From Cyanobium sp. PCC 7001 (lineage in GTDB: Bacteria; Cyanobacteriota; Cyanobacteriia; PCC-6307; Cyanobiaceae), in contig NZ_DS990556.1 of NCBI RefSeq assembly GCF_000155635.1, forward strand, positions 2,062,052-2,126,051: DNA of 64,000 bases, in the 5' to 3' direction. This document shows, one piece after another, positions 1 to 64,000 of the stretch (position 1 is the stretch's first letter; every line of letters starts with the position of its first letter). The notes beneath the pieces are model-generated. The model searched no databases, was not told the DNA's origin, and saw only the letters and a program-made list of their open reading frames with translations. The translations under genes and the position numbers were made by a program.

Positions 1-1246
1 GCAATGCCCTGGCACCCAGCTCGCCGGCCACCAGGCAGCTCACCTTCACCTCGCTGGTGGCGATCAGGCGCAGGTTGATGCCGTAGCGGGCCAGGGTGTC
101 GAACAGCCGCGCCGCCACGCCGGGGCGGCCCATGATGCCGGCGCCGGAGATGCTGATCTTGGCCATGCCCGCCTCGCCGCTGAGCTGGGCTCCGCCATCG
201 CCCACCTCAGCTCCGAGCCCGGCCAGCACTTCCCGGCACACCAGCTGGGCCAGGGCCAGGTCGGTCTCCGGCAGGGTGAAGGCGATGTCGTTGGTGTAGG
301 TGCCCGGTCCACTGCCCACATGGGTGGCCTGCACGATCAGGTCCACGTTGAGCCCGGCGGCCCCGAGGGCTTCGAACAGCTGGGCGGCCACCCCGGGGCG
401 GTCCGGCACGTGGGAGAGGGCCACCACTGCCTGCTGGCTCTCGAGTTCCGCACCGTCCACGGGTTTGCCCAGCTCCAGCCCGCCCATGCCGATCGGACGC
501 GGTTCCCCACTGGTGAGCAGGGTGCCAGGGGCGTCGCTCCAGCTGGAGCGCACCACCAGCGGCACGCCGTAGTTGCGGGCGATCTCCACCGCCCTCGGGT
601 GCAGCACCGCAGCGCCGAGGCTGGCCAGTTCCAGCATCTCGTCGCAGCTCACCTGCTCCATCAGCTGGGCATCGGCCACCTTGCGCGGATCGGTGGTGAG
701 CACCCCGGGCACATCGGTGTAGATCTCGCAGGCGTCGGCCCCGAGGGCGGCGGCCAGGGCCACGGCGGAGGTGTCGGAGCCGCCGCGGCCGAGGGTGGTG
801 ATCTCCGGCGTGCCGCCGGGGCCGACGCTGGTGCCCTGGAAACCCGCCACCACCACCACGTGGCCATCGTCGATCAGGCGCCGCAGCCGCTCGGTGCGGA
901 TCTCCAGGATGCGGGCGCGGCCGTGGGCCGATTCGGTCACGATGCCGGCCTGGGGTCCCGTCATCGACACCGCCGGCACCCCCTCCGCATGGAGGGCGAT
1001 CGAGAGCAGCGCGATCGACACCTGCTCGCCGGTGGCCAGGAGCATGTCCATCTCCCGCTGTGGCGGATCGCCGCTGATCGCCCGGGCCAGCCCGGTGAGC
1101 TGATCGGTGGTGTGCCCCATGGCCGACACCACCACCACCAGTTCATGGCCCTCCTCGCGGCTGAGGGCCACCCGCCGGGCCACCGCCTGGATGCGGGTCA
1201 CGTCGGCCACCGAGGTGCCCCCGAATTTCTGAACCAGCAGGGCCAT
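1..1246 (-). CDS. lysC: Aspartate kinase, C-terminus cut by window edge
   Basis: Phosphorylates L-aspartate as the first step towards lysine, threonine and methionine. The ATG lies at 1246 on the minus strand and about 415 codons are visible before the window ends. The kinase signature KFGGTS is at residues 7-12, and the GRGGSDTSA motif of the amino acid kinase fold follows around residue 170. Two ACT-type segments follow (beginning near [12 protein letters not shown] and [12 protein letters not shown]). Cyanobacterial LysC usually has four ACT units and about 600 residues, so roughly a third lies outside the window. The ACT units imply feedback control by end-product amino acids. It is co-directional with nothing immediately upstream; holA follows on the same strand side, 33 bp away. 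Confidence 0.95.
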
Positions 1247-1279
1247 GGGTGCGGGATCCGGCGTGATCGGAACGGTCGA

Positions 1280-2293
1280 TTATCGGCCGTGGGGCCCAGC
1301 GAACAGGAATCCATCGCGGAAGGCGTCCCCCGGATCGGTACCCCGTTTGAGGGCGGCCTCCACATCCAGCAGCTGGCTCAGCAGGCTGAGGAAGCGCCCG
1401 GCGGGGCGGCCCTGGATCTGTTTGCGCATCACGTAGATGCGTTTGGGGTTGCCGATGCCGGCGGCCTTGGCGATCACCGCCACGTCCCGCTCGCCGCGCT
1501 GATCCAGCAGGGCCACCCAGAGCCAGCCGCGGATCTGGCTGGTCAGGGCGGCCACGATGCGCAGCGCCGGCTCGCCGCCCTCGAGCAGGGAGTCCACCAG
1601 GGCGATGGCCGCAACCGGCTGACCCTCCAGCAGGGCATCCCCCACCGCCAGGGCGCTGGTGCTGTGGCCGCCCACCAGGGCCCGTACGGCCTCCACGCCG
1701 ATCGCTTCTGCCTGACCTGCCTGAGCGGCGGCGCCCTGGCCGAACAGCTGCAGCTTCTCCAGCTCGCTGGCCAGCCGGGCGCTGTCGTTGCCGATGGCCT
1801 CGCTGAGGGCTTCGGCGGCCCCGGGCTCCAGCTGCAGCCCCAGCTCCCGCGCCGTGCGGTGCACCAGCTCCACCTGGCCGGCACCATCCCAGATGGCCGG
1901 CAGCTGGAACGCCTGCTCCTCGGCCTCGCCGGCCTTCACCAGCCTCTGCAGCGCCTTGGTGGTGCGCAGGCGGCCGTCCGGCTTGGCGGCGTTCACCAGC
2001 ACCAGATGGCAGTCGGATGGGATCAGGGGCAGGGTGGCCTCGAACGGCTCGGCCAGCTCGGCCGGGCACTGGTTGCAGAAGGGGCTGCGCTGCAGCAGCA
2101 CCAGCCGCGCTCCGCTGCCGAAGGGGGGCGTGCGCGCCTCCTCCAGGGCCCGGCCCGCCTGGGCAATGTCCTGGCCATCCAGCCGGCTGAGGTTGATCGC
2201 GGCCCAGGCCGGATCCACCAGCTCGGCGATCAGGACCTCCACCCGCCGGCCGCGGGCGGCCTCGTCATCGCCCCAGAGCAGGTGGATCGGCAT
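1280..2293 (-). CDS. holA: DNA polymerase III, delta subunit
   Basis: This 337-residue protein matches the delta subunit of the clamp loader, which opens the beta sliding clamp during replication. The N-terminus (PIHLLWGDDEAARGRRVEVL) is the typical start of cyanobacterial HolA: a degenerate AAA+ fold without a working Walker A. The family has few sharp motifs, so the call rests on overall resemblance, length and position between lysC and cobH, an order I recall from marine picocyanobacteria. The ATG is at 2293, and the gene ends 33 bp before the lysC start on the same strand. It diverges from cobH, leaving about 150 bp that must carry both promoters. Confidence 0.88.
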   Translation of the reverse strand: MPIHLLWGDDEAARGRRVEVLIAELVDPAWAAINLSRLDGQDIAQAGRALEEARTPPFGSGARLVLLQRSPFCNQCPAELAEPFEATLPLIPSDCHLVLVNAAKPDGRLRTTKALQRLVKAGEAEEQAFQLPAIWDGAGQVELVHRTARELGLQLEPGAAEALSEAIGNDSARLASELEKLQLFGQGAAAQAGQAEAIGVEAVRALVGGHSTSALAVGDALLEGQPVAAIALVDSLLEGGEPALRIVAALTSQIRGWLWVALLDQRGERDVAVIAKAAGIGNPKRIYVMRKQIQGRPAGRFLSLLSQLLDVEAALKRGTDPGDAFRDGFLFAGPHGR

Positions 2294-2446
2294 GGCGTAT
2301 CGGCATCAGGTAGCGGCGGGGCGTTTCGGCAGGGCGTTTCGGTGTGGCGGGCCCGCGGTGCATCGGGGGTGCATAGGGTCGGGGCTGCCTTGGCTGGACG
2401 GCGCCCCGTCCCGTCCGGTGCGCCCGACTGCAGCGCCCGAACCTCC

Positions 2447-3106
2447 GTGCCCGAACCCATCGACCGCCCCATCCTCACGGATCATCCGATCTTTCTCGAG
2501 AGCCTGCGGCTGATCCGCGCCGAGCTGGCCGCCCGCGGCATCGCGCCTCCTGCCGATCCGCTCGAGCGCGACGTGCTGGAGCGCTGCATCCACAGTTGCG
2601 GTGATGTGACCATCGCAGCCGATCTCCACTGCAGCGCCGGCGCCTGCTCCGCCGCTGCGGCGGCCCTGGCGGCGCGGGCGCCGATCCTCACCGACACGGC
2701 CATGGCCGCGGCGGCCGTGGCGCCGATGGCGGCCCGCACCTTCGCCAACCCGGTGCACGACGTGCTCGCCTGGGCTCCGGCCGCGGCTCCCGCCGGCTCC
2801 ACCCGCACGGCCGTGGGCATGGAGCGGGCCCTGCAGGAGCTGGGTTCAGGCCTGGTGGTGCTGGTGGGCAGCGCCCCCACGGCGCTGGAGCGGCTGCTGG
2901 AGCTGGTGGCTGCCGGGGCGGTGCCGCCTCCGGCCCTGGTGATCGGCATGCCGGTGGGCTTCGTGGGGGTGGAGGCGAGCAAGCGCCACCTGGCGGCGAG
3001 CGGTCTGCCCCAGGTGCGCCTGGAGGGCTCCCGGGGTGGCGCCGGCCTGGTGGCGGCGGCCTGCAACGCCCTGCTGCGGGCCGCCTGGCTTCAGGCGGCC
3101 CGCTGA
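2447..3106 (+). CDS. cobH: Precorrin-8X methylmutase
   Basis: Moves a methyl group from C-11 to C-12 of precorrin-8X to give hydrogenobyrinate, in cobalamin (here probably pseudocobalamin) synthesis. The 219-residue length fits the CobH/CbiC family. The motif CIHSCGD near residue 47 carries the conserved active-site histidine, and the C-terminal [13 protein letters not shown] and GSRGGAG segments are family hallmarks. The frame is open far upstream only because it is antisense to holA and lysC. I chose the GTG at 2447 because family similarity begins directly after it (PEPIDRPIL) and no ATG is available. It is convergent with mutS, whose reading frame runs into the 3' end of this gene. Confidence 0.93.
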
Positions 3107-5866
3107 CCCCACCCGCACCTGGGAGTTGGCCTCGATGCGGCTCAGCACCTGCCTGGCCCGCAGGAGCACCGAGGCGGGGATGCCCGCCAGCCGCGCCGCC
3201 TCGATGCCGTAGCTGCGGCTGGCGCCGCCGGGCACCACCCGGTGCAGGAAGCGCAGGTCGCTGCCGGTTTCCTCCACCAGCACCTGGGCGTTGGCAACGT
3301 TGGGCAGCAGCTCGGCCAGCTCGTTGAGTTCGTGGTAGTGGGTGGCGAAGATGCTGCGGGCGCCGATGCCCTGGGCCAGCTCCTCGGCCACGGCCCAGGC
3401 GATCGAAAGGCCGTCGAAGGTGGCGGTGCCGCGGCCGATCTCATCGAGCAGCACCAGGGAGCGGGCCGTGGCGTGGTGGAGGATGTTGGCCGTCTCGGCC
3501 ATCTCCACCATGAAGGTGGACTGGCCGGCCGCCAGGTCGTCGCCGGCGCCGACGCGGGTGAAGATCCGATCGGCGATGCCCAGGCGGGCGGAGCGGGCCG
3601 GGATCCAGCTGCCCATCTGGGCCATCAGCTGCAGCAGGCCGGTCTGGCGCAGGTAGCAGCTCTTGCCGCTGGCGTTGGGGCCGGTGAGGATCAGCAGGTC
3701 AGGGGGACCGCCGGGCCCATCGCCGTCCCAGCCCAGGGCCAGGCCGTTGGCGGTGAAGGCGTCGTCCACCAGCAGCAGCTCCACCACGGGGTGGCGGCCG
3801 GCTTCGATCTCCAGCTCCCGCCCGTCGGTGAGGGTGGGCCGGCAGTAGCCGCAGGTGGCGGCCACCTCGGCGAGGGAGGCGAGCCCATCGAGCTCGGCCA
3901 CGAGCCGGGCGGCCTGGCGGATGCGGGCGGCCTGCTCGCCGGCGCGGCCGCGCAGCTGGCAGAACAGCTCGTATTCCCGCTGGGCGGCCCGCGCCCTCAG
4001 GTGCTGGATCTCGGCCTCGCGGCCCCTGAGGGCCGGGGTGACGAAGCGCTCCTCGTTGGCCAGTGTCTGGCGGCGGATCCAGTGCTCCGGCACCGAAGCG
4101 GCCCGGGCCTTGCTCACCGCCAGGAAGTAGCCGAAGGTGCGGTGGTGCTGCAGCCGCAGGGTGGCGATGCCGCTGGCGGCCCGCTCGCTGGTCTCCTGCT
4201 GGGCTAGCCAGGCGTCCTGGTCGTCGAGCTGGTTGCGCAGCCCGTCCAGCAGGGGGTCCACGCCGTCGTGGATCAGGTCGCCCTCGGTGAGGGAGAGGGG
4301 AGGGGTGTCGAGCAGCACGTGGCGCAGCTCCGCCGCCAGGGCCTCCAGCTCCGGCCAGGGCTGGGCCAGGCGCTGCAGGGGGGTGGCGCTGCAGGGGCCG
4401 AGCAGGGCGGCCAGCTGGGGCAGCCGCTCCAGGCCATCGGCCAGGGCCACCAGGTCGCGGGCCGAAGCCGTGCCGGCCCCGGCCCGGCCCGCCAGGCGCT
4501 CCAGATCGCCCATCGGGCGCAGCAGCCGGCGCAGGTTCAGCCGCAGGGTCCGCCCCTCCACCAGTTCGCCCACGGCGGCCTGGCGCGCTTCGATCGCCGG
4601 GCGGTCCAGCAAGGGCGCCTCCAGCCAGCGGCGCAGGCAGCGTCCGCCCATGGCGGTGTGGGTGCGGTCGAGGGCCCACAGCAGCGACCCCTCGAAGCCG
4701 CCGTTCATCTGGGTGCGGGTGAGCTCGAGGTTGCGGCGGGTGGCGGCATCGAGCACCAGGGCATCGCCCGGATGCCAGCAGGTGGGGGGATCGAGGGGCA
4801 CGCGCCCGCTCTGGGTGCTGTCCAGGTAGGCCACCAGGCCGCCGGCCGCCCGCAGGGCCAGGGGTTGCTCCGTGAGGCCGAGGCCGGCCAGGCTGGCCAG
4901 CTGGAAGCGCTGCTGCAGGGTGGCCGTAGCCTCCGGCTTCTCGAAGGGGGTGCGGGCCAGGGCCGTGAGCCGCAGCGCCGGCGGGCACCAGGCCGGAGCG
5001 GTTTCCCCGGCCGGGATGTCGCCGGGGGCAGGCCAGAGCACTTCGGCCGCCTCCACCTGCAGCAGCTCCTGATGCAGGGCATCACTGCCCTGCTGCTGGG
5101 TGACGCGGAATTCGCCCGTGCTCACGTCGGCCACGGCCAGGCCCCAGCGGGCGCCGCTGCCGGGGGGCTCGAGCACCACGGCGCAGAGCCAGTTGTTGCG
5201 GCGGGCCGCCAGCATGCCCTCCTCGATCACCGTGCCGGGCGTGAGCACGCGGGTGATGTCGCGACGCAGCAGCTCCCCCTTGGCGGGGGTGGTTTCCAGC
5301 TGGTCGCACAGGGCCACGCTGAGGCCGCGGCGCACCAGGTCGGCGCAGTAGCGCTCGGCGGCGTGGTGGGGGATGCCGGCCATCGGCACCCGGCCGATCG
5401 CCTTGCCCCCCTCCTTGCCGGTGAGGGTGAGCTCCAGCAGGCGCGAGAGGGCGATGGCGTCCTCGAAGAAGCACTCGAAGAAGTCGCCCAGGCGGTAGAG
5501 CAGCACCCGCTCGGGGTGGGCGCGCTTCAGCTCCACGTAGTGGCGCAGCATCGGCGTGAGCTGGGCCGGGTCCACCAGGCTGTGGTGGTGCCAGGGGGGG
5601 AGGTCGGACTCCGGGGCGGCGGGCGCGGGGGTGCCGGCCTCGCTCGCGGCGGTGGTGCCGGCTGGGGTTGCCTTGCCACGCTCACGCTTAGGCCGCCGCC
5701 GCTGCCGGGGCCTCGCGGCGGCGGCCGCCAGGGGATCGGCCGGCACGGCAGCATCTGCTCCCTCCCCCGAAACGGCACCGCCCGCGTCATCGGCGTCGGC
5801 GAACAGCGAGCCCTGCAGGGCCAGCTCCGGAACGAGCGAAAGCTGCTGCTCGGCTTCCGCGGCCAC
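2846..5866 (-). CDS. mutS: DNA mismatch repair protein MutS
   Basis: Recognises mismatches and uses ATP to start repair. The open frame has 1006 codons from a GTG at 5866. The first ~90 residues are a low-complexity Ala/Pro/Arg extension. The mismatch-reading Phe-x-Glu motif lies in [11 protein letters not shown] (about residue 130). Walker A is GPNASGKSC (about residue 726) and Walker B is [14 protein letters not shown] (about 801). Normal family similarity stops near residue 918 (after [11 protein letters not shown], about position 3110). The remaining ~88 codons are Gln/His/Arg-rich and read antisense through cobH, which is not expected of MutS. A one-base change in the C-run at 3107-3110 would end the protein at 3091, so the annotated end is doubtful. 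Confidence 0.93.
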
Positions 5867-6026
5867 GGCTCAGCGCTGGGGTCGGTTTGATCGTAGGCGC
5901 AGGAACCGGGCGGCCTGCCCGGCGGTGCCCGACAACTTGTGAAGGATCCGGCAGGGGCGCCCCGGAGGCCCGGGGGGCTCGTGTGAGAATCCGGCCACTG
6001 ACCGGCCCCGGCGACGCCGTTGTTCC

Positions 6027-6215
6027 ATGCAGATCCTCAACACGCTCACCGTTCTGGCCCTGGTGGTGATGTCGTTCGCCCTGATCGTGGCGGTGCCCGT
6101 GCTCTACGCCAGCAGTGAGGACAGCGGCCGCTCCAACCGGCTGATCCTGATCGGCGGCATCGCCTGGGTGGCGCTGGTGCTGGTGAACTGGGGCATGAGC
6201 TTCTTCGTGGTCTGA
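6027..6215 (+). CDS. psbZ: Photosystem II protein PsbZ (Ycf9)
   Basis: This 62-residue protein has two predicted membrane helices (about residues 4-24 and 39-59) joined by a short polar loop with EDSGRSNR, and ends in SFFVV. Length and sequence match PsbZ, a small thylakoid subunit of the photosystem II core involved in core-antenna contact. The ATG at 6027 is the only sensible start. It lies alone between mutS (divergent) and ribH. It is the clearest single marker that the window comes from an oxygenic phototroph. Confidence 0.95.
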   Translation: MQILNTLTVLALVVMSFALIVAVPVLYASSEDSGRSNRLILIGGIAWVALVLVNWGMSFFVV

Positions 6216-6295
6216 GCCGGGTGGTCTGAGGCCGGCGCCGCAGGGCTTCTACCCTGAGGGCACCTACACCGCGCCACAGCTGGTGGCGTTTGCCT

Positions 6296-6775
6296 GTGGC
6301 GATCTTCGAGGGCCGATTCATCGGGGCCGACACCCTGCGCATCGGCGTGGTGGTGGCCCGGTTCAACGATCTGGTCACCGGCCGCCTGCTGAGCGGCTGC
6401 CTCGATTGCCTCAGCCGCCACGGCATCGACATTGCGGACACCAGCAGCCAGCTCGATGTGGCCTGGGTGCCCGGCAGCTTCGAGATCCCGCTGGTGGCCC
6501 AGCGCCTTGCCGCCAGCGGCCGCTACCAGGTGGTGATCACCCTGGGGGCCGTGATCCGCGGCGACACCCCCCACTTCGATGTGGTGGTGAGCGAGGTGAG
6601 CAAGGGCGTGGCCGCCGTGAGCCGCCAGACCGGCGTGCCCGTGATCTTCGGGGTGCTCACCACCGACACCATGCAGCAGGCCCTGGAGCGGGCCGGCATC
6701 AAGAGCAACCTGGGCTGGAGCTACGGCCTGCAGGCCCTCGAGATGGGCAGCCTGATGGCGACGCTGCCGACTTAG
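6296..6775 (+). CDS. ribH: 6,7-dimethyl-8-ribityllumazine synthase
   Basis: Condenses 5-amino-6-ribitylaminouracil with 3,4-dihydroxybutanone phosphate, the penultimate step of riboflavin synthesis. The motifs [14 protein letters not shown] and [12 protein letters not shown] (with the catalytic His) are all present. I chose the GTG at 6296, giving AIFEGRF at the N-terminus as in other picocyanobacterial RibH. An in-frame TTG two codons upstream (6290) is the alternative. Length is about 159 residues, normal for the family, which assembles into pentamers or 60-mer shells. The stop is only 13 bp from the stop of the convergent acetyltransferase gene. Confidence 0.95.
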
Positions 6776-6788
6776 CTGTGCTGCCGGC

Positions 6789-7247
6789 TTAGCCGGGGTG
6801 GCGCACCAGCAGGTGCTGGCTCTCCACCCGCCGGAAGCCGAGCTGTTCGTAGAAGCCGGCGCTGTTGGTGGTCATCAGGTACACCCGCTCCACCCGTCGC
6901 AGCCTGGGATCGCTGAGCAGGCCCTCCACCACCTGCCGGCCCAGGCCCCGGCCCTGCAGATCACCGGCCACCACCACGTCCCAGAGCACGGCCCGGCACA
7001 CCCCATCACTGCTGGCCCGCCCGAAGCCCACCAGCCGCTTGCCGCGCCACAGGCTCACCACCACCGGGCTGCCGGCCAGCAGCCGCCTCAGCTGGGGGTA
7101 GCTGCGCTCCCTGGCCCAGAAGGCGTGGTGGTTGAACAGCCGCTGCAGCTTCAGCAGGCCGCGGGTGGGGCGCAGCCCCGGGCCCAGGCCGAGCCAGCGC
7201 AGACCGGGCGCACCCGGGGCGTGGCGGAGCAGCTGGATCGGCACCAT
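6789..7247 (-). CDS. GNAT-family N-acetyltransferase
   Basis: This 152-residue protein has the acetyl-CoA-binding motif of the GNAT fold, [15 protein letters not shown], around residues 96-110. It is followed by [18 protein letters not shown], the usual motif B with the FYxxLGF ending. The substrate cannot be read from sequence; related cyanobacterial and plastid proteins acetylate protein termini or small metabolites. The ATG at 7247 is preferred because the longer upstream frame would overlap the divergent rfbA gene and has no family similarity. The start codon overlaps an ATG on the other strand within CCATGG. Confidence 0.82.
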
Positions 7248-7290
7248 GGCAACACGTCCATGGGAACATCCTCCCAGTGACCCGGACGCC

Positions 7291-8181
7291 TTGACCCCCC
7301 AGCGCAAGGGCATCATCCTGGCCGGCGGCAGCGGCACCCGGCTTCACCCGATCACCGTGGGAGTGAGCAAGCAGCTCCTGCCGGTGTTCGACAAGCCGAT
7401 GATCTACTACCCGCTCAGCACGCTGATGCTGGCGGGCATCCGCGAGGTGCTGATCATCACCACCCCCACCGACCAGGAGGCGTTCCAGCGGCTGCTGGGG
7501 GATGGCTCCCGCTGGGGCATGACGATCGCGTACGCCGTGCAGCCCAGTCCGGACGGGCTGGCCCAGGCCTTCCTGATCGGCGAGCGGTTTCTGGCCGGGG
7601 CCCCCGCGGCCCTGGTGCTGGGGGACAACCTCTTCCACGGCCACGACCTGATCCCCCAGCTGCAGGGCTGCAACGGCCAGGCGGCAGGCGCCACGGTGTT
7701 CGCCTACCCCGTGCGGGACCCGGAGCGCTACGGCGTGGTGGCCTTCGATGGCGACGGGCGGGTGCTGAGCATTGAGGAGAAACCGGCCCAGCCCAGGAGC
7801 CGCTACGCCGTCACCGGTCTGTATTTCTATGACGACTCCGTGGTGGAGCGGGCCCGGCGGGTGGTGCCGTCGGCCCGGGGTGAGCTGGAGATCACCGACC
7901 TCAACCGCCAGTACCTGGAGGAGGGGCTGCTGAAGGTGGAGTTGATGGGGCGCGGCATGGCCTGGCTGGATACGGGCACCTGCGATTCCCTGCACGAGGC
8001 CGGCAGCTACATCCGCACCCTGGAGCACCGCCAGGGCCTCAAGGTGGGCTGCCCCGAGGAGGTGGCCTGGCGGATGGGCTGGATCGATGCCGACCAGCTG
8101 GCGGCCCTGGCCGCCCCCTTGCGCAAGAGCGGCTACGGGGAGTATCTGCTGCAGGTGCTGGAGACGGGCCATGCAGGTTGA
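7291..8181 (+). CDS. rfbA: Glucose-1-phosphate thymidylyltransferase
   Basis: Joins dTTP and glucose-1-phosphate to dTDP-glucose, the first step to dTDP-L-rhamnose. The nucleotidyltransferase signature [14 protein letters not shown] is at the N-terminus, with [15 protein letters not shown] and [10 protein letters not shown] following. From the TTG at 7291 the protein has 296 residues, the usual family length. The ATG at 7246 would add 15 residues with no family match. The 3' end overlaps rfbC by 11 bp, so the two are probably translated together. It is the first gene of the run rfbA-rfbC-rfbD. Confidence 0.94.
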
Positions 8182-8746
8182 ACCGCTGATCAGCGCCGGT
8201 GGCGCGGTGCTGGAGGGCGTGCTTCTGCTCACTCCCCGGGTGTTCGGCGACGACCGCGGCTTCTTCTTCGAGAGCTGGAACCAGAACGCCTTCAACGCCG
8301 CCGCTGGCCCCACCGCCTTCGTGCAGGACAACCACTCCCGCTCGGTGCAGGGGGTGCTGCGCGGTCTGCACTACCAGCTGCCCCCCCACCCCCAGGGCAA
8401 GCTGGTGCGTTGCCTGGTGGGGGAGATCTTCGATGTGGCGGTGGACATCCGCCCCAGCTCCCCCACCTTCGGTCAGTGGGGCGGCGTGCGCCTGAGTGCC
8501 GCCAACAAGCAGCAGCTGTGGGTGCCGGCCGGCTACGCCCACGGCTTCCTCACCCTGAGCCCGGAGGCGGAGGTGCTCTACAAGACCACCGACTTCTGGA
8601 GCAAGGAGTGCGAGCGGGGGATCCGCTGGGATGACCCGCAGATCGGGATCGCCTGGCCCCAGGAGGGTCTGCCGGATGGCCAGCCCCTGCTCAGCGCCAA
8701 GGACGCCGTGGCGCCGGCCCTGGCGGAGGCGGACCTGTTCGCATGA
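8171..8746 (+). CDS. rfbC: dTDP-4-dehydrorhamnose 3,5-epimerase
   Basis: Epimerises carbons 3 and 5 of dTDP-4-keto-6-deoxyglucose. The 191-residue cupin protein has the catalytic His in [10 protein letters not shown] and the DNHSRS and [10 protein letters not shown] segments typical of RfbC. The Tyr/Trp segment [12 protein letters not shown] is also present. The ATG at 8171 lies inside the end of rfbA, and its stop overlaps the rfbD start by 4 bp (ATGA at 8743-8746), which indicates one operon. Confidence 0.95.
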
Positions 8747-9639
8747 GCGGCCCACCTCTCACGGTGCTGCTCACCGGCGCCGGCGGCCAGCTGGGTCAGG
8801 AACTGGTGGCCCAGTGCCCCGCGGGGGTGACGCTGATCGCCACGGGCCGTTCCGAGCTGGATCTGGCCGATGCGCAGGCCTGCCGGCAGCTGGTGCTGGA
8901 GCGCCGGCCCGATTGGGTGCTCAACGCCGGCGCCTACACCGCGGTGGACCGAGCCGAGAGTGAACCGGAGCTGGCCGAGGCCGTGAACGCCGGGGCCCCG
9001 CAGGCCTTGGCCGCTGCCCTGGCCGGCACCGGCGGCCGCCTGCTGCACCTGAGCACCGATTTCGTGTTCGACGGTCGCCAGGGCAGCCCCTACGCCACGG
9101 ACCAGCTCCGCAGCCCCCTGGGGGTGTACGGCGCCAGTAAGGCGGCCGGCGAGGAGGCGCTGCTGGCCAGCTCGCTGCTGGCGGATGGCCGCGTCCACGT
9201 GCTGCGCACCAGCTGGGTGTATGGCCCGGTGGGCCGCAACTTCTGCCTCACGATGCTGCGCCTCCACGGCGAGAAGGAGGAAATCGGCGTGGTGGCCGAC
9301 CAGGTGGGCTGCCCCACGGCCACCCCCACCCTGGCGGCGGCCTGCTGGCGCCTGATCGAACGCGCCGAGGTGGGTCTGCCGGACATCCTGCACTGGAGCG
9401 ATGCCGGCGCTGCCAGCTGGTACGACTTCGCCGTGGCCATCGGTGAGCTGGGCGTGGAGCTGGGCCTGCTGCAGCGCCAGGCGCGGGTGAAGCCCATCAC
9501 CACTGCCGACTACCCCACCCCGGCCCGCCGGCCCAGCTACTCCCTGCTCGACTGCACCGCCAGCCGCACGGCGCTGGGCCTGGAGCCCCTGCACTGGCGG
9601 GAGGCGTTGCGGCAGGTGCTGGGGCGGCTTGTGCCCTGA
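8743..9639 (+). CDS. rfbD: dTDP-4-dehydrorhamnose reductase
   Basis: Reduces dTDP-4-keto-L-rhamnose to dTDP-L-rhamnose with NAD(P)H. It is an extended short-chain dehydrogenase of 298 residues. The nucleotide motif GAGGQLGQEL lies near residue 12, and the catalytic YGASKAAGE gives the YxxxK pair. STDFVFDG and TSWVYG are typical of RfbD. It is translationally coupled to rfbC through an ATGA overlap. Its stop lies 15 bp from the end of the broken epimerase on the other strand. Confidence 0.95.
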   Translation: MSGPPLTVLLTGAGGQLGQELVAQCPAGVTLIATGRSELDLADAQACRQLVLERRPDWVLNAGAYTAVDRAESEPELAEAVNAGAPQALAAALAGTGGRLLHLSTDFVFDGRQGSPYATDQLRSPLGVYGASKAAGEEALLASSLLADGRVHVLRTSWVYGPVGRNFCLTMLRLHGEKEEIGVVADQVGCPTATPTLAAACWRLIERAEVGLPDILHWSDAGAASWYDFAVAIGELGVELGLLQRQARVKPITTADYPTPARRPSYSLLDCTASRTALGLEPLHWREALRQVLGRLVP

Positions 9640-9654
9640 GCTGGGCTCGTTGCA

Positions 9655-10549
9655 TCAACCCAGCGGCAACACCGGAAAGGGCTGGGGTTCCGTGCCCAGC
9701 AGGGCATGGCAGGGGGTGAAGCCCGCCAGGTCGGCCGCCATGCGCAGCACCGCCTCGAAGGCCCGGGGAGAGCCCAGCAGCAGCGGCACCGCCAGCAGCG
9801 TGAACAGCCGGTTAGGCAAGGGCACCAGCCGGCAGCGGCGGGCCGGATCCTCCTGAGGCAGGGCCTGCTGCAGGGCCTGGAGCATGGCCGCGTAGCTCAG
9901 CTCCTGATCGCCGCCCAGGGCGATGCGGGAGGCAGGGAGCGGCGCGGCTCCCTTCGCCAGCTGCCGGCTGAGGGCCAGCGCCACCGCCGCAAGCTGGGTG
10001 GCGTGAATCGGCTGGCGCAGTCCGGTCTGGGCGGGCAGCGGCAGCAGCGGCAGCCGCCGCATCAGTTGCAGCAGCCGGCTGAGGTTGCGGTCAGCCCGCT
10101 CGCCCACACGGCCGTAGATGAGCGTGGGCTGGAGCACGCAGCTGGGGATGTGCCGGCCCCGGCAGGCGGCCAGCAGTTGCTCTTCGGCCCGGTGCAGCAG
10201 GCTTGCCAGCTCCCGGTCGATACGGTTGGCTGCGAAGCGCTTGGTGAGCACCGAGGAGGAGGAGCAGCCAGCACTCCCGCCAGCCGGGGTGCTCCCTGGT
10301 GGCCGCAGGCGAGCCACCGTTCCAGACGGTGCCAGGAGCAGATCGGCGCGAAGCTCACCAGCAGGGCGGGGCCGTCCCCCCCCCCCCAAATCACCCGTCG
10401 GGATGGAGCAGGTCGAGCCGGGTGGGGCCGCTCTCGCTCCTGCCGTAGCAGTGCAGGGTGCCCCAGCCCTGCTCCCGTGCCAGCTGCTCGCGGAACGCCT
10501 GGCCGAGCGGGGAGCTGGCTCCGAACAGGTGCACATCCACGGCGGTCAC
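9655..10549 (-). pseudogene. NAD-dependent sugar epimerase, two frameshifts
   Basis: The pieces of one SDR-type nucleotide-sugar epimerase are spread over three frames. From a GTG at 10549 one frame gives VDVHLFGASSPLGQAF (Rossmann GxxxxxG) and ends in LLHPDG at 10391. A second frame across the run of 12 C (10376-10387) gives GPALLVSFAPI. The third frame, entered near 10345-10355, gives LLAPSGTVARL, then SSSSVLTKRFAANR, PTLIYGRVGE and the C-terminus to 9655. Two separate indels are needed to restore one protein of about 295 residues. The start overlaps the stop of the upstream glycosyltransferase (GTGA), so it was once co-translated with it. Decay or errors near the C-run are both possible. 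Confidence 0.72.
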
Positions 10550-11382
10550 AGCAGGGGGAGTCTCCAGAGGGAGGCGTACACCAGCATCGAGCGCAGGAGG
10601 CTGACGGTCTGCCGGAGGGAGCGGTGGGAACCCCGGGCCCAACGGTGCACCACCCGGCCGATCGGATTCTGCACGGTGAGCCCGAGGGCCGAGAGGCGTC
10701 GGCTGAGGTCGGCGTCCTCCAGGTGGAGGAAGTAGCGGGGGCAGAAGCCGCCCACGGCCTGATACGCGCGGGCGGACATCACCAGGAAACAGCCGGAGAG
10801 GTAGGGGCTGGCGATCATCTCTTGTGTGTAGTTGCGGCCGGCGTTTCGGTGCCAGCGGTCGTAGCGGCGGCACCCCGGAACGGCCTTGAGGCAGGGGAAA
10901 CGGCCCAGGGCCAGGGACAGCAGGGTGGGGTTGTGCTTGGCCGAGTACTGGATCACCCCGTCATCGCCCACCACCAGGGGCGCGGCGCAGGCGGCTTCAG
11001 GGTTGGAGGCCACCCAGTCCAGCAGTGGGATCAGGTCTGCAGGCTCGAAGCAGATGTCCGGATTGGTCACGATGAAGAGATCGTCCGGCTCCAGGGCAGC
11101 GGCCGCGAAGTTGCCGTTGTGGCCTCGGCCGTAGCCGATGTTGGGGCCCCTGCTGTGGTGCAGCGGCACGCCGGCGAGCTGGGCCTGGATCGCGGCGGCC
11201 GTGGACTGGCCAGCATTGGGCGGGCTGCCGTCGTACACCACCAGGCCCGTGCCGTAGTGATTCGCCTGCTCGGCCAGCGCACGGATCGAGCCCAGCAGCG
11301 GCTGGATGTCCGCCAGGCGGTGCCGGAACAGCACGAGCGAGAACCACACGCGCCGCTCACGGGGTGGGTAGGGGGGCTGCAC
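10546..11382 (-). CDS. Glycosyltransferase family 2 (rhamnosyltransferase-like)
   Basis: This 278-residue GT-A protein has the N-terminal FSLVLFRHRLADIQPLL, a GPNIGYGRGHNGN segment and the metal-binding-type motif VTNPDICFEP. The later segment YFLHLEDADLSRRL is typical of rhamnosyltransferases of the WbbL type. Donor and acceptor are inferred; dTDP-rhamnose is likely, because the gene lies inside the rfb cluster. It starts with GTG at 11382. Its stop overlaps the start of the broken epimerase, and it is divergent from rfbB with about 156 bp between. Confidence 0.86.
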   Translation of the reverse strand: MQPPYPPRERRVWFSLVLFRHRLADIQPLLGSIRALAEQANHYGTGLVVYDGSPPNAGQSTAAAIQAQLAGVPLHHSRGPNIGYGRGHNGNFAAAALEPDDLFIVTNPDICFEPADLIPLLDWVASNPEAACAAPLVVGDDGVIQYSAKHNPTLLSLALGRFPCLKAVPGCRRYDRWHRNAGRNYTQEMIASPYLSGCFLVMSARAYQAVGGFCPRYFLHLEDADLSRRLSALGLTVQNPIGRVVHRWARGSHRSLRQTVSLLRSMLVYASLWRLPLL

Positions 11383-11538
11383 GGGGTGGCCATCGGCGGC
11401 CGCCGGTCACGGGGCCCGGCGTGGCGTTGCCCAGGGTAAGCAGGCCGCTCCCGCAGCGTTTCAGAGCGCGCCGGGGTGCCCGTGGTGGCGCTGATAGCGT
11501 TCTGGCGCTAGAGCCAGCCCCAGCAGGAGCCTGCCGCC

Positions 11539-12642
11539 GTGATCGATCTGCCCGCCCTGCTTGGCTCCCGCAGGCGGGTGCTCGTCACCGGCGGCGCCGG
11601 CTTCATCGGTGGGGCGGTGGTGCGGCGGCTGCTGGCCGAGAGCGCGGCCACGGTGTTCAACCTCGACAAGTGCGGCTACGCCAGCGATCTCACCAGCATC
11701 GAAGCGGTGCTGGCGGGCATGGGGGCCGCAGCGGAGGGCCGCCACCAGCTGCTGCGGGTGGACCTCACCGATCCGGAGGCCACGGCGGCGGCGGTGCGCC
11801 AGGCCGATCCGGATCTGGTGATGCACCTGGCGGCCGAGAGCCATGTGGACCGCTCGATCGAGGGGCCGGGGGCCTTCATCGCCAGCAACGTGAGCGGCAC
11901 CTTCCACCTGCTGCAGGCGGTGCGGGCCCACCACGAGGGCCTGAACGAGGGGCGCCGCGCCGCCTTCCGCTTCCACCACATCAGCACCGACGAGGTGTTC
12001 GGCTCCCTGGGCGAGACGGGCCGCTTCTCGGAAACCACCCCCTACGACCCCCGCTCCCCCTACTCGGCCAGCAAGGCGGCCAGCGACCACCTGGTGAGCG
12101 CCTGGCACCACACCTACGGCCTGCCGGTGGTGCTCACCAACTGCTCCAACAACTACGGCCCCTGGCAGTTCCCCGAGAAGCTGATCCCGGTGGTGATCCT
12201 CAAGGCCGCCGCCGGCGAGCCGATCCCCCTCTACGGCGACGGCGCCAACGTGCGCGACTGGCTCTACGTGGAAGACCACGTGGACGCCCTGCTGCTGGCG
12301 GCCACCCAGGGCCAGCTGGGCCGCAGCTACTGCGTGGGGGGCCACGGCGAGCGCACCAACAAGCAGGTGGTGGAGGCGATCTGCTCCCTGCTGGATCAGT
12401 TGCGCCCGGCCGGTGCACCCCACGCTGGTCTGATCACCCGCGTCACCGACCGCCCCGGCCACGACCGTCGCTACGCCATCGATCCGGCGCGGATCAGCGG
12501 CGAACTCGGCTGGCAGCCGCGCCATGCCTTCGCGCAGGGGCTGGAGGCCACGGTGCGCTGGTACCTGGAGCACCAGGGTTGGTGCACGGGGGTGCGGGAG
12601 CGGGGGGGCTACAGCGGTAGGCGGCTGGGGTTGGTGGGGTGA
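11539..12642 (+). CDS. rfbB: dTDP-glucose 4,6-dehydratase
   Basis: Converts dTDP-glucose to dTDP-4-keto-6-deoxyglucose. The 367-residue SDR protein starts with GTG at 11539. It shows VTGGAGFIGGAVV (NAD binding), HLAAESHVDRSI, the catalytic triad segment STDEVFGSLGETG and YSASKAASDHL (YxxxK). It completes the four-gene dTDP-rhamnose set, though separated from rfbACD by two minus-strand genes. The unusual C-terminal tail after the family end (from about residue 340) is Gly-rich. It converges with the first gene of the AT-rich glycan island, 9 bp apart. Confidence 0.95.
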   Translation: MIDLPALLGSRRRVLVTGGAGFIGGAVVRRLLAESAATVFNLDKCGYASDLTSIEAVLAGMGAAAEGRHQLLRVDLTDPEATAAAVRQADPDLVMHLAAESHVDRSIEGPGAFIASNVSGTFHLLQAVRAHHEGLNEGRRAAFRFHHISTDEVFGSLGETGRFSETTPYDPRSPYSASKAASDHLVSAWHHTYGLPVVLTNCSNNYGPWQFPEKLIPVVILKAAAGEPIPLYGDGANVRDWLYVEDHVDALLLAATQGQLGRSYCVGGHGERTNKQVVEAICSLLDQLRPAGAPHAGLITRVTDRPGHDRRYAIDPARISGELGWQPRHAFAQGLEATVRWYLEHQGWCTGVRERGGYSGRRLGLVG

Positions 12643-12651
12643 TGAGTTCGG

Positions 12652-13539
12652 CTACTTGGGTGTGCGGTTGAGCTTGCCCATGCGCCCCGTTAGGCCATGG
12701 ATCAGGCCCAGGATCACCATCTGCAGCGACTGTGCTGGGGCGGGACTGAAGAGTGGGTAGGCCACCGCTCGACGGCTTGTCTTCAGCAGCTCCAGCGCTC
12801 TCCAGCGCCATGGGATGTAGGGCTTGCGAGCCAGATAGAGAGAGTTTCTGATGATGTAGTAGTGACGCAAGGGGTTGCTGTGCATCGTTTTTCGCACCCG
12901 ACCAAGCGCGATGGACCAGTCGCCCAGTTCGTGATGCAGGATCGCGTTCTGGCAGAGACTGATCCTGAGGCCCATGGACTGCGCCCGATAACACCACTCA
13001 TGATCGATGCCATCGATGAACAGTGCATCGTCCATTGGGCCAGCCATGCGCAAGGAATCCTTTGTGAACAGGCATCCGGATGTGATGGCGGAAAGGGCGC
13101 TTGGCTTTGAGGTGGCTGCGCGCACATGGTGTTTTCCCAGGTGGCCTAGCCTGGAATCACGCACACACGGAGCAATGCAGGCGATGCTCGATGCGTGGGC
13201 GGCCAAGGCATGATGCTCCTCCAACATGGTGTCGATGAAATCGGAAGCGGGCATTGAGTCTTGGTCGAAGAGGAACAGATGGGTGTACTTGCTGCCCAGG
13301 AAATAAGTGATGATGGCATTCAGGGCGCCAGCCAGCCCAACGTTCTCGCTATTGACCTCGATCCAGATGGAGCGCTCCTCGTAAAACGCGAGATCCTTCA
13401 CTGACCTGTGGCCATTGACCACCGAGCAGATGTCGCAGCCCTGAGAGATCAACTCTTCAACGAGCTTTTGAGACTCGGGAGGTGGTTGGTAAAGAACAAT
13501 CCCCGCGAGAACTTTCGTCTTTTCGATGGCGAGTGTCAT
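12652..13539 (-). CDS. Glycosyltransferase family 2 (rhamnosyltransferase-like)
   Basis: A 295-residue protein from an ATG at 13539. It has GIVLYQPPPE at the N-terminus, NVGLAGALN, the FLFDQDSMP motif (DxD type) and FIDGIDHEWCYRAQ, the usual acceptor-side motif of rhamnosyltransferases. It probably adds rhamnose to the growing surface polysaccharide; this is inferred from family and from the neighbouring rfb genes. GC is lower than in the rfb genes. It is the last gene of the minus-strand island run, convergent with rfbB. Confidence 0.87.
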   Translation of the reverse strand: MTLAIEKTKVLAGIVLYQPPPESQKLVEELISQGCDICSVVNGHRSVKDLAFYEERSIWIEVNSENVGLAGALNAIITYFLGSKYTHLFLFDQDSMPASDFIDTMLEEHHALAAHASSIACIAPCVRDSRLGHLGKHHVRAATSKPSALSAITSGCLFTKDSLRMAGPMDDALFIDGIDHEWCYRAQSMGLRISLCQNAILHHELGDWSIALGRVRKTMHSNPLRHYYIIRNSLYLARKPYIPWRWRALELLKTSRRAVAYPLFSPAPAQSLQMVILGLIHGLTGRMGKLNRTPK

Positions 13540-13576
13540 GCTCTTCCCAGCAAGGCCGTCCTGGTCCGGAAAGCAG

Positions 13577-14431
13577 TCAAGACGAGATCCGGCTCGAGCT
13601 TTGGCTGCTGGTGCCGAAAAACGAGTTCAATATCGCCTTGAACGCCAGGAGCAACAATCTTGTTGCAATCACCAATGGAGTGTAGATGCGTAGATGTTGA
13701 CTTTGCCAGAAGCCGGAAACATGTTCGCAATAGAGCTGCCGAGTCTTGTGGCGAGAGGAGAATCCAGCGTCATTGTAGACAACAATGCAGGCATCTATCG
13801 CGCTGCTCTTTCCCTTGGTGTTCGATAGGATCTCGCAGGTCAACAGATAGTCGCTGCAGACGCGGAGGTCAGTTGCATAGCGAAGATGATGCTTGATCAG
13901 GTACGAGCGTTGGTAGAAGATGGCCTGGTGAATTCTGGGCATTCCTAGAAGCCAGTGCACTTGCCCCGCCCTGCCTCCTGATCGGCGTATGGCCTGCAGG
14001 TCTTGCTCTGTATTGGCCGGCAGGCGGGCGTCAGCCAGCACGCAAGGGCTTGACCTGAGCTGTTGCAGGAGACTCATGGCCGTCAGGAAGCCAGGAAGAA
14101 GCCTGTCATCGGCTCCGAGAAACAGGAGATAGTTGCCTCTGGAGCTGCTGATGCCGCTGTTCATGGCTGCATAGATCCCAGGCTGAAGACACGGCAGTAC
14201 TCGGATCTGACCAGGATATTGCGCAAACTTTGCTGTGATTTCTTGTAGTGATGGTAAGGAGGCGTCGATGACTTTTGCCGTATAGACAAAAATGACTTCC
14301 AGCTCCAGGTTGTTGTCGCAGCACAGTCGCAAGTTCTCTTTAATCGTCTCTATCCATGGATCCACGTCTCGTACGGGAATCACGATGGAAACACGGGGAT
14401 TGTGTGCGGTTATCTTGGGGATGCTTGCCAA
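13577..14431 (-). CDS. Glycosyltransferase family 2 (WcaA/WcaE-like)
   Basis: A 284-residue protein with SIVIPVRDVDPWIET at the N-terminus and the characteristic PGIYAAMNSGIS followed by YLLFLGADDRL. These features mark the colanic-acid type of family 2 transferases. The start is a TTG at 14431 because no ATG or GTG lies in frame before the conserved region, so the start is uncertain. A hydrophobic C-terminal stretch (ATRLLLLAFKAIL) may touch the membrane. Codon use is mixed and poorer in GC than the genome core. Substrate unknown. Confidence 0.83.
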   Translation of the reverse strand: MASIPKITAHNPRVSIVIPVRDVDPWIETIKENLRLCCDNNLELEVIFVYTAKVIDASLPSLQEITAKFAQYPGQIRVLPCLQPGIYAAMNSGISSSRGNYLLFLGADDRLLPGFLTAMSLLQQLRSSPCVLADARLPANTEQDLQAIRRSGGRAGQVHWLLGMPRIHQAIFYQRSYLIKHHLRYATDLRVCSDYLLTCEILSNTKGKSSAIDACIVVYNDAGFSSRHKTRQLYCEHVSGFWQSQHLRIYTPLVIATRLLLLAFKAILNSFFGTSSQSSSRISS

Positions 14432-14446
14432 GCCTTGCGAGAACCC

Positions 14447-15715
14447 TCAGCCCATGCTAGTGAAAGTGGCTGACAAAACCTCTTCGTACAGGGCAGCATA
14501 GAGATTTGCAATTCGCTGTGGACTCCAGAGTTGAATGGCGCGTGCACGCGCCTGGCGGCCCAGCCTCTCCCGCCCCTCGGAGTTCTCCAGCACCCAGCCA
14601 ATGCCATGGGCGAGATCGGCGGGGTCGAAAGGCTCGGCCAGGTAGCCGGTCCGCTGGTGCTCCACTGCATCAGGCAAGCCGCTGGTGTTGAAGGCCACCA
14701 CGGGTACGCCGCAGCTCTGGGCTTCGATGGCTGTCTGGGGGAGGTTGTCCATGCGCGAGGGCACCACCATCACATCGGTGGCGGAGTAGAGCAGCGCCAG
14801 CGACTGGTCGTCGTGGAGGGTGCCCACGTAGTGAATCGGCAGCCCCACCCGTGGCGGATCGGGGGGTTGTGACTGGCCGAACACCACTGCCTGGAGGCCG
14901 GGCAGTGTGGGCGCGAGCTGGAGCAAGGCGGCTTCGAGCAGATCCCACCCCTTGCGCGGGTCGCGGCTGCCGCCCAAGGCACCGAACAGCAGGAGGGGGC
15001 CCTCGGCCGGCAGCCCGAAAAGTTGCCGCGCCATCTCCTTGGGCCAAGGCCGGTAGATGTGCGTCGGCAGCGGATAGGGAATCACCCGCACCGGCCAGTG
15101 GCCCAGCAGCGCTGAGCGCTGCACGCAACCGGCCAGCCAGCGGCTGGGGCACACGAGCTGGAAGGGGCGCCGCCAGTGCCGGCGTTTGCGCTGCCAGCAC
15201 CAGCGGTCGAGGTCCAGGCCGTGATGGCAGGGCGGGCGGTTGTGGTGGTGGTAGCCCTGCTCGTAGCGCAGATCCTCCAGGCCATTGGGGTAATGCTCAC
15301 TGCCGCTGAAGGCCCAGCAGTCGTGAAGCGTCCACACCAGGGGCTTGCGGAGGCGGCCGATGGCCTCGATCGAGAGCATCTCCCCCTGCACCCAGTGCAG
15401 ATGCAGCAGATCGGCATCGCTGGCGTTGAGTTCCCTGTCGAGCCGGCAGGGGAGGCAGGAGGGGGAGTGGAGGACTGGGTTGCTCGTGCGCTGGAGGACA
15501 GGCAGTAGTGCACCGAACAGGCTGCGAGCCAAGGGGACTGCTGCCCGTCTTCCTTTTGGCCCCTGGATACTGGACTGGGTGCTCTGGTTCCGATTCACTC
15601 GCATCCAGCCGCAAACTTGATGGGCCGTTCCTTCCTGAAGTGAGGAGTGAATCCGCTGCGCGGCCCGGGCAGCACCGCCCTGTCCATCAGAGAAGGAGAT
15701 GTGGCAGATTTTCAA
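14447..15715 (-). CDS. Glycosyltransferase family 4 (WcaC-like)
   Basis: A 422-residue GT-B protein. The N-terminal domain begins ICHISFSDGQGGAARAA and includes LLHLHWVQGE and TLHDCWAFSGSEHYP, as in colanic-acid transferase WcaC. The C-terminal family 4 domain has VVPSRMDNLPQTAIEAQSCG, containing the glutamate pair region for nucleotide-sugar binding. The start is TTG at 15715, overlapping the stop of the upstream methyltransferase gene by 4 bp. GC is near core level, in contrast to the upstream neighbour. It transfers an unidentified sugar to the surface glycan. Confidence 0.87.
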   Translation of the reverse strand: MKICHISFSDGQGGAARAAQRIHSSLQEGTAHQVCGWMRVNRNQSTQSSIQGPKGRRAAVPLARSLFGALLPVLQRTSNPVLHSPSCLPCRLDRELNASDADLLHLHWVQGEMLSIEAIGRLRKPLVWTLHDCWAFSGSEHYPNGLEDLRYEQGYHHHNRPPCHHGLDLDRWCWQRKRRHWRRPFQLVCPSRWLAGCVQRSALLGHWPVRVIPYPLPTHIYRPWPKEMARQLFGLPAEGPLLLFGALGGSRDPRKGWDLLEAALLQLAPTLPGLQAVVFGQSQPPDPPRVGLPIHYVGTLHDDQSLALLYSATDVMVVPSRMDNLPQTAIEAQSCGVPVVAFNTSGLPDAVEHQRTGYLAEPFDPADLAHGIGWVLENSEGRERLGRQARARAIQLWSPQRIANLYAALYEEVLSATFTSMG

Positions 15716-16560
15716 CGCGGCACACCAATGAAGGGGAGGGCTCTGATCCCTCGGAGGATGGGACGAGCGGGTAGGACAACCCGGGTGAAGAGGGGATGAA
15801 GTAGTTTTGCGAATGCTTCTCGACGACGTGCTTTTTTTAGATTTATGGTCCCGTCAGCTCTTCGGCGATAGATCCATGCATGGCTGCCTTTACATGGACC
15901 CACCTGCTGCAGCCCTAGGGATTCAGCGCACCAGCTGAAGAAATGGCGGAGATGAAAGGTGCAGGGAAGATGGCATAAGATCACTGGAGCAAAGCAGTTG
16001 GCAATGATGAGATGTCCGCCAGGTTGTACCGTTGCCACTATGTCTGCGAGCAGCCTCAGTGGGTCGTGTACATGTTCCAGAACATCCGTGCAGACCATGG
16101 TGTCGTAATTGAGAGGACAGAGTGTGTCGACATAGGTGATGTTTGGATACTCCCTGCACGCTTGAAGACCATGAGCTGGTGGATGCGGGTCATATATCGA
16201 AATCTCGGAGGCAGGAAGACGGCCTGCTATAAGCCTGGCCAGAGTACCAAAACCCCCTCCGAAATCGAGGATGCGCTTGGCTCCAAGCTGGGCAACAGAA
16301 TCTGCGATGGAGTGCCTGTGGCCCATAGATATCGGATCTTGTTCGATGTAAATACCATTCAACAGCCATACAGGGTGGCTGTAAAAATGCCTATAGCTAT
16401 CATGTTGATAACGCTGTTGATCACAGCCACACATTTTCCATGCCTCGTCCATGAGGCTCCAGATCTGCTCTAGGCTCGGGTTGTTGCCGCATATAACCAG
16501 CAAATACTCCAAATCTGAGCGCTCCTGAGGAGCCAGGGAATAGGAGGTTAAATCAATCAC
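15712..16560 (-). CDS. Class I SAM-dependent methyltransferase
   Basis: A 282-residue protein whose middle carries the SAM-binding motif RILDFGGGFGTLARL (about residues 95-109). It is followed by ISIYDPHPP and the post-II motif DVLEHVHDPLRLL. It likely methylates a sugar or a polysaccharide end, judging only from its place among glycosyltransferases. The start is GTG at 16560, and translation is coupled to the downstream transferase by a 4-bp overlap. Base composition is AT-richer than the core genes, which suggests transfer. Confidence 0.82.
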   Translation of the reverse strand: MIDLTSYSLAPQERSDLEYLLVICGNNPSLEQIWSLMDEAWKMCGCDQQRYQHDSYRHFYSHPVWLLNGIYIEQDPISMGHRHSIADSVAQLGAKRILDFGGGFGTLARLIAGRLPASEISIYDPHPPAHGLQACREYPNITYVDTLCPLNYDTMVCTDVLEHVHDPLRLLADIVATVQPGGHLIIANCFAPVILCHLPCTFHLRHFFSWCAESLGLQQVGPCKGSHAWIYRRRADGTINLKKARRREAFAKLLHPLFTRVVLPARPILRGIRALPFIGVPR

Positions 16561-16626
16561 TCTTTGATTGCTGATTGGAGTTGTAAGCGCGCAATTGCAT
16601 GGAATGTGCTCGCTTCAAAAGTATTC

Positions 16627-18273
16627 TCATTCTGGCACCGAGCACACTACCATCGAATCCAAGTAGCCAAAGCGATCGTGTCTTGACGCCCATCTGTCGA
16701 TGCGTGTCAGTAAGCATGCAAGCAGATTGAGGGGGGGCGCCAGGAGGGGTGTTAGAGAGCGAATAAAAAATGATCGATGCGTATTGAAGTAATCCAAGAT
16801 GAAAACAATAAGAACATCATAAATAGTGCCTAGCGGCTCGATGTGCCTAACTTGTAGCCCGCATTCCGCACAGAGAAGCTCATAGCCCCAACGAGTGAGC
16901 CTGCGGTAGTCGTGAGGCGCTTCATGCTCGGGCCATAACAGAGGGGCTGTGAATAAAAGGATCGAGCCCGGCTTGGCAACTCGTTTAAGTTCAAGGATAG
17001 ATTCGTTTAGGCTTCTGACGTGTTCAAAGACCTGGAAAGATACGATTGAGTCGAAAGATTGGTTCTCAAAGGGTATTCTATTTCCGTCATAGAGGTGGAT
17101 GGCTCCATGGCTGATTGTCTTGCCTGCGGGGAGGGAGCTATCGTACTCGAGCCCTGTGTATGTCGAAGCATGGCTAAAGCATCTTCTGTAGGGCATTGAG
17201 CCACAGCCAAAATCAAGAACGTCTCCATGCACCAGCGACTCTAGAGATGCAATGGCACTTTCTATGTTCTTTCTTGGAATCCAATAGGGGTTGTAGAGCC
17301 TTGATTTCTTCTCTTTATTGGTGATGGAGGCCTTTGGGCGCTTTTCTTCGTGGTGGGATTGGCGCTGGCCAAGTGCCGAGAAAATTCGTTTTAGTCTCGA
17401 GAAAACCCTGGTCTTAAAGGTTGATTGATACACATTCGAGAATGTGTAGGAGTCTGCCATGGCATCACGCAAAAGCGTGCCTGGGTGTACAAGTCTTTGA
17501 AGGCCTTTATCAATAGGTACCTGTAGGGCATGGTTGTTGGTGTGCGAAGCATCTTCGCCGAATCCCACATTGGTAACTAGGTTCCGGTTTGGAAGTGCGG
17601 TCAACCCTCCATTCACTAGGCAGGTGAAGGCCCACTGGTAGTCCCAAGTGTCCGGTTCTCCTTCAGCGAGAAGCCTGTCCCAGATGCGTGACCAGTAGAG
17701 CGCCTCCTTGGGGTTGTCAAAGGTTGTTTGGAGCAGACCGCTTTCCTTCAGTGCTGGCCATTGGAGAAGGTCGGCATCGTAATGACGCCAGCAGCGGCGC
17801 CAGCTGGCCCAGCCCCAGCAGTGGTTGTAGCGGCTGAAGTAATAGCTCCCGTCACCACGCCAACGGCCGTCCTGGAAGTTGTTGCCGCTGATGCACCACA
17901 CCCGGGTGTCGTGGCGGTAGCGCTCCAGCAGGGTGGAGCAGTAGGGGAAGAAATCTGGATGGGGCACACAGTCATCCTCCAGGATGATGCCCTCTTCCAC
18001 TTTCTCGAAGAACCAGCTGATGGCACGGCTGACGCCAAGTCGGCAGCCGTGGTTGGTTTCGGAATAGAGCCGCTCGATGTAACAGGGCCAGTCAATTTCG
18101 CCATCGATAACCGCTCTGGTGGCGGCAACTTTGTCGTCCTCACCAGGCCGATCTGGATTCGGGCCATCGCAGGCCACGAACACGCGGGTCGGTGCGACTG
18201 GACGGATGGCGGCGATCACCTTGCGCAGCGTGTGTGGGCGGCGCCAGGCGATCAGAAGGAGTGGGGGCACCAC
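16627..18273 (-). CDS. Glycosyltransferase-methyltransferase fusion
   Basis: One 548-residue frame holds two enzymes. Residues 1 to about 310 form a GT-A domain: LLLIAWRRPHTLRKVI, FVACDGPNP and the metal-binding GIILEDDCVPHPDF, like HlpA/GnT-I-type transferases. Residues about 340 to 548 form a class I methyltransferase: VLDFGCGSMPYR, FDSIVSFQVFEHV and PHDYRRLTRWGYEL. A charged linker (about 310-335, rich in Lys) joins them. The transferase half is richer in GC than the methyltransferase half. The start is GTG at 18273. A sugar-adding and sugar-capping role is plausible but not shown. Confidence 0.83.
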   Translation of the reverse strand: MVPPLLLIAWRRPHTLRKVIAAIRPVAPTRVFVACDGPNPDRPGEDDKVAATRAVIDGEIDWPCYIERLYSETNHGCRLGVSRAISWFFEKVEEGIILEDDCVPHPDFFPYCSTLLERYRHDTRVWCISGNNFQDGRWRGDGSYYFSRYNHCWGWASWRRCWRHYDADLLQWPALKESGLLQTTFDNPKEALYWSRIWDRLLAEGEPDTWDYQWAFTCLVNGGLTALPNRNLVTNVGFGEDASHTNNHALQVPIDKGLQRLVHPGTLLRDAMADSYTFSNVYQSTFKTRVFSRLKRIFSALGQRQSHHEEKRPKASITNKEKKSRLYNPYWIPRKNIESAIASLESLVHGDVLDFGCGSMPYRRCFSHASTYTGLEYDSSLPAGKTISHGAIHLYDGNRIPFENQSFDSIVSFQVFEHVRSLNESILELKRVAKPGSILLFTAPLLWPEHEAPHDYRRLTRWGYELLCAECGLQVRHIEPLGTIYDVLIVFILDYFNTHRSFFIRSLTPLLAPPLNLLACLLTRIDRWASRHDRFGYLDSMVVCSVPE

Positions 18274-18378
18274 GTTGCAATAGTGACCTCATCGATTATG
18301 GGCGCCAAGCAAGCCCACGACAACAGAAGCACGGATTGCTGTGCAGACGGCCCATTCAAAGGCTGCAGCAGCAGGGAG

Positions 18379-19299
18379 TCAGTTGCCTTGACCTCGTCTG
18401 ATACAGCCAAAGACCGCAAAAGCTAGGTTTGAAATTCTGAAGAGAAGCCAGAGACTAAGAATCTTCAATCGTTTTATCACCGTGAGGTGGTCTTGGCGGT
18501 AAAAGGAGATCCACGCTGGTACATAGATCGGGGATGTTTTGGTGATGCACCCTTTGATTCTTGCAAGTTTGAGGACAAGCCAGTTTGAGGTCTTGGCTTT
18601 CTGTGGGTTTCGCGTCGTTTCTGAGGATACGAGGCAGGTAAAATTCTCTGGATGTGCAATCTGAAAGCCGAGCTTGTTCAGGTTGTACGTCAGCCAATAG
18701 TCTGACAGATAATGCGGGATGCTGCACGGCACCGCGACGGCGTGGAGCCATGGCTTGGGCGTTGTTAGCATGGCTCTGGTAGGAGCTACATTGACTATTT
18801 GTCTTTCAGACGCAGGGATGAATCTGCCATTCCTTGCGCTGTAGTGGATCGCTGGCTCTGGTTTCCATTCTGGCCTTAATGGTGTTTCATCCGAGTTGAT
18901 GATATCTTCATGGCTCACCATGATTCCTCTAGCGCAGACCAGGGCCATGTCAGTTACAGCCTTTAGGCCGGCAAGGATGTTCTTTTGGTCGAGAAACCTG
19001 ATATCATCATTGCAAAGCATATAGTAGTCAGACGCTTTCCCTTGGCTAACTTTGCCCTGCACGTAACTGGCAATCGCATTCAGAGACCCTCCCCAGAATG
19101 CATGTCCGTTCAAGGTTACGACGTCAGCTTCGGGCCATGCTCTGCTTGCTATCACGATTGTTTCGTCACTACAGCCATCATCGAAGAGCACCACTTCTAA
19201 GGCAAGTCTTGGTGGTAATAGCTTTGCTACGTGTTTGATGAAGCCTGCAGTCAAGTGGCCTCGGTTGTGCACAGGTAGCAGCAGGGTCAGGGTCTCCAT
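18379..19299 (-). CDS. Glycosyltransferase family 2
   Basis: A 306-residue protein with an ATG at 19299. It has LTLLLPVHNRGHL at the N-terminus, VVLFDDGCSDET (nucleotide binding), GHAFWGGSLNA and MLCNDDIRFLD (DxD-like). This layout fits family 2 transferases related to GalNAc/rhamnosyl enzymes; the exact donor is unknown. The C-terminus has a hydrophobic stretch (LSLWLLFRISNLAFAVFG) that may anchor it to the membrane. AT-rich and with unusual codons for this genome, it belongs to the transferred part of the island. Confidence 0.84.
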   Translation of the reverse strand: METLTLLLPVHNRGHLTAGFIKHVAKLLPPRLALEVVLFDDGCSDETIVIASRAWPEADVVTLNGHAFWGGSLNAIASYVQGKVSQGKASDYYMLCNDDIRFLDQKNILAGLKAVTDMALVCARGIMVSHEDIINSDETPLRPEWKPEPAIHYSARNGRFIPASERQIVNVAPTRAMLTTPKPWLHAVAVPCSIPHYLSDYWLTYNLNKLGFQIAHPENFTCLVSSETTRNPQKAKTSNWLVLKLARIKGCITKTSPIYVPAWISFYRQDHLTVIKRLKILSLWLLFRISNLAFAVFGCIRRGQGN

Positions 19300-19362
19300 G
19301 CACGTGCTTTTGTGGATTGCGGGGGCGGCACCGAGCGTCTAGGAGGTGGAAGTGTGCTCAAG

Positions 19363-19376
19363 TTGCCAAATGGCAA
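19363..19376. repeat. 14-bp inverted repeat in island spacer
   Basis: TTGCCA, two bases, TGGCAA form a perfect 6-bp inverted repeat in the 170-bp spacer upstream of the family 2 transferase gene that starts at 19299. The spacer holds no convincing reading frame. The palindrome could be an operator or a weak hairpin; nothing else supports a function. Confidence 0.35.
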
Positions 19377-19469
19377 AATTGGATGAGATTGACTAGTGCT
19401 ATGCACCGAGGGTGAGGCTGTGAGGACCTGGCCAGCTGATGGCAATTGAGACAAGTGTCAATAGAAGTA

Positions 19470-20330
19470 TTACAGGCAGGAATGGTGAAGAAAGCATTTC
19501 CGAATGGCAACTATGTTCTGAAATTTAAATATCTCGTTTGCTGGATCGTATCTGTGGCCGAGTGAAATGAGTTTTTTGGTGTCTAGCCTAAAGAAGCTCC
19601 ATTCGTCTCCAAGTATGTCATAAAAGTCTTTCAGAAAAACTCGGCTTATAACATTCATTTCATTAAACTCAAATTGTAGGGCCCTAACCCCGCCCCCTCT
19701 AATCACCCCAAGCATTCCCTTTAGTGACTCAAGCTCATGTCCTTCAGTGTCTATCTTGATAAAGTGAATCTCTGCTTCTGCGATAATGCGTGATTCCACT
19801 AACTCATCAATTCTTTCCATGGAGCAGGCTAAGGAGCCGATGTTGCCATCATCTTGAAGGTGAAATTCTTTGAAAACATCCCTGTAGAGTGAGGCGTGGC
19901 CAGTGGACGAGTCTGACTTATAGACAAAAATCCTTCTACGCTGACCCTTGCTGCTTGCGCCGCAATTAAACAGCCTAATATTTGATATGGATCCCGTGTT
20001 GGCAGCGAGTTCCTTGAAGGTTATTGGGTTCGGTTCAAATGCATAGCAACGGCATGACGGGAGTGATTTGGCAAGTGCAATGCTGTATTCTCCAACATTT
20101 GCGCCTATGTCAAGTAGTACTGGCTCATCGATATCTGAAAGGAGGCGAGGCAAAAATTGTTCAACAAGCCATTTCTCGCCACTCGCGTAGCCGACGTGCT
20201 TTAAAATGCCACTGCTCTCATAGTAGAGCTTCCTCGCATCTAGTCTAAACACTCTAATAAGCGCCTTCGTGACGGCTTCTGCGGCACGGTGAATTCGACG
20301 TTTGATGGACCTCCTCGCTGTATCTAGCAT
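19470..20330 (-). CDS. FkbM-family methyltransferase
   Basis: A 286-residue protein with the FkbM arrangement: [19 protein letters not shown] (SAM binding, about residues 70-88), [14 protein letters not shown] and [18 protein letters not shown]. FkbM enzymes O-methylate hydroxyls on sugars and polyketides; here the target is probably the glycan made by the neighbouring genes. The ATG at 20330 lies just upstream of the wzt stop (overlap 20324-20330), so the gene follows wzt in the same transcript. It is among the most AT-rich genes of the window. Confidence 0.87.
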
Positions 20331-21673
20331 TTACCCGAGTTAGTAGAGCTATACGATGACCAAGTTGTCTTGACTAAGACCTTACAGTGAGAGGGCAGGC
20401 CGGGGGATCCTGAGTCAAAGAAGACACAGTTGTCTACGGATAACTGAACTGCATCGGAGATGCTATCGAGTACCTGTGAGTCTCTGTGAGAACAGAACAA
20501 AACAATCGAATATGCCGATGGAGCCAATGGCAGAACCTCTATAGCGGAATCTATCATCGTATGCCCTGGGCCTAGATCAAATGTGATGGCTTCGAAGGTG
20601 GACCTGAAGAGAAGAATACAGCTGCCTATCATGTCTGTTATCGCATAGCTTACCACTACATCTCTCAGCGTTGTGAGCGTGTTATTCCTTATCAGCATTC
20701 TAAAGGAGTAAGGCTTGCCTCCCGCTAGGCTGTTCGTCCTTTTGCCTGTGTCTGCTTCGACAAAGTAAGCATCCTCAAATCGTGCCTCGCCTGATCCGCT
20801 GCGATTGATTGATGTAAGCACATTGTATATTGAGTGCGAGGAATGACTTGATGAATCCATGTAGGCACTAACCGCTTCCTCGCTTGATCCTTGACAGGCA
20901 ATTATGCCGTCTCTCAGAAATATTCCCTTATTGCAAAGCCTCTGAATGGAGCTTAGCTGGTGGCTCACTAGCAGTACCGTTCGCCCCTCTCGATCGGCTA
21001 CGTCCTCCATCTTTCCCAGGCATTTCTTCTGAAACCCGGCATCCCCCACCGCCAGCACCTCATCCACCACGAGGATCTCCGGCTCCAAATGGGCCGCCAC
21101 CGCAAAGGCCAGCCGCACATACATCCCACTGGAGTAGCGCTTTACGGGCGTATCGAGAAACTTCTGCACTTCGGCGAAGTCCACAATCTCCTCAAACTTG
21201 GCCCGGATTTCCCGCCGCGTCATCCCCAGGATCGCGCCATTCAGGTAAATGTTCTCCCTCCCCGTGAGCTCTGGATGAAAGCCCGTGCCCACCTCCAGCA
21301 GGCTCGCCACCCTTCCGCAGATCTCCACGCGGCCCGTAGTGGGTTCGGTGATGCGGCTGAGGATCTTCAGCAAGGTGCTCTTGCCCGCTCCATTGCGGCC
21401 GACGATCCCCACCCGCTCACCGTGGCGGATCTCGAAGCTCACATCCTTCAGGGCCCAGAACTCCTCGTCGCCTTCCGTGCGAGTCTGCGCAGCCTTGCGC
21501 CGGCCCATTCGCAGCTGGCCAGCCAGGGTGAAGGGATTCAGCAGCGCACCTGCCGCCCTGGCTTTTCGGGCTAGGACATCCCGCAGTGCCGTGTAACCCT
21601 GGTTGGCCTCATGGTGGAGGGCGTACTTCTTGCCCAGCCCCTCCGCTCGGATCACCACATCTGAATCGCCCAT
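20324..21673 (-). CDS. wzt: Polysaccharide ABC exporter, ATP-binding subunit
   Basis: A 449-residue Wzt-type ATPase that drives export of a finished polysaccharide across the inner membrane with its partner permease. The N-terminal ABC domain has Walker [12 protein letters not shown], the signature [12 protein letters not shown], Walker [13 protein letters not shown] and the H-loop [10 protein letters not shown] (to about residue 240). Residues about 280-449 form the beta-rich carbohydrate-binding domain that selects the glycan in two-domain Wzt proteins. Single 60-base lines count 63-65% GC in the ATPase half and 43-47% in the C-terminal half. It starts 1 bp after the permease stop. Confidence 0.92.
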
Positions 21674-21674
21674 C

Positions 21675-22532
21675 TCAGATCACATCCGCCAATCGCTTCT
21701 CCATCCGCCGGAACTGCCGCAGCCCCGTGAGCAGCAGCACCAGCACGATCGCCATCGACAGCCAGAAGCCCAGAGGGTTGATGAAGGCGCCCTGGCCGAT
21801 GATCGCCCAGCGGAATCCCTCGATCACCCCCACCACCGGGTTGAGGGCGTAGAGCAGCTGCCAGCTCTCCGGAACGATGGCGCTTGAAAAGCCCACCGGG
21901 CTGATGTAAAGTCCGAACTGCACCAGAAACGGCACCACGTAGCGGAAGTCGCGGTACTGCACGTTCAGGCTGGCCAGCCACAGCCCCGGGCCCAGGCTCG
22001 CCGCCGTGGCCACGCCCATCCACAGCGGCAAGGTGAGCAGCCGCCAGCTGGGCCACCATTGGAACCACACCATCAGCCCTGCCAGGATCAGCAGAGCGAT
22101 CACGGCATCCACAAAACTGGTGATCACCGCGGCTGCCGGCACGATCAGCCGCGGGAAGTACACCTTCGTGAGTAGGTTGGCGTTGTCGATCAGGCTGTCG
22201 GCGCAGCTGCTGAGCGCCGTGCTGAAGAACTGCCACGGCATCGTGCCGGCGAACACCAGCACCGCATAGGGCGCATCCCCCTCCGAGGGCAACCTGGCGA
22301 GCCGGCCGAAGATCACGGTGAACACCAGCATCGTGAGCAGCGGCCGGACCAGCGCCCAGCCCACGCCGATGGCCGTCTGCTTGTAGCGCACCGCGATGTC
22401 GCGCCAGGCCAGGATCCAGAACAGCTCCCGGTAACGCCACAGATCCAGCCAGTACTGCTTCTCGATCCGGTTCGGCTCCAGCACCAGGCGGTACTCGCCG
22501 GCGGATGTCTGTGACGCAGCGCGACGGGGCAC
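21675..22532 (-). CDS. wzm: Polysaccharide ABC exporter, permease subunit
   Basis: A 285-residue ABC-2 type membrane protein with about six predicted helices. The N-terminal cytoplasmic segment [23 protein letters not shown] is split here only by its length; its last part, [20 protein letters not shown], is the family signature. It pairs with Wzt. GC is at core level, unlike the glycan genes downstream. The start is GTG at 22532. It is first in the wzm-wzt-fkbM run and lies just downstream of a toxin-antitoxin remnant. Confidence 0.91.
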
Positions 22533-22536
22533 CGGT

Positions 22537-22764
22537 TCAGGCCCTCTGCAGCGAGCCAGGGCAGCCAGGCCAGCGGCCCGTGGCCAACCCGGCCAGAAGC
22601 CCCTCCACCTGCGCCTGGGCGATCAGCAGGCGGCGCACCTGCACCACAACCTCGCTGAATGCCTCGTTCGGCGCCGTGCCGTGGCTGGCGATGATCACCG
22701 CCTCACCGGCCGGAGCGGAATTCGCCAGCCTGGAGAGCTGGCTGTTGGCCTCCAGCATGTTCAC
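22537..22764 (-). pseudogene. Remnant of a Phd/VapC toxin-antitoxin operon
   Basis: The 75-codon frame begins NMLEANSQLSRLANSA and continues GEAVIIASHGTA, the start of a Phd/YefM-type antitoxin. It then jumps to RRLLIAQAQVEGLLAG, which resembles the conserved C-terminal segment of PIN-domain toxins (RLLIAQAQ). The antitoxin C-terminus and most of the toxin are missing, as if an internal deletion fused the two genes. The stop lies 4 bp before the wzm start. This is the only content I see in the 312 bp between wzm and the intact toxin gene. Confidence 0.55.
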
Positions 22765-22844
22765 CTGGATGGCGGTATCGCCGGATCTGGTCAGCGTAGA
22801 CAGTTTGCCGTACCCGACCTTCCGTAGCGGAGATGGAGCGCGAT

Positions 22845-23249
22845 TCAGGGCAACACCCGCTCCGCCAGCTCATGCATCCGTCGATCGGCGGTGAGCAAGG
22901 CGGCTGCTTCGCGCCGGGCCAGCGCCAGATACAGGCAGTCGTACACGGGGTGCTCCAGATGGCAGGCCAGGGCCAGGGCTTCCACCTGCAGATGCCGATC
23001 GGGCTCGATGTGATCCACCAGCTCCGCGGCCCTGCTCAGCCTCTGCTGCACTCCCGTGGCCTCCAGCTGGCCAGAGCGCTGCAGCCGCCACAGCGCATTG
23101 GCCACCTCGGTGAGCATCAGTTCCGGTGCCAGCACCAGATCGGCCCGGAGCACCGCGTCGCGAAGGGCAGCGGCCTGGCTGGAACCCTCGATGATCCGCA
23201 CCACGGCGGAGGCATCCAGCACCAGGCTGGACGATCCCAGGGCCGTCAT
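22845..23249 (-). CDS. PIN-domain ribonuclease toxin (VapC-like)
   Basis: A 134-residue PIN-domain protein. The acidic residues of the nuclease site are visible in LVLDASAVVRI (near residue 11), LMLTEVANAL, HPVYDCLYLAL and LLTADRRM. VapC toxins cut RNA, often initiator tRNA or rRNA, when not bound by their antitoxin. The ATG at 23249 is 1 bp downstream of the antitoxin stop, the normal order for such pairs. Core-like GC indicates long residence or a high-GC donor. Confidence 0.88.
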   Translation of the reverse strand: MTALGSSSLVLDASAVVRIIEGSSQAAALRDAVLRADLVLAPELMLTEVANALWRLQRSGQLEATGVQQRLSRAAELVDHIEPDRHLQVEALALACHLEHPVYDCLYLALARREAAALLTADRRMHELAERVLP

Positions 23250-23250
23250 G

Positions 23251-23502
23251 TCAACGGGAACGGTCCTGGCGGATCAGGTCCTCTGGAGGTGGATCAAAAG
23301 GCTGCCCGGCCTGCTCCACGGCCAGCGCTTCCAGGTCGGCGAGGGCCTGCCGGCGTCGCTCGCGGGGGTCCCCGCCGCAGGCCTGCTGCAGATCGCTGAG
23401 GGCCTGCTGGCTCAGGCTGCGGTGATGGCGGCGGGCGCGGAGCTGCAGCAGCTGATGCAGGGGATCGGGAAGGTCGCGGATCTGCAGGGTGGCCACCAAC
23501 AC
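23251..23502 (-). CDS. FitA/VapB-like antitoxin
   Basis: A small protein of about 83 residues with a ribbon-helix-helix N-terminus: ATLQIRDLPDPLHQLLQLRA, followed by SLSQQALSDLQ. The C-terminal half is charged, as expected of a toxin-wrapping tail. It should repress its own promoter and neutralise the PIN toxin encoded 1 bp downstream. The start is uncertain: GTG at 23502 or 23496 places the first beta strand right at the N-terminus. The longer frame from a TTG at 23520 adds residues without family similarity. Confidence 0.82.
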   Translation of the reverse strand: MLVATLQIRDLPDPLHQLLQLRARRHHRSLSQQALSDLQQACGGDPRERRRQALADLEALAVEQAGQPFDPPPEDLIRQDRSR

Positions 23503-23630
23503 GCATCGCAGTGAATGCAATCTACATGCACTCTTCAGCTCAGGGCGGGCTCCGGCTGTTGGGGACAGCCTGGGTCTGAGGCCCCAGCGTCGCTACCGTC
23601 CGCCCAGCCGCCTCGCCACCGCCCACCCCG

Positions 23631-24524
23631 ATGCCGGCCACGATCTACCTGCACTGGGCTGCCACGCCCTACGACTGGGTGCGGCCGGGGCACTACCACT
23701 CGATCATTGCCGGTGACGGCACGCTGCACCGCCTGCACGCCTACACGATCGATCTGCCGGCCCACACCTGGCGCCGCAACAGCAATGCCGTGGCCCTCTC
23801 CTGCGCCTGCATGGGCGGCCGCCCGGATCCCTGGACGATCCCGCCCACCGAGGCCCAGCTCGATCGGATGTGCCGCGAGGCGGCCGAGATCGCCCGCGGC
23901 TGGGGCTGGGGCGCTGAGGAGATCACGATCGAGCGGGTGATGACCCACGCCGAGGCCGCCTCCAACCGCGACGGCCGCTGGATGCATGACAACTACGGCC
24001 CCGTGATCTGGGGCGGCAGCGGCGAGCGCTGGGACTTTCTGCAGCTCAGTAAGGGCGGCCCGCCCACCGGTGGCGACGAGCTGCGCCAGCGCATCCGCGC
24101 CGCTCTGGCCGGCAGTCCGCCCCCCGAAGCCGCCAAGCCCTCTCCCCTCGCCTTCCGCCGCGCCGCCACCATGACGGCCCGCGGCCAGGAGCTGGCGGTG
24201 GAGATCGACGAGCACGGCACCTCCTGGGCCCTCGCTGCCGATCTGCTGCGCCGCTACGAGATCCCCTTCGCCTGGGAGGCCAGCCGTCGCCGCATCCTGA
24301 TCGGCAGCCTCGATGTGGCGCCCACCTACCGCCACGACCAGGTGCAGCCCGCGGTGGGCTGGCCCCTGTTCGAGATGACCCTGCTCAGCGGCCCCGCTCC
24401 GGTGATCCTGCGCGGCCTGCTGCGGGAGAGCCGGGCCTGGTGCCGCGTGCTCGAATTCGCCGAGGAGTTCGGCATCAGCGTGAGTTTCGAGCCGTTCACC
24501 CTGCTCGAGCGGCGGGGCGGTTAG
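23631..24524 (+). CDS. N-acetylmuramoyl-L-alanine amidase-domain protein
   Basis: Residues 1 to about 165 resemble the amidase-2/peptidoglycan-recognition fold. YLHWAATPYDW carries the first zinc-type His, HYHSIIAGDG the phage/bacterial amidase core, VMTHAEAA the second His and GERWDFLQL the third ligand (Asp). Such enzymes cut between muramic acid and L-Ala in peptidoglycan. The C-terminal ~120 residues (from RAATMTARGQELAVEI) match nothing I recognise. No signal peptide is visible, unusual for a wall enzyme and more like an endolysin or an intracellular recycler. It stands alone between the toxin pair and the wecA-like gene. Confidence 0.72.
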   Translation: MPATIYLHWAATPYDWVRPGHYHSIIAGDGTLHRLHAYTIDLPAHTWRRNSNAVALSCACMGGRPDPWTIPPTEAQLDRMCREAAEIARGWGWGAEEITIERVMTHAEAASNRDGRWMHDNYGPVIWGGSGERWDFLQLSKGGPPTGGDELRQRIRAALAGSPPPEAAKPSPLAFRRAATMTARGQELAVEIDEHGTSWALAADLLRRYEIPFAWEASRRRILIGSLDVAPTYRHDQVQPAVGWPLFEMTLLSGPAPVILRGLLRESRAWCRVLEFAEEFGISVSFEPFTLLERRGG

Positions 24525-24537
24525 GAGCCCGGCCGCG

Positions 24538-25497
24538 ATGCCCCCACCCCCCATGGCCCCAGCTGGCGTCCTCGCCCTGGCAGCCGCGCTGCTCTCCTGG
24601 ACCCTGCTGGGCCTGCTCCTGCCCGGGCTGCGCCGCGCCCTGCCCGACCATCCCAACGCCCGCAGCTCCCACCGGCGCGTCACCCCCCGCGGCGGCGGCG
24701 TGGTCTTCGCCCTGGTGGGCAGCGCTGGTGCCCTGCTGCTGGGCCTCCGCCTGCCAGCCCTCTGCCTGCCGCTGGCCCTGGTGGGCCTGCTCGACGACCG
24801 CCGCTCCCTTCCGCCCGGGCCGCGGCTGGCGGCCCAGCTGGCCACGGCGCTCCTCCTGGTGGGGCTGAGTCCGCTGGGGCAGTCGCCGTGGCTGGCGCTG
24901 CTGCTCGCCCTGGCCGCCACCGCCCTGATCAACCTCGTGAACTTCATGGACGGCCTCGACGGCCTGGTGGCGGGTTGCCTGGTGGTGTGGCTGGCCGCCG
25001 CCGCCTGGGGCGGCCAGCCGGCTCTCTGGCCCCTGGTGGGAGCCCTGCTCGGCTTCCTGCCCTGGAACTGGAGCCCGGCCCGGGTGTTCATGGGCGATGC
25101 GGGCAGCACCTTCCTCGGTGCGGTGCTCGCCAGTGCGGTGCTGGCGGCGCCGGGCTGGCGGGAGTCGTTGCCGCTGCTGCTGGTGGCCCTGCCCCTGCTG
25201 GGCGATGCCGGCGTGTGCCTGCTCCGGCGCCTGCGGGCCGGCCACCGCCTCTGGCAGGCCCACCGGCTGCACCTCTACCAGCGGCTGCAGCAGGCGGGCT
25301 GGAGCCACCGGCGGGTGGCCGGGCTCTACAGCGCCGCCACCGCCGCCCTGGCCCTGGCCTGGCGCCTGGGGGGCTGGCCCTGGCTGCTGGCCCTCGCCGC
25401 CGCCGTGCTGCTGCTGGGGGCGTGGCTGGAGCGCTGCGTGGCGGTGCCCTTTGACCCACCGCCTAGCGTGAGCGCCACCCTCTCGCCGCCAGGGTGA
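24538..25497 (+). CDS. WecA/MraY-family sugar-phosphate transferase
   Basis: A 319-residue polytopic membrane protein that should transfer a sugar-1-phosphate from a UDP-sugar to undecaprenyl phosphate, starting polysaccharide synthesis. It has the family motifs LVGLLDDRRSL (DDxxxD type), LINLVNFMDGLDGL and RVFMGDAGSTFLG. The late motif HRLHLYQRLQQAGWSHR contains the nucleotide-sugar-binding histidines. About nine to ten hydrophobic helices are visible. The stop overlaps the start of the next gene by 4 bp (GTGA), so initiation and sugar modification are co-expressed. Confidence 0.9.
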   Translation: MPPPPMAPAGVLALAAALLSWTLLGLLLPGLRRALPDHPNARSSHRRVTPRGGGVVFALVGSAGALLLGLRLPALCLPLALVGLLDDRRSLPPGPRLAAQLATALLLVGLSPLGQSPWLALLLALAATALINLVNFMDGLDGLVAGCLVVWLAAAAWGGQPALWPLVGALLGFLPWNWSPARVFMGDAGSTFLGAVLASAVLAAPGWRESLPLLLVALPLLGDAGVCLLRRLRAGHRLWQAHRLHLYQRLQQAGWSHRRVAGLYSAATAALALAWRLGGWPWLLALAAAVLLLGAWLERCVAVPFDPPPSVSATLSPPG

Positions 25498-27401
25498 CGC
25501 TTCCACCGCGCTGGCCCCGGCTTGGCCGCATCCCGCTGCTGCTGCGTCGCCTGCCCCTGCTGCTGGCCGATGTGGTGCTGCTGCCCCTGGCCGTGTGGCT
25601 CAGCTTCCTGCTGCGCCTGGCCGATCCCTGGCCGACGGAGCTGGAGCAGTCGCTCTGGCTGCTGCCCACCGTGCTGGTGATCGGCCTGCCCCTCTATGCC
25701 CTCAGCGGCCAGTACCGGGGGCTCACCCGCTACGTGGGCAGTGCTGCCCTCTACCAGCTGGCCATCCGCAACGCCCTGCTGGTGCTGCTGGTGGCCTTCG
25801 CCGGCCTACAGCTGCAGCTTCCGGCGCCGCCCCGCAGCAGCTGGCTGCTGCTCTGGATCCTGCTCACGGTGTTCACCGGCGGCCTGCGTTTCGCCCTGCG
25901 CGACCTGCTGCTCGGCCAGGCGCCCCCGGGGCCGCGGCCCCGGCGTCAGCGGGTGGTGATCGTGGGGGCGGATGCGGCCGCCGCCCAGCTGGCCGCCGCG
26001 TTGCGGCTCGGCCACGACACCCGCATCGCCGCCTTCCTCGACGACGACCCCGGCCTCTGGCACCGCACCCTCTACGGGGTGCCGGTGCTGCCTCCCGAGC
26101 GCCTACCGCGGCTGCTGCGCAGCAGCCGCGTGGATCAGCTCATCCTCTCCACCCCCTCGCTGCCCCAGGCTGAGCGTCGGCGCCTGCTGGCCAGCCTGCA
26201 GGGCTTCGGCGTGCCGGTGCTGCAGGTGCCCGCGGTGGAGGAGATCGCCTCGGGCCGCGCCACGATCGACACCCTGCGACCGGTGCCGATCGAGGACCTG
26301 CTCGGCCGCGAGAGCGTGCCGCCCGACCCCGCCCTGCTGGGGGCGGCGATCACCGGCCGCAGCGTGCTGGTGAGCGGAGCCGGCGGCTCGATCGGCTCCG
26401 AGCTCTGCCGCCAGATCCTGCGGCTGCGGCCGTCGCGGCTGGTGCTGCTCGAGCGCAGCGAGCTGGCCCTCTACGCGATCGGCCAGGAGCTGGCCGCCTG
26501 GGGCTCAGCCGTGCCGGTGGTGGAGGTGCTCGGCGACGTGGCCGAGCAGGCCTTCCTGGAGGGTGTGCTGCGCAGCCAGGCCGTGCAGGTGCTGTTCCAT
26601 GCGGCCGCCTACAAGCACGTGCCGCTGGTGGAGGCCAACATCTGCGCCGGCCTGGCCAACAACCTCTTCGGCACCCGCAGCGCCCTCCAGGCCTCCCTGG
26701 CCTGCGGCCTGGAGCGCTTCACCCTCATCTCCACCGACAAGGCCGTGCGCCCCGCCAACGCCATGGGTGCCAGCAAGCGCCTGTGCGAGCTCCTGGTGCA
26801 GAACGCCGCCGCCGCTCAGGGGCGTCACCCCGAGCGCACGATCTGCTCGATGGTGCGCTTCGGCAACGTGCTCGGCTCCTCCGGCTCGGTGGTGCCCCTG
26901 TTCCGCCGCCAGATCGCCGCCGGCGGCCCCGTCACGGTGACCCACCCGGAGATCACCCGCTTCTTCATGACCATCCCCGAGGCGGTGCAGCTGGTGCTCC
27001 AGGCCAGCGCCATGGCCACCGGCGGTGAGGTGTTCCTGCTCGACATGGGGGAGCCGGTGCGGATCACCGACCTGGCCCGCCAGATGATCCAGCTCTCCGG
27101 CGCCAGCGTGCGCGATGCCGACCATCCCGACGGTGAGATCGAGATCCACTACACCGGTCTGCGGCCAGGCGAGAAGCTGCACGAGGAGCTGCTGCTGGGT
27201 TCCGCCAGCGACCCCACGGCCCACCCCCTGATCCGGCGGGCCCGCGAGGCCTCGCTGCAGCCCGAGCGTCTCGAGCCGCCGCTGGCTGCCCTGGAGGCCG
27301 CCCTGCGCCGCTGGGATGAGGCCGGCGCCCTCGCCGCCCTGCAGCGCCTGGTGCCCGACTACCACCCCGCGTCCACCGGGCTGGCCGGCCAGCCTCGGTA
27401 G
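25494..27401 (+). CDS. CapD/FlaA1-type nucleotide-sugar 4,6-dehydratase
   Basis: A 635-residue membrane-bound dehydratase. Four N-terminal helices (to about residue 125) are followed by a first nucleotide fold ([17 protein letters not shown]). The catalytic SDR domain follows: [17 protein letters not shown], then [16 protein letters not shown], where Met replaces the usual Tyr of YxxxK as in PglF/CapD enzymes. It likely makes a UDP-4-keto-6-deoxy-HexNAc for surface glycans. The start is GTG at 25494, coupled to the wecA-like gene. The C-terminus ([16 protein letters not shown]) is typical of the family. Confidence 0.92.
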
Positions 27402-27433
27402 GCTGCGGACCTGACCTGGTAGCCGTTCTCACC

Positions 27434-30319
27434 ATGCTCAAGCTCCTGCTGGGTGACCCCAATGCCCGCAAGCTGAAGCGCTACCAGCCGGTCGTCTCCG
27501 ACGTGAACCTGCTGGAGGAGGAGATCGCCCCCCTCTCGGACGACGAGCTGCGCGGCCTCACCGGCGAGTTCCGCCAGAAGCTGGCCAGCCATCAGGAGGA
27601 GTGCCGCAGCCGCGGGCTGACCCTCGAGGCCACCCTGGAGCGGGAGCGCAACCTGCTCGATGACCTGCTGCCCCAGGCCTTCGCCGTGGTGCGCGAGGCC
27701 GGCAAGCGGGTGCTCGGCATGCGCCACTTCGACGTGCAGCTGATCGGCGGCATGGTGCTCCATGACGGCCAGATCGCCGAGATGAAGACCGGCGAGGGCA
27801 AGACCCTGGTGGCCACCCTGCCCAGCTATCTCAACGCCCTCACCGGCCGCGGCGTGCACGTGGTGACGGTGAACGACTACCTGGCCCGCCGCGACGCCGA
27901 GTGGATGGGCCAGATCCACCGCTTCCTCGGCCTCTCGGTGGGGCTGATCCAGCAGGACATGACGCCCTATGACCGGCGCGACAACTACGCCTGCGACATC
28001 ACCTACGCCACCAACTCAGAGCTCGGGTTCGACTACCTGCGCGACAACATGGCCACCGACATCGCCGAGGTGGTGCAGCGCGATTTCCACTACTGCGTGA
28101 TTGACGAGGTCGACTCGATCCTGATCGATGAGGCCCGCACCCCCCTGATCATCTCCGGCCAGGTGGAAAGGCCCCAGGAGAAGTACCAGAAGGCGGCCGA
28201 GGTGGCCGAGCGGTTGGTGCGGGCGGCCGAGCTGGGCAAGGACGGCATCGACCCCGAAGGTGACTACGAGGTGGACGAGAAGCAGCGCAGCTGCACCCTC
28301 ACCGACGAGGGCTTCGCCAAGGCGGAGGAGATGCTGGGGGTAAGCGATCTGTTCGACCCGGCCGATCCCTGGGCCCACTACATCAACAACGCCCTCAAGG
28401 CCAAGGAGCTGTTCATCAAGGACGTGAACTACATCGTGCGCGGCAGCGATGCCGTGATCGTGGATGAGTTCACCGGTCGCGTGATGCCGGGCCGCCGCTG
28501 GAGCGATGGCCAGCACCAGGCGATCGAGGCCAAGGAGAACCTGCCCATCCAGCCCGAAACCCAGACGCTCGCCTCGATCACCTATCAGAACTTCTTCCTG
28601 CTCTATCCCCGCCTGGCCGGCATGACCGGCACCGCCAAGACCGAGGAGGTGGAGTTCGAGAAGACCTACAAGCTCGAGGTCACCGTGGTGCCCACCAACC
28701 GGCCCCGCTCCCGCGCCGACTGGACCGACCAGGTGTACAAGACCGAGCCCGCCAAGTGGCGCGCCGTGGCCCTGGAGATCGCCGAGGTGAACAACTCCGG
28801 CCGCCCCGTGCTGGTGGGCACCACCAGTGTGGAGAAGTCGGAGCTGCTCTCCGCCCTGCTGGCCGAGCAGCAGATCCCCCACAACCTGCTCAACGCCAAG
28901 CCCGAGAACGTGGAGCGGGAGGCCGAGATCGTGGCCCAGGCCGGCCGTGCCGGCGCCGTGACCATCGCCACCAACATGGCCGGCCGCGGCACCGACATCA
29001 TCCTGGGCGGCAACAGCGACTACATGGCCCGCCTCAAGCTGCGGGAGGTGCTGCTGCCCGTGCTGGTGCGGCCCGAGGAGGGCCACCGCCCGCCGGTGCC
29101 TCTGCAGCGCTCCGCCGAGGTCTCCGGCTTCGGCGGCGGCAGGGGCGGCAAGGGGGCCTCCCCCAACGGTTCCGCCCCCAGCGAAGCCCGGGCCATCGGC
29201 GCCCTCTATCCCTGCGAGCTGCCCGAGGAGCAGGAGCTCGCCCTGGTGACCCTCTCCCGCGAGCTGGTGAAGGCCTGGGGTGATCGCAGCCTCACCGTGC
29301 TCGAGCTGGAGGACCGCATCGCCCAGGCCGCAGAGAAGGCCCCCACCGACGACCCCCAGATCCAGCAGCTGCGCGAGTGCATCAATGCGGTGAAGGCCAC
29401 CTACGACGCGGTGGTGAAACAGGAGGAGGCCAGGGTGCGTGAGGCCGGCGGTCTGCACGTGATCGGCACCGAGCGCCACGAATCCCGTCGGGTCGACAAC
29501 CAGCTGCGCGGCCGTGCCGGTCGCCAGGGCGACCCCGGCTCCACCCGCTTCTTCCTCTCCCTGGAGGACAACCTGCTGCGGATCTTCGGCGGCGATCGGG
29601 TGGCGGGCCTGATGAATGCCTTCCGCGTGGAGGAGGACATGCCGATCGAATCCGGCATGCTCACCCGCTCGCTGGAGGGGGCCCAGAAGAAGGTGGAGAC
29701 GTACTACTACGACATCCGCAAGCAGGTGTTCGAGTACGACGAGGTGATGAACAACCAGCGCAAGGCGGTGTATGCCGAGCGCCGACGCGTGCTGGAGGGC
29801 CGCGAGCTCAAGCAGCAGGTGATCGGCTATGGCGAGCGCACCATCGACGACATCGTGGAGGCCTACGTGAATCCTGACCTGCCGCCCGAGGAGTGGGATC
29901 TCAGCCGCCTGGTGGCCAAGGTGAAGGAGTTCATCTACCTGCTGGAGGATCTCGAGCCCGAGCAGCTCAAGGGCCTGGGCACCGAGGAGCTCAAGGCCTT
30001 TCTGCAGGAGCAGATGCGCAATGCCTACGACATCAAGGAGGGCCAGATCGAGCAGCAGCGGCCGGGCCTGATGCGGGAAGCCGAGCGCTTCTTCATCCTC
30101 CAGCAGATCGACACCCTCTGGCGCGAACACCTCCAGGCGATGGATGCCCTGCGCGAATCGGTGGGTCTGCGCGGCTACGGCCAGAAGGATCCGCTGATCG
30201 AATACAAGAACGAGGGCTACGACATGTTCCTTGAGATGATGACCCAGATGCGCCGCAACGTGATCTATTCGATGTTCATGTTCCAGCCGGCCCCCGCCCC
30301 CCAGGGCGCCACCGTCTGA
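27434..30319 (+). CDS. secA: Protein translocase ATPase SecA
   Basis: Drives preproteins through SecYEG into thylakoid and plasma membranes. It has 961 residues. Walker A is in [13 protein letters not shown] (about residue 118), the DEAD-type motif is [18 protein letters not shown], and motif V is [14 protein letters not shown]. The helical scaffold follows, with [14 protein letters not shown] written here as [12 protein letters not shown]. Between about residues 540 and 672 lies a variable insert rich in Gly and Ser, before [15 protein letters not shown]. The C-terminal zinc-binding tail of E. coli SecA is absent, as usual in cyanobacteria. ATG at 27434. Confidence 0.97.
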
Positions 30320-30322
30320 AGC

Positions 30323-31072
30323 TCAGCGGGTGGTGCCGGGGTTGTCGCCCAGGAACTCCAGGATCTCCCGGTCCTTGAGGTTCTGGGCCTCGCCGCGGCA
30401 GGGCTCCAGCAGGGGCCGGCCCGCCGCCACCTCCCGCAGGCAGGCCTGGGCCCGCGCCAGCTCCCCCTCCAGGGCGTCGATCCGCTCCATCAGGTTGCGG
30501 ATGACCCGCGCCTCGGTGTCGGGCAGGGCCGAGTGGGCCAGCGGATCCACCCGCACGCCGCTCTGGTGCACCACCCGCCCCGGGATGCCCACCACGGTGG
30601 AGTCGGGCTCCACGTCGCGCAGCACCACCGAGCCCGCCCCGATGCGGGTGTTGGCCCCCACCGTGATCGCGCCGAGCACCTTGGCGCCGGCGCCCACCAC
30701 CACGTTCTCGGCCAGGGTGGGGTGCCGCTTGCCGTGGGCCTTGCCGGTGCCGCCCAGGGTCACCCCCTGGTAGAGCAGGCAGTTGTCGCCCACCACGGTG
30801 GTTTCGCCGATCACCACGCCCATGCCGTGGTCGATGAACACCCCGTGGCCGATCTGGGCTCCCGGGTGGATCTCGATGCCGGTGAGCAGCCGCCCCACCT
30901 GGCTCAGCAGCCGCGGCAGCAGCGGCAGGCCACCGCGCCAGAGCCGGTGGCTGATGCGGTGCAGCACCAGGGCGTGCAGTCCGGGATAACACAGCAGGAT
31001 CTCGAGCGTGCCCCGGGCGGCGGGGTCGCGCTCCTTGATGATTGCCAGGTCGGCCCGGATTGCCTTGAACAT
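30323..31072 (-). CDS. cysE: Serine O-acetyltransferase
   Basis: Acetylates serine to O-acetylserine, the carbon skeleton for cysteine. The 249-residue protein has the helical N-terminus ([20 protein letters not shown]) and the left-handed beta-helix of hexapeptide repeats. The active-site segment is [17 protein letters not shown], and [17 protein letters not shown] follows. The ATG is at 31072, and the stop is 3 bp from the secA stop on the opposite strand. Its product is the substrate of cysteine synthase, encoded about 28 kb away in this window. Regulation is probably by cysteine feedback through the C-terminal tail, as in the family. Confidence 0.95.
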
Positions 31073-31192
31073 GCAGGCATCCTGCCGGACCCCGGCGGCG
31101 TTTGACCGAGGGGCCCCCGCTCGTGCATGATCAGCCCGTCGGCGATGCCGGCCAGCCCCTGGCAGCGGTTTCAGCCGCAGCCCGCGGTGCCT

Positions 31193-31264
31193 GCGGATGT
31201 AGCTCAGTGGTAGAGCATCTCCTTGCCAAGGAGAGGGTCGAGAGTTCGAATCTCTTCATCCGCT
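31193..31264 (+). tRNA. tRNA-Gly (anticodon GCC)
   Basis: The 72-base gene folds by eye into a complete cloverleaf. The acceptor stem is GCGGATG/CATCCGC, the D arm GCTC/GAGC, the anticodon stem TCTCC/GGAGA with loop TTGCCAA (anticodon GCC), and the T arm GAGAG/CTCTT with TTCGAAT. The discriminator base is T. The 3' CCA is not encoded. It stands alone between cysE and a GntR-type regulator gene. Confidence 0.96.
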
Positions 31265-31305
31265 TGTCGAGACAGCTGTGGAGCCAGCTGGTCGAGTGGC
31301 CTGCC

Positions 31306-32295
31306 CTAGGCGGCCATCACGCCGATCTCCTTGCGGAGCTGATCGATCGTGGCGCTGCCCAGGTAGCTCTGGGCGCAGTGCACCACCGGCATGCGCATCA
31401 GCTGGGCCCGGTTCTGACGCAGGCTCTGCTCCACCAGTGGCAGGCTCGGCCGGTCGCACAGCACATGGCTGGCCGCCCGCAGCAGGGCCAGCAGCCGGCT
31501 GCCGGTGTCGGGGTTGGCCGTCATCACCAGCAGTTCGTTGCCCCGCAGGCTGTGCAGGATCACCTCGGCGGCCCGCAGGATGCCGGGGCTGATGCTCACC
31601 AGCCCCACGCAGCTGCCGGCCCGCAGCTCCTTGAGCAGACCGAGCTCGTGGCGGAAGTCGTTGAGGTCCACCGGCACCGCCCGCACCCCGTGGCGCTTGG
31701 CGATCTCCTCCACCGGCTGCAGGAAGTAGCGGCTGGTCACCACCGTGCCGTTGTTCGAGGTTTCCAGCACCCCCTCCAGCTCCTCCATCGGCACCACCTC
31801 CACCGGCACCTCCAGGTTCGGGGCCAGCTCCTCGGCGATCAGCATCGAGGCGCCGATGTCCTCCCGCGGCGTGCTCACCAGCACGCGGGCGCCGCAGCGC
31901 AGCCGCCAGTCGATCTCGCGGGTGAGCATGTCGCGCGCCTGCTGCAGGGTGCAGCCGCCGTTGAGCAGGCCGTCGATGCTCTCGCGCACCTGGCGGTCGA
32001 GGTCGGGCAGGGCCCGGCTGCGGGGGCCCGGCGGCGGCTTGATCTCGCGCGGCTTCTGCTGGTCGCGCACGTAGATGCCGGAGCCCGCCATGGCCTCCAC
32101 CACGCCGTCGGTCTCCAGCTGCCGGTACACCTTGCTGATCGTGTTGCGGTGCAGGCCGGTCTGCATCGCCAGCTGGCGCGTGCTGGGCAGCCGGTGACCG
32201 GGCGGGTAGTGGCGCGCCGCGATCGCGAAGCAGATCTGGTTGTAGAGCTGGGTCGACGCCGGGATGTCGCTTTCCTGCTGGATGTGGAATCGCAC
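31306..32295 (-). CDS. GntR-family transcriptional regulator
   Basis: A 329-residue regulator. Residues about 15-80 form the winged helix of the GntR family: STQLYNQICFAIAARHYPPG, then LPSTRQLAMQTGLHRNTI and VYRQLETDGVV. The remaining ~230 residues form a ligand-sensing or dimerisation domain unlike aminotransferase-type MocR. They contain VLVSTPREDIGASM and LVMTANPDTGSRLLALL, reminiscent of a periplasmic-binding-protein-like fold. The effector is unknown. The start is GTG at 32295. It converges with the tRNA-Gly gene and diverges from the hydrolase gene at 32421, the most obvious candidate target. Confidence 0.85.
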   Translation of the reverse strand: MRFHIQQESDIPASTQLYNQICFAIAARHYPPGHRLPSTRQLAMQTGLHRNTISKVYRQLETDGVVEAMAGSGIYVRDQQKPREIKPPPGPRSRALPDLDRQVRESIDGLLNGGCTLQQARDMLTREIDWRLRCGARVLVSTPREDIGASMLIAEELAPNLEVPVEVVPMEELEGVLETSNNGTVVTSRYFLQPVEEIAKRHGVRAVPVDLNDFRHELGLLKELRAGSCVGLVSISPGILRAAEVILHSLRGNELLVMTANPDTGSRLLALLRAASHVLCDRPSLPLVEQSLRQNRAQLMRMPVVHCAQSYLGSATIDQLRKEIGVMAA

Positions 32296-32420
32296 GCCGG
32301 AGTGGGCCTGGGGAGCAGGGGCACACCTTACGGAGCATCCGCCACGCGGACAATCCCCCCGTTGGCATACGGGAGTGTGCCGGTTCGTGGCCAGAATCGG
32401 CGCAGCGATCCCTGGCTTCC

Positions 32421-33191
32421 ATGGCTGCCGCCGCTCCCCTGCCGGTGCTCTCCGGCTGGCAGAACCTCACCGCCGAGGGTGCCGTGCCGCTGCGCTGCTG
32501 GTGGGCCCGGCCGGAGGGCCGGGCGCCGCGGGCGGCGGTGGTGGTGCTGCCTGAGGTGTTCGGCCTCAACAGCTGGGTGCGCTCCGTGGCGGATCGCCTC
32601 GCCGCCGCCGGCTACGCCGCCCTGGCCCTGCCGATCTTCGCCCGCACCGCCCCGGATCTGGATGTGAGCTACGACGAGGCGGGCCTGGCGGCGGGCCGTC
32701 TGCACCGCGATCAGGTGACGGCGGCTGACAGCCTCGCTGACGCCGGCCGCGCCATCGCCTGGCTGCAGGCCCAGCCCGGCCTCGAGCAGCGGCCGGTGGG
32801 CTGTGTGGGCTTCTGCTTCGGCGGCCACCTCGCCCTGCTGGTGGCCAGCCTTGACGGCGTGGCCGCCACCTGTGACTTCTACGGCGCCCGGGTGTCGGTG
32901 TTCCGCCCCGGCGGCGGTCCGCCCAGCCTGGAGGTGGTGCCCCGCATCCCCGGTCACCTGCTCTGTTTCTGCGGCGCCGAGGATCCGCTCATGCCCCCCG
33001 AGGAACAGCAGGCCATCGCCGCCGCCCTCGAGGCCGACGGACGTCGGCACCCGGAGCGGCTGAGGCGCCTGGTGGTGGCGCCGGGGGCCGGCCACGGCTA
33101 CATGTGCGAGCACCGCGGTGACTTCGCGCCCGAGGCCGCCGCCGAGGGCTGGCGCCAGATGCTGGAGCTGTTCGCCGAGCGCCTGGGCTGA
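32421..33191 (+). CDS. Dienelactone hydrolase family protein
   Basis: A 256-residue alpha/beta hydrolase. The nucleophile elbow VGFCFGGHLAL carries Cys as in dienelactone hydrolases. The acid is in CGAEDPLMPPE and the His in GAGHGYMCEHRG. VVVLPEVFGLNSWVRSVADR is the usual N-terminal substrate-binding segment with an oxyanion Glu-Val-Phe-Gly motif. The true substrate in cyanobacteria is unknown; aromatic catabolism is unlikely here. It diverges from the GntR regulator and ends 1 bp from the infC stop on the other strand. Confidence 0.88.
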   Translation: MAAAAPLPVLSGWQNLTAEGAVPLRCWWARPEGRAPRAAVVVLPEVFGLNSWVRSVADRLAAAGYAALALPIFARTAPDLDVSYDEAGLAAGRLHRDQVTAADSLADAGRAIAWLQAQPGLEQRPVGCVGFCFGGHLALLVASLDGVAATCDFYGARVSVFRPGGGPPSLEVVPRIPGHLLCFCGAEDPLMPPEEQQAIAAALEADGRRHPERLRRLVVAPGAGHGYMCEHRGDFAPEAAAEGWRQMLELFAERLG

Positions 33192-33192
33192 C

Positions 33193-33885
33193 TCAGCCAG
33201 CCGGTTTCGGTTCGGCCGCGCTGGCCTCGGGGCCCCCGGCCGCCGTCGTGCCGCCGGAGCGCACCACGGACTTGACGGGCGCGGCTTTCACGGGAGCGGG
33301 TTTGGCCGGGGCGGGCTTGCCGCCGCCGCCCTTGGCCGCCGCGGCCTTGCGCGGGCTCAGGAACATGATCATGTTGCGGCCCTCCCGTTTGGGGGGCTGC
33401 TGGATCTCGGCTGCGGCTTCGAGGTCCTTGGCCATGCGCATCAGCAGCACTTCAGCCAGGGCCGTGTGCTGGATCTCGCGGCCGCGGAAGATCACGGTGC
33501 ACTTCACCTTGTCGCCCGCCTTGAGGAAGCGGGAGGCCTGACCGATCCGCACGTCGTAGTCGTGCTGGTCGATCTTGTAGCGCATCTTGACCTCCTTGAC
33601 TTCGGTCTGGTGCGACTTCTTCTTGGCCTCCTTGGCCTTCTTCTCCTGCTCGAATTTGTACTTGCCGTAGTCCATGATCCGGCACACCGGCGGATCGGCC
33701 TTCTCGCTCACCAGCACCAGGTCGAGCTCCCGGTCCCGCGCCACCTCCAGGGCCGCCTCCCGCGTGATCACTCCAAGTTGACTGCCGTCGGCGTCGACCA
33801 CCCGCAACTGGGGATAGTTGATCCGCTCATTGATGTTGGGCAGCTCCCGAACGGGAGCACGACGGTCAAAACGGGGACGGGGCAT
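33193..33885 (-). CDS. infC: Translation initiation factor IF-3
   Basis: Binds the 30S subunit and checks start-codon pairing. The 230-residue protein has the N-domain signature [20 protein letters not shown] and the linker [16 protein letters not shown]. The C-domain has [20 protein letters not shown] and FRGREIQH. The last ~45 residues are an Ala/Pro/Lys-rich tail beyond the bacterial core, common in cyanobacterial IF-3. The start is a normal ATG at 33885, unlike the AUU of enterobacterial infC. The leader carries a tandem repeat and no Shine-Dalgarno sequence. Confidence 0.96.
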
Positions 33886-33890
33886 TCAGT

Positions 33891-33919
33891 GGGGTTGAGG
33901 TTTGGGGGGTTGAGGTTTG
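33891..33919 (-). repeat. Tandem 14-mer in infC leader
   Basis: GGGGTTGAGGTTTG occurs exactly twice, at 33891-33904 and 33906-33919, with a 15-bp period. In the infC transcript this reads as two CAAACCTCAACCCC units ending 5 bases before the ATG. The leader just upstream of the start is almost free of G and lacks a purine-rich ribosome-binding site. Confidence 0.8.
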
Positions 33920-34008
33920 CGGGGGTTGCGGGTCCGGACGCTCTGGGCTCGCGTGGGCCCCGTGGTTCGCGCAGGGCTGGGAGGCCGCGGCGCACAGAGG
34001 CACACCCT

Positions 34009-37075
<3,067 letters not shown>

Positions 37076-37076
37076 G

Positions 37077-37418
37077 ATGGGTTCCTCGATGGGTTCCTCC
37101 CCACCCCTGCTCGCGGCCTGGCGCTGGATCGCCCTGCTGGGTTTCGCCCTGGTGGCACCGGCCGCCCTGCCGGCTGGTGGGGCCGAGTGGCGCGCTCCGG
37201 AACTGCGCCGGCGCCAGAGCAGCCGCGAACCGCTGCTGAGCCCGGTGCCCCAGGTGCTGCGCTGTGCGCCTGAGCACCAGGCGCCGGTGATCAGCGAAGC
37301 CTCCGCCGGCGAGCCCCTGCGGGTGCTGCGGGCCTGGGTGCAGCCCGGCGGTGAGCGCTGGCTGCAGGTGCAGCTGGAGGGCCCGGCCGGCAGCCGCCGC
37401 GGCTGGCTGGCCGGCTGA
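37077..37418 (+). CDS. Small exported SH3-like protein
   Basis: A 113-residue protein with an N-terminal hydrophobic segment (WRWIALLGFALVAPAALPAGG) shortened here to its core, LLGFALVAPAALPAG, that looks like a signal peptide. The mature part, from about residue 35, has a single Cys (VLRCAPEH) and ends with LRVLRAWVQPGGERWLQVQL plus RRGWLAG, the pattern of a bacterial SH3 domain. Function unknown; a periplasmic wall-related role is a guess. Two in-frame ATGs, at 37077 and 37089, come from a 12-bp near-repeat. It starts 1 bp after gyrB and its stop abuts the stop of the peroxidase gene. Confidence 0.72.
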   Translation: MGSSMGSSPPLLAAWRWIALLGFALVAPAALPAGGAEWRAPELRRRQSSREPLLSPVPQVLRCAPEHQAPVISEASAGEPLRVLRAWVQPGGERWLQVQLEGPAGSRRGWLAG

Positions 37419-37889
37419 TCAGGCCGCCAGGGCCGCCTCGATCGCCCCGGTGATCTCCGCGGATTCGGGCTCCACGCCGCTCTTGAAGCGGGCCAGCACC
37501 GTGCCGTCCTTGCCCACCAGGAACTTCTCGAAGTTCCAGGCCACCGGCCCGGCCGGGTCCGCCTGGGTGAGGGTGGTGTAGGGCGCCTCGGCCATCGCCA
37601 CCTTGTCGAACAGGGTGAAATCGGCGCCGTAGGTGGTGGAGCAGAACTGCTGGATCTCCGGCAGGGTGCCGGGTTCCTGGGCGCCGAAGTCGTTGCAGGG
37701 GAAGCCGAGCACGGCCAGGCCCTTGGGCCCGTAGGTGTCCTGCAGCTTCTGGAGGCCGGCGTACTGGCGGGTGAAGCCGCAGCGGCTGGCCACGTTCACG
37801 ATCAGCAGCACCTGGCCGTTCCACTCGCCCAGCCGGCGCTCGCCGCCTTCGGCATCACGCACCACTACATCGCTCACGTTCACGGTCAT
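37419..37889 (-). CDS. Glutathione peroxidase family protein
   Basis: A 156-residue thioredoxin-fold peroxidase that reduces hydrogen or lipid peroxides. The catalytic Cys is in VNVASRCGFTRQY, the Gln is in FPCNDFGAQEPG and the Trp-Asn pair is in AWNFEKFLVGKDG, so the tetrad is complete. The enzyme uses Cys, not selenocysteine. Cyanobacterial members often take electrons from thioredoxin or NADPH and not from glutathione. The ATG at 37889 fits the family start. The gene diverges from mgtE, 85 bp away. Confidence 0.93.
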   Translation of the reverse strand: MTVNVSDVVVRDAEGGERRLGEWNGQVLLIVNVASRCGFTRQYAGLQKLQDTYGPKGLAVLGFPCNDFGAQEPGTLPEIQQFCSTTYGADFTLFDKVAMAEAPYTTLTQADPAGPVAWNFEKFLVGKDGTVLARFKSGVEPESAEITGAIEAALAA

Positions 37890-37974
37890 GGAGTTGCACG
37901 TCGGGCCGGCGGACGCTAGCGGCTGCGCGATGGCCCCCGGCCCATAAACTCCAGCAGCGGGTGCCACTGAGCCG

Positions 37975-39381
37975 ATGAGCGAGGCGAACGCCCCGAACCA
38001 CGAGACCGCCGCGGGCAGCCGCGTGGTGCTGGCCGAGGTGGTGTCGCGCCAGCTCGCGACCCTGCTGGAGGCCGGCAATTACGACGGCGCCAAGCTGCTG
38101 CTCCAGCCGGTGCAGGAGGTGGACATCGCCGAGGCGATCGGCACCCTGCCCCGCACCCTCCAGGCCTTGGCCTTCCGCCTGCTGCCCAAGGACGAGGCGA
38201 TCGAGGTGTACGAGTACCTCGACGGCACCGTGCAGCAGAGCCTGCTCGATCGGCTCCGCTCGGGCGAGGTGCTGGAGCTGGTGGAGCGGATGTCGCCCGA
38301 CGATCGGGTGCGGCTGTTCGATGAGCTGCCCGCCAAGGTGGTGCGGCGCCTGCTGGCCGAGCTGAGCCCGGCGGAGCGGCGGGTCACCGCCCAGCTGCTC
38401 GGCTACGAGCCCGAAACGGCGGGCCGGCTGATGACCACCGAGTTCATCGACCTCAAGGAATTCCACAGCGCCGCCCAGGCCCTGGAACTGGTGCGGCGGC
38501 GGGCCCGCGACACCGAGACCGTCTACTCCCTCTACGTGACCGATGGCTCCCGCCATCTCACCGGCATCCTGTCGCTGCGGGATCTGGTGGTGGCCGATCC
38601 CAAGGACCGCATCGGTGATGTGATGACGCGGGAGGTGGTGAGCGTGTCCACCGAGACCGACCAGGAGGAGGTGGCGCGGGCGATCCAGCGCTACGACTTC
38701 CTGGCCGTGCCGGTGGTGGACCGGGAGGAGCGGCTGGTGGGGATCGTCACGGTTGACGACGTGATCGACGTGATCGAGCAGGAGGCCACCCGCGACCTCT
38801 ACGCCGCCGGCGCCGTGCAGGCCGGCGACGAGGACGACTACTTCCAGAGCAACCTGTTCACCGTGGCCCGTCGCCGGGTGGTGTGGCTGGCCGTGCTCGT
38901 GGTGGCCAACGGCTTCACCTCCGAGGTGATCGCCCTGCAGGGCGAGGTGCTGAGCCAGGTGGTGGTGCTGGCCGCCTTCATCCCCCTGCTGATCGGCACG
39001 GGCGGCAACGTGGGCGCCCAGAGCTCCACCGTGGTGATCCGCGGCCTCAGCACCCAGCGCATCCAGTCGCTGGGGCCTTTGCGCACGATCGTGCGGGAGG
39101 CGGTGGCCGGCGCCCTGCTGGGGCTGCTGATGCTGGTGGTGGTGGTGCCCTGGGCCTGGTGGCGCGGCGACGGGCCGCTGGTGGGACTCTCGGTGGGGAT
39201 CAGCCTGCTGGCGATCACCACCCTGGCGGCCACGGCGGGGGCGGCCCTGCCGCTGCTGTTCGACCGTCTGAAGCTGGATCCGGCCCTGATGTCGGCCCCC
39301 TTCATCACCACCGCCACGGACGTGGCCGGGGTGTTCATCTACCTCACCACGGCGAGCTGGCTCATGGCCCGGATCGGCTAG
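37975..39381 (+). CDS. mgtE: Magnesium transporter MgtE
   Basis: A 468-residue Mg2+ channel. The N domain (about 20-140) has the LLPKDEAIEVYEYLD and FDELPAKVVRRLL repeats. It is followed by two CBS units (TEFIDLKEFHSAAQAL; REVVSVSTETDQEEVARAI) that sense Mg2+. Five transmembrane helices come after about residue 300, with the selectivity-region LLIGTGGNVGAQSSTVVIRGL and MSAPFITTATDVAG. The C-terminus is complete. The 85-bp upstream gap is too short for an M-box riboswitch, so regulation is probably at the protein level. A sigma-factor gene follows 59 bp on. Confidence 0.95.
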   Translation: MSEANAPNHETAAGSRVVLAEVVSRQLATLLEAGNYDGAKLLLQPVQEVDIAEAIGTLPRTLQALAFRLLPKDEAIEVYEYLDGTVQQSLLDRLRSGEVLELVERMSPDDRVRLFDELPAKVVRRLLAELSPAERRVTAQLLGYEPETAGRLMTTEFIDLKEFHSAAQALELVRRRARDTETVYSLYVTDGSRHLTGILSLRDLVVADPKDRIGDVMTREVVSVSTETDQEEVARAIQRYDFLAVPVVDREERLVGIVTVDDVIDVIEQEATRDLYAAGAVQAGDEDDYFQSNLFTVARRRVVWLAVLVVANGFTSEVIALQGEVLSQVVVLAAFIPLLIGTGGNVGAQSSTVVIRGLSTQRIQSLGPLRTIVREAVAGALLGLLMLVVVVPWAWWRGDGPLVGLSVGISLLAITTLAATAGAALPLLFDRLKLDPALMSAPFITTATDVAGVFIYLTTASWLMARIG

Positions 39382-39440
39382 ATGAGAGAGCGTTCACACT
39401 TCTTCAGGTTAGGCTTAACGGATCTTCAAGGGCCTGAACC

Positions 39441-40484
39441 ATGACGCTCGCTCTCGCCCCCTCCCCTTCCGCCGTCGCCGCCGCGACGCGGCCGGTCTCC
39501 GCTCCGGCCCGCTCCGTGCCTGCCTTGGACGGCGATCTGGTGCGCAGCTACCTGCGGGACATCGGCCGGGTGCCGCTGCTGACCCACGAGCAGGAGATCA
39601 CGCTGGGCCGCCAGGTGCAGGAGCTGATGGCGCTGGAGGAGATGGAGCAGGAGCTGACGATGCGGGCTGGGGGAACGGCACCGAGCGCGGCGGAGCTGGC
39701 GAAGGCGGCGGGCCTGAGCCCGGCGGTGCTGAAGAAGCGTCTGCAGGCGGGCCGCCGGGCCAAGGAGCGGATGGTGGCGGCGAATCTGCGGCTGGTGGTG
39801 AGCGTGGCGAAGAAGTACACCAAGCGGAACATGGAGCTGCTGGATCTGATCCAGGAGGGAACGATCGGCCTGGTGCGGGGCGTGGAGAAGTTCGACCCGA
39901 CGCGGGGCTACAAGTTCAGTACGTATGCGTACTGGTGGATCCGCCAGGGGATCACGCGGGCGATTGCGGAGAAGAGCCGCACGATCCGTCTGCCGATCCA
40001 CATCACCGAGACGCTGAACAAGCTGAAGAAGGGCCAGCGCGAACTGAGCCAGGAGCTGGGCCGCACGCCGACGGTGACGGAGCTGGCGGGGTATGTGGAG
40101 CTGCCGGAGGAGGAGGTGAAGGACCTGCTGTGCCGCGCGCGTCAGCCGGTGAGTCTGGAGACGAAGGTGGGGGATGGGGAGGACACGGAGCTGCTGGATC
40201 TGCTGGCGGGGGATGGGGAGTTGCCGGAGGAGCGTGTGGACGGGGAGTGCCTGAAGGGAGACCTGCGGGCGCTGCTGGAGCAGCTGCCGGAGCTGCAGGG
40301 GCGGGTGCTGAAGATGCGCTACGGCATCGATCCCCAGTCGGCCGAGATGGCCGAGCCCATGAGCCTCACCGGCATCGGCCGCATCCTGGGCATCAGCCGC
40401 GACCGGGTGCGCAACCTCGAGCGCGACGGTCTGGCGGGCCTGCGCCGGCTCAGCAGTGCAGTCGAGGCCTACGTGGCCAGCTGA
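39441..40484 (+). CDS. Group 2 RNA polymerase sigma factor (RpoD-like)
   Basis: A 347-residue sigma-70 family protein. Region 1.2 is [20 protein letters not shown]. Region 2 runs from [20 protein letters not shown] to [14 protein letters not shown]. Region 3 has [16 protein letters not shown]. Region 4 has the less usual [20 protein letters not shown], where the principal factor has RERIRQIE. Short region 1.1 and this region 4 mark a non-essential group 2 factor. The central part (about 39580-40310) uses mostly G-ended codons (Ala GCG, Thr ACG), while both ends use C-ended ones like the neighbours. Confidence 0.92.
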
Positions 40485-40510
40485 TGGGGCCAGCTGATAG
40501 GGCCAGCTGA
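40475..40510 (+). repeat. Three copies of a stop-containing decamer
   Basis: GGCCAGCTGA occurs at 40475, 40488 and 40501, a 13-bp period. The first copy contains the natural stop of the sigma-factor gene. Because 13 is not a multiple of three, the three TGA triplets fall in the three different frames. This is seen directly; its purpose is unknown. Confidence 0.75.
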
Positions 40511-40592
40511 GGTGGCCTGCCGGGCAGCGCGCTTTCCAGGGTTAGTTTCGGTCGCTGAGCGCCCCGGGGCGCTCCTGTCCTGAGCCCTGCCC

Positions 40593-41945
40593 ATGCCCTC
40601 CGAGTCGCTGTTGTCCTGGCTGGAAGGCCGCCGCGGGCTCTGCGACATGACCGTCCGGGAGATTCCCTGGCAGCAGTCCGGCGAGTGGCGCTACCGGGAT
40701 GGGGCGCTGCAGCACAACTCCGGTGGCTTCTTCAGCATCGTGGGCGTGGAGGCCACCGCCGGCGGCCGCACCACCCTGCGCCAGCCCCTGATCAACCAGC
40801 CCGAGGTGGGCATCCTCGGCTTCCTGCTGCAGCGGCGCGGCGGCGAACCCCATCTGCTGATCCAGGCCAAGCCCGAGCCCGGCAACATCGGTCTCGCCCA
40901 GGCCGCCCCCTCGGTGCAGGCCACCCGCAGCAACTACAAGCGGCTGCACCACGGCAAGCCCACCCCCTTCCTCCAGTACTTCACCGGCGATCCGGCAGCC
41001 ACGCTGCGGGCTGACAGCCTGCAGTCGGAGCAGGGCACCCGTTTCCTGGGCAAGTACAACCGCAACATGACGGTGGAGCTGCCCGGCGACCTGGAGCTGG
41101 ACCTCGACGACGTGTACCGCTGGGCGCCGGTGCGGGAGGTGTGCGCCCTGCTGGTGAGTGATTTCCAGATCAACACCGATGCCCGCTCCGTGCTCGCCTC
41201 CTCCGACTGGTCGGCCCTGGCCGGTGGCGAGGGTCCCTTCGGCCGCTGCCGGGGGGAGGGCGGATTCGGCGAGGCCCTGCTGCGCTCCTATGCCTCCGGC
41301 CCGGAGCAGGAGCACAGCAGCGATGCCCTGATCCTCCAGCGCCTCGAGGCGCTGCGGGCCGCCCATCCATTCGCTGTGGCCACCGTTCCGCTCGACGACC
41401 AGGTGGACTGGCTGGAGGGCCGCCAGCTCCGCCTGCTCGGGCCCGCCGGCAGCTTCGACGTGCGCCAGGTGGCGGTGAGCTCCAGCGAGCGCGAGGTGCG
41501 CAGCTGGGACCAGCCGATCGTGGCCCAGGAGCGGGAGGGCACGGCCGTGCTGCTGGCGCGGGAGTTCGATGGCGTGCTACACCTGCTGTTCCGCTGCCGC
41601 GCCGAGATCGGCTTCAAGGAGGGCTTCCAGTACGGACCGGCGCTGCAGGATGCCGGCGGCGCCCCCTCGCCGGTGCCGGAGCTCGATGCCGAGGAGGAGC
41701 TGCTGGAGGCGCTGCACCGGCGCTCCACCCCCGTGCTCTCCAATCTCCACTCCGACGAGGGCGGCCGTTTCTACCGCTCGGTGGCCCGCTACACCATCGC
41801 CCTGCTCGATTCCGCCGAGGCGCCGCCCCAGTCCCCCTCGCTCAGCTGGATGACCCTGGCCCAGATCGAGCGGCTGGTGAAGCGCCAGGGGGTGTTCTCC
41901 AACGAAGCCCGCAGCCTGATCTCCATGCTGCTGGCCTACCTCTGA
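40593..41945 (+). CDS. NDP-hexose 2,3-dehydratase family protein
   Basis: A 450-residue protein of the EvaA/TylCVI family, which removes water across C2-C3 of dTDP-4-keto-6-deoxyglucose on the way to 2-deoxy sugars. The family's internal duplication is visible. QPLINQPEVGILGFLLQRR with HLLIQAKPEPG in the first half is mirrored by QPIVAQEREGTAVLLARE with HLLFRCRAEIG in the second. GTRFLGKYNRN and TPVLSNLHSDEGGRFYRS are further family motifs. No partner 3-ketoreductase or aminotransferase lies nearby, but RfbA and RfbB, encoded 28-33 kb upstream, could supply the substrate. The next gene is a glycosyltransferase, 4 bp on. Confidence 0.88.
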   Translation: MPSESLLSWLEGRRGLCDMTVREIPWQQSGEWRYRDGALQHNSGGFFSIVGVEATAGGRTTLRQPLINQPEVGILGFLLQRRGGEPHLLIQAKPEPGNIGLAQAAPSVQATRSNYKRLHHGKPTPFLQYFTGDPAATLRADSLQSEQGTRFLGKYNRNMTVELPGDLELDLDDVYRWAPVREVCALLVSDFQINTDARSVLASSDWSALAGGEGPFGRCRGEGGFGEALLRSYASGPEQEHSSDALILQRLEALRAAHPFAVATVPLDDQVDWLEGRQLRLLGPAGSFDVRQVAVSSSEREVRSWDQPIVAQEREGTAVLLAREFDGVLHLLFRCRAEIGFKEGFQYGPALQDAGGAPSPVPELDAEEELLEALHRRSTPVLSNLHSDEGGRFYRSVARYTIALLDSAEAPPQSPSLSWMTLAQIERLVKRQGVFSNEARSLISMLLAYL

Positions 41946-41949
41946 GCCC

Positions 41950-43014
41950 ATGGCCGCCCCCACGCCCGCAGCCACCCCCGCCCCCGCGCCCCGCGTCAGC
42001 CTCGTGATTGCCACCTACCGGCGGGTGGATGCCCTGCGCAGCACCCTGCGGGCCCTGCAGCTGCAGACCTGTCCCGACTGGGAAGCGGTGGTGGTGGGCG
42101 ACTGCTGCGACCCCGACACCGGCGCCATGCTCGAGCAGCTGGGCGATCCGCGCCTGTGTTACTACAACCTCACCGAGCGCTTCGGGGAGCAGTCGGGCCC
42201 CAATTCCTTCGGCCTGGCCCTGGTGCGCGCGCCGGTGGTGTGTTTCCTCAACCACGACGACCTGCTGCTGCCCGACCACCTGGAGCAGGGCCTGCGGCGC
42301 CTGGAGCAGGCCCGGGCCGATGTGCTCCTGGCTCCGGCCCTGAAGCTGGTGAACTGCCACGAGGATCCGGAAGGCCGCATCCGGCCCGTGTTCATGAAGC
42401 GGATCACGCTGGGGCCGGCCCTGCGCGATCTGCGCATGCTGCTGCGGCGTGAGGATCTCTTCTACGACCCCAGCAGCTTCTGGCTGGTGCGCACCGCCTT
42501 CGCCCGCCGGGTGGGCACTTGGACCCACTCCAGCCGGCTGTGGCGCACCCCCCTGCGGGACTGGCTGTTGCGCGCCTGGCGCCGCGGTGGCCGCTTCGCC
42601 TTCACGCCCGAGCTGGCCGGCATCCGGGTGGTGACCCACAACCACCGCGGCAGCCGCCGCCGCTACAACGCCGTGACCCCCGAACACCAGCGCCTCGTCC
42701 GTCTGTTCGAATCCCTCCCCCCTGAGCAGGTCCGGGAGCGCGTGCCCCGCCGGATGCGGGAGAAGGCGGCGCTGCTGGGCCGGCCGCTGCGGCGCCGGGA
42801 CCGGCCGGCCGAGGTCACGCTCGGCCTGCGCCTCCAGGCCCTGCTGTTCCGGGTGTTCGGGCTCGATTGGCAGGTGCTGCGCTGGCGCTCCCAGGGGGTG
42901 AAACCCGGCGCCTTCCACTCCCGTCTGCTGCGGCTGCGCACCGGCGAAACCCTCGCGGCCGTGCCGGATCTCTCCACCCTGCTGGCGGATCCGGAGCGCT
43001 ACCGGGTGGTCTGA
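41950..43014 (+). CDS. Glycosyltransferase family 2
   Basis: A 354-residue protein. After an Ala/Pro-rich start it shows RVSLVIATYRRVDALRSTL, WEAVVVGDCCDPDTG and FLNHDDLLLPDHL, the GT-A donor-site motifs (metal-binding DD near residue 98). The C-terminal ~120 residues are basic and rich in Arg, with no recognised domain. It begins 4 bp after the 2,3-dehydratase stop, so the two probably act on the same unusual sugar. High GC and normal codon use indicate a long-resident pair. Confidence 0.88.
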   Translation: MAAPTPAATPAPAPRVSLVIATYRRVDALRSTLRALQLQTCPDWEAVVVGDCCDPDTGAMLEQLGDPRLCYYNLTERFGEQSGPNSFGLALVRAPVVCFLNHDDLLLPDHLEQGLRRLEQARADVLLAPALKLVNCHEDPEGRIRPVFMKRITLGPALRDLRMLLRREDLFYDPSSFWLVRTAFARRVGTWTHSSRLWRTPLRDWLLRAWRRGGRFAFTPELAGIRVVTHNHRGSRRRYNAVTPEHQRLVRLFESLPPEQVRERVPRRMREKAALLGRPLRRRDRPAEVTLGLRLQALLFRVFGLDWQVLRWRSQGVKPGAFHSRLLRLRTGETLAAVPDLSTLLADPERYRVV

Positions 43015-43066
43015 CCCGGGAACACCCAGCTCCGGGCGGGTCGGCCCCGAGGCACCGGCGCCGGGA

Positions 43067-44161
43067 TCAGTCGGCGAGCTCCTGGCTGGCGTCGGGCGTG
43101 GGTGCCATCAGCGCCTGCATCGGCTTGGCCACGAAGGAGGTGTGCCCTGCCAGGGCCGTGAGGTCAAGACGCACGTAGTCCATGCCGCCACCATCGCGCA
43201 GGAAGAGCAGTCGCCGTTCCAGGTCAGACAGGCTCGTCCAGGATGTGAACTCCGTGGGTGCCTGGGGAACGGCCACGCCCTCCACCTGCAGGTGCTCCAC
43301 TCCCTCCTGGGGCGGATCCACGGTGATGCCCCGCGGTCGGTCGAAGTTGTTCATCAGATGGGCGACCATGCGCACGGCCTGATCCGCATCCGACTGCTTT
43401 TCGGCGAACTGGGCATAGAACGCCGCGCGGATGAAGCGATCCGGCGAGGTGTCCGTCACCGGCAGGCCGGCTTTGGCGACGCCTGAGCCCGGCTGCACCG
43501 CTTGAAAGGAACCGAAGAGCGCCCTGGACCGGTCGATGTTGTCGAGAAAGGTGTAGTTGTTGAGATTGGTGAGGTGCCACGAGAACTGCGGTGCGTTGGT
43601 GAGCACGCCCACCGGGTTGTCGAGGACCGTGCGCTGGCCCTTGTGAAACTCCACAACCAGGCTGTCGCCGCCTGCGTCGTGGATGCCGTAGTGGAAGGGC
43701 ATCTCCAGACCGCCGAGGATCGGAATCCGCGGCAGCAGCACGGGCTGGGATTCCAGTGCGGCCCTCACCTCGGCCACCGTGGCGAACTGGCCCAGGGCCC
43801 ACACCCCCAGGTCTGCCGCCGAGAGCACGGCCTTGTCCTGATCCACCGCCGCCTGGGGACCGCCGGCCGCTGCGTAGGCCTGCACACTCACAGACAGCCC
43901 GGCGCTGTTCAGTCCTTCGATCACCTTGAGCTCGCCCGGCCCGGGTTTCCGCTCCGGCGCCGGTGCCTCCGCTGGCATGGTCACCGCCAGCACGGCAAAG
44001 CGGTTGGTCCAGCGCAGCGCTGGATGGCCGGGAAACGCTGACTCCAGCTCCAGCCCCTCCGGAAAGCGTGCCACCAGGTAGGGGAGATCAATCGTGAGTT
44101 CGAGCGTGCGGCCCACATAGGCCCGACCGGCACGGTCGCGATAGAGGAGTGATGTGCACAT
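43067..44161 (-). CDS. Choloylglycine hydrolase/penicillin acylase family protein
   Basis: A 364-residue Ntn hydrolase. The ATG at 44161 is followed at once by Cys (MCTSLLYRD), so removing Met exposes the catalytic N-terminal Cys2. Arg18 in VGRTLEL and the Asn-containing LTNAPQFSWHLTNL also match the family. The usual Asp21 is Glu here. Members cleave linear amides: bile salts, penicillin V or acyl-homoserine lactones. A bile-salt role is implausible in a cyanobacterium, so signal or lipid amide cleavage is more likely. No signal peptide precedes Cys2. It diverges from mutY. Confidence 0.87.
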   Translation of the reverse strand: MCTSLLYRDRAGRAYVGRTLELTIDLPYLVARFPEGLELESAFPGHPALRWTNRFAVLAVTMPAEAPAPERKPGPGELKVIEGLNSAGLSVSVQAYAAAGGPQAAVDQDKAVLSAADLGVWALGQFATVAEVRAALESQPVLLPRIPILGGLEMPFHYGIHDAGGDSLVVEFHKGQRTVLDNPVGVLTNAPQFSWHLTNLNNYTFLDNIDRSRALFGSFQAVQPGSGVAKAGLPVTDTSPDRFIRAAFYAQFAEKQSDADQAVRMVAHLMNNFDRPRGITVDPPQEGVEHLQVEGVAVPQAPTEFTSWTSLSDLERRLLFLRDGGGMDYVRLDLTALAGHTSFVAKPMQALMAPTPDASQELAD

Positions 44162-44267
44162 GGATCGCTGCCTGCCGGTCTGGCCAGCATCCGGACCCGG
44201 TTGTTGTCCGGGCCGCCGGGTTGATGCCATCCCCTGGCAGGGTTGCCGGAATCCTTGGCTGCTGACA

Positions 44268-45437
44268 GTGGGAGATGCGAGCTGGGACGCGTTCGCCGCG
44301 CTGGCGCCGCAGCTGCGCCGGCGGCTCCTGGCCTGGTGGGCGGGCTCAGGCCGCCACACCCTTCCCTGGAAGCTGCGGGGGGATGGTGGCCGGCCCCGTG
44401 GCGGGGAGGGCCTCGACCCCTATCCGATCTGGGTGGCCGAGGTGATGCTGCAGCAGACCCAGCTGCGGGTGGCCCTGCCCTACTGGCAGCGCTGGATGAC
44501 CCACGTGCCCGGCCTGGAGGTGTTGGCGGCGGCAGAGGAGCGCGATCTGCTGCTCCTCTGGCAGGGTCTGGGCTACTACTCCCGCGCCCGGCGTCTCCAG
44601 CAGGGGGCGCAGCAACTGCTGGGCCAGACCTGGCCCCGCGATCTGGCCGACTGGCTGGCGCTGCCGGGGATCGGCCCCAGCACCGCCGGCAGCATCCTCT
44701 CCTCGGCGTTTGATCTGCCCTTCGCGATCCTGGACGGCAATGTCAAGCGGGTGCTGGCCCGCCTCACCGCCAGCCCGCGGCCGCCGGCGCGTCAGCTCGC
44801 GGGGCTCTGGCAGCTGAGCGAGGCCCTGCTCGATCGGCGGCGGCCCCGGGACTTCAACCAGGCGCTGATGGATCTGGGCGCCACCGTGTGCACCCCCCGT
44901 CAGCCCCGCTGCGGTGCCTGTCCCTGGCAGGGGCACTGCGCTGCCTACGCTGCCGGCGACCCCGCCCGCTTCCCCGTGAAGGACGCTCCCCGCCCGCTGC
45001 CCTTCCAGGTGATCGGCGTGGGGGTGGTGCTCAACGACGCCGGCGAGGTGCTGATCGATCAGCGCCTGCCGGAGGGGCTGCTGGGGGGGCTGTGGGAATT
45101 CCCGGGCGGCAAGCAGGAGGCCGATGAGCCGATCGAGGCCACCATCGCCCGGGAGCTGCGGGAGGAGCTGGCGATCGAGGCCGAGGTGGGCCAGGAGCTG
45201 ATCAGCCTGGAGCACGCCTACAGCCACAAACGCCTGCGCTTCGTGGTGCACCTGTGCCGCTGGCTCGGCGGTGAACCCCAGCCCCTGGCCAGTCAGCAGG
45301 TGCGCTGGGTGCAGCCCTGCCAGCTCGCCGACTACCCCTTCCCGGCCGCTAACGCCCGCATCATCACGGCCCTGCTGGAGCATCTGGAGGCCGCCGCGTC
45401 TGCCGGCGGCGCGTCCAGTGCTGACGCTGCCGCCTGA
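44268..45437 (+). CDS. mutY: A/G-specific adenine DNA glycosylase
   Basis: Removes adenine mispaired with 8-oxoguanine. About 389 residues from the GTG at 44268; the frame is open further upstream but there overlaps the divergent hydrolase start. The catalytic Glu is in EVMLQQTQLR, the helix-hairpin-helix is LPGIGPSTAGSIL and the Asp is in LDGNVKRVLARL. The 4Fe-4S ligands follow the C-x6-C-x2-C-x5-C spacing in CTPRQPRCGACPWQGHC. The C-terminal domain keeps a complete Nudix box (GGKQEADEPIEATIARELRE, then EL), which most MutY proteins have lost. PfkB kinase follows 35 bp on. Confidence 0.94.
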   Translation: MGDASWDAFAALAPQLRRRLLAWWAGSGRHTLPWKLRGDGGRPRGGEGLDPYPIWVAEVMLQQTQLRVALPYWQRWMTHVPGLEVLAAAEERDLLLLWQGLGYYSRARRLQQGAQQLLGQTWPRDLADWLALPGIGPSTAGSILSSAFDLPFAILDGNVKRVLARLTASPRPPARQLAGLWQLSEALLDRRRPRDFNQALMDLGATVCTPRQPRCGACPWQGHCAAYAAGDPARFPVKDAPRPLPFQVIGVGVVLNDAGEVLIDQRLPEGLLGGLWEFPGGKQEADEPIEATIARELREELAIEAEVGQELISLEHAYSHKRLRFVVHLCRWLGGEPQPLASQQVRWVQPCQLADYPFPAANARIITALLEHLEAAASAGGASSADAAA

Positions 45438-45472
45438 ACCGGTCAGCCTGGAGGCAGACGAACCGCAGCCTG

Positions 45473-46507
45473 ATGGTCGCGTCCCCTTCGGTGCTCTGCC
45501 TCGGGGAGGCCCTGGTGGACCGCCTGGGCCCGCCCGGCGGCGATCCGGCCACGGCCGATCCCGATCAGATCGACGACCGTCTCGGCGGGGCGCCGGCCAA
45601 TGTGGCCTGTGCCCTGGCCCGCCTGGGCACCCCGGTGGCGTTCCTGGGGAGGCTCGGCCAGGACCCGATCGGCGAGGCATTCGCCGGGCTGTTCGCCGGC
45701 CGTGGGGTCAACACCGCCGCCCTGCAATGGGACCCGCGGCGCCCCTCCCGGGTGGTGCTGGTGCGGCGTGACCGGCAGGGTGATCGCCAGTTCGGCGGTT
45801 TTGCGGGGGATCGGGGCGACGGATTCGCCGATGAGGCCCTGGAGGCCGAACCCCTCGCCGCAGCCCTGGCGGGGGACGGCGGACTGCTGCATGGGGCCGC
45901 CTGGCTGCTGGTGGGCACCATCCCCCTGGCCAGGCCGGCCGCGGCGGCTGCCCTGCGGCGGGCCGTGGCCCTGGCCGCCGCGGCCGGGGTGGCGATCGCG
46001 GTGGATGTGAACTGGCGCCCCACCTTCTGGGATGGGGCGGCGGCTCCCGACGCCCCCCCCAGCGAGGCCCAGCAGCAGCTGATCCTGGAGCTACTCGGCC
46101 AGGCCGCCCTGGTGAAGTGCGCGGCGGAGGAAGCCCTCTGGCTGTTCGGCCGCACTTCCCCCGAGGCGGTGCGGCAGGCCCTGCCCCGCCGGCCCGCCGT
46201 GGTGGTCACCGATGGAGCCAACCCCGTGCGCTGGACCTTTGGCGCCGCCACCGGGGAGCTGGCCGCCTTCCTGGTGGCCGTGGCCGACACCACCGGCGCC
46301 GGGGATGCCTTCACCGCGGGCGTGCTGCATGGCCTCTGCGCCCGTCCATCCCTGTTGCGGGGTGAGGACCCGGCCGGGGTTGTGGAGCTGATCCGTTTCG
46401 CCAGCGCCTGCGGGGCCCTGGTGTGCCAGGCGCCTGGAGCCATCGATCCCCAGCCCAGCGCGGAGGCCGTGGCGGGCTTCCTCAGCGGCCATTGGCAGCG
46501 GCCATAG
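45473..46507 (+). CDS. PfkB-family sugar kinase (fructokinase-like)
   Basis: A 344-residue ribokinase-fold enzyme. [14 protein letters not shown] and [17 protein letters not shown] form the substrate site, and [14 protein letters not shown] carries the catalytic Asp and the anion hole. The sequence [11 protein letters not shown] is typical of fructokinases. The reaction is ATP-dependent phosphorylation of a sugar, probably fructose released from sucrose, but the sugar is inferred. ATG at 45473. It converges with tsaE, leaving 8 bp. Confidence 0.9.
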
Positions 46508-46515
46508 CAGCGGCG

Positions 46516-46968
46516 TCAGCGCGGGGCCCACACCCGGGCCAGACGGCCCGCCTCAGGATCGCCCCCCTCCGGCAGCTCCAGCTCCACCTGCCAGGCCTCC
46601 GCGGGGATGAAGCTCAGCCGCTGCGGCCACTCCACCGCCAGCACCGCGCCCACCTCCCGCGCCGTTTCCTCCTCCTGGGCGAAGAGCTCATCGGCGGCGG
46701 CCGGCTGCTCCAGGCGGTAGAGATCGAGGTGCACAAGCGGGCCGTAGTGCTGGGCGAGGGCGAAGGTGGGGCTGGTGATCGGTTCGTCGATGCCGAGGGC
46801 CGCCGCCAGGCCCTGCACCAGGCAGGTCTTGCCCGCACCGAGGTCGCCCCGCAGCAGCACGATCGCCGGGCCTGGGGCGAGCAGGCCGGCCAGTTCGGCC
46901 CCCAAAGCGCGTGTGGCAGCGGCGTCGGCCAGCGACACACACCGGCAGAGCGGCACGGCAGGGCTCAC
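46516..46968 (-). CDS. tsaE: tRNA threonylcarbamoyladenosine protein TsaE
   Basis: A 150-residue P-loop ATPase that works with TsaB and TsaD to make t6A at position 37 of ANN-decoding tRNAs. Walker A is [18 protein letters not shown]. The segments [20 protein letters not shown] and AVEWPQRL are family hallmarks. The start is GTG at 46968. It diverges from ahcY with about 120 bp between. Confidence 0.94.
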
Positions 46969-47091
46969 GCGGATCTTGAACCTCTCTGTAGATTGCCGCT
47001 CAAGCGAGCCCGAAGCCTCGGCGTCTCCGCAGCACGTTCACCCCAACGCCCTCCCAGCCGGGAGCGAGCCGTTCTCTGGAGCCGAAGACCC

Positions 47092-48519
<1,428 letters not shown>

Positions 48520-48571
48520 TCCGCCAGGCTCGCTTCCGGCAGAGCGCTGGAACGAACCTCCCGCCCCATCA

Positions 48572-48599
48572 CCCACCGGTTCAGGCCGGTGGGTTTTTT
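48572..48599 (+). terminator. Rho-independent terminator after ahcY
   Basis: CCCACCGG (48572-48579) and CCGGTGGG (48586-48593) form an 8-bp GC-rich stem with the 6-base loop TTCAGG, followed directly by six T. It lies 53 bp after the ahcY stop, in the + orientation. It is the only textbook terminator noticed in the window. Confidence 0.92.
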
Positions 48600-48644
48600 C
48601 ATGGCCTTCAGATGGTCTGTCAGAACGCGGCCCTCAGGCGGCCC

Positions 48645-49052
48645 TCAGAACGGCACTTCCTCTTCGCTGGGCTCGCCACCCCCGAATCCGGAGCCACCCC
48701 CGTAGCCGCCGCCCCCGCCCATGGAGGCCTCGGCATCGCGGCGGGAGCCCAGCAGTTCCAGCCGGTCCACCCGGATCACGGGCTTGGTGCGCTCCTCGCC
48801 GCTGCTCCGATCGGTCCAGCGGTCGAGCTTGAAGCTGCCGATGATGCCCAGCAGCGAGCCCTTCTTCACGTAGTCGGCCGCCACCTGGGCCTGCTTGCCC
48901 CAGATCTCGAGGTTGAACCAGTCCGGTTCGTCGTCGCGGCTGCGGCGGTTCACCGCCAAGGTGAGGTTGGCCACCATGCTGCCGGATTCGAAGTAGCGCA
49001 CTTCGGGGTCGCGGCCGGCCCGGCCGACGAGGGTGATGGAATTAACGCCCAT
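48645..49052 (-). CDS. ssb: Single-stranded DNA-binding protein
   Basis: A 135-residue SSB. The OB fold starts VNSITLVGRAGRDPEVRYFE and contains WFNLEIWGKQAQVAADYVKK. A Gly-rich linker (about residues 111-126) leads to the acidic tip EEEVPF, which recruits partner repair proteins. ATG at 49052. The protein protects single-stranded DNA in replication and repair. It converges with ahcY across the terminator and diverges from mreB. Confidence 0.95.
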   Translation of the reverse strand: MGVNSITLVGRAGRDPEVRYFESGSMVANLTLAVNRRSRDDEPDWFNLEIWGKQAQVAADYVKKGSLLGIIGSFKLDRWTDRSSGEERTKPVIRVDRLELLGSRRDAEASMGGGGGYGGGSGFGGGEPSEEEVPF

Positions 49053-49185
49053 GGTGGGTCTCCTTGGTCTGTTGGATCAATGATGCGGCACCCCGGTCGG
49101 GGGCCTCACCGGTTCAGTTCCACCGGGCGGCACGGTTGGGGAGGGATCGGGTTGCCCCCCCTATGATTCGGGGCTGCCAGGCGGG

Positions 49186-50238
49186 ATGTCCGTGTTCTTT
49201 CGTCGTTTCCAGTTCTCCCGCGACATCGGCATCGACCTGGGAACGGCCAACACCCTGATGTACGTGTCCGGCAAGGGCATTGTGCTGCAGGAACCCTCGG
49301 TGGTCGCCCTCGACCTGGAGCGTGGCGTGCCTCTGGCCGTGGGTGACGAGGCCAAGATGATGCTCGGCCGCACCCCGGGCAACATCCGGGCGGTGCGCCC
49401 GCTGCGGGATGGCGTGATCGCCGACTTCGACGCCGCCGAGCAGATGATCAAGACCTTCATCCAGAAGGGCAACGAGGGGCGGGGCATCGTGGCGCCGCGC
49501 CTGGTGATCGGCATCCCCAGCGGCGTCACCGGCGTGGAGCGCCGGGCCGTGCGCGAGGCCGGTCTGGCCGGCGCCCGCGAGGTGCACCTGATCGACGAAC
49601 CCGTGGCCGCGGCGATCGGCGCCGGCCTGCCCGTGACCGAACCGGTGGGCACCATGATCGTGGACATCGGTGGCGGCACCACCGAAGTGGCGGTGCTCAG
49701 CCTGGGCGGCACCGTGCTGAGCGAATCGGTGCGGGTGGCGGGCGATGAGCTCAGCGATTCCATCAGCGTGTACCTCAAGAAGGTGCACAACCTGGTGGTG
49801 GGCGAGCGCACCGCCGAGGACATCAAGATCCGGATCGGCTCCGCCTTCCCCGACGACGAGCACGACGAGACCTCCATGGACGTGCGCGGCCTGCACCTCC
49901 TCTCCGGCCTGCCCCGCACCATCAACGTGCGTGCCGGTGACATCCGCGAGGCCATGGCCGAGCCGCTCAACGTGATCGTGGAGGCGGTGAAGCGCACCCT
50001 CGAGCGCACCCCACCCGAGCTGGCCGCCGACATCGTGGACCGCGGCATCATGCTGGCCGGCGGTGGGGCCATGGTGCGCGGCATCAGCGATCTGATCAGC
50101 CACGAGACCGGCATCCTCACCCACACCGCCGAAGACCCCCTCCTGTGTGTGGTGATGGGCTGCGGCATGGTGCTGGAGGACTACAAGCGCCTCGAGCGCG
50201 TGCTCGACACCCCTGACTTCGTGCGCCAGGCGGCCTGA
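49186..50238 (+). CDS. mreB: Rod shape-determining protein MreB
   Basis: A 350-residue bacterial actin that guides cell-wall synthesis along the long axis. The phosphate-1 motif DIGIDLGTANTLMYV, DEPVAAAIGAGLP, IVDIGGGTTEVAVLSLGG (phosphate 2) and LAGGGAMVRGI (adenosine) are all present. It heads mreBCD, with mreC 5 bp downstream. The presence of the whole set indicates rod or short-rod cells, in contrast to coccoid cyanobacteria without mre genes. Confidence 0.97.
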   Translation: MSVFFRRFQFSRDIGIDLGTANTLMYVSGKGIVLQEPSVVALDLERGVPLAVGDEAKMMLGRTPGNIRAVRPLRDGVIADFDAAEQMIKTFIQKGNEGRGIVAPRLVIGIPSGVTGVERRAVREAGLAGAREVHLIDEPVAAAIGAGLPVTEPVGTMIVDIGGGTTEVAVLSLGGTVLSESVRVAGDELSDSISVYLKKVHNLVVGERTAEDIKIRIGSAFPDDEHDETSMDVRGLHLLSGLPRTINVRAGDIREAMAEPLNVIVEAVKRTLERTPPELAADIVDRGIMLAGGGAMVRGISDLISHETGILTHTAEDPLLCVVMGCGMVLEDYKRLERVLDTPDFVRQAA

Positions 50239-50243
50239 TCCCG

Positions 50244-50984
50244 ATGCAGGCGGGCCGCAGGCTCAGGCTGCCGTCGTTGCGGCTGTTCCGGGTGTCCTGG
50301 CCCTGGGTGCTGCTTTTGCTGGCCCTGGCGGGGGTGCGTCTGAGCAAGGGGGCGGTGCTCAATGACCTCTACGCCCTGCTGAGCCGCCCGTTCTGGCCCG
50401 GCTCCGCCCAGAGCGAGTGGCTCAAGGCCGCCCAGCAGCTGGATCAGCAGTCGCGGCTCACGGTGCTGGAGGCGGACAACCGGCGGCTGCGGGAGATGCT
50501 GGAGCTGCAGCGCAGCTCGGGCGAGGAGCTCAGCGCCCCGGTGATCTCCCGCGAGGCGGCCGGCTGGTGGCAGCAGCTGCTGATCGGCCGCGGCTCGCTT
50601 CAGGGGGTGGCGCCCGGCGATGCGGTGGTGGCCCCGGGCGGGCTGATCGGCCGGGTGGCCACCGTCACCCCCACCACGGCCACGGTGACCCTGCTCACCG
50701 ACCCGTCCAGCCGGGTCGGGGTGTGGGTGGGCCGCGCCCAGCGCCACGGCCTGCTGGTGGGCACAGGCACCGCCCGGCCCCTGCTGCGCTTCATCGAGAA
50801 GGACCTCAACCTGCGGCCCGGCGATCTGGTGGTGACCTCGCCGGCCAGCACGCTGGTGCCCCCCAACCTCACGGTGGGCGTTGTGCAGAGCGTGGACGAG
50901 GATGCGGTGCCGGCACCGGAGGCGCTGGTGCAGCTCAGTGCTCCGGTGGATGCCGTGGACTGGGTGCAGGTGAGGGTGCGATGA
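50244..50984 (+). CDS. mreC: Rod shape-determining protein MreC
   Basis: A 246-residue bitopic protein. One N-terminal helix (WPWVLLLLALAGV, about residues 18-35) is followed by a coiled coil (LTVLEADNRRLREMLELQ, about 70-88). The beta-barrel pair of MreC comes next: LIGRGSLQGVAPGDAVVAP, VTLLTDPSSRVGVWV and LRPGDLVVTSPA. It links MreB and the wall synthases in the periplasm. The stop overlaps mreD by 4 bp (ATGA). Confidence 0.93.
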   Translation: MQAGRRLRLPSLRLFRVSWPWVLLLLALAGVRLSKGAVLNDLYALLSRPFWPGSAQSEWLKAAQQLDQQSRLTVLEADNRRLREMLELQRSSGEELSAPVISREAAGWWQQLLIGRGSLQGVAPGDAVVAPGGLIGRVATVTPTTATVTLLTDPSSRVGVWVGRAQRHGLLVGTGTARPLLRFIEKDLNLRPGDLVVTSPASTLVPPNLTVGVVQSVDEDAVPAPEALVQLSAPVDAVDWVQVRVR

Positions 50985-51508
50985 GCGCGCTGGCACGCCA
51001 GCGCTGGTGTGTGGCCACCGGTCTGCTGGTGCCGCTGCTCACCCTGGCCTCGCCGGGCCTGCTCAAGCTGGCGGGCGTGGCGCCCTGCTGGGCGGTGCTG
51101 TGGCTGCTGCCCTGGGCCCTAGTGGATGGGCCCTGGTCCGGGGCTCTGGCCGGCCTGGCGCTCGGCCTGATGCTCGATGGGCTGCATCCCGGCCCCCTCA
51201 CCCAAATCCCCGCGCTGCTGCTGCTGGGCTGGTGGTGGGGTCGGCTGGGGCGCAAGGCCCCGCCGATCGAGCGCAGCTTCAATCTCGGCCTTCTGGCCCT
51301 TGTCGGTGCCGCCTTCCTGGGCGGCACGCTGCTGCTGCAGCAGCGCTGGCTGGGGCCGCTGGGCCCCGCCGCCCTGCACACCCTGGCCGCCCAGACCCTG
51401 ATCACCGCTCTGCTGGCACCGATGCTGTGCTCGCTGCAGCTGTTGCTGTGGCGCCAGCAGGCCCCCGGCCTGCGCACCGAGCTGGGAGGGCTGGGCCGAT
51501 GGGGATGA
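50981..51508 (+). CDS. mreD: Rod shape-determining protein MreD
   Basis: A 175-residue integral membrane protein with about five hydrophobic helices (for example LLVPLLTLASPGLLKLAG and GALAGLALGLMLDGL). It has the short charged loops typical of MreD. Sequence conservation in this family is low, so the call leans on size, topology and its place after mreC. Translation is coupled to mreC by ATGA, and its 3' end overlaps the start of the next gene by 10 bp. Confidence 0.85.
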   Translation: MSALARQRWCVATGLLVPLLTLASPGLLKLAGVAPCWAVLWLLPWALVDGPWSGALAGLALGLMLDGLHPGPLTQIPALLLLGWWWGRLGRKAPPIERSFNLGLLALVGAAFLGGTLLLQQRWLGPLGPAALHTLAAQTLITALLAPMLCSLQLLLWRQQAPGLRTELGGLGRWG

Positions 51509-52818
51509 AGCGCCGCCAGGTCCTGCAGGGCCTGGCCCTTGCCGGGGCCTCCGCCGGCCTCAGCACGGCCCTGGCGGCCTGTGGCGGTTCGCGCTCAGGC
51601 TCCGATGGGCGGCGGCAGCTCAACGTCTGGACGCTCGATCTGGCTCCCAAGTTCAACGACTACCTCCAGGACGTGATCCAGGGGTGGGAGCAGCAGAACC
51701 CCGGGGTGCGGGTGCGATGGACCGACGTGCCCTGGGCCTCGGTGGAGCGCAAGCTCCTGGCCGCCGTCTTCGCCCGCACCGCTCCGGATCTGGTCAACCT
51801 CAACCCCCCCTTCGCCGCCAATCTGGCCAGCAAGGGAGGCCTGCTCGACCTCACGCCCGTGCTGCCGGAGGGCGCCGCCGAGCGCTACCTGCCGCGCATC
51901 TGGCAGGCGGGCCGGCAGGGCGGCGATCAGTTCGCCATCCCCTGGTACCTCACGGCCCGGATCACGATGGCCAACCGCGGTCTGCTCGAGCAGGCGGGTT
52001 ATGCCGCCCCACCGGCCCGCTGGCAGGACGTGCCGGCCTACGCCGAGGCGGTGCGGCGGCGCACCGGCCGTTACGCCCTGTTCACCACCGTGGTGCCCGA
52101 CGATTCGGCCGAGCTGCTGGAGTCGATGGTGCAGATGGGCGTTCGTCTGCTGGACGACCGCCAGCGCGCCGCCTTCGACACCGCGGCCGGCCGGAGCGCC
52201 TTCGCCTTCTGGAGCGATCTCTACCGCCGCGGCCTGCTGCCCCGCGAGGTGGTGAGCCAGGGCTACCGCCGGGCGATCGAGCTCTACCAGTCGGGCGATC
52301 TGGCCCAGGTGTCCACCGGCCCCGACTTCCTGCGCAACCTCCAGACCAATGCCCCCGGCGTGGCCGCCCGCACCGCCCCCTATCCCCCCCTCACCGGCGC
52401 CGACGGGGCCGCCAATGTGGCGGTGATGAACCTGGTGGTGCCCAAGCAGAGCGCCATGGCCGCCGAGGCGGTGAGTTTCGGCCTGTTCCTCACCGATGCC
52501 GCCAACCAGTACCGCTTCGCCGAGCAGGCGAGGGTGCTGCCCTCGGCCACGGGGGCGCTGGAGCGTCTGCAGGCCAGCCTGCGCGACCCGGGGCCGCTGG
52601 ATCCACCCCAGCGGCTGGTGGAGAACGCCCGACTGCTCTCGGCCACCACCCTGGAGAGCGCCCAGGTGCTGGTGCCGGCGATTCCGGGCATCAAGCGGCT
52701 GCAGTCGATCATCTACACCCAGCTGCAGCGGGCCATGCTCGGCCAGCTCGACAGCGATGTGGCGCTCTCCCGGGCCCGCCAGGAGTGGGACCGTTACGCG
52801 GCCGCCCGCTGGCCCTGA
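51499..52818 (+). CDS. Sugar ABC transporter substrate-binding lipoprotein
   Basis: A 439-residue extracytoplasmic binding protein of the UgpB/MalE type. The N-terminus has a twin-arginine-like KRRQVLQGLALAG stretch and a lipobox LAAC near residue 28, so it is probably a lipoprotein. Binding-domain segments include LNVWTLDLAPKFNDYLQDVI, QFAIPWYLTARI and NVAVMNLVVPKQS. The start at 51499 has GGGAGGG at good spacing; 51505 is an alternative that overlaps the mreD stop. No permease or ATPase of this transporter is in the window. Ligand unknown, probably a compatible-solute sugar. Confidence 0.87.
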   Translation: MGMKRRQVLQGLALAGASAGLSTALAACGGSRSGSDGRRQLNVWTLDLAPKFNDYLQDVIQGWEQQNPGVRVRWTDVPWASVERKLLAAVFARTAPDLVNLNPPFAANLASKGGLLDLTPVLPEGAAERYLPRIWQAGRQGGDQFAIPWYLTARITMANRGLLEQAGYAAPPARWQDVPAYAEAVRRRTGRYALFTTVVPDDSAELLESMVQMGVRLLDDRQRAAFDTAAGRSAFAFWSDLYRRGLLPREVVSQGYRRAIELYQSGDLAQVSTGPDFLRNLQTNAPGVAARTAPYPPLTGADGAANVAVMNLVVPKQSAMAAEAVSFGLFLTDAANQYRFAEQARVLPSATGALERLQASLRDPGPLDPPQRLVENARLLSATTLESAQVLVPAIPGIKRLQSIIYTQLQRAMLGQLDSDVALSRARQEWDRYAAARWP

Positions 52819-52929
52819 CGCAGGACCTGCTCGCTGCAGGCGCCCGTAGCAGCACCGCTCCACCGTGTCTGTTTCCATAGAAATCCTTAAGCCTGATGCA
52901 GGGCCTCAGGTGGCGCTCGCCCCGGGGGG

Positions 52930-52959
52930 ATGACCTTTCGGCGCTCTCAGGGGTATGGT
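52930..52959 (+). promoter_or_regulatory. Possible sigma-70 promoter of rpaB
   Basis: ATGACC (52930-52935) and TATGGT (52954-52959) match the -35 and -10 hexamers at four of six bases each, 18 bp apart. The site would start the transcript about 25 bases before the ATG at 52991. It lies across the ATG at 52955, which argues against that longer start. Confidence 0.33.
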
Positions 52960-52990
52960 TGCGATTCTTCACGCCAAAGGCGCAGCGCCC

Positions 52991-53770
52991 ATGCCCTCTG
53001 CGGACATGACGACCACGCCCGCAGAGCCCAAGGCCACGCTCCTCGTCGTGGACGACGAAGCCGCCGTCAGGCGCGTGCTGCTGATGCGTCTGCAGCTCGC
53101 CGGCTACCGGGTGATCTGCGCTGAGGACGGCGAGGAGGCCCTCACCCTCTTCCATCAGGAACAGCCCGACCTGGTGGTGCTGGACGTGATGCTGCCCAAG
53201 CTGGACGGCTTCGCCGTCTGCCGCCGGCTGCGGGCCGAGTCGTGCGTGCCGATCATCTTTCTCTCGGCCCTCGATGCCATCGCCGAGCGGGTGTCCGGCC
53301 TCGACCTCGGCGCCGACGACTACCTCCCCAAGCCCTTCAGCCCCAAGGAACTCGAAGCCCGCATCGCCACGATCCTGCGCCGCGTGGGCCGCGGCTCCGC
53401 CTCCGCCGAGCCCCGGGAGCAGCCCTCGGGCACGGGCGTGCTGCGGCTGGGTGATCTGGTGGTGGACACCAACCGCCGCCAGGTCACCCGCGATGGCGAG
53501 CGCATCGCCCTCACTTACACCGAGTTCAGCCTGCTGGAGCTGCTGTTCCGCGAGCCCGGGCGGGTGGTGCCCCGCGCCGAGATCCTCGAGCAGCTCTGGG
53601 GCTATCCACCCCGCCGCGCCGCTGATCTGCGGGTGGTGGACGTCTACGTGGCGCGCCTGCGCGGCAAGCTGGAGCCCGATCCGCGCAATCCCGAGCTGAT
53701 CCTCACCGTGCGGGGCACGGGCTACGCCTCCCAGCGCGTCGGCGACGCCAGCCTCACCGCCGCCGGCTGA
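52991..53770 (+). CDS. rpaB: OmpR-type response regulator RpaB (Ycf27)
   Basis: A 259-residue two-component regulator. The receiver domain has ATLLVVDDEAAVRRVL, the phosphorylated Asp in LVVLDVMLPKLDG and the switch Lys in DDYLPKPFSPKELE. The C-terminal winged helix has LTYTEFSLLELLF and RVVDVYVARLRGKLEPD. It matches RpaB, the essential high-light and redox regulator that works with histidine kinase NblS/Hik33. I chose the ATG at 52991; 53006 is possible. lysS follows 66 bp downstream. Confidence 0.93.
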   Translation: MPSADMTTTPAEPKATLLVVDDEAAVRRVLLMRLQLAGYRVICAEDGEEALTLFHQEQPDLVVLDVMLPKLDGFAVCRRLRAESCVPIIFLSALDAIAERVSGLDLGADDYLPKPFSPKELEARIATILRRVGRGSASAEPREQPSGTGVLRLGDLVVDTNRRQVTRDGERIALTYTEFSLLELLFREPGRVVPRAEILEQLWGYPPRRAADLRVVDVYVARLRGKLEPDPRNPELILTVRGTGYASQRVGDASLTAAG

Positions 53771-53836
53771 TCACGGCACGGCATCTGCCGGCCGCACGCT
53801 CCTGCAGGATGGCCCCCAGCTGACTGTTCTGCCCCC

Positions 53837-55405
53837 GTGTCGGAGCTGCGCGAGACCCGCCTGGAGAAAGCCCGGACCCTCGCCAGCCTCGGCCAGGGGC
53901 CCTATGGCCTGCGGTTCTCCCCCAGCCACAGCACCGCACAGCTGCAGCAGGCCCATGCCGATCTCCCCAACGGCCAGGAGCGGGATGTGGCGGTGGCGGT
54001 GGCTGGTCGGGTGATGACCCGCCGGGTGATGGGCAAGCTGGCCTTCTTCACCCTCGCCGATGAGAGCGGCCCGATCCAGCTCTATCTGGAGAAGGCCACC
54101 CTGGAGGCGGCCTGCCCCGAGGCGCCCCCGCCGGGGGCCTTCGGCCAGATCACCACCCTGGTGGACGCCGGCGACCTGATCGGTGTGGAGGGCAGCCTGC
54201 GCCGCACCGACCGGGGTGAGCTCTCGGTGAAGGTGAAGAGCTGGACGATGCTCAGCAAGAGCCTGCAGCCTCTGCCGGACAAGTGGCACGGCCTGGCCGA
54301 CGTGGAGAAGCGCTACCGGCAGCGCTACCTGGATCTGATCGTGTCGCCCCACACGCGTGAAACCTTCCGGCGCCGTGCCCTGGCGGTGAGCGCCATGCGG
54401 CGCTGGCTGGATGAGCGCGGTTTCCTGGAGATCGAGACCCCGGTGCTCCAGAGCCAGCCGGGCGGCGCCGATGCCCGGCCCTTCGAGACACACCACAACG
54501 CCCTCGATCTGCCCCTCACCCTGCGCATCGCCACCGAACTGCACCTCAAGCGGCTGGTGGTGGGCGGCTTCGAGCGGGTGTACGAGCTGGGCCGCATCTT
54601 CCGCAACGAGGGGGTGAGCACCCGCCACAACCCGGAGTTCACCTCGGTGGAGATCTACCAGGCCTACGCCGACTACACCGACATGATGGAGCTCACCGAG
54701 CAGCTCCTGGCCCACGTGTGTCAGCAGGTGTGCGGCACCACCGCCATCACCTACCAAGGCACCGCCATCGATCTGGCTCCCCCGTGGCGACGCGCCACGA
54801 TGCATGATCTGGTGCTGCAGGCCACCGGGCTCGACTTCACCGGATTCGCCAGCCGTGCCGAGGCCGCCGCCGCCATGGAGGCGGCGGGTCTGGTGGTGCC
54901 GGAGCCGGCCGATTCGGTTGGCCGGCTGCTGGTGGAGGCCTTCGAGCAGCGGGTGGAGGACACCCTGATTCAGCCCACCTTCGTGCTCGACTATCCGGTG
55001 GAGAACTCGCCTCTGGCCCGGGCCCACCGCAGCAAGCCGGGGATGGTGGAGCGCTTCGAGCTGTTCATCGTGGGCCGCGAAACCGCCAATGCCTTCAGCG
55101 AGCTGATCGATCCGCTGGATCAGCGCCAACGCCTGGAGGCCCAGCAGGCGCGCAAGGCCGCCGGTGACCTGGAGGCCCATGGCGTGGACGAGGACTTCCT
55201 CCAGGCTCTGGAGGTGGGCATGCCCCCCACCGGTGGCCTCGGCATCGGCATCGACCGGCTGGTGATGCTGCTCACCGACAGCACCTCCATCCGCGATGTG
55301 ATCGCCTTCCCGCTGCTCAAGCCCGAGCACTCAGCCGACCACTCCGGGTATTCAGATCAGCCCGAGCACCCCAAGCAGCACGAGGCGCCTGAGAACGCCC
55401 AATAG
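53837..55405 (+). CDS. lysS: Lysyl-tRNA synthetase, class II
   Basis: Charges tRNA-Lys. It has 522 residues from a GTG at 53837. The N-terminal OB-fold anticodon domain ([20 protein letters not shown]) is followed by class II motif 1 ([10 protein letters not shown]), motif 2 ([20 protein letters not shown]) and motif 3 ([16 protein letters not shown]). The last ~25 residues (after IAFPLLKPE) are a polar His/Pro/Glu-rich tail outside the catalytic core. It lies downstream of rpaB on the same strand. Confidence 0.96.
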
Positions 55406-55453
55406 CGCGTGGCCGGCAGGGCGCAATGGGATAATGCTCACGGTAGGCAATCT

Positions 55454-55466
55454 CCCCCACCGGGGG
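55454..55466 (+). promoter_or_regulatory. Short hairpin before small conserved gene
   Basis: CCCCC (55454-55458), a three-base loop and GGGGG (55462-55466) lie 11 bp before the ATG at 55477. A GGATAAT sequence at 55429-55435 resembles a -10 box. If transcribed, the hairpin would sit where the ribosome binds and could limit translation. There is no experimental or comparative support here. Confidence 0.3.
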
Positions 55467-55476
55467 CAACGATTCC

Positions 55477-55740
55477 ATGAGTGGAGAGCGCGTCGGTTTT
55501 CGCTTCCAGCACGCAGACGCCGTTGTGAAGCGCAACCCCCAGGGACGCTCCCGCCGGGGCTGGGTGATGGAGCCCGTGGAGCAGACCACCAGCCGGGGCA
55601 CCAAGATGCCCGCCTATCGGATCCGCTGGCGTGACAGCGAACGCCCGGAGATCGTGCTCCAGCACATGCTGATCGCCGATCCTGACCCCACCCCGCCGCC
55701 CGAAGGGGTGAGCCTCGTGCCCCCGGCACCCAAGCAGTGA
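55477..55740 (+). CDS. Conserved picocyanobacterial protein, function unknown
   Basis: An 87-residue soluble protein. The N-terminal GERVGFRFQHADAVVKRNP and central RRGWVMEPVEQTTSRGTKM look like a small beta barrel. PAYRIRWRDSERPEIVLQHM ends the fold, and the tail is rich in Pro. I recall close relatives with the same layout in marine Synechococcus and Prochlorococcus, but no function. The RIRW and charged strands would suit a nucleic-acid or protein-binding barrel, which is only a guess. Start ATG at 55477; it lies 71 bp after lysS. Confidence 0.75.
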   Translation: MSGERVGFRFQHADAVVKRNPQGRSRRGWVMEPVEQTTSRGTKMPAYRIRWRDSERPEIVLQHMLIADPDPTPPPEGVSLVPPAPKQ

Positions 55741-55764
55741 AGCCCGCCTGAACCCGGGAGCCGG

Positions 55765-56562
55765 TCAGCTCCATCCCCGCAGCCGGTAGACCAGCAACCC
55801 CAGATGCTCCTTGAGCATCACTGTGCTCAGGTACAGGGCTTCCGCATCGGGCGCCACGCTGAGCAGAGCGCTTCCCAGCGTGGGTGCGCCGTAGCTGGCC
55901 CGCTGCGGCAGCTGGAAGTCCGTGGGCACGGCCACCACCTCCAGGCCGCTGCGGCGCTGGAAGGTGGCCAGAGCCCTGGGCATGTGGGACGCGCTGGTCA
56001 CCAGCAGCACCCGGCTCCAGCCGCGCGTGCGGCCCATGGCGCCGAGGTCGCGCGCCTCCTCGGCGGTGGTGCGTGCCTCCCGGGCCAGCAGGATGCGCTC
56101 CGGGGCGATGCCCAGCTCCACGGCCAGGTCCCGGGCCCACTCGGCTTCGGGGGGCGGCGGCTTCCCGGCCGTGAAGTGCACGCGGCCGCCGCTGGTGACC
56201 AGGGTGGGCGCCTTGCCCTGGCGCAGCAGCCGCACGCCAGTGAGCAGCCTGTCGCCGGCCTCCCCCACCTCCACCCCACGGCGCGGCGGCTGGGCGGGAC
56301 GCAGGCCGCCCCCCAGCACCACCACGGCATCCGCCGCCGGCAACGAGGCCGGCTCCAGGGCGGTGCTGCGCTCCTCCAGTCCCCAGATCAGCTGACGGCT
56401 GGTGAAGGGCATCGCGCACAGCCAGATCAGCCCCAGTCCGCCCCAGCCCAGCAGCCGGGCCCAGCGCTGGCCTGCCAGGGCTTCGCGGGCCGCCAGCAGC
56501 AGCAGGCCCAGCCCGAGGGGATAGAGCCCCAGAGGCAGCAGCTTGGAGAGAAGGAATCCCAT
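55765..56562 (-). CDS. YdcF/ElyC-family membrane protein (DUF218)
   Basis: A 265-residue protein. Two N-terminal membrane helices (LLPLGLYPLGLGLLLLAA and LLGWGGLGLIWLCAM) are followed by the DUF218 fold. Its motifs are DAVVVLGGGLRP, RLLTGVRLLRQGKAPTLVTS, ILLAREARTTAEEA and VLLVTSASHMPRALATF. Family members such as ElyC and SanA take part in envelope integrity and lipid-carrier handling; the biochemical reaction is unsettled. ATG at 56562. It lies 25 bp after the hercynine-associated gene on the same strand and is probably the last gene of that operon. Confidence 0.88.
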   Translation of the reverse strand: MGFLLSKLLPLGLYPLGLGLLLLAAREALAGQRWARLLGWGGLGLIWLCAMPFTSRQLIWGLEERSTALEPASLPAADAVVVLGGGLRPAQPPRRGVEVGEAGDRLLTGVRLLRQGKAPTLVTSGGRVHFTAGKPPPPEAEWARDLAVELGIAPERILLAREARTTAEEARDLGAMGRTRGWSRVLLVTSASHMPRALATFQRRSGLEVVAVPTDFQLPQRASYGAPTLGSALLSVAPDAEALYLSTVMLKEHLGLLVYRLRGWS

Positions 56563-56587
56563 GGCGGTGTGCTCCTCGTCCTGGGGC

Positions 56588-57070
56588 TCAGCCCTGGCGG
56601 CGGCGCAGCCGCTCCAGTTCCTGCTCGGCTTCGAAGGCCGCCCAGTCGCGCTCCAGGTCCACACCGCGGCCTGCCCGGCGGGCCTCGGCCTGGCGGGCCG
56701 CCAGAGCGGTGATCGCCTGCTCCAGCTCGCTGAAGCGCACCCCCAGCTCGGCCAGCTCCTGCCAGCGCCGGCGGCCCTGCTGCATCAACGACTCCCCATG
56801 GGCCTCAGCCCGATCGGCCAGGTCGGTGGCACCGGCACTGCGGGCCTTGCGGCTGCGCTCCTGCCACTGGCGGATCTCGACGGCCAGCTGCAGCAGGGCC
56901 TGCCGCTGACGCTCCGCCTGGCTCTGCAGGGAGCGGCGCTGGCTCAGCAGCTCGCGGCGGTGATCCCGGTCTTCCTGGTCCTGCAGCAGGGCCTCCTGGT
57001 CGGGATTGGCGGCGAGGAACCGCTCCAGCTCCTGCTCCAGCCGCGCCTCCAGGTCGTCGAGCCAGCTCAT
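56588..57070 (-). CDS. Hercynine-associated coiled-coil protein
   Basis: A 160-residue, highly charged protein that is almost entirely helical by composition. It begins SWLDDLEARLEQELERFLAA and ends LERDWAAFEAEQELERLRRR. Heptad-like Leu spacing over about residues 40-150 suggests a long coiled coil. It matches the cyanobacterial family named hercynine metabolism protein because it always accompanies egtD and egtB; its activity is unknown. The ATG at 57070 overlaps the stop of the small upstream gene (ATGA). The longer open frame upstream is out of register with that gene and is rejected. Confidence 0.8.
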   Translation of the reverse strand: MSWLDDLEARLEQELERFLAANPDQEALLQDQEDRDHRRELLSQRRSLQSQAERQRQALLQLAVEIRQWQERSRKARSAGATDLADRAEAHGESLMQQGRRRWQELAELGVRFSELEQAITALAARQAEARRAGRGVDLERDWAAFEAEQELERLRRRQG

Positions 57071-57318
57071 GGGGTGCCGGTCTCCGGGCCGGGTTCCCCG
57101 GCGGCGCGGGTGATCAGGGGCGCCTCGATCTCCTCCTGCAGCGGCGTGATCGCCGCCTCGCGGGAGCGCAGCAGCAGCTGGGTGAGGCGGGCGATGGCGC
57201 CCTCGCCCAGGTCCTGGTCGCTGATGCGGTCGAAGGCGCTGCGGTACAGCTCCTCCAGTTCGTGGATCAGTCCCTCGCGCACCTGGCGCATCGCGGCCCG
57301 CTGTTCCTCCCGCCCCAT
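57067..57318 (-). CDS. Hercynine-associated small protein
   Basis: An 83-residue helical, acidic protein. Typical segments are VREGLIHELEELYRSAFDRI and LTQLLLRSREAAITPLQEE. It matches the family called hercynine metabolism small protein in cyanobacteria, known only from its link to ergothioneine genes. ATG at 57318, 3 bp after the egtD stop. Its stop overlaps the start of the coiled-coil partner (ATGA), so the two are made together and may form a complex. Confidence 0.8.
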   Translation of the reverse strand: MGREEQRAAMRQVREGLIHELEELYRSAFDRISDQDLGEGAIARLTQLLLRSREAAITPLQEEIEAPLITRAAGEPGPETGTP

Positions 57319-57321
57319 CCG

Positions 57322-58359
57322 TCAGACCTCCCCCTGTTCCGGCGCTGTGCACCCCGAGTCTGCTGCCTGGGCGCCGGCCTGCAGGGGGGGACCCGGCACC
57401 AGCAGGTGGAGGCTGAGGTCGTCGGCCGGGTCACTCCAGCGTCGGGCGGTCCGCCAGCCCGAGGCGGCCGCCAGGGCCGTGAAGGCCTCGGGGCTGTACT
57501 TCACGCTGTACTCCGTGATCAGTTCCTCACCGGCCCGGAACTGCCAGCGCCTGCCGGCCAGCTGCACCTCCTGATCGCGGCTGCTCACCAGGGCCATGGC
57601 GATCCGGCTGGCCGCCGGCTCCCAGCGGGCCCGGTAGCGAAAGGCCTCCGGCACGAAGGTGCCCCCCAGATCGCGGTTGAGCCGCACCAGCAGGTTGCGC
57701 GCGAACGCGGCTGACACCCCGGCCGCGTCGTCGTAGGCCGCTTCGAGCCGCTCGGGGGCCTTGGGCTGGTCGATGCCGATCAGCAGGGCGCTGCCGGGCC
57801 CCAGCAGCCGCCGGAACTGCCCCAGCAGCGTCTGGGCCTGCTCCGGGCTGAAGTTGCCGAGGGAGCTGCCCGGGTAGAACCCCAGCAGCCGCTGGCCATC
57901 CAGCAGTGGATGGGCCGGCAGCTGCCCCAGCGCGCTGTAGTCGCAGCAGATGCCGAGCACCGGCACCCGGGGATGGCGGGCCTGCAGGGCCTCGCAGGCG
58001 GCCTGCAGATGGTCGGCGCTGATGTCGAGGGGCACGTAGGCCGGAGGCCGCAGGGCCTCCAGCAGGGGCCCCACCTTGCGGGCGTTGCCGGCCCCGAACT
58101 CCACCAGCACGCCCGCACCGAGGGCAGCGGCGAGCTCGGCCGCGCGCGTTTCCAGCAGGGAGGTTTCCACCCGGGTCAGGCTGTACTCCGGCTGGGCACA
58201 GATCGCTTCGAACAGCCTTGAGCCCTCGGCGTCGTAGAGCAACCAGGCCGGCAGCTGGCGTGGCTGCCGCTCCATTCCAGCCGTCACCAGCCGCACCATG
58301 TCGGCGGGCTGCGGGTGCAGGTCGATCAGGCGGGCCTGGGTGGAGGGAAGGGCGGTCAC
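57322..58359 (-). CDS. egtD: L-histidine N-alpha-methyltransferase
   Basis: Trimethylates histidine to hercynine, the first step of ergothioneine synthesis. It has 345 residues. The family start RQLPAWLLYDAEGSRLFEAI is clear. SAM-binding segments are LVEFGAGNARKVGPLLEAL and VPLDISADHL. FYPGSSLGNFSPEQA and IGIDQPKAPERLEAAYDD are hallmarks of EgtD. The C-terminal SVKYSPEAF contains residues that hold the histidine. The start is GTG at 58359, overlapping the egtB stop by 4 bp (GTGA), so the two enzymes are co-translated. Confidence 0.95.
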   Translation of the reverse strand: MTALPSTQARLIDLHPQPADMVRLVTAGMERQPRQLPAWLLYDAEGSRLFEAICAQPEYSLTRVETSLLETRAAELAAALGAGVLVEFGAGNARKVGPLLEALRPPAYVPLDISADHLQAACEALQARHPRVPVLGICCDYSALGQLPAHPLLDGQRLLGFYPGSSLGNFSPEQAQTLLGQFRRLLGPGSALLIGIDQPKAPERLEAAYDDAAGVSAAFARNLLVRLNRDLGGTFVPEAFRYRARWEPAASRIAMALVSSRDQEVQLAGRRWQFRAGEELITEYSVKYSPEAFTALAAASGWRTARRWSDPADDLSLHLLVPGPPLQAGAQAADSGCTAPEQGEV

Positions 58360-59627
58360 GCGGCGGGGGAGGAGATGGGGTCAGCGGGGCCCTTGGCCAG
58401 CCTGAGGCCTGCGGCCATCCAGCGGCAGGCCGGTGGGTAGAAGTTGCGGTAGGTGGCCCGGGCATGGCCTGGGGGCGTGAGGAAACAGCTGCCCCGCAGC
58501 ACCATCTGGGAACTCATGAACTTGCCGTTGTATTCCCCCACCGCTCCAGGCGCCGGCCGGAAACCCGGGTAGGGGCGGTAGGGGCTGGCGGTCCACTGCC
58601 AGAGCACCCCCTCGGCCAGGGGCAGGCGGTTCGCCATCACTTCCCACTCGGCCTCGGTGGGCAGGCGGGCGCCGGCCCAGCGGGCGTAGGCGTCGGCCTC
58701 GAACCAGCTCAGATGCCGCACCGGCGCCTCGCCATCGAGCGGCCGCAGACCGGCCAGGGTGAACTCCTGCTGCGCCAGCGGCTGGTCGGCCTCGCCGCGC
58801 CAGTAGCGGGGCGCCTGCCAGCCCCGGCCACAGACCTCCGCCCAGCCCTCGCTCATCCACAGCTCCGGCCGCCGGTAGCCCCCATCGGCGATGAAGGCGG
58901 CAACGTCGGCATTGCTCACCAGACGTTCGGCGATGGCGAAGGGCTCCAGCCATTGCCGGTGGCGCGGCGCTTCGTTGTCGAAATGGAATCCCTCGCCGCC
59001 ATGGCCGATCTCCACCAGGCCGCCGGGATGCTCCAGCCAGCCACCGCCACCTTTGCCGCAGTCGTTGCCCCCACTCTTGCCGCCGTCGTTGCGCCAGGCC
59101 GCCGCGAACCAGGTCTCCGGAGCCGGGCCGTAGGCGGGCGCCAGGGGGTTGCGGCCGAAGCCGTCCAGCAGGTCCATCAGCAGCAGTTCCTGGTGCTGCT
59201 GCTCGTGCTGCAGCCCCAGCTCGATGAGCTCCATGTCGGGCTGCGACAGGGGCCCGGCCTCGCCGCTCAGGAGCTGCTCCAGCGCCACGTCCACCCGCTG
59301 CCGCCAGGCCAGCACCGCCTCGATCGAGGGACGGCTGAGCAGGCCCCGCTCCGGCCGCGGGTGGCGGGCGCCGACGGCGTCGTAGTAGCTGTTGAAGAGG
59401 TAGCCCCAGGCCTTCTCGGCCGGCACATAGGGCAGGGCAGCGCCCGCGGCGAGCCGCGGTTTCAGCACGAAGGTTTCGAAGAACCAGGTGGTGTGGCCCA
59501 GGTGCCACTTGGGCGGGCTGGCATCGGCCATCCCCTGCAGGCAGAAATCCTCGGGCTGCAGCGGTTCCACCAGCGCCACGCTGTGCTGACGCACCTGGCG
59601 GAGGCGGGCCTGCAGGCCGGTGGTCAT
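58356..59627 (-). CDS. egtB: Ergothioneine synthase EgtB (sulfoxide synthase)
   Basis: A 423-residue non-haem iron enzyme that joins hercynine to a thiol donor (gamma-Glu-Cys or Cys) with oxygen. The N-terminal DinB-like domain has the iron ligands in KWHLGHTTWFFE (His42/45) and LQHEQQHQELLL (His141, His145). The C-terminal formylglycine-enzyme-like domain shows ARLPTEAEWEVM, EYNGKFMSSQMVLRGS and YRNFYPPACRW. A Gly-rich loop with GGKSGGNDCGKGGGG near residue 185 is an insertion. First gene of the operon; it diverges from cysteine synthase with 67 bp between. No egtC or egtE was seen. Confidence 0.94.
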   Translation of the reverse strand: MTTGLQARLRQVRQHSVALVEPLQPEDFCLQGMADASPPKWHLGHTTWFFETFVLKPRLAAGAALPYVPAEKAWGYLFNSYYDAVGARHPRPERGLLSRPSIEAVLAWRQRVDVALEQLLSGEAGPLSQPDMELIELGLQHEQQHQELLLMDLLDGFGRNPLAPAYGPAPETWFAAAWRNDGGKSGGNDCGKGGGGWLEHPGGLVEIGHGGEGFHFDNEAPRHRQWLEPFAIAERLVSNADVAAFIADGGYRRPELWMSEGWAEVCGRGWQAPRYWRGEADQPLAQQEFTLAGLRPLDGEAPVRHLSWFEADAYARWAGARLPTEAEWEVMANRLPLAEGVLWQWTASPYRPYPGFRPAPGAVGEYNGKFMSSQMVLRGSCFLTPPGHARATYRNFYPPACRWMAAGLRLAKGPADPISSPAA

Positions 59628-59694
59628 GGGTTCACCGGGTTCAGGCCTGACCTTAGGGAGCTTGCCTACGATCCCGCCACGCGGTTGTCAGGGC

Positions 59695-60708
59695 ATGGGC
59701 GGGATCACGCAGGGGTTTGTGCAGGGGTTCGTCGGTGCGGTGGGTCACACCCCGCTGATCCGCCTGGCGGCCCTCAGCGCCCTCACGGGGTGCGAGATCT
59801 TCGGCAAGGCGGAGTTCATGAACCCGGGGGGATCGGTGAAGGACCGCGCCGCCCTGGGCATCCTGCTGGAGGCGGAACAGGAGGGGGCGCTGCAGCCGGG
59901 TGGAACCGTGGTGGAGGGCACCGCCGGCAACACCGGCATCGGCCTCACCCACCTCTGCAACGCCCGCGGCTACCGGGCCCTGATCGTGATCCCGGACACC
60001 CAGTCAGCGGAGAAGATCGGTCTTTTGCGCAGCCTCGGCGCCGAGGTGCGCACGGTGCCTGCCGTGCCCTACCGCGATCCCAACAACTACGTGAAGCTCT
60101 CGGGCCGCATCGCCGCCGAGATCCCTGGGGCGGTGTGGGCCAACCAGTTCGACAACCTGGCCAACCGCCGGGCCCATTACGCCACCACCGGTCCGGAGAT
60201 CTGGGAGCAGACCGGCGGCAAGGTGGATGCCTGGGTGGCGGCCACGGGCACGGGCGGCACCTATGCCGGCGTGGCGCTCTTCCTCAAGGAGCGCAACCCC
60301 CGGGTGCGCTGCGTGCTGGCCGACCCCTACGGCAGCGCCCTCTACAGCTGGGCCCGCACCGGTGAACTGAGCAGCGAGGGCAATTCCATCACCGAGGGCA
60401 TCGGCAACAGCCGCATCACGGCCAATCTCGAGGGGGCGCCGGTGGATGACGCCGTGCGCATCGATGACCAGGCGGCCCTCGACACGATCTACCGCCTGCT
60501 GTGGCAGGAGGGCCTGTTCCTGGGCGGTTCGGTGGGGATCAACGTGGCGGCGGCGGTCGAGACGGCGCGGCGGCTGGGGCCCGGCCACACCATCGTCACC
60601 GTGCTGTGCGACAGCGGCGACCGCTACCGGTCGCGGCTCTACGACCGGGACTGGTTGGCGGCCAAGGGGTTGCGGCAACCTGAGCGGGCTCTGGCCGCGG
60701 CTGGCTGA
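59695..60708 (+). CDS. cysK: Cysteine synthase (O-acetylserine sulfhydrylase)
   Basis: Makes cysteine from O-acetylserine and sulfide using PLP. About 337 residues from the ATG at 59695. The PLP lysine is Lys49 in MNPGGSVKDRAAL. The phosphate loop is GTGGTYAGVA, substrate binding is in EGTAGNTGIGL, and the C-terminus carries VLCDSGDRYRSRLY. Its back-to-back position with egtB suggests that it feeds cysteine to ergothioneine synthesis; that is inference. The next gene starts on the last base of its stop codon (TGATG). Confidence 0.93.
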   Translation: MGGITQGFVQGFVGAVGHTPLIRLAALSALTGCEIFGKAEFMNPGGSVKDRAALGILLEAEQEGALQPGGTVVEGTAGNTGIGLTHLCNARGYRALIVIPDTQSAEKIGLLRSLGAEVRTVPAVPYRDPNNYVKLSGRIAAEIPGAVWANQFDNLANRRAHYATTGPEIWEQTGGKVDAWVAATGTGGTYAGVALFLKERNPRVRCVLADPYGSALYSWARTGELSSEGNSITEGIGNSRITANLEGAPVDDAVRIDDQAALDTIYRLLWQEGLFLGGSVGINVAAAVETARRLGPGHTIVTVLCDSGDRYRSRLYDRDWLAAKGLRQPERALAAAG

Positions 60709-62768
60709 TGCCTCCTGATTCCGCCACTCCGCCGGCCTCCTCGCCGGCCTCCTCACCCCAGCCCGGCCAGCTCGTGGGCGAGCGCTACCGCCTCGAACAG
60801 CGTCTGAGCCAGGGCGGCCAGGGCAGCCTGTGGCGTGCCCGCGATCAGCTGGCCGGCGAGGGCCCGGTGGCCCTGCGCCAGCTCGGACCGGACATCGACC
60901 AGGAAGCGGCGGTGGCCCGCTGGAACCGCCTCCAGGGCGTGCTTCACCCCCAGGTGCCGCGGCTGGGCAGTCCGGTGCGGCAGGACGGCGACCTCTGGCT
61001 GGTGCGGGAGTGGCAGATCGGCCGCACCTTCCAGGAGCTGGTGGAGGTGCGGGGCGAGCGCCAGATGGTGTTCGGCGCCGGAGAGGTGCTGCTGCTGCTG
61101 CGTCAGCTGCTGCCGGTGCTGGCCGTGCTGCATGGCCAGGATCTGGTGCATGGGGATCTGTGCCCGGCCAATCTGCTGCGGCGGGACAGCGACGGCCTGC
61201 CGGTGCTGCTCGATTTCGGCCTGGTGGCCGGCGGTGTGGTGGCCACCCCGGGCTTCGCCCCGGCCGAGCGTTCCGAGCGCAGCGAGCCCCTGCCCTGGAT
61301 GGACCTGCACGCCCTCGGGGTCACGGCGCTGGTGCTGCTCAGCGGTGACCCGCCGGCCCGACTGCTTGATCCGGTGAGCCTGAGCTGGCGCTGGCCCGCG
61401 GCTCTGGCCGGGGAACCGGATCTGCAGCGGGAGCTGCAACGCCTGCTGCAGCGCCAGCCCGACCAGCGGTTCCGATCCGCCGGCCAGGCCCTCGCCGCCT
61501 TCCAGGCGGTGCCGATGCCGGACTCCACCGGCCCCGTGCCCCGGGCCGATCGCACCGTGATGCTGGTGCCCCCCCCGGCTCCGCCCGACCCCTCCCCCGC
61601 AGCGGCGGCTGCATCGGCAGCGGCGGCTGCCGCGATCCCGGCGGCACCCCCGGAGCTGCCCCCCCTGCGCAGCCCCGTGCCCCCCGTCACCGCGATGAGC
61701 CGCGCCGAAGCCCGGGAGGAGGCGGCCGAGGGGGGCATCTGGCCGGTGGTGATCGCTCTGGTGCTGTCGGCCGTGGTGGGCACGGCCCTGGGCTGGTGGT
61801 GGCTGAGCCGCGGCAAGCAGCCGCCGCCCTCCACGCCGGATGCGGCCCTGCAGCTGCCCAGCAGCCTGCCCCCCTCGGAGGTGGATCAGCGCCAGCAGCT
61901 GCTGAACCGGCTGCGGGCGATGCAGGTGGATCGGGCCTGGTTCCTGAAGCTGGTGGACGCCAGCCTGCTGGCCCAGTTCCCCGAGCGGGGCGGCCGGCTG
62001 CCCAGTGACGCCCTGGAGGATGCGCCGCTGCGCAGGATCTGGAACGAGCTGGCGGAGGAGTGGCTGGCGCGGGTGGAGCAGCTGCCGATCGAGCTGCGGC
62101 GCCGGCTGGGCAACTACTCCAACGCCGACTGGGAGCGCCGCCAGCGCACCCTGGTGAACCAGGGCATCAGCCCCGAGGTGCTGCGCCAGCTGGTGTCGGG
62201 CAGCGCCCAGAACCTCCTGCCGGGCCGCTCGGGAGCGTCGATCCCGGCGGAGCCCTTCCGCCAGCTCTGGTATGCCGCCGCCGAGCAGATCCTCGCCACC
62301 GTGCAGATCGAGGCCATCCAGGCCCAGCCCGGGCAGACCCAGGTGGTGTCGGCAGCGGTGGACGCCGGCGGTGCCCGCCTGTTTCCGGTGCGGCTCAGTC
62401 CCGGCAACCGGCTGGTGCTGGGGGTGAACGGCTCACCGCTGATGCAGATGAGCGTGTTCGCGGCCGATGGCAGCCTGCTGGAGCCGAAGGGAGCGCTGCG
62501 GGTGGTGAGCCTGCCGGCCCAGGCCAAGTCACCGGTGCAGCTGCTGGTCACCAACGACGGCGTGGCGCCGGCGATGATCACCCTCTCGCTGCGGGCGGAT
62601 CCCCCGGCGGCGGTGCCCGTGCCGGATCCGCCCCAGCCGGTGGCGCCGGATCAGCCCTCCCAGCCCCAGCCGCAGGACCCGATCCGCCGTCCCGCTCCCG
62701 GCGCCGATGCCGACCGGCCGGGCGATCCCGACACTCCGCCTGAGCCGCTGCCGCCCCTGCCGAACTGA
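60708..62768 (+). CDS. Kinase-like membrane protein, degenerate Ser/Thr kinase
   Basis: A 686-residue protein. Residues 26 to about 270 resemble a eukaryotic-type protein kinase: the Gly loop LSQGGQGSLW, the catalytic loop LVHGDLCPANLL (HGD for HRD) and VLLDFGLVAGG (DFG kept). The beta-3 Lys of VAIK is replaced by Arg (PVALRQLG) and the activation segment is very short. A Pro/Ala linker leads to one membrane helix (WPVVIALVLSAVVGTALGWW, about residue 350). The outer ~300 residues contain no known domain and end in a Pro-rich tail. It may be a weak or inactive kinase. Co-transcribed with cysteine synthase. Confidence 0.8.
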   Translation: MPPDSATPPASSPASSPQPGQLVGERYRLEQRLSQGGQGSLWRARDQLAGEGPVALRQLGPDIDQEAAVARWNRLQGVLHPQVPRLGSPVRQDGDLWLVREWQIGRTFQELVEVRGERQMVFGAGEVLLLLRQLLPVLAVLHGQDLVHGDLCPANLLRRDSDGLPVLLDFGLVAGGVVATPGFAPAERSERSEPLPWMDLHALGVTALVLLSGDPPARLLDPVSLSWRWPAALAGEPDLQRELQRLLQRQPDQRFRSAGQALAAFQAVPMPDSTGPVPRADRTVMLVPPPAPPDPSPAAAAASAAAAAAIPAAPPELPPLRSPVPPVTAMSRAEAREEAAEGGIWPVVIALVLSAVVGTALGWWWLSRGKQPPPSTPDAALQLPSSLPPSEVDQRQQLLNRLRAMQVDRAWFLKLVDASLLAQFPERGGRLPSDALEDAPLRRIWNELAEEWLARVEQLPIELRRRLGNYSNADWERRQRTLVNQGISPEVLRQLVSGSAQNLLPGRSGASIPAEPFRQLWYAAAEQILATVQIEAIQAQPGQTQVVSAAVDAGGARLFPVRLSPGNRLVLGVNGSPLMQMSVFAADGSLLEPKGALRVVSLPAQAKSPVQLLVTNDGVAPAMITLSLRADPPAAVPVPDPPQPVAPDQPSQPQPQDPIRRPAPGADADRPGDPDTPPEPLPPLPN

Positions 62769-62779
62769 GCGGGGCCGTT

Positions 62780-63280
62780 TCAGTATCGGGCGATGGCAGC
62801 CCGCGTCTCGCGGGCATCCTGCTTGCGGCGCTCCTCCTGGCGTTTGTCGTGCAGCTTGCGGCCCTTGCCCAGCCCCAGCGTCACCTTGATCCAGGAGCCC
62901 TTCAGGTGCAGGTTCAGGGGGATCAGGGTGAGGCCCTTCTGGTCGAGGGCGCCGCGCAGCTTGTCGATCTCGCGGCGGTGGGCCAGCAGCTTCCGCACCC
63001 GCAGCGGGTCGTGGTTGAAGTAGGCGCCGGCGTGGCTGTGGGGCGAGATGTGCACGTTGTGCAGCTGCAGCTCGCCGTTCCTGATCAGGCAGAAGCCGTC
63101 GCGCAGGTTCACCTGGCCCGCCCGGATCGACTTCACCTCGGTGCCGAGCAGCTCGATGCCGGTCTCGAGGGTGTCGAGGATCTCGTACTGGTGGCGCGCC
63201 AGCCGGTTGTCGGCCAGCAGGCGGTTGGCGGCGTCCCGCCGGGCGCGGGCGGCGGCCTTCTTTGCTCCGCCCTTGGCCAT
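62780..63280 (-). CDS. smpB: SsrA-binding protein SmpB
   Basis: Delivers tmRNA to stalled ribosomes. It has 166 residues from the ATG at 63280. It shows [39 protein letters not shown] and the basic C-terminal tail [19 protein letters not shown], which reads the empty mRNA channel. A short Lys/Ala N-terminal extension precedes the core. The open frame continues upstream of this ATG, but family similarity begins here. It converges with the kinase-like gene and diverges from ruvB. Confidence 0.96.
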
Positions 63281-63348
63281 GCCGTTCCGCCCTCTGGTTC
63301 CGATCCGCTCGACTCCCGACCCTAGGCAGAGGCCGGTACCCTCCAGGG

Positions 63349-64000
<652 letters not shown>

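Follow-up and report, generated by a model that had tools for sequence, protein, structure and literature searches.

The gene for an NDP-hexose 2,3-dehydratase homologue in Cyanobium sp. PCC 7001 and the glycosyltransferase gene that follows it are a recurrent, coupled and co-inherited two-gene unit (hereafter, the cassette). The first-pass annotation of this DNA had named both proteins and described the dehydratase as an orphan. The identities hold, whereas the dehydratase is half of a recurrent unit and not a stray gene. The cassette recurs in distant bacteria, and the enzyme that normally acts next is missing from it, a pattern that hints at a short and so far undescribed route to an uncommon sugar. 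2,3-Dehydratases are mainly known from antibiotic biosynthesis, and in the accessible text of the papers cited here a ketoreductase or an aminotransferase takes over their product. By the window we mean the whole 64,000-nucleotide stretch that was analysed; its relevant features are collected in Table 1.

Table 1. Features of the window that bear on the dehydratase–glycosyltransferase cassette.
Feature	Position	Strand	Basis
rmlA/rfbA, glucose-1-phosphate thymidylyltransferase (ORF with N-terminal extension)	7132..8181	+	TIGR01207, 487.6 bits
rmlC, dTDP-4-dehydrorhamnose 3,5-epimerase	8087..8746	+	TIGR01221, 249 bits
rmlD, dTDP-4-dehydrorhamnose reductase	8743..9639	+	TIGR01214, 306 bits
rmlB/rfbB, dTDP-glucose 4,6-dehydratase, likely substrate source	11539..12642	+	TIGR01181, 419.7 bits
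Sigma factor of the RpoD/SigA family, marking the conserved left edge of the variable slot	39441..40484	+	TIGR02997, synteny
Homologue of NDP-hexose 2,3-dehydratases (450 aa) with two Nudix-like repeats	40593..41945	+	PF03559, EvaA sequence and fold
Codon of E95, aligned with EvaA E139	40875..40877	+	Alignment
Codon of E146, aligned with EvaA E190	41028..41030	+	Alignment
Codon of T195, diagnostic of cassette branch	41175..41177	+	T in 10/10 cassette members, M in 77/77 others
GT2-family glycosyltransferase, 354 aa, 4 bases downstream of dehydratase	41950..43014	+	PF00535, model, fold search
Codons of N101-H102-D103-D104 (NHDD), presumed DXD-type metal/nucleotide motif	42250..42261	+	10/10 cassette transferases
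Codon of D204, presumed GT2 catalytic-base position	42559..42561	+	Motif and helix position in model

Both reading frames lie on the forward strand, and their coordinates agree exactly with those of the first-pass annotation. The upstream product matches PF03559 (Hexose_dehydrat) in two stretches (E 3.5e-100, 334 bits); the tandem repeats span the whole protein, and the genome search likewise gave two matches in one frame. Two Nudix-like repeats are also found in EvaA of the chloroeremomycin pathway of Amycolatopsis orientalis (PDB 4j7g/4j7h). The two proteins are 30–31% identical and align in both repeats (chain 4j7g), and the AlphaFold model of the window dehydratase (pLDDT 87.5) matches the EvaA fold over its full length (Foldseek, TM 0.81, E 1e-40). 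According to the accessible part of the source, E139 and E190 of pocket A are essential in EvaA, as judged by mutation (PMC8987622). The aligned residues, E95 and E146, are both present here, and all 87 aligned homologues have Glu at each of the two positions, an invariance that for E95 is partly built in, since one of the two patterns of the homologue search includes that residue. By sequence and by predicted structure, the protein is confirmed as a full-length NDP-hexose 2,3-dehydratase homologue. Its catalytic apparatus is predicted to be intact, and it would carry out the 2,3-dehydration of an NDP-4-keto-6-deoxyhexose.

The downstream product matches the GT2 family PF00535 (E 1.5e-16), as do nine of nine cassette transferases scanned, and its AlphaFold model (pLDDT 82.2) matches GT2 structures with a best Z of 20.3 in the fold search. 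SpsA, RmlT, TarP and AvpGT share its GT-A GT2 fold (Z 19–20) at 15–23% identity, and the motifs GEQ-GP, NHDD and RTG, common to the ten cassette transferases, set the latter apart from these four proteins. In some structures of SpsA and RmlT, dTDP or TDP-rhamnose is bound. NHDD is presumably the DXD-type metal/nucleotide motif of the GT2 family. D204 is presumably the catalytic base, an assignment made from what we take to be the GT2 'ED' motif and from helix position in the model rather than by residue-level structural alignment. That position is D in six of the ten cassette members, H in two, Q in one and N in one, so that transferase activity is uncertain in some of them. The window transferase scores 134–297 bits against cassette transferases of another phylum and at most 68 bits against the other GT2 proteins fetched from its own genus.

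It had been suggested in the first-pass annotation that conservation across strains would support a linked role for the two genes, and such conservation was found. Of the 13 genus genomes examined, three carry both genes, and the other ten lack the GT2 orthologue. Both genes are under purifying selection in the three genus members (NG86 dN/dS 0.16–0.32, values that are rough in GC-rich genomes); a recent pseudogene or a chance reading frame is ruled out by these ratios and the conservation. The same unit is carried by Pseudomonas neustonica (G578, L079; 58% and 50% identity), by five Kordiimonas-type alphaproteobacterial loci (L080–L083, L098) and by G1023. The dehydratase gene precedes the GT2 gene in the cyanobacteria and Pseudomonas and follows it in the alphaproteobacteria. 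The distance from stop to start is −14 to +7 bases in nine of the ten cassettes; in G1023 the genes overlap by about 23 bases, if its GTG is the start.

Relatives of the dehydratase were collected by an alignment-based scan of genome contigs, from which the best 80 of 468 were used; a single-protein scan gave none. The taxon searches were samples, and in two of them at most four candidates per genome were scored. Actinomycetes account for 19 of the best 80 of 468 relatives, which is no fair census and lends no support to the earlier view that these enzymes are chiefly actinomycete. Plasmid records gave 85 dehydratase matches, all below 60% identity and 75 of them from Streptomyces, and phage records gave none. 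The cassette GT2 is missing from all 12 dehydratase loci of viral contigs (L196 ends just past the gene and L200 is incomplete). The dehydratase–GT2 pair is unmentioned in the literature searched, as judged by titles and abstract openings, and searches for work on NDP-hexose dehydratase in Synechococcus and on RmlT found none.

As the first-pass annotation had noted, the pair has no ketoreductase or aminotransferase beside it. Its immediate neighbours are the sigma factor and MgtE upstream and a CBAH-like hydrolase downstream, with neither an aminotransferase nor a Gfo/Idh reductase among them; the window dehydratase differs from EvaA in its housekeeping surroundings and in lacking these adjoining partners. 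The pair lies between the sigma factor and a gene at 44154–45437, which from its sequence we take to be mutY, and outside the polysaccharide cluster at about 7–27 kb of the window, a location that leaves the proposed role in surface glycans unsupported. The presence of RfbA and RfbB in the window was borne out, and rmlC and rmlD are encoded there as well. RmlB scored over the cut-off in eight of nine cassette genomes tested (G1023 was outside this test). The exception is P. neustonica, in which the best scores belong to GalE (108 bits) and an SDR (93 bits), and which carries PseB and a WbpM-like dehydratase. Its substrate would therefore not be RmlB-derived, unless the assembly is incomplete, and the lack of a recognisable RmlB in this genome argues against one universal dTDP substrate.

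Our leading explanation, held tentatively, is that the cassette is a two-enzyme unit in which the dehydratase makes the NDP-3,4-diketo-2,6-dideoxyhexose and the GT2 protein takes it over directly, with no dedicated 3-ketoreductase. The substrate would be an NDP-4-keto-6-deoxyhexose, here most probably dTDP-4-keto-6-deoxyglucose from RmlA and RmlB. Removal of its C2 hydroxyl by the dehydratase would give the labile diketo product, which the GT2 protein may capture and place, as a 2-deoxy sugar, on a putative cell-envelope acceptor. Among the nearest GT2 structures, users of UDP-, GDP- and dTDP-sugars are all represented, which was counted against this explanation. Most likely, the transferase takes the diketo product either as it is or once an unrelated enzyme has reduced it.

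The argument turns on the missing ketoreductase. The dehydratase/3-ketoreductase pairs OssS/OssT and AknN/AknQ share the first enzyme and the presumed substrate class with the cassette; in them, as far as the available text of the sources goes, the reductase is encoded together with the dehydratase (PMC6490886, PMC10054333), whereas in the window pair the GT2 gene takes its place. Among the best 80 of 468 homologue loci, a Gfo/Idh reductase is present at none of the 6 cassette loci, where the GT2 gene is always present, and at 60 of the 74 others. A DegT aminotransferase is likewise absent from the six cassette loci.

A genome-wide search with a ketoreductase profile, which covered the Gfo/Idh family, gave best scores below 99 bits in nine of ten cassette genomes, as against 247–419 bits for four held-out controls and more than 200 bits at 49 of the 52 other loci giving a match. 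The four controls were at first rows of the profile and were rescored with those rows left out; one row that was kept, L103, closely resembles the G492 protein. No convincing Gfo/Idh 3-ketoreductase orthologue was thus found by profile in nine of the ten genomes. G580 is ambiguous, as its Gfo/Idh protein (150–152 bits) falls inside the low end of the 143–487 control range. The first-pass annotation had proposed a genome-wide look for partner reductases. The best profile score in the Cyanobium genome was 76 bits (68.7 bits with the control rows held out), and the two Gfo/Idh proteins found there, L022 and L023 (PF01408), were rejected as 3-ketoreductases at 68.7 and 59.5 bits against the held-out controls. 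L022 resembles UDP-GlcNAc 3-dehydrogenase, below the cut-off, and L023 is further off. The DegT protein L024 was also rejected as a partner; it is encoded elsewhere in the genome and falls below every listed NCBIfam cut-off (best PseC, 261.7 of 423.5). Five further, weaker PF01041 matches occur in the same genome.

These profile results and the reductase-free cassette loci stand against a standard 2,6-dideoxysugar pathway that borrows its reductase, an explanation that we regard as somewhat unlikely. An aldo-keto reductase, an SDR or RmlD from elsewhere would reduce the diketo intermediate, RmlC/RmlD may finish the sugar, and the GT2 protein would transfer a conventional 2,6-dideoxysugar. It gains from the rmlC and rmlD genes within the window, from the borderline protein of G580, and from 14 of the best 80 of 468 loci, where a Gfo/Idh reductase and the cassette GT2 are both missing from the neighbourhood. 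Antibiotic clusters, too, can depend for early steps on genes at other places in the genome, according to the accessible text of one source (PMC6490886).

Another reading starts from the divergence of the cassette dehydratases. Nine of them are set apart by a single deep branch (stem 1.52, SH-aLRT 100) in a quick, unrooted tree that has SH-aLRT support only, omits G1023, includes the long branches G104 and G209 and drew composition warnings. T195, where EvaA has M, and D388, replaced by E in 76 of 77 other aligned 2,3-dehydratases, are fixed in the cassette members. A PF03559 enzyme is also found in the dehydratase–Gfo/Idh–DegT units of the same bacterial family (G042, G104, G209) and of 10 of the 12 viral-contig loci; these are 28–30% identical to the window protein and have the reductase and aminotransferase adjacent. 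In the tree, the G042, G104 and G209 dehydratases are placed opposite the cassette branch. Other reductase-free relatives adjoin GT61 (L171, L179) or PMT-type (L132, L151) transferases.

The long stem, the two fixed residues, these other transferase neighbours and the dehydratase set of P. neustonica would all fit a repurposed enzyme, whose substrate is another nucleotide sugar or a sugar already attached to lipid or glycan, with the GT2 protein supplying or extending that acceptor. This is improbable, as the enzymes keep both catalytic glutamates and the EvaA fold, and RmlB is present in most cassette genomes. Least probable, given the GT2 fold, the purifying selection on the protein and the possibility that H or a neighbouring E serves as base, is that the GT2 protein is a nucleotide-sugar-binding or eliminating partner and that the two proteins together yield a small soluble compound such as a maltol-type pyrone, a known breakdown product of the diketo intermediate; this reading draws on the four of ten members without D at position 204 despite an invariant NHDD, on the location outside the polysaccharide cluster, and on the Kordiimonas pair lying among apparent acyl-CoA-metabolism genes (named from sequence; a Pfam check of two neighbours gave a zinc alcohol dehydrogenase for one and no match for the other).

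The dehydratase–GT2 pair offers a minimal two-gene system. A recurrent, reductase-less and tightly coupled pair in cyanobacteria and two proteobacterial groups points either to a new way of handling diketo sugars or to an unrecognised reductase. A bolder form of the idea, which we consider doubtful, is that the GT2 protein transfers the 3,4-diketo-2,6-dideoxy sugar directly from the nucleotide donor, with no reduction beforehand, as one of several independent reductase-free dehydratase–glycosyltransferase pairings (GT2, GT61, PMT/GT39). We know of no glycosyltransferase that transfers a diketo sugar. If true, the resulting glycoconjugates would be tipped with a reactive diketo sugar, possibly metal-chelating or amine-crosslinking.

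The first-pass annotation had given the exact coordinates of both open reading frames (see table). The first encodes a PF03559 protein, matched over its whole length and made of two repeats, both of which are covered by the alignment with EvaA, the 2,3-dehydratase of Amycolatopsis orientalis (PDB 4j7g/4j7h). Superposed on EvaA, its predicted model gives a TM score of 0.81. In the published study, the pocket A glutamates of EvaA, E139 and E190, are described as essential by mutagenesis (PMC8987622). E95 and E146 of the window protein align with these residues, assuming that chain numbering equals that of the paper; the chain has Glu at both sites. Both positions are Glu in 87 of 87 aligned homologues, the invariance of E95 being partly built in because one of the patterns used to search for relatives contains it.

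Location of the features discussed in the window and in the fetched loci
Feature	Sequence	Position	Strand	Remark
Polysaccharide cluster	window	11539-27401		~13-29 kb upstream of the pair
Sigma factor-mutY interval	window	40485-44154		
2,3-dehydratase gene	window	40593-41945	+	
GT2 gene	window	41950-43014	+	
CBAH-like gene (choloylglycine hydrolase family, PF02275)	window	43067-44359	antisense	between GT2 and mutY
Dehydratase-like locus	L171	1348-3445		adjoins GT61
Dehydratase-like locus	L179	333-2748		adjoins GT61
Dehydratase-like locus	L012	518-1719		adjoins GT61, match below cut-off
Dehydratase locus	L132	6469-7917		adjoins PMT-type membrane transferase
Dehydratase locus	L151	1306-2739		adjoins PMT-type membrane transferase

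Within the genus, the whole dehydratase occurs in three of 13 genomes, namely the genome under study (G000), G011 (91%), and G004 (78%); the match in G001 spans only 78 residues at 36%. An orthologue of the GT2 is found in the same three genomes (91% and 80%) and in no other, the best matches in the remaining ones being local, with the top two at 30-33%. In all three the pair is flanked by the same sigma factor gene and by a gene that we take to be mutY. The interval between these flanking genes, fetched in eight other genus genomes with the sigma factor reached in seven, holds other genes (for example, antiporter-like or other small ones, as judged from sequence) or almost nothing, so that the content of this slot varies across the genus. 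The CBAH-like gene was not found at the pair-mutY junction of G011 and G004, where the mutY match starts at or within the end of the GT2 gene. Purifying selection acts on both pair genes (dN/dS 0.16-0.32, NG86). At the family level, a PF03559 match occurs in 7 of 251 sampled genomes, G001 counted, and at the class level in 3 of 388. Three of the seven family members, G042, G104, and G209, encode a different dehydratase, 28-30% identical, with Gfo/Idh reductase and DegT aminotransferase genes adjoining it.

A profile scan of genome_contigs gave 468 relatives. Among the best 80 of these, the top one by a wide margin is from Pseudomonas neustonica (58% identity, full length), and the gene after it is a GT2 50% identical to that of the window. 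Five further loci (L080-L083, L098), from Kordiimonas species and from MAGs of alphaproteobacteria, carry the pair in reversed order, with the two genes overlapping by 4-14 bases. Seven of 396 genomes searched in the order containing L080 match: these five, G1023 with the pair arranged likewise, and G1014, a distant relative without the cassette GT2 but with a GT61 gene nearby on the opposite strand. The family of P. neustonica yields two matches in 398 sampled genomes: one is P. neustonica, the other G692, in which a distant dehydratase-like gene adjoins GT61. Against seven cassette GT2s from another phylum, the window GT2 scores 134-297 bits; the other fetched GT2 loci of its own genus give 68 bits at most.

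In known routes, the diketo product is used by either a 3-ketoreductase or an aminotransferase acting at C3 (PMC10054333, PMC6490886), whereas the pair keeps a GT2 in that place. No account of such a pair was found in the literature searched (titles and abstract beginnings of open-licence papers). Among the best 80 relatives, none of the six cassette-GT2 loci has a Gfo/Idh homologue, whereas 60 of the 74 non-cassette loci do (49 within 300 bases); the other 14, some on short contigs, have neither Gfo/Idh nor the cassette GT2. A DegT homologue is present in 39 of the 80 loci and in none of the six. The genome under study encodes two Gfo/Idh proteins and has one strong and five weak DegT matches. 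The best scores on a 3-ketoreductase profile are 76 (G000), 75 (G011), and 73.5 bits (G004) in the genus, and 31 (P. neustonica, G578), 88 (G579), 152 (G580), 97 (G581), 59 (G582), and 98 bits (G1023) elsewhere, with no match in cassette genome G583. Four genomes with conventional loci reach 404-460 bits as rows of that profile and 247-419 bits when held out of it. On the held-out profile, 52 of 72 further loci match at 143-487 bits (49 above 200), no match comes from the six cassette loci included in the 72, and the two Gfo/Idh proteins of the genome under study score 68.7 and 59.5 bits. By this profile, a convincing 3-ketoreductase orthologue of the Gfo/Idh type is thus absent from nine of ten cassette genomes, and G580, at 150-152 bits, is ambiguous. 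Our leading, still tentative, reading is that the GT2 takes the dehydratase product directly. Only somewhat less probable is that an unrelated reductase acts on the product before the GT2 takes it.

Reductase-free relatives also occur beside other transferases. The divergent or fragmentary proteins of L171, L179, and L012 had no Gfo/Idh reductase noticed in the short stretches around them. In a Bacteroidota branch, L132 and L151 lack Gfo/Idh in their loci and have a neighbour that reads as a polysaccharide deacetylase, and L091 has a similar neighbour; L136 of this branch has Gfo/Idh. These GT61 and PMT-type settings offer a hint that dehydratases may have become paired with transferases on more than one occasion. 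Separately, 12 viral contigs (L190-L201) encode a PF03559-type dehydratase, followed in 10 by Gfo/Idh and DegT genes, so that the whole route to a dideoxy-aminosugar may be encoded by phages.

Substrate supply is plausible, since RfbA and RfbB, placed in the window by the first-pass annotation, are indeed encoded there (rmlA, rmlB) together with rmlC and rmlD, which it did not name. The polysaccharide cluster contains rmlB, rhamnosyltransferase-like and other transferases, methyltransferases, Wzt/Wzm-like export proteins, and a WbpM-like dehydratase. RmlB is above the cut-off in eight of nine cassette genomes tested. P. neustonica has no dTDP-glucose 4,6-dehydratase above the cut-off although it has the 2,3-dehydratase; its best match is GalE, and PseB and a WbpM-like dehydratase are also present. 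Either rmlB is missing from that assembly or the substrate differs there. In a quick, unrooted tree of 86 dehydratases, made without bootstrap, nine cassette members form one side of a branch (SH-aLRT 100, stem length 1.52). In an alignment to which G1023 was added, column 195 is T in all ten cassette members and M in every one of the 77 others, and column 388 is D in all ten and E in 76 of the 77. A changed substrate of the pair's dehydratase is a less probable alternative.

The second protein is a GT2 by family match and has a GT-A fold by structure comparison. Some of its nearest structures hold dTDP or TDP-rhamnose (SpsA, RmlT) and others use UDP- or GDP-sugars, so the fold leaves the donor unsettled. 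Ten cassette transferases share 47 invariant residues, including G79-E80-Q81, G83-P84, N101-H102-D103-D104, and R330-T331-G332. D204, in a helix starting at 201, is, judged by its motif, presumably the usual GT2 base; its position is D in six members, H in two, Q in one, and N in one. A GT2 partner that does not transfer is very improbable.

The GT2 is kept beside the dehydratase in either gene order and across three bacterial groups, cyanobacteria, Pseudomonas, and Kordiimonas-type alphaproteobacteria. Most likely, the two enzymes would act one after the other on a single sugar.
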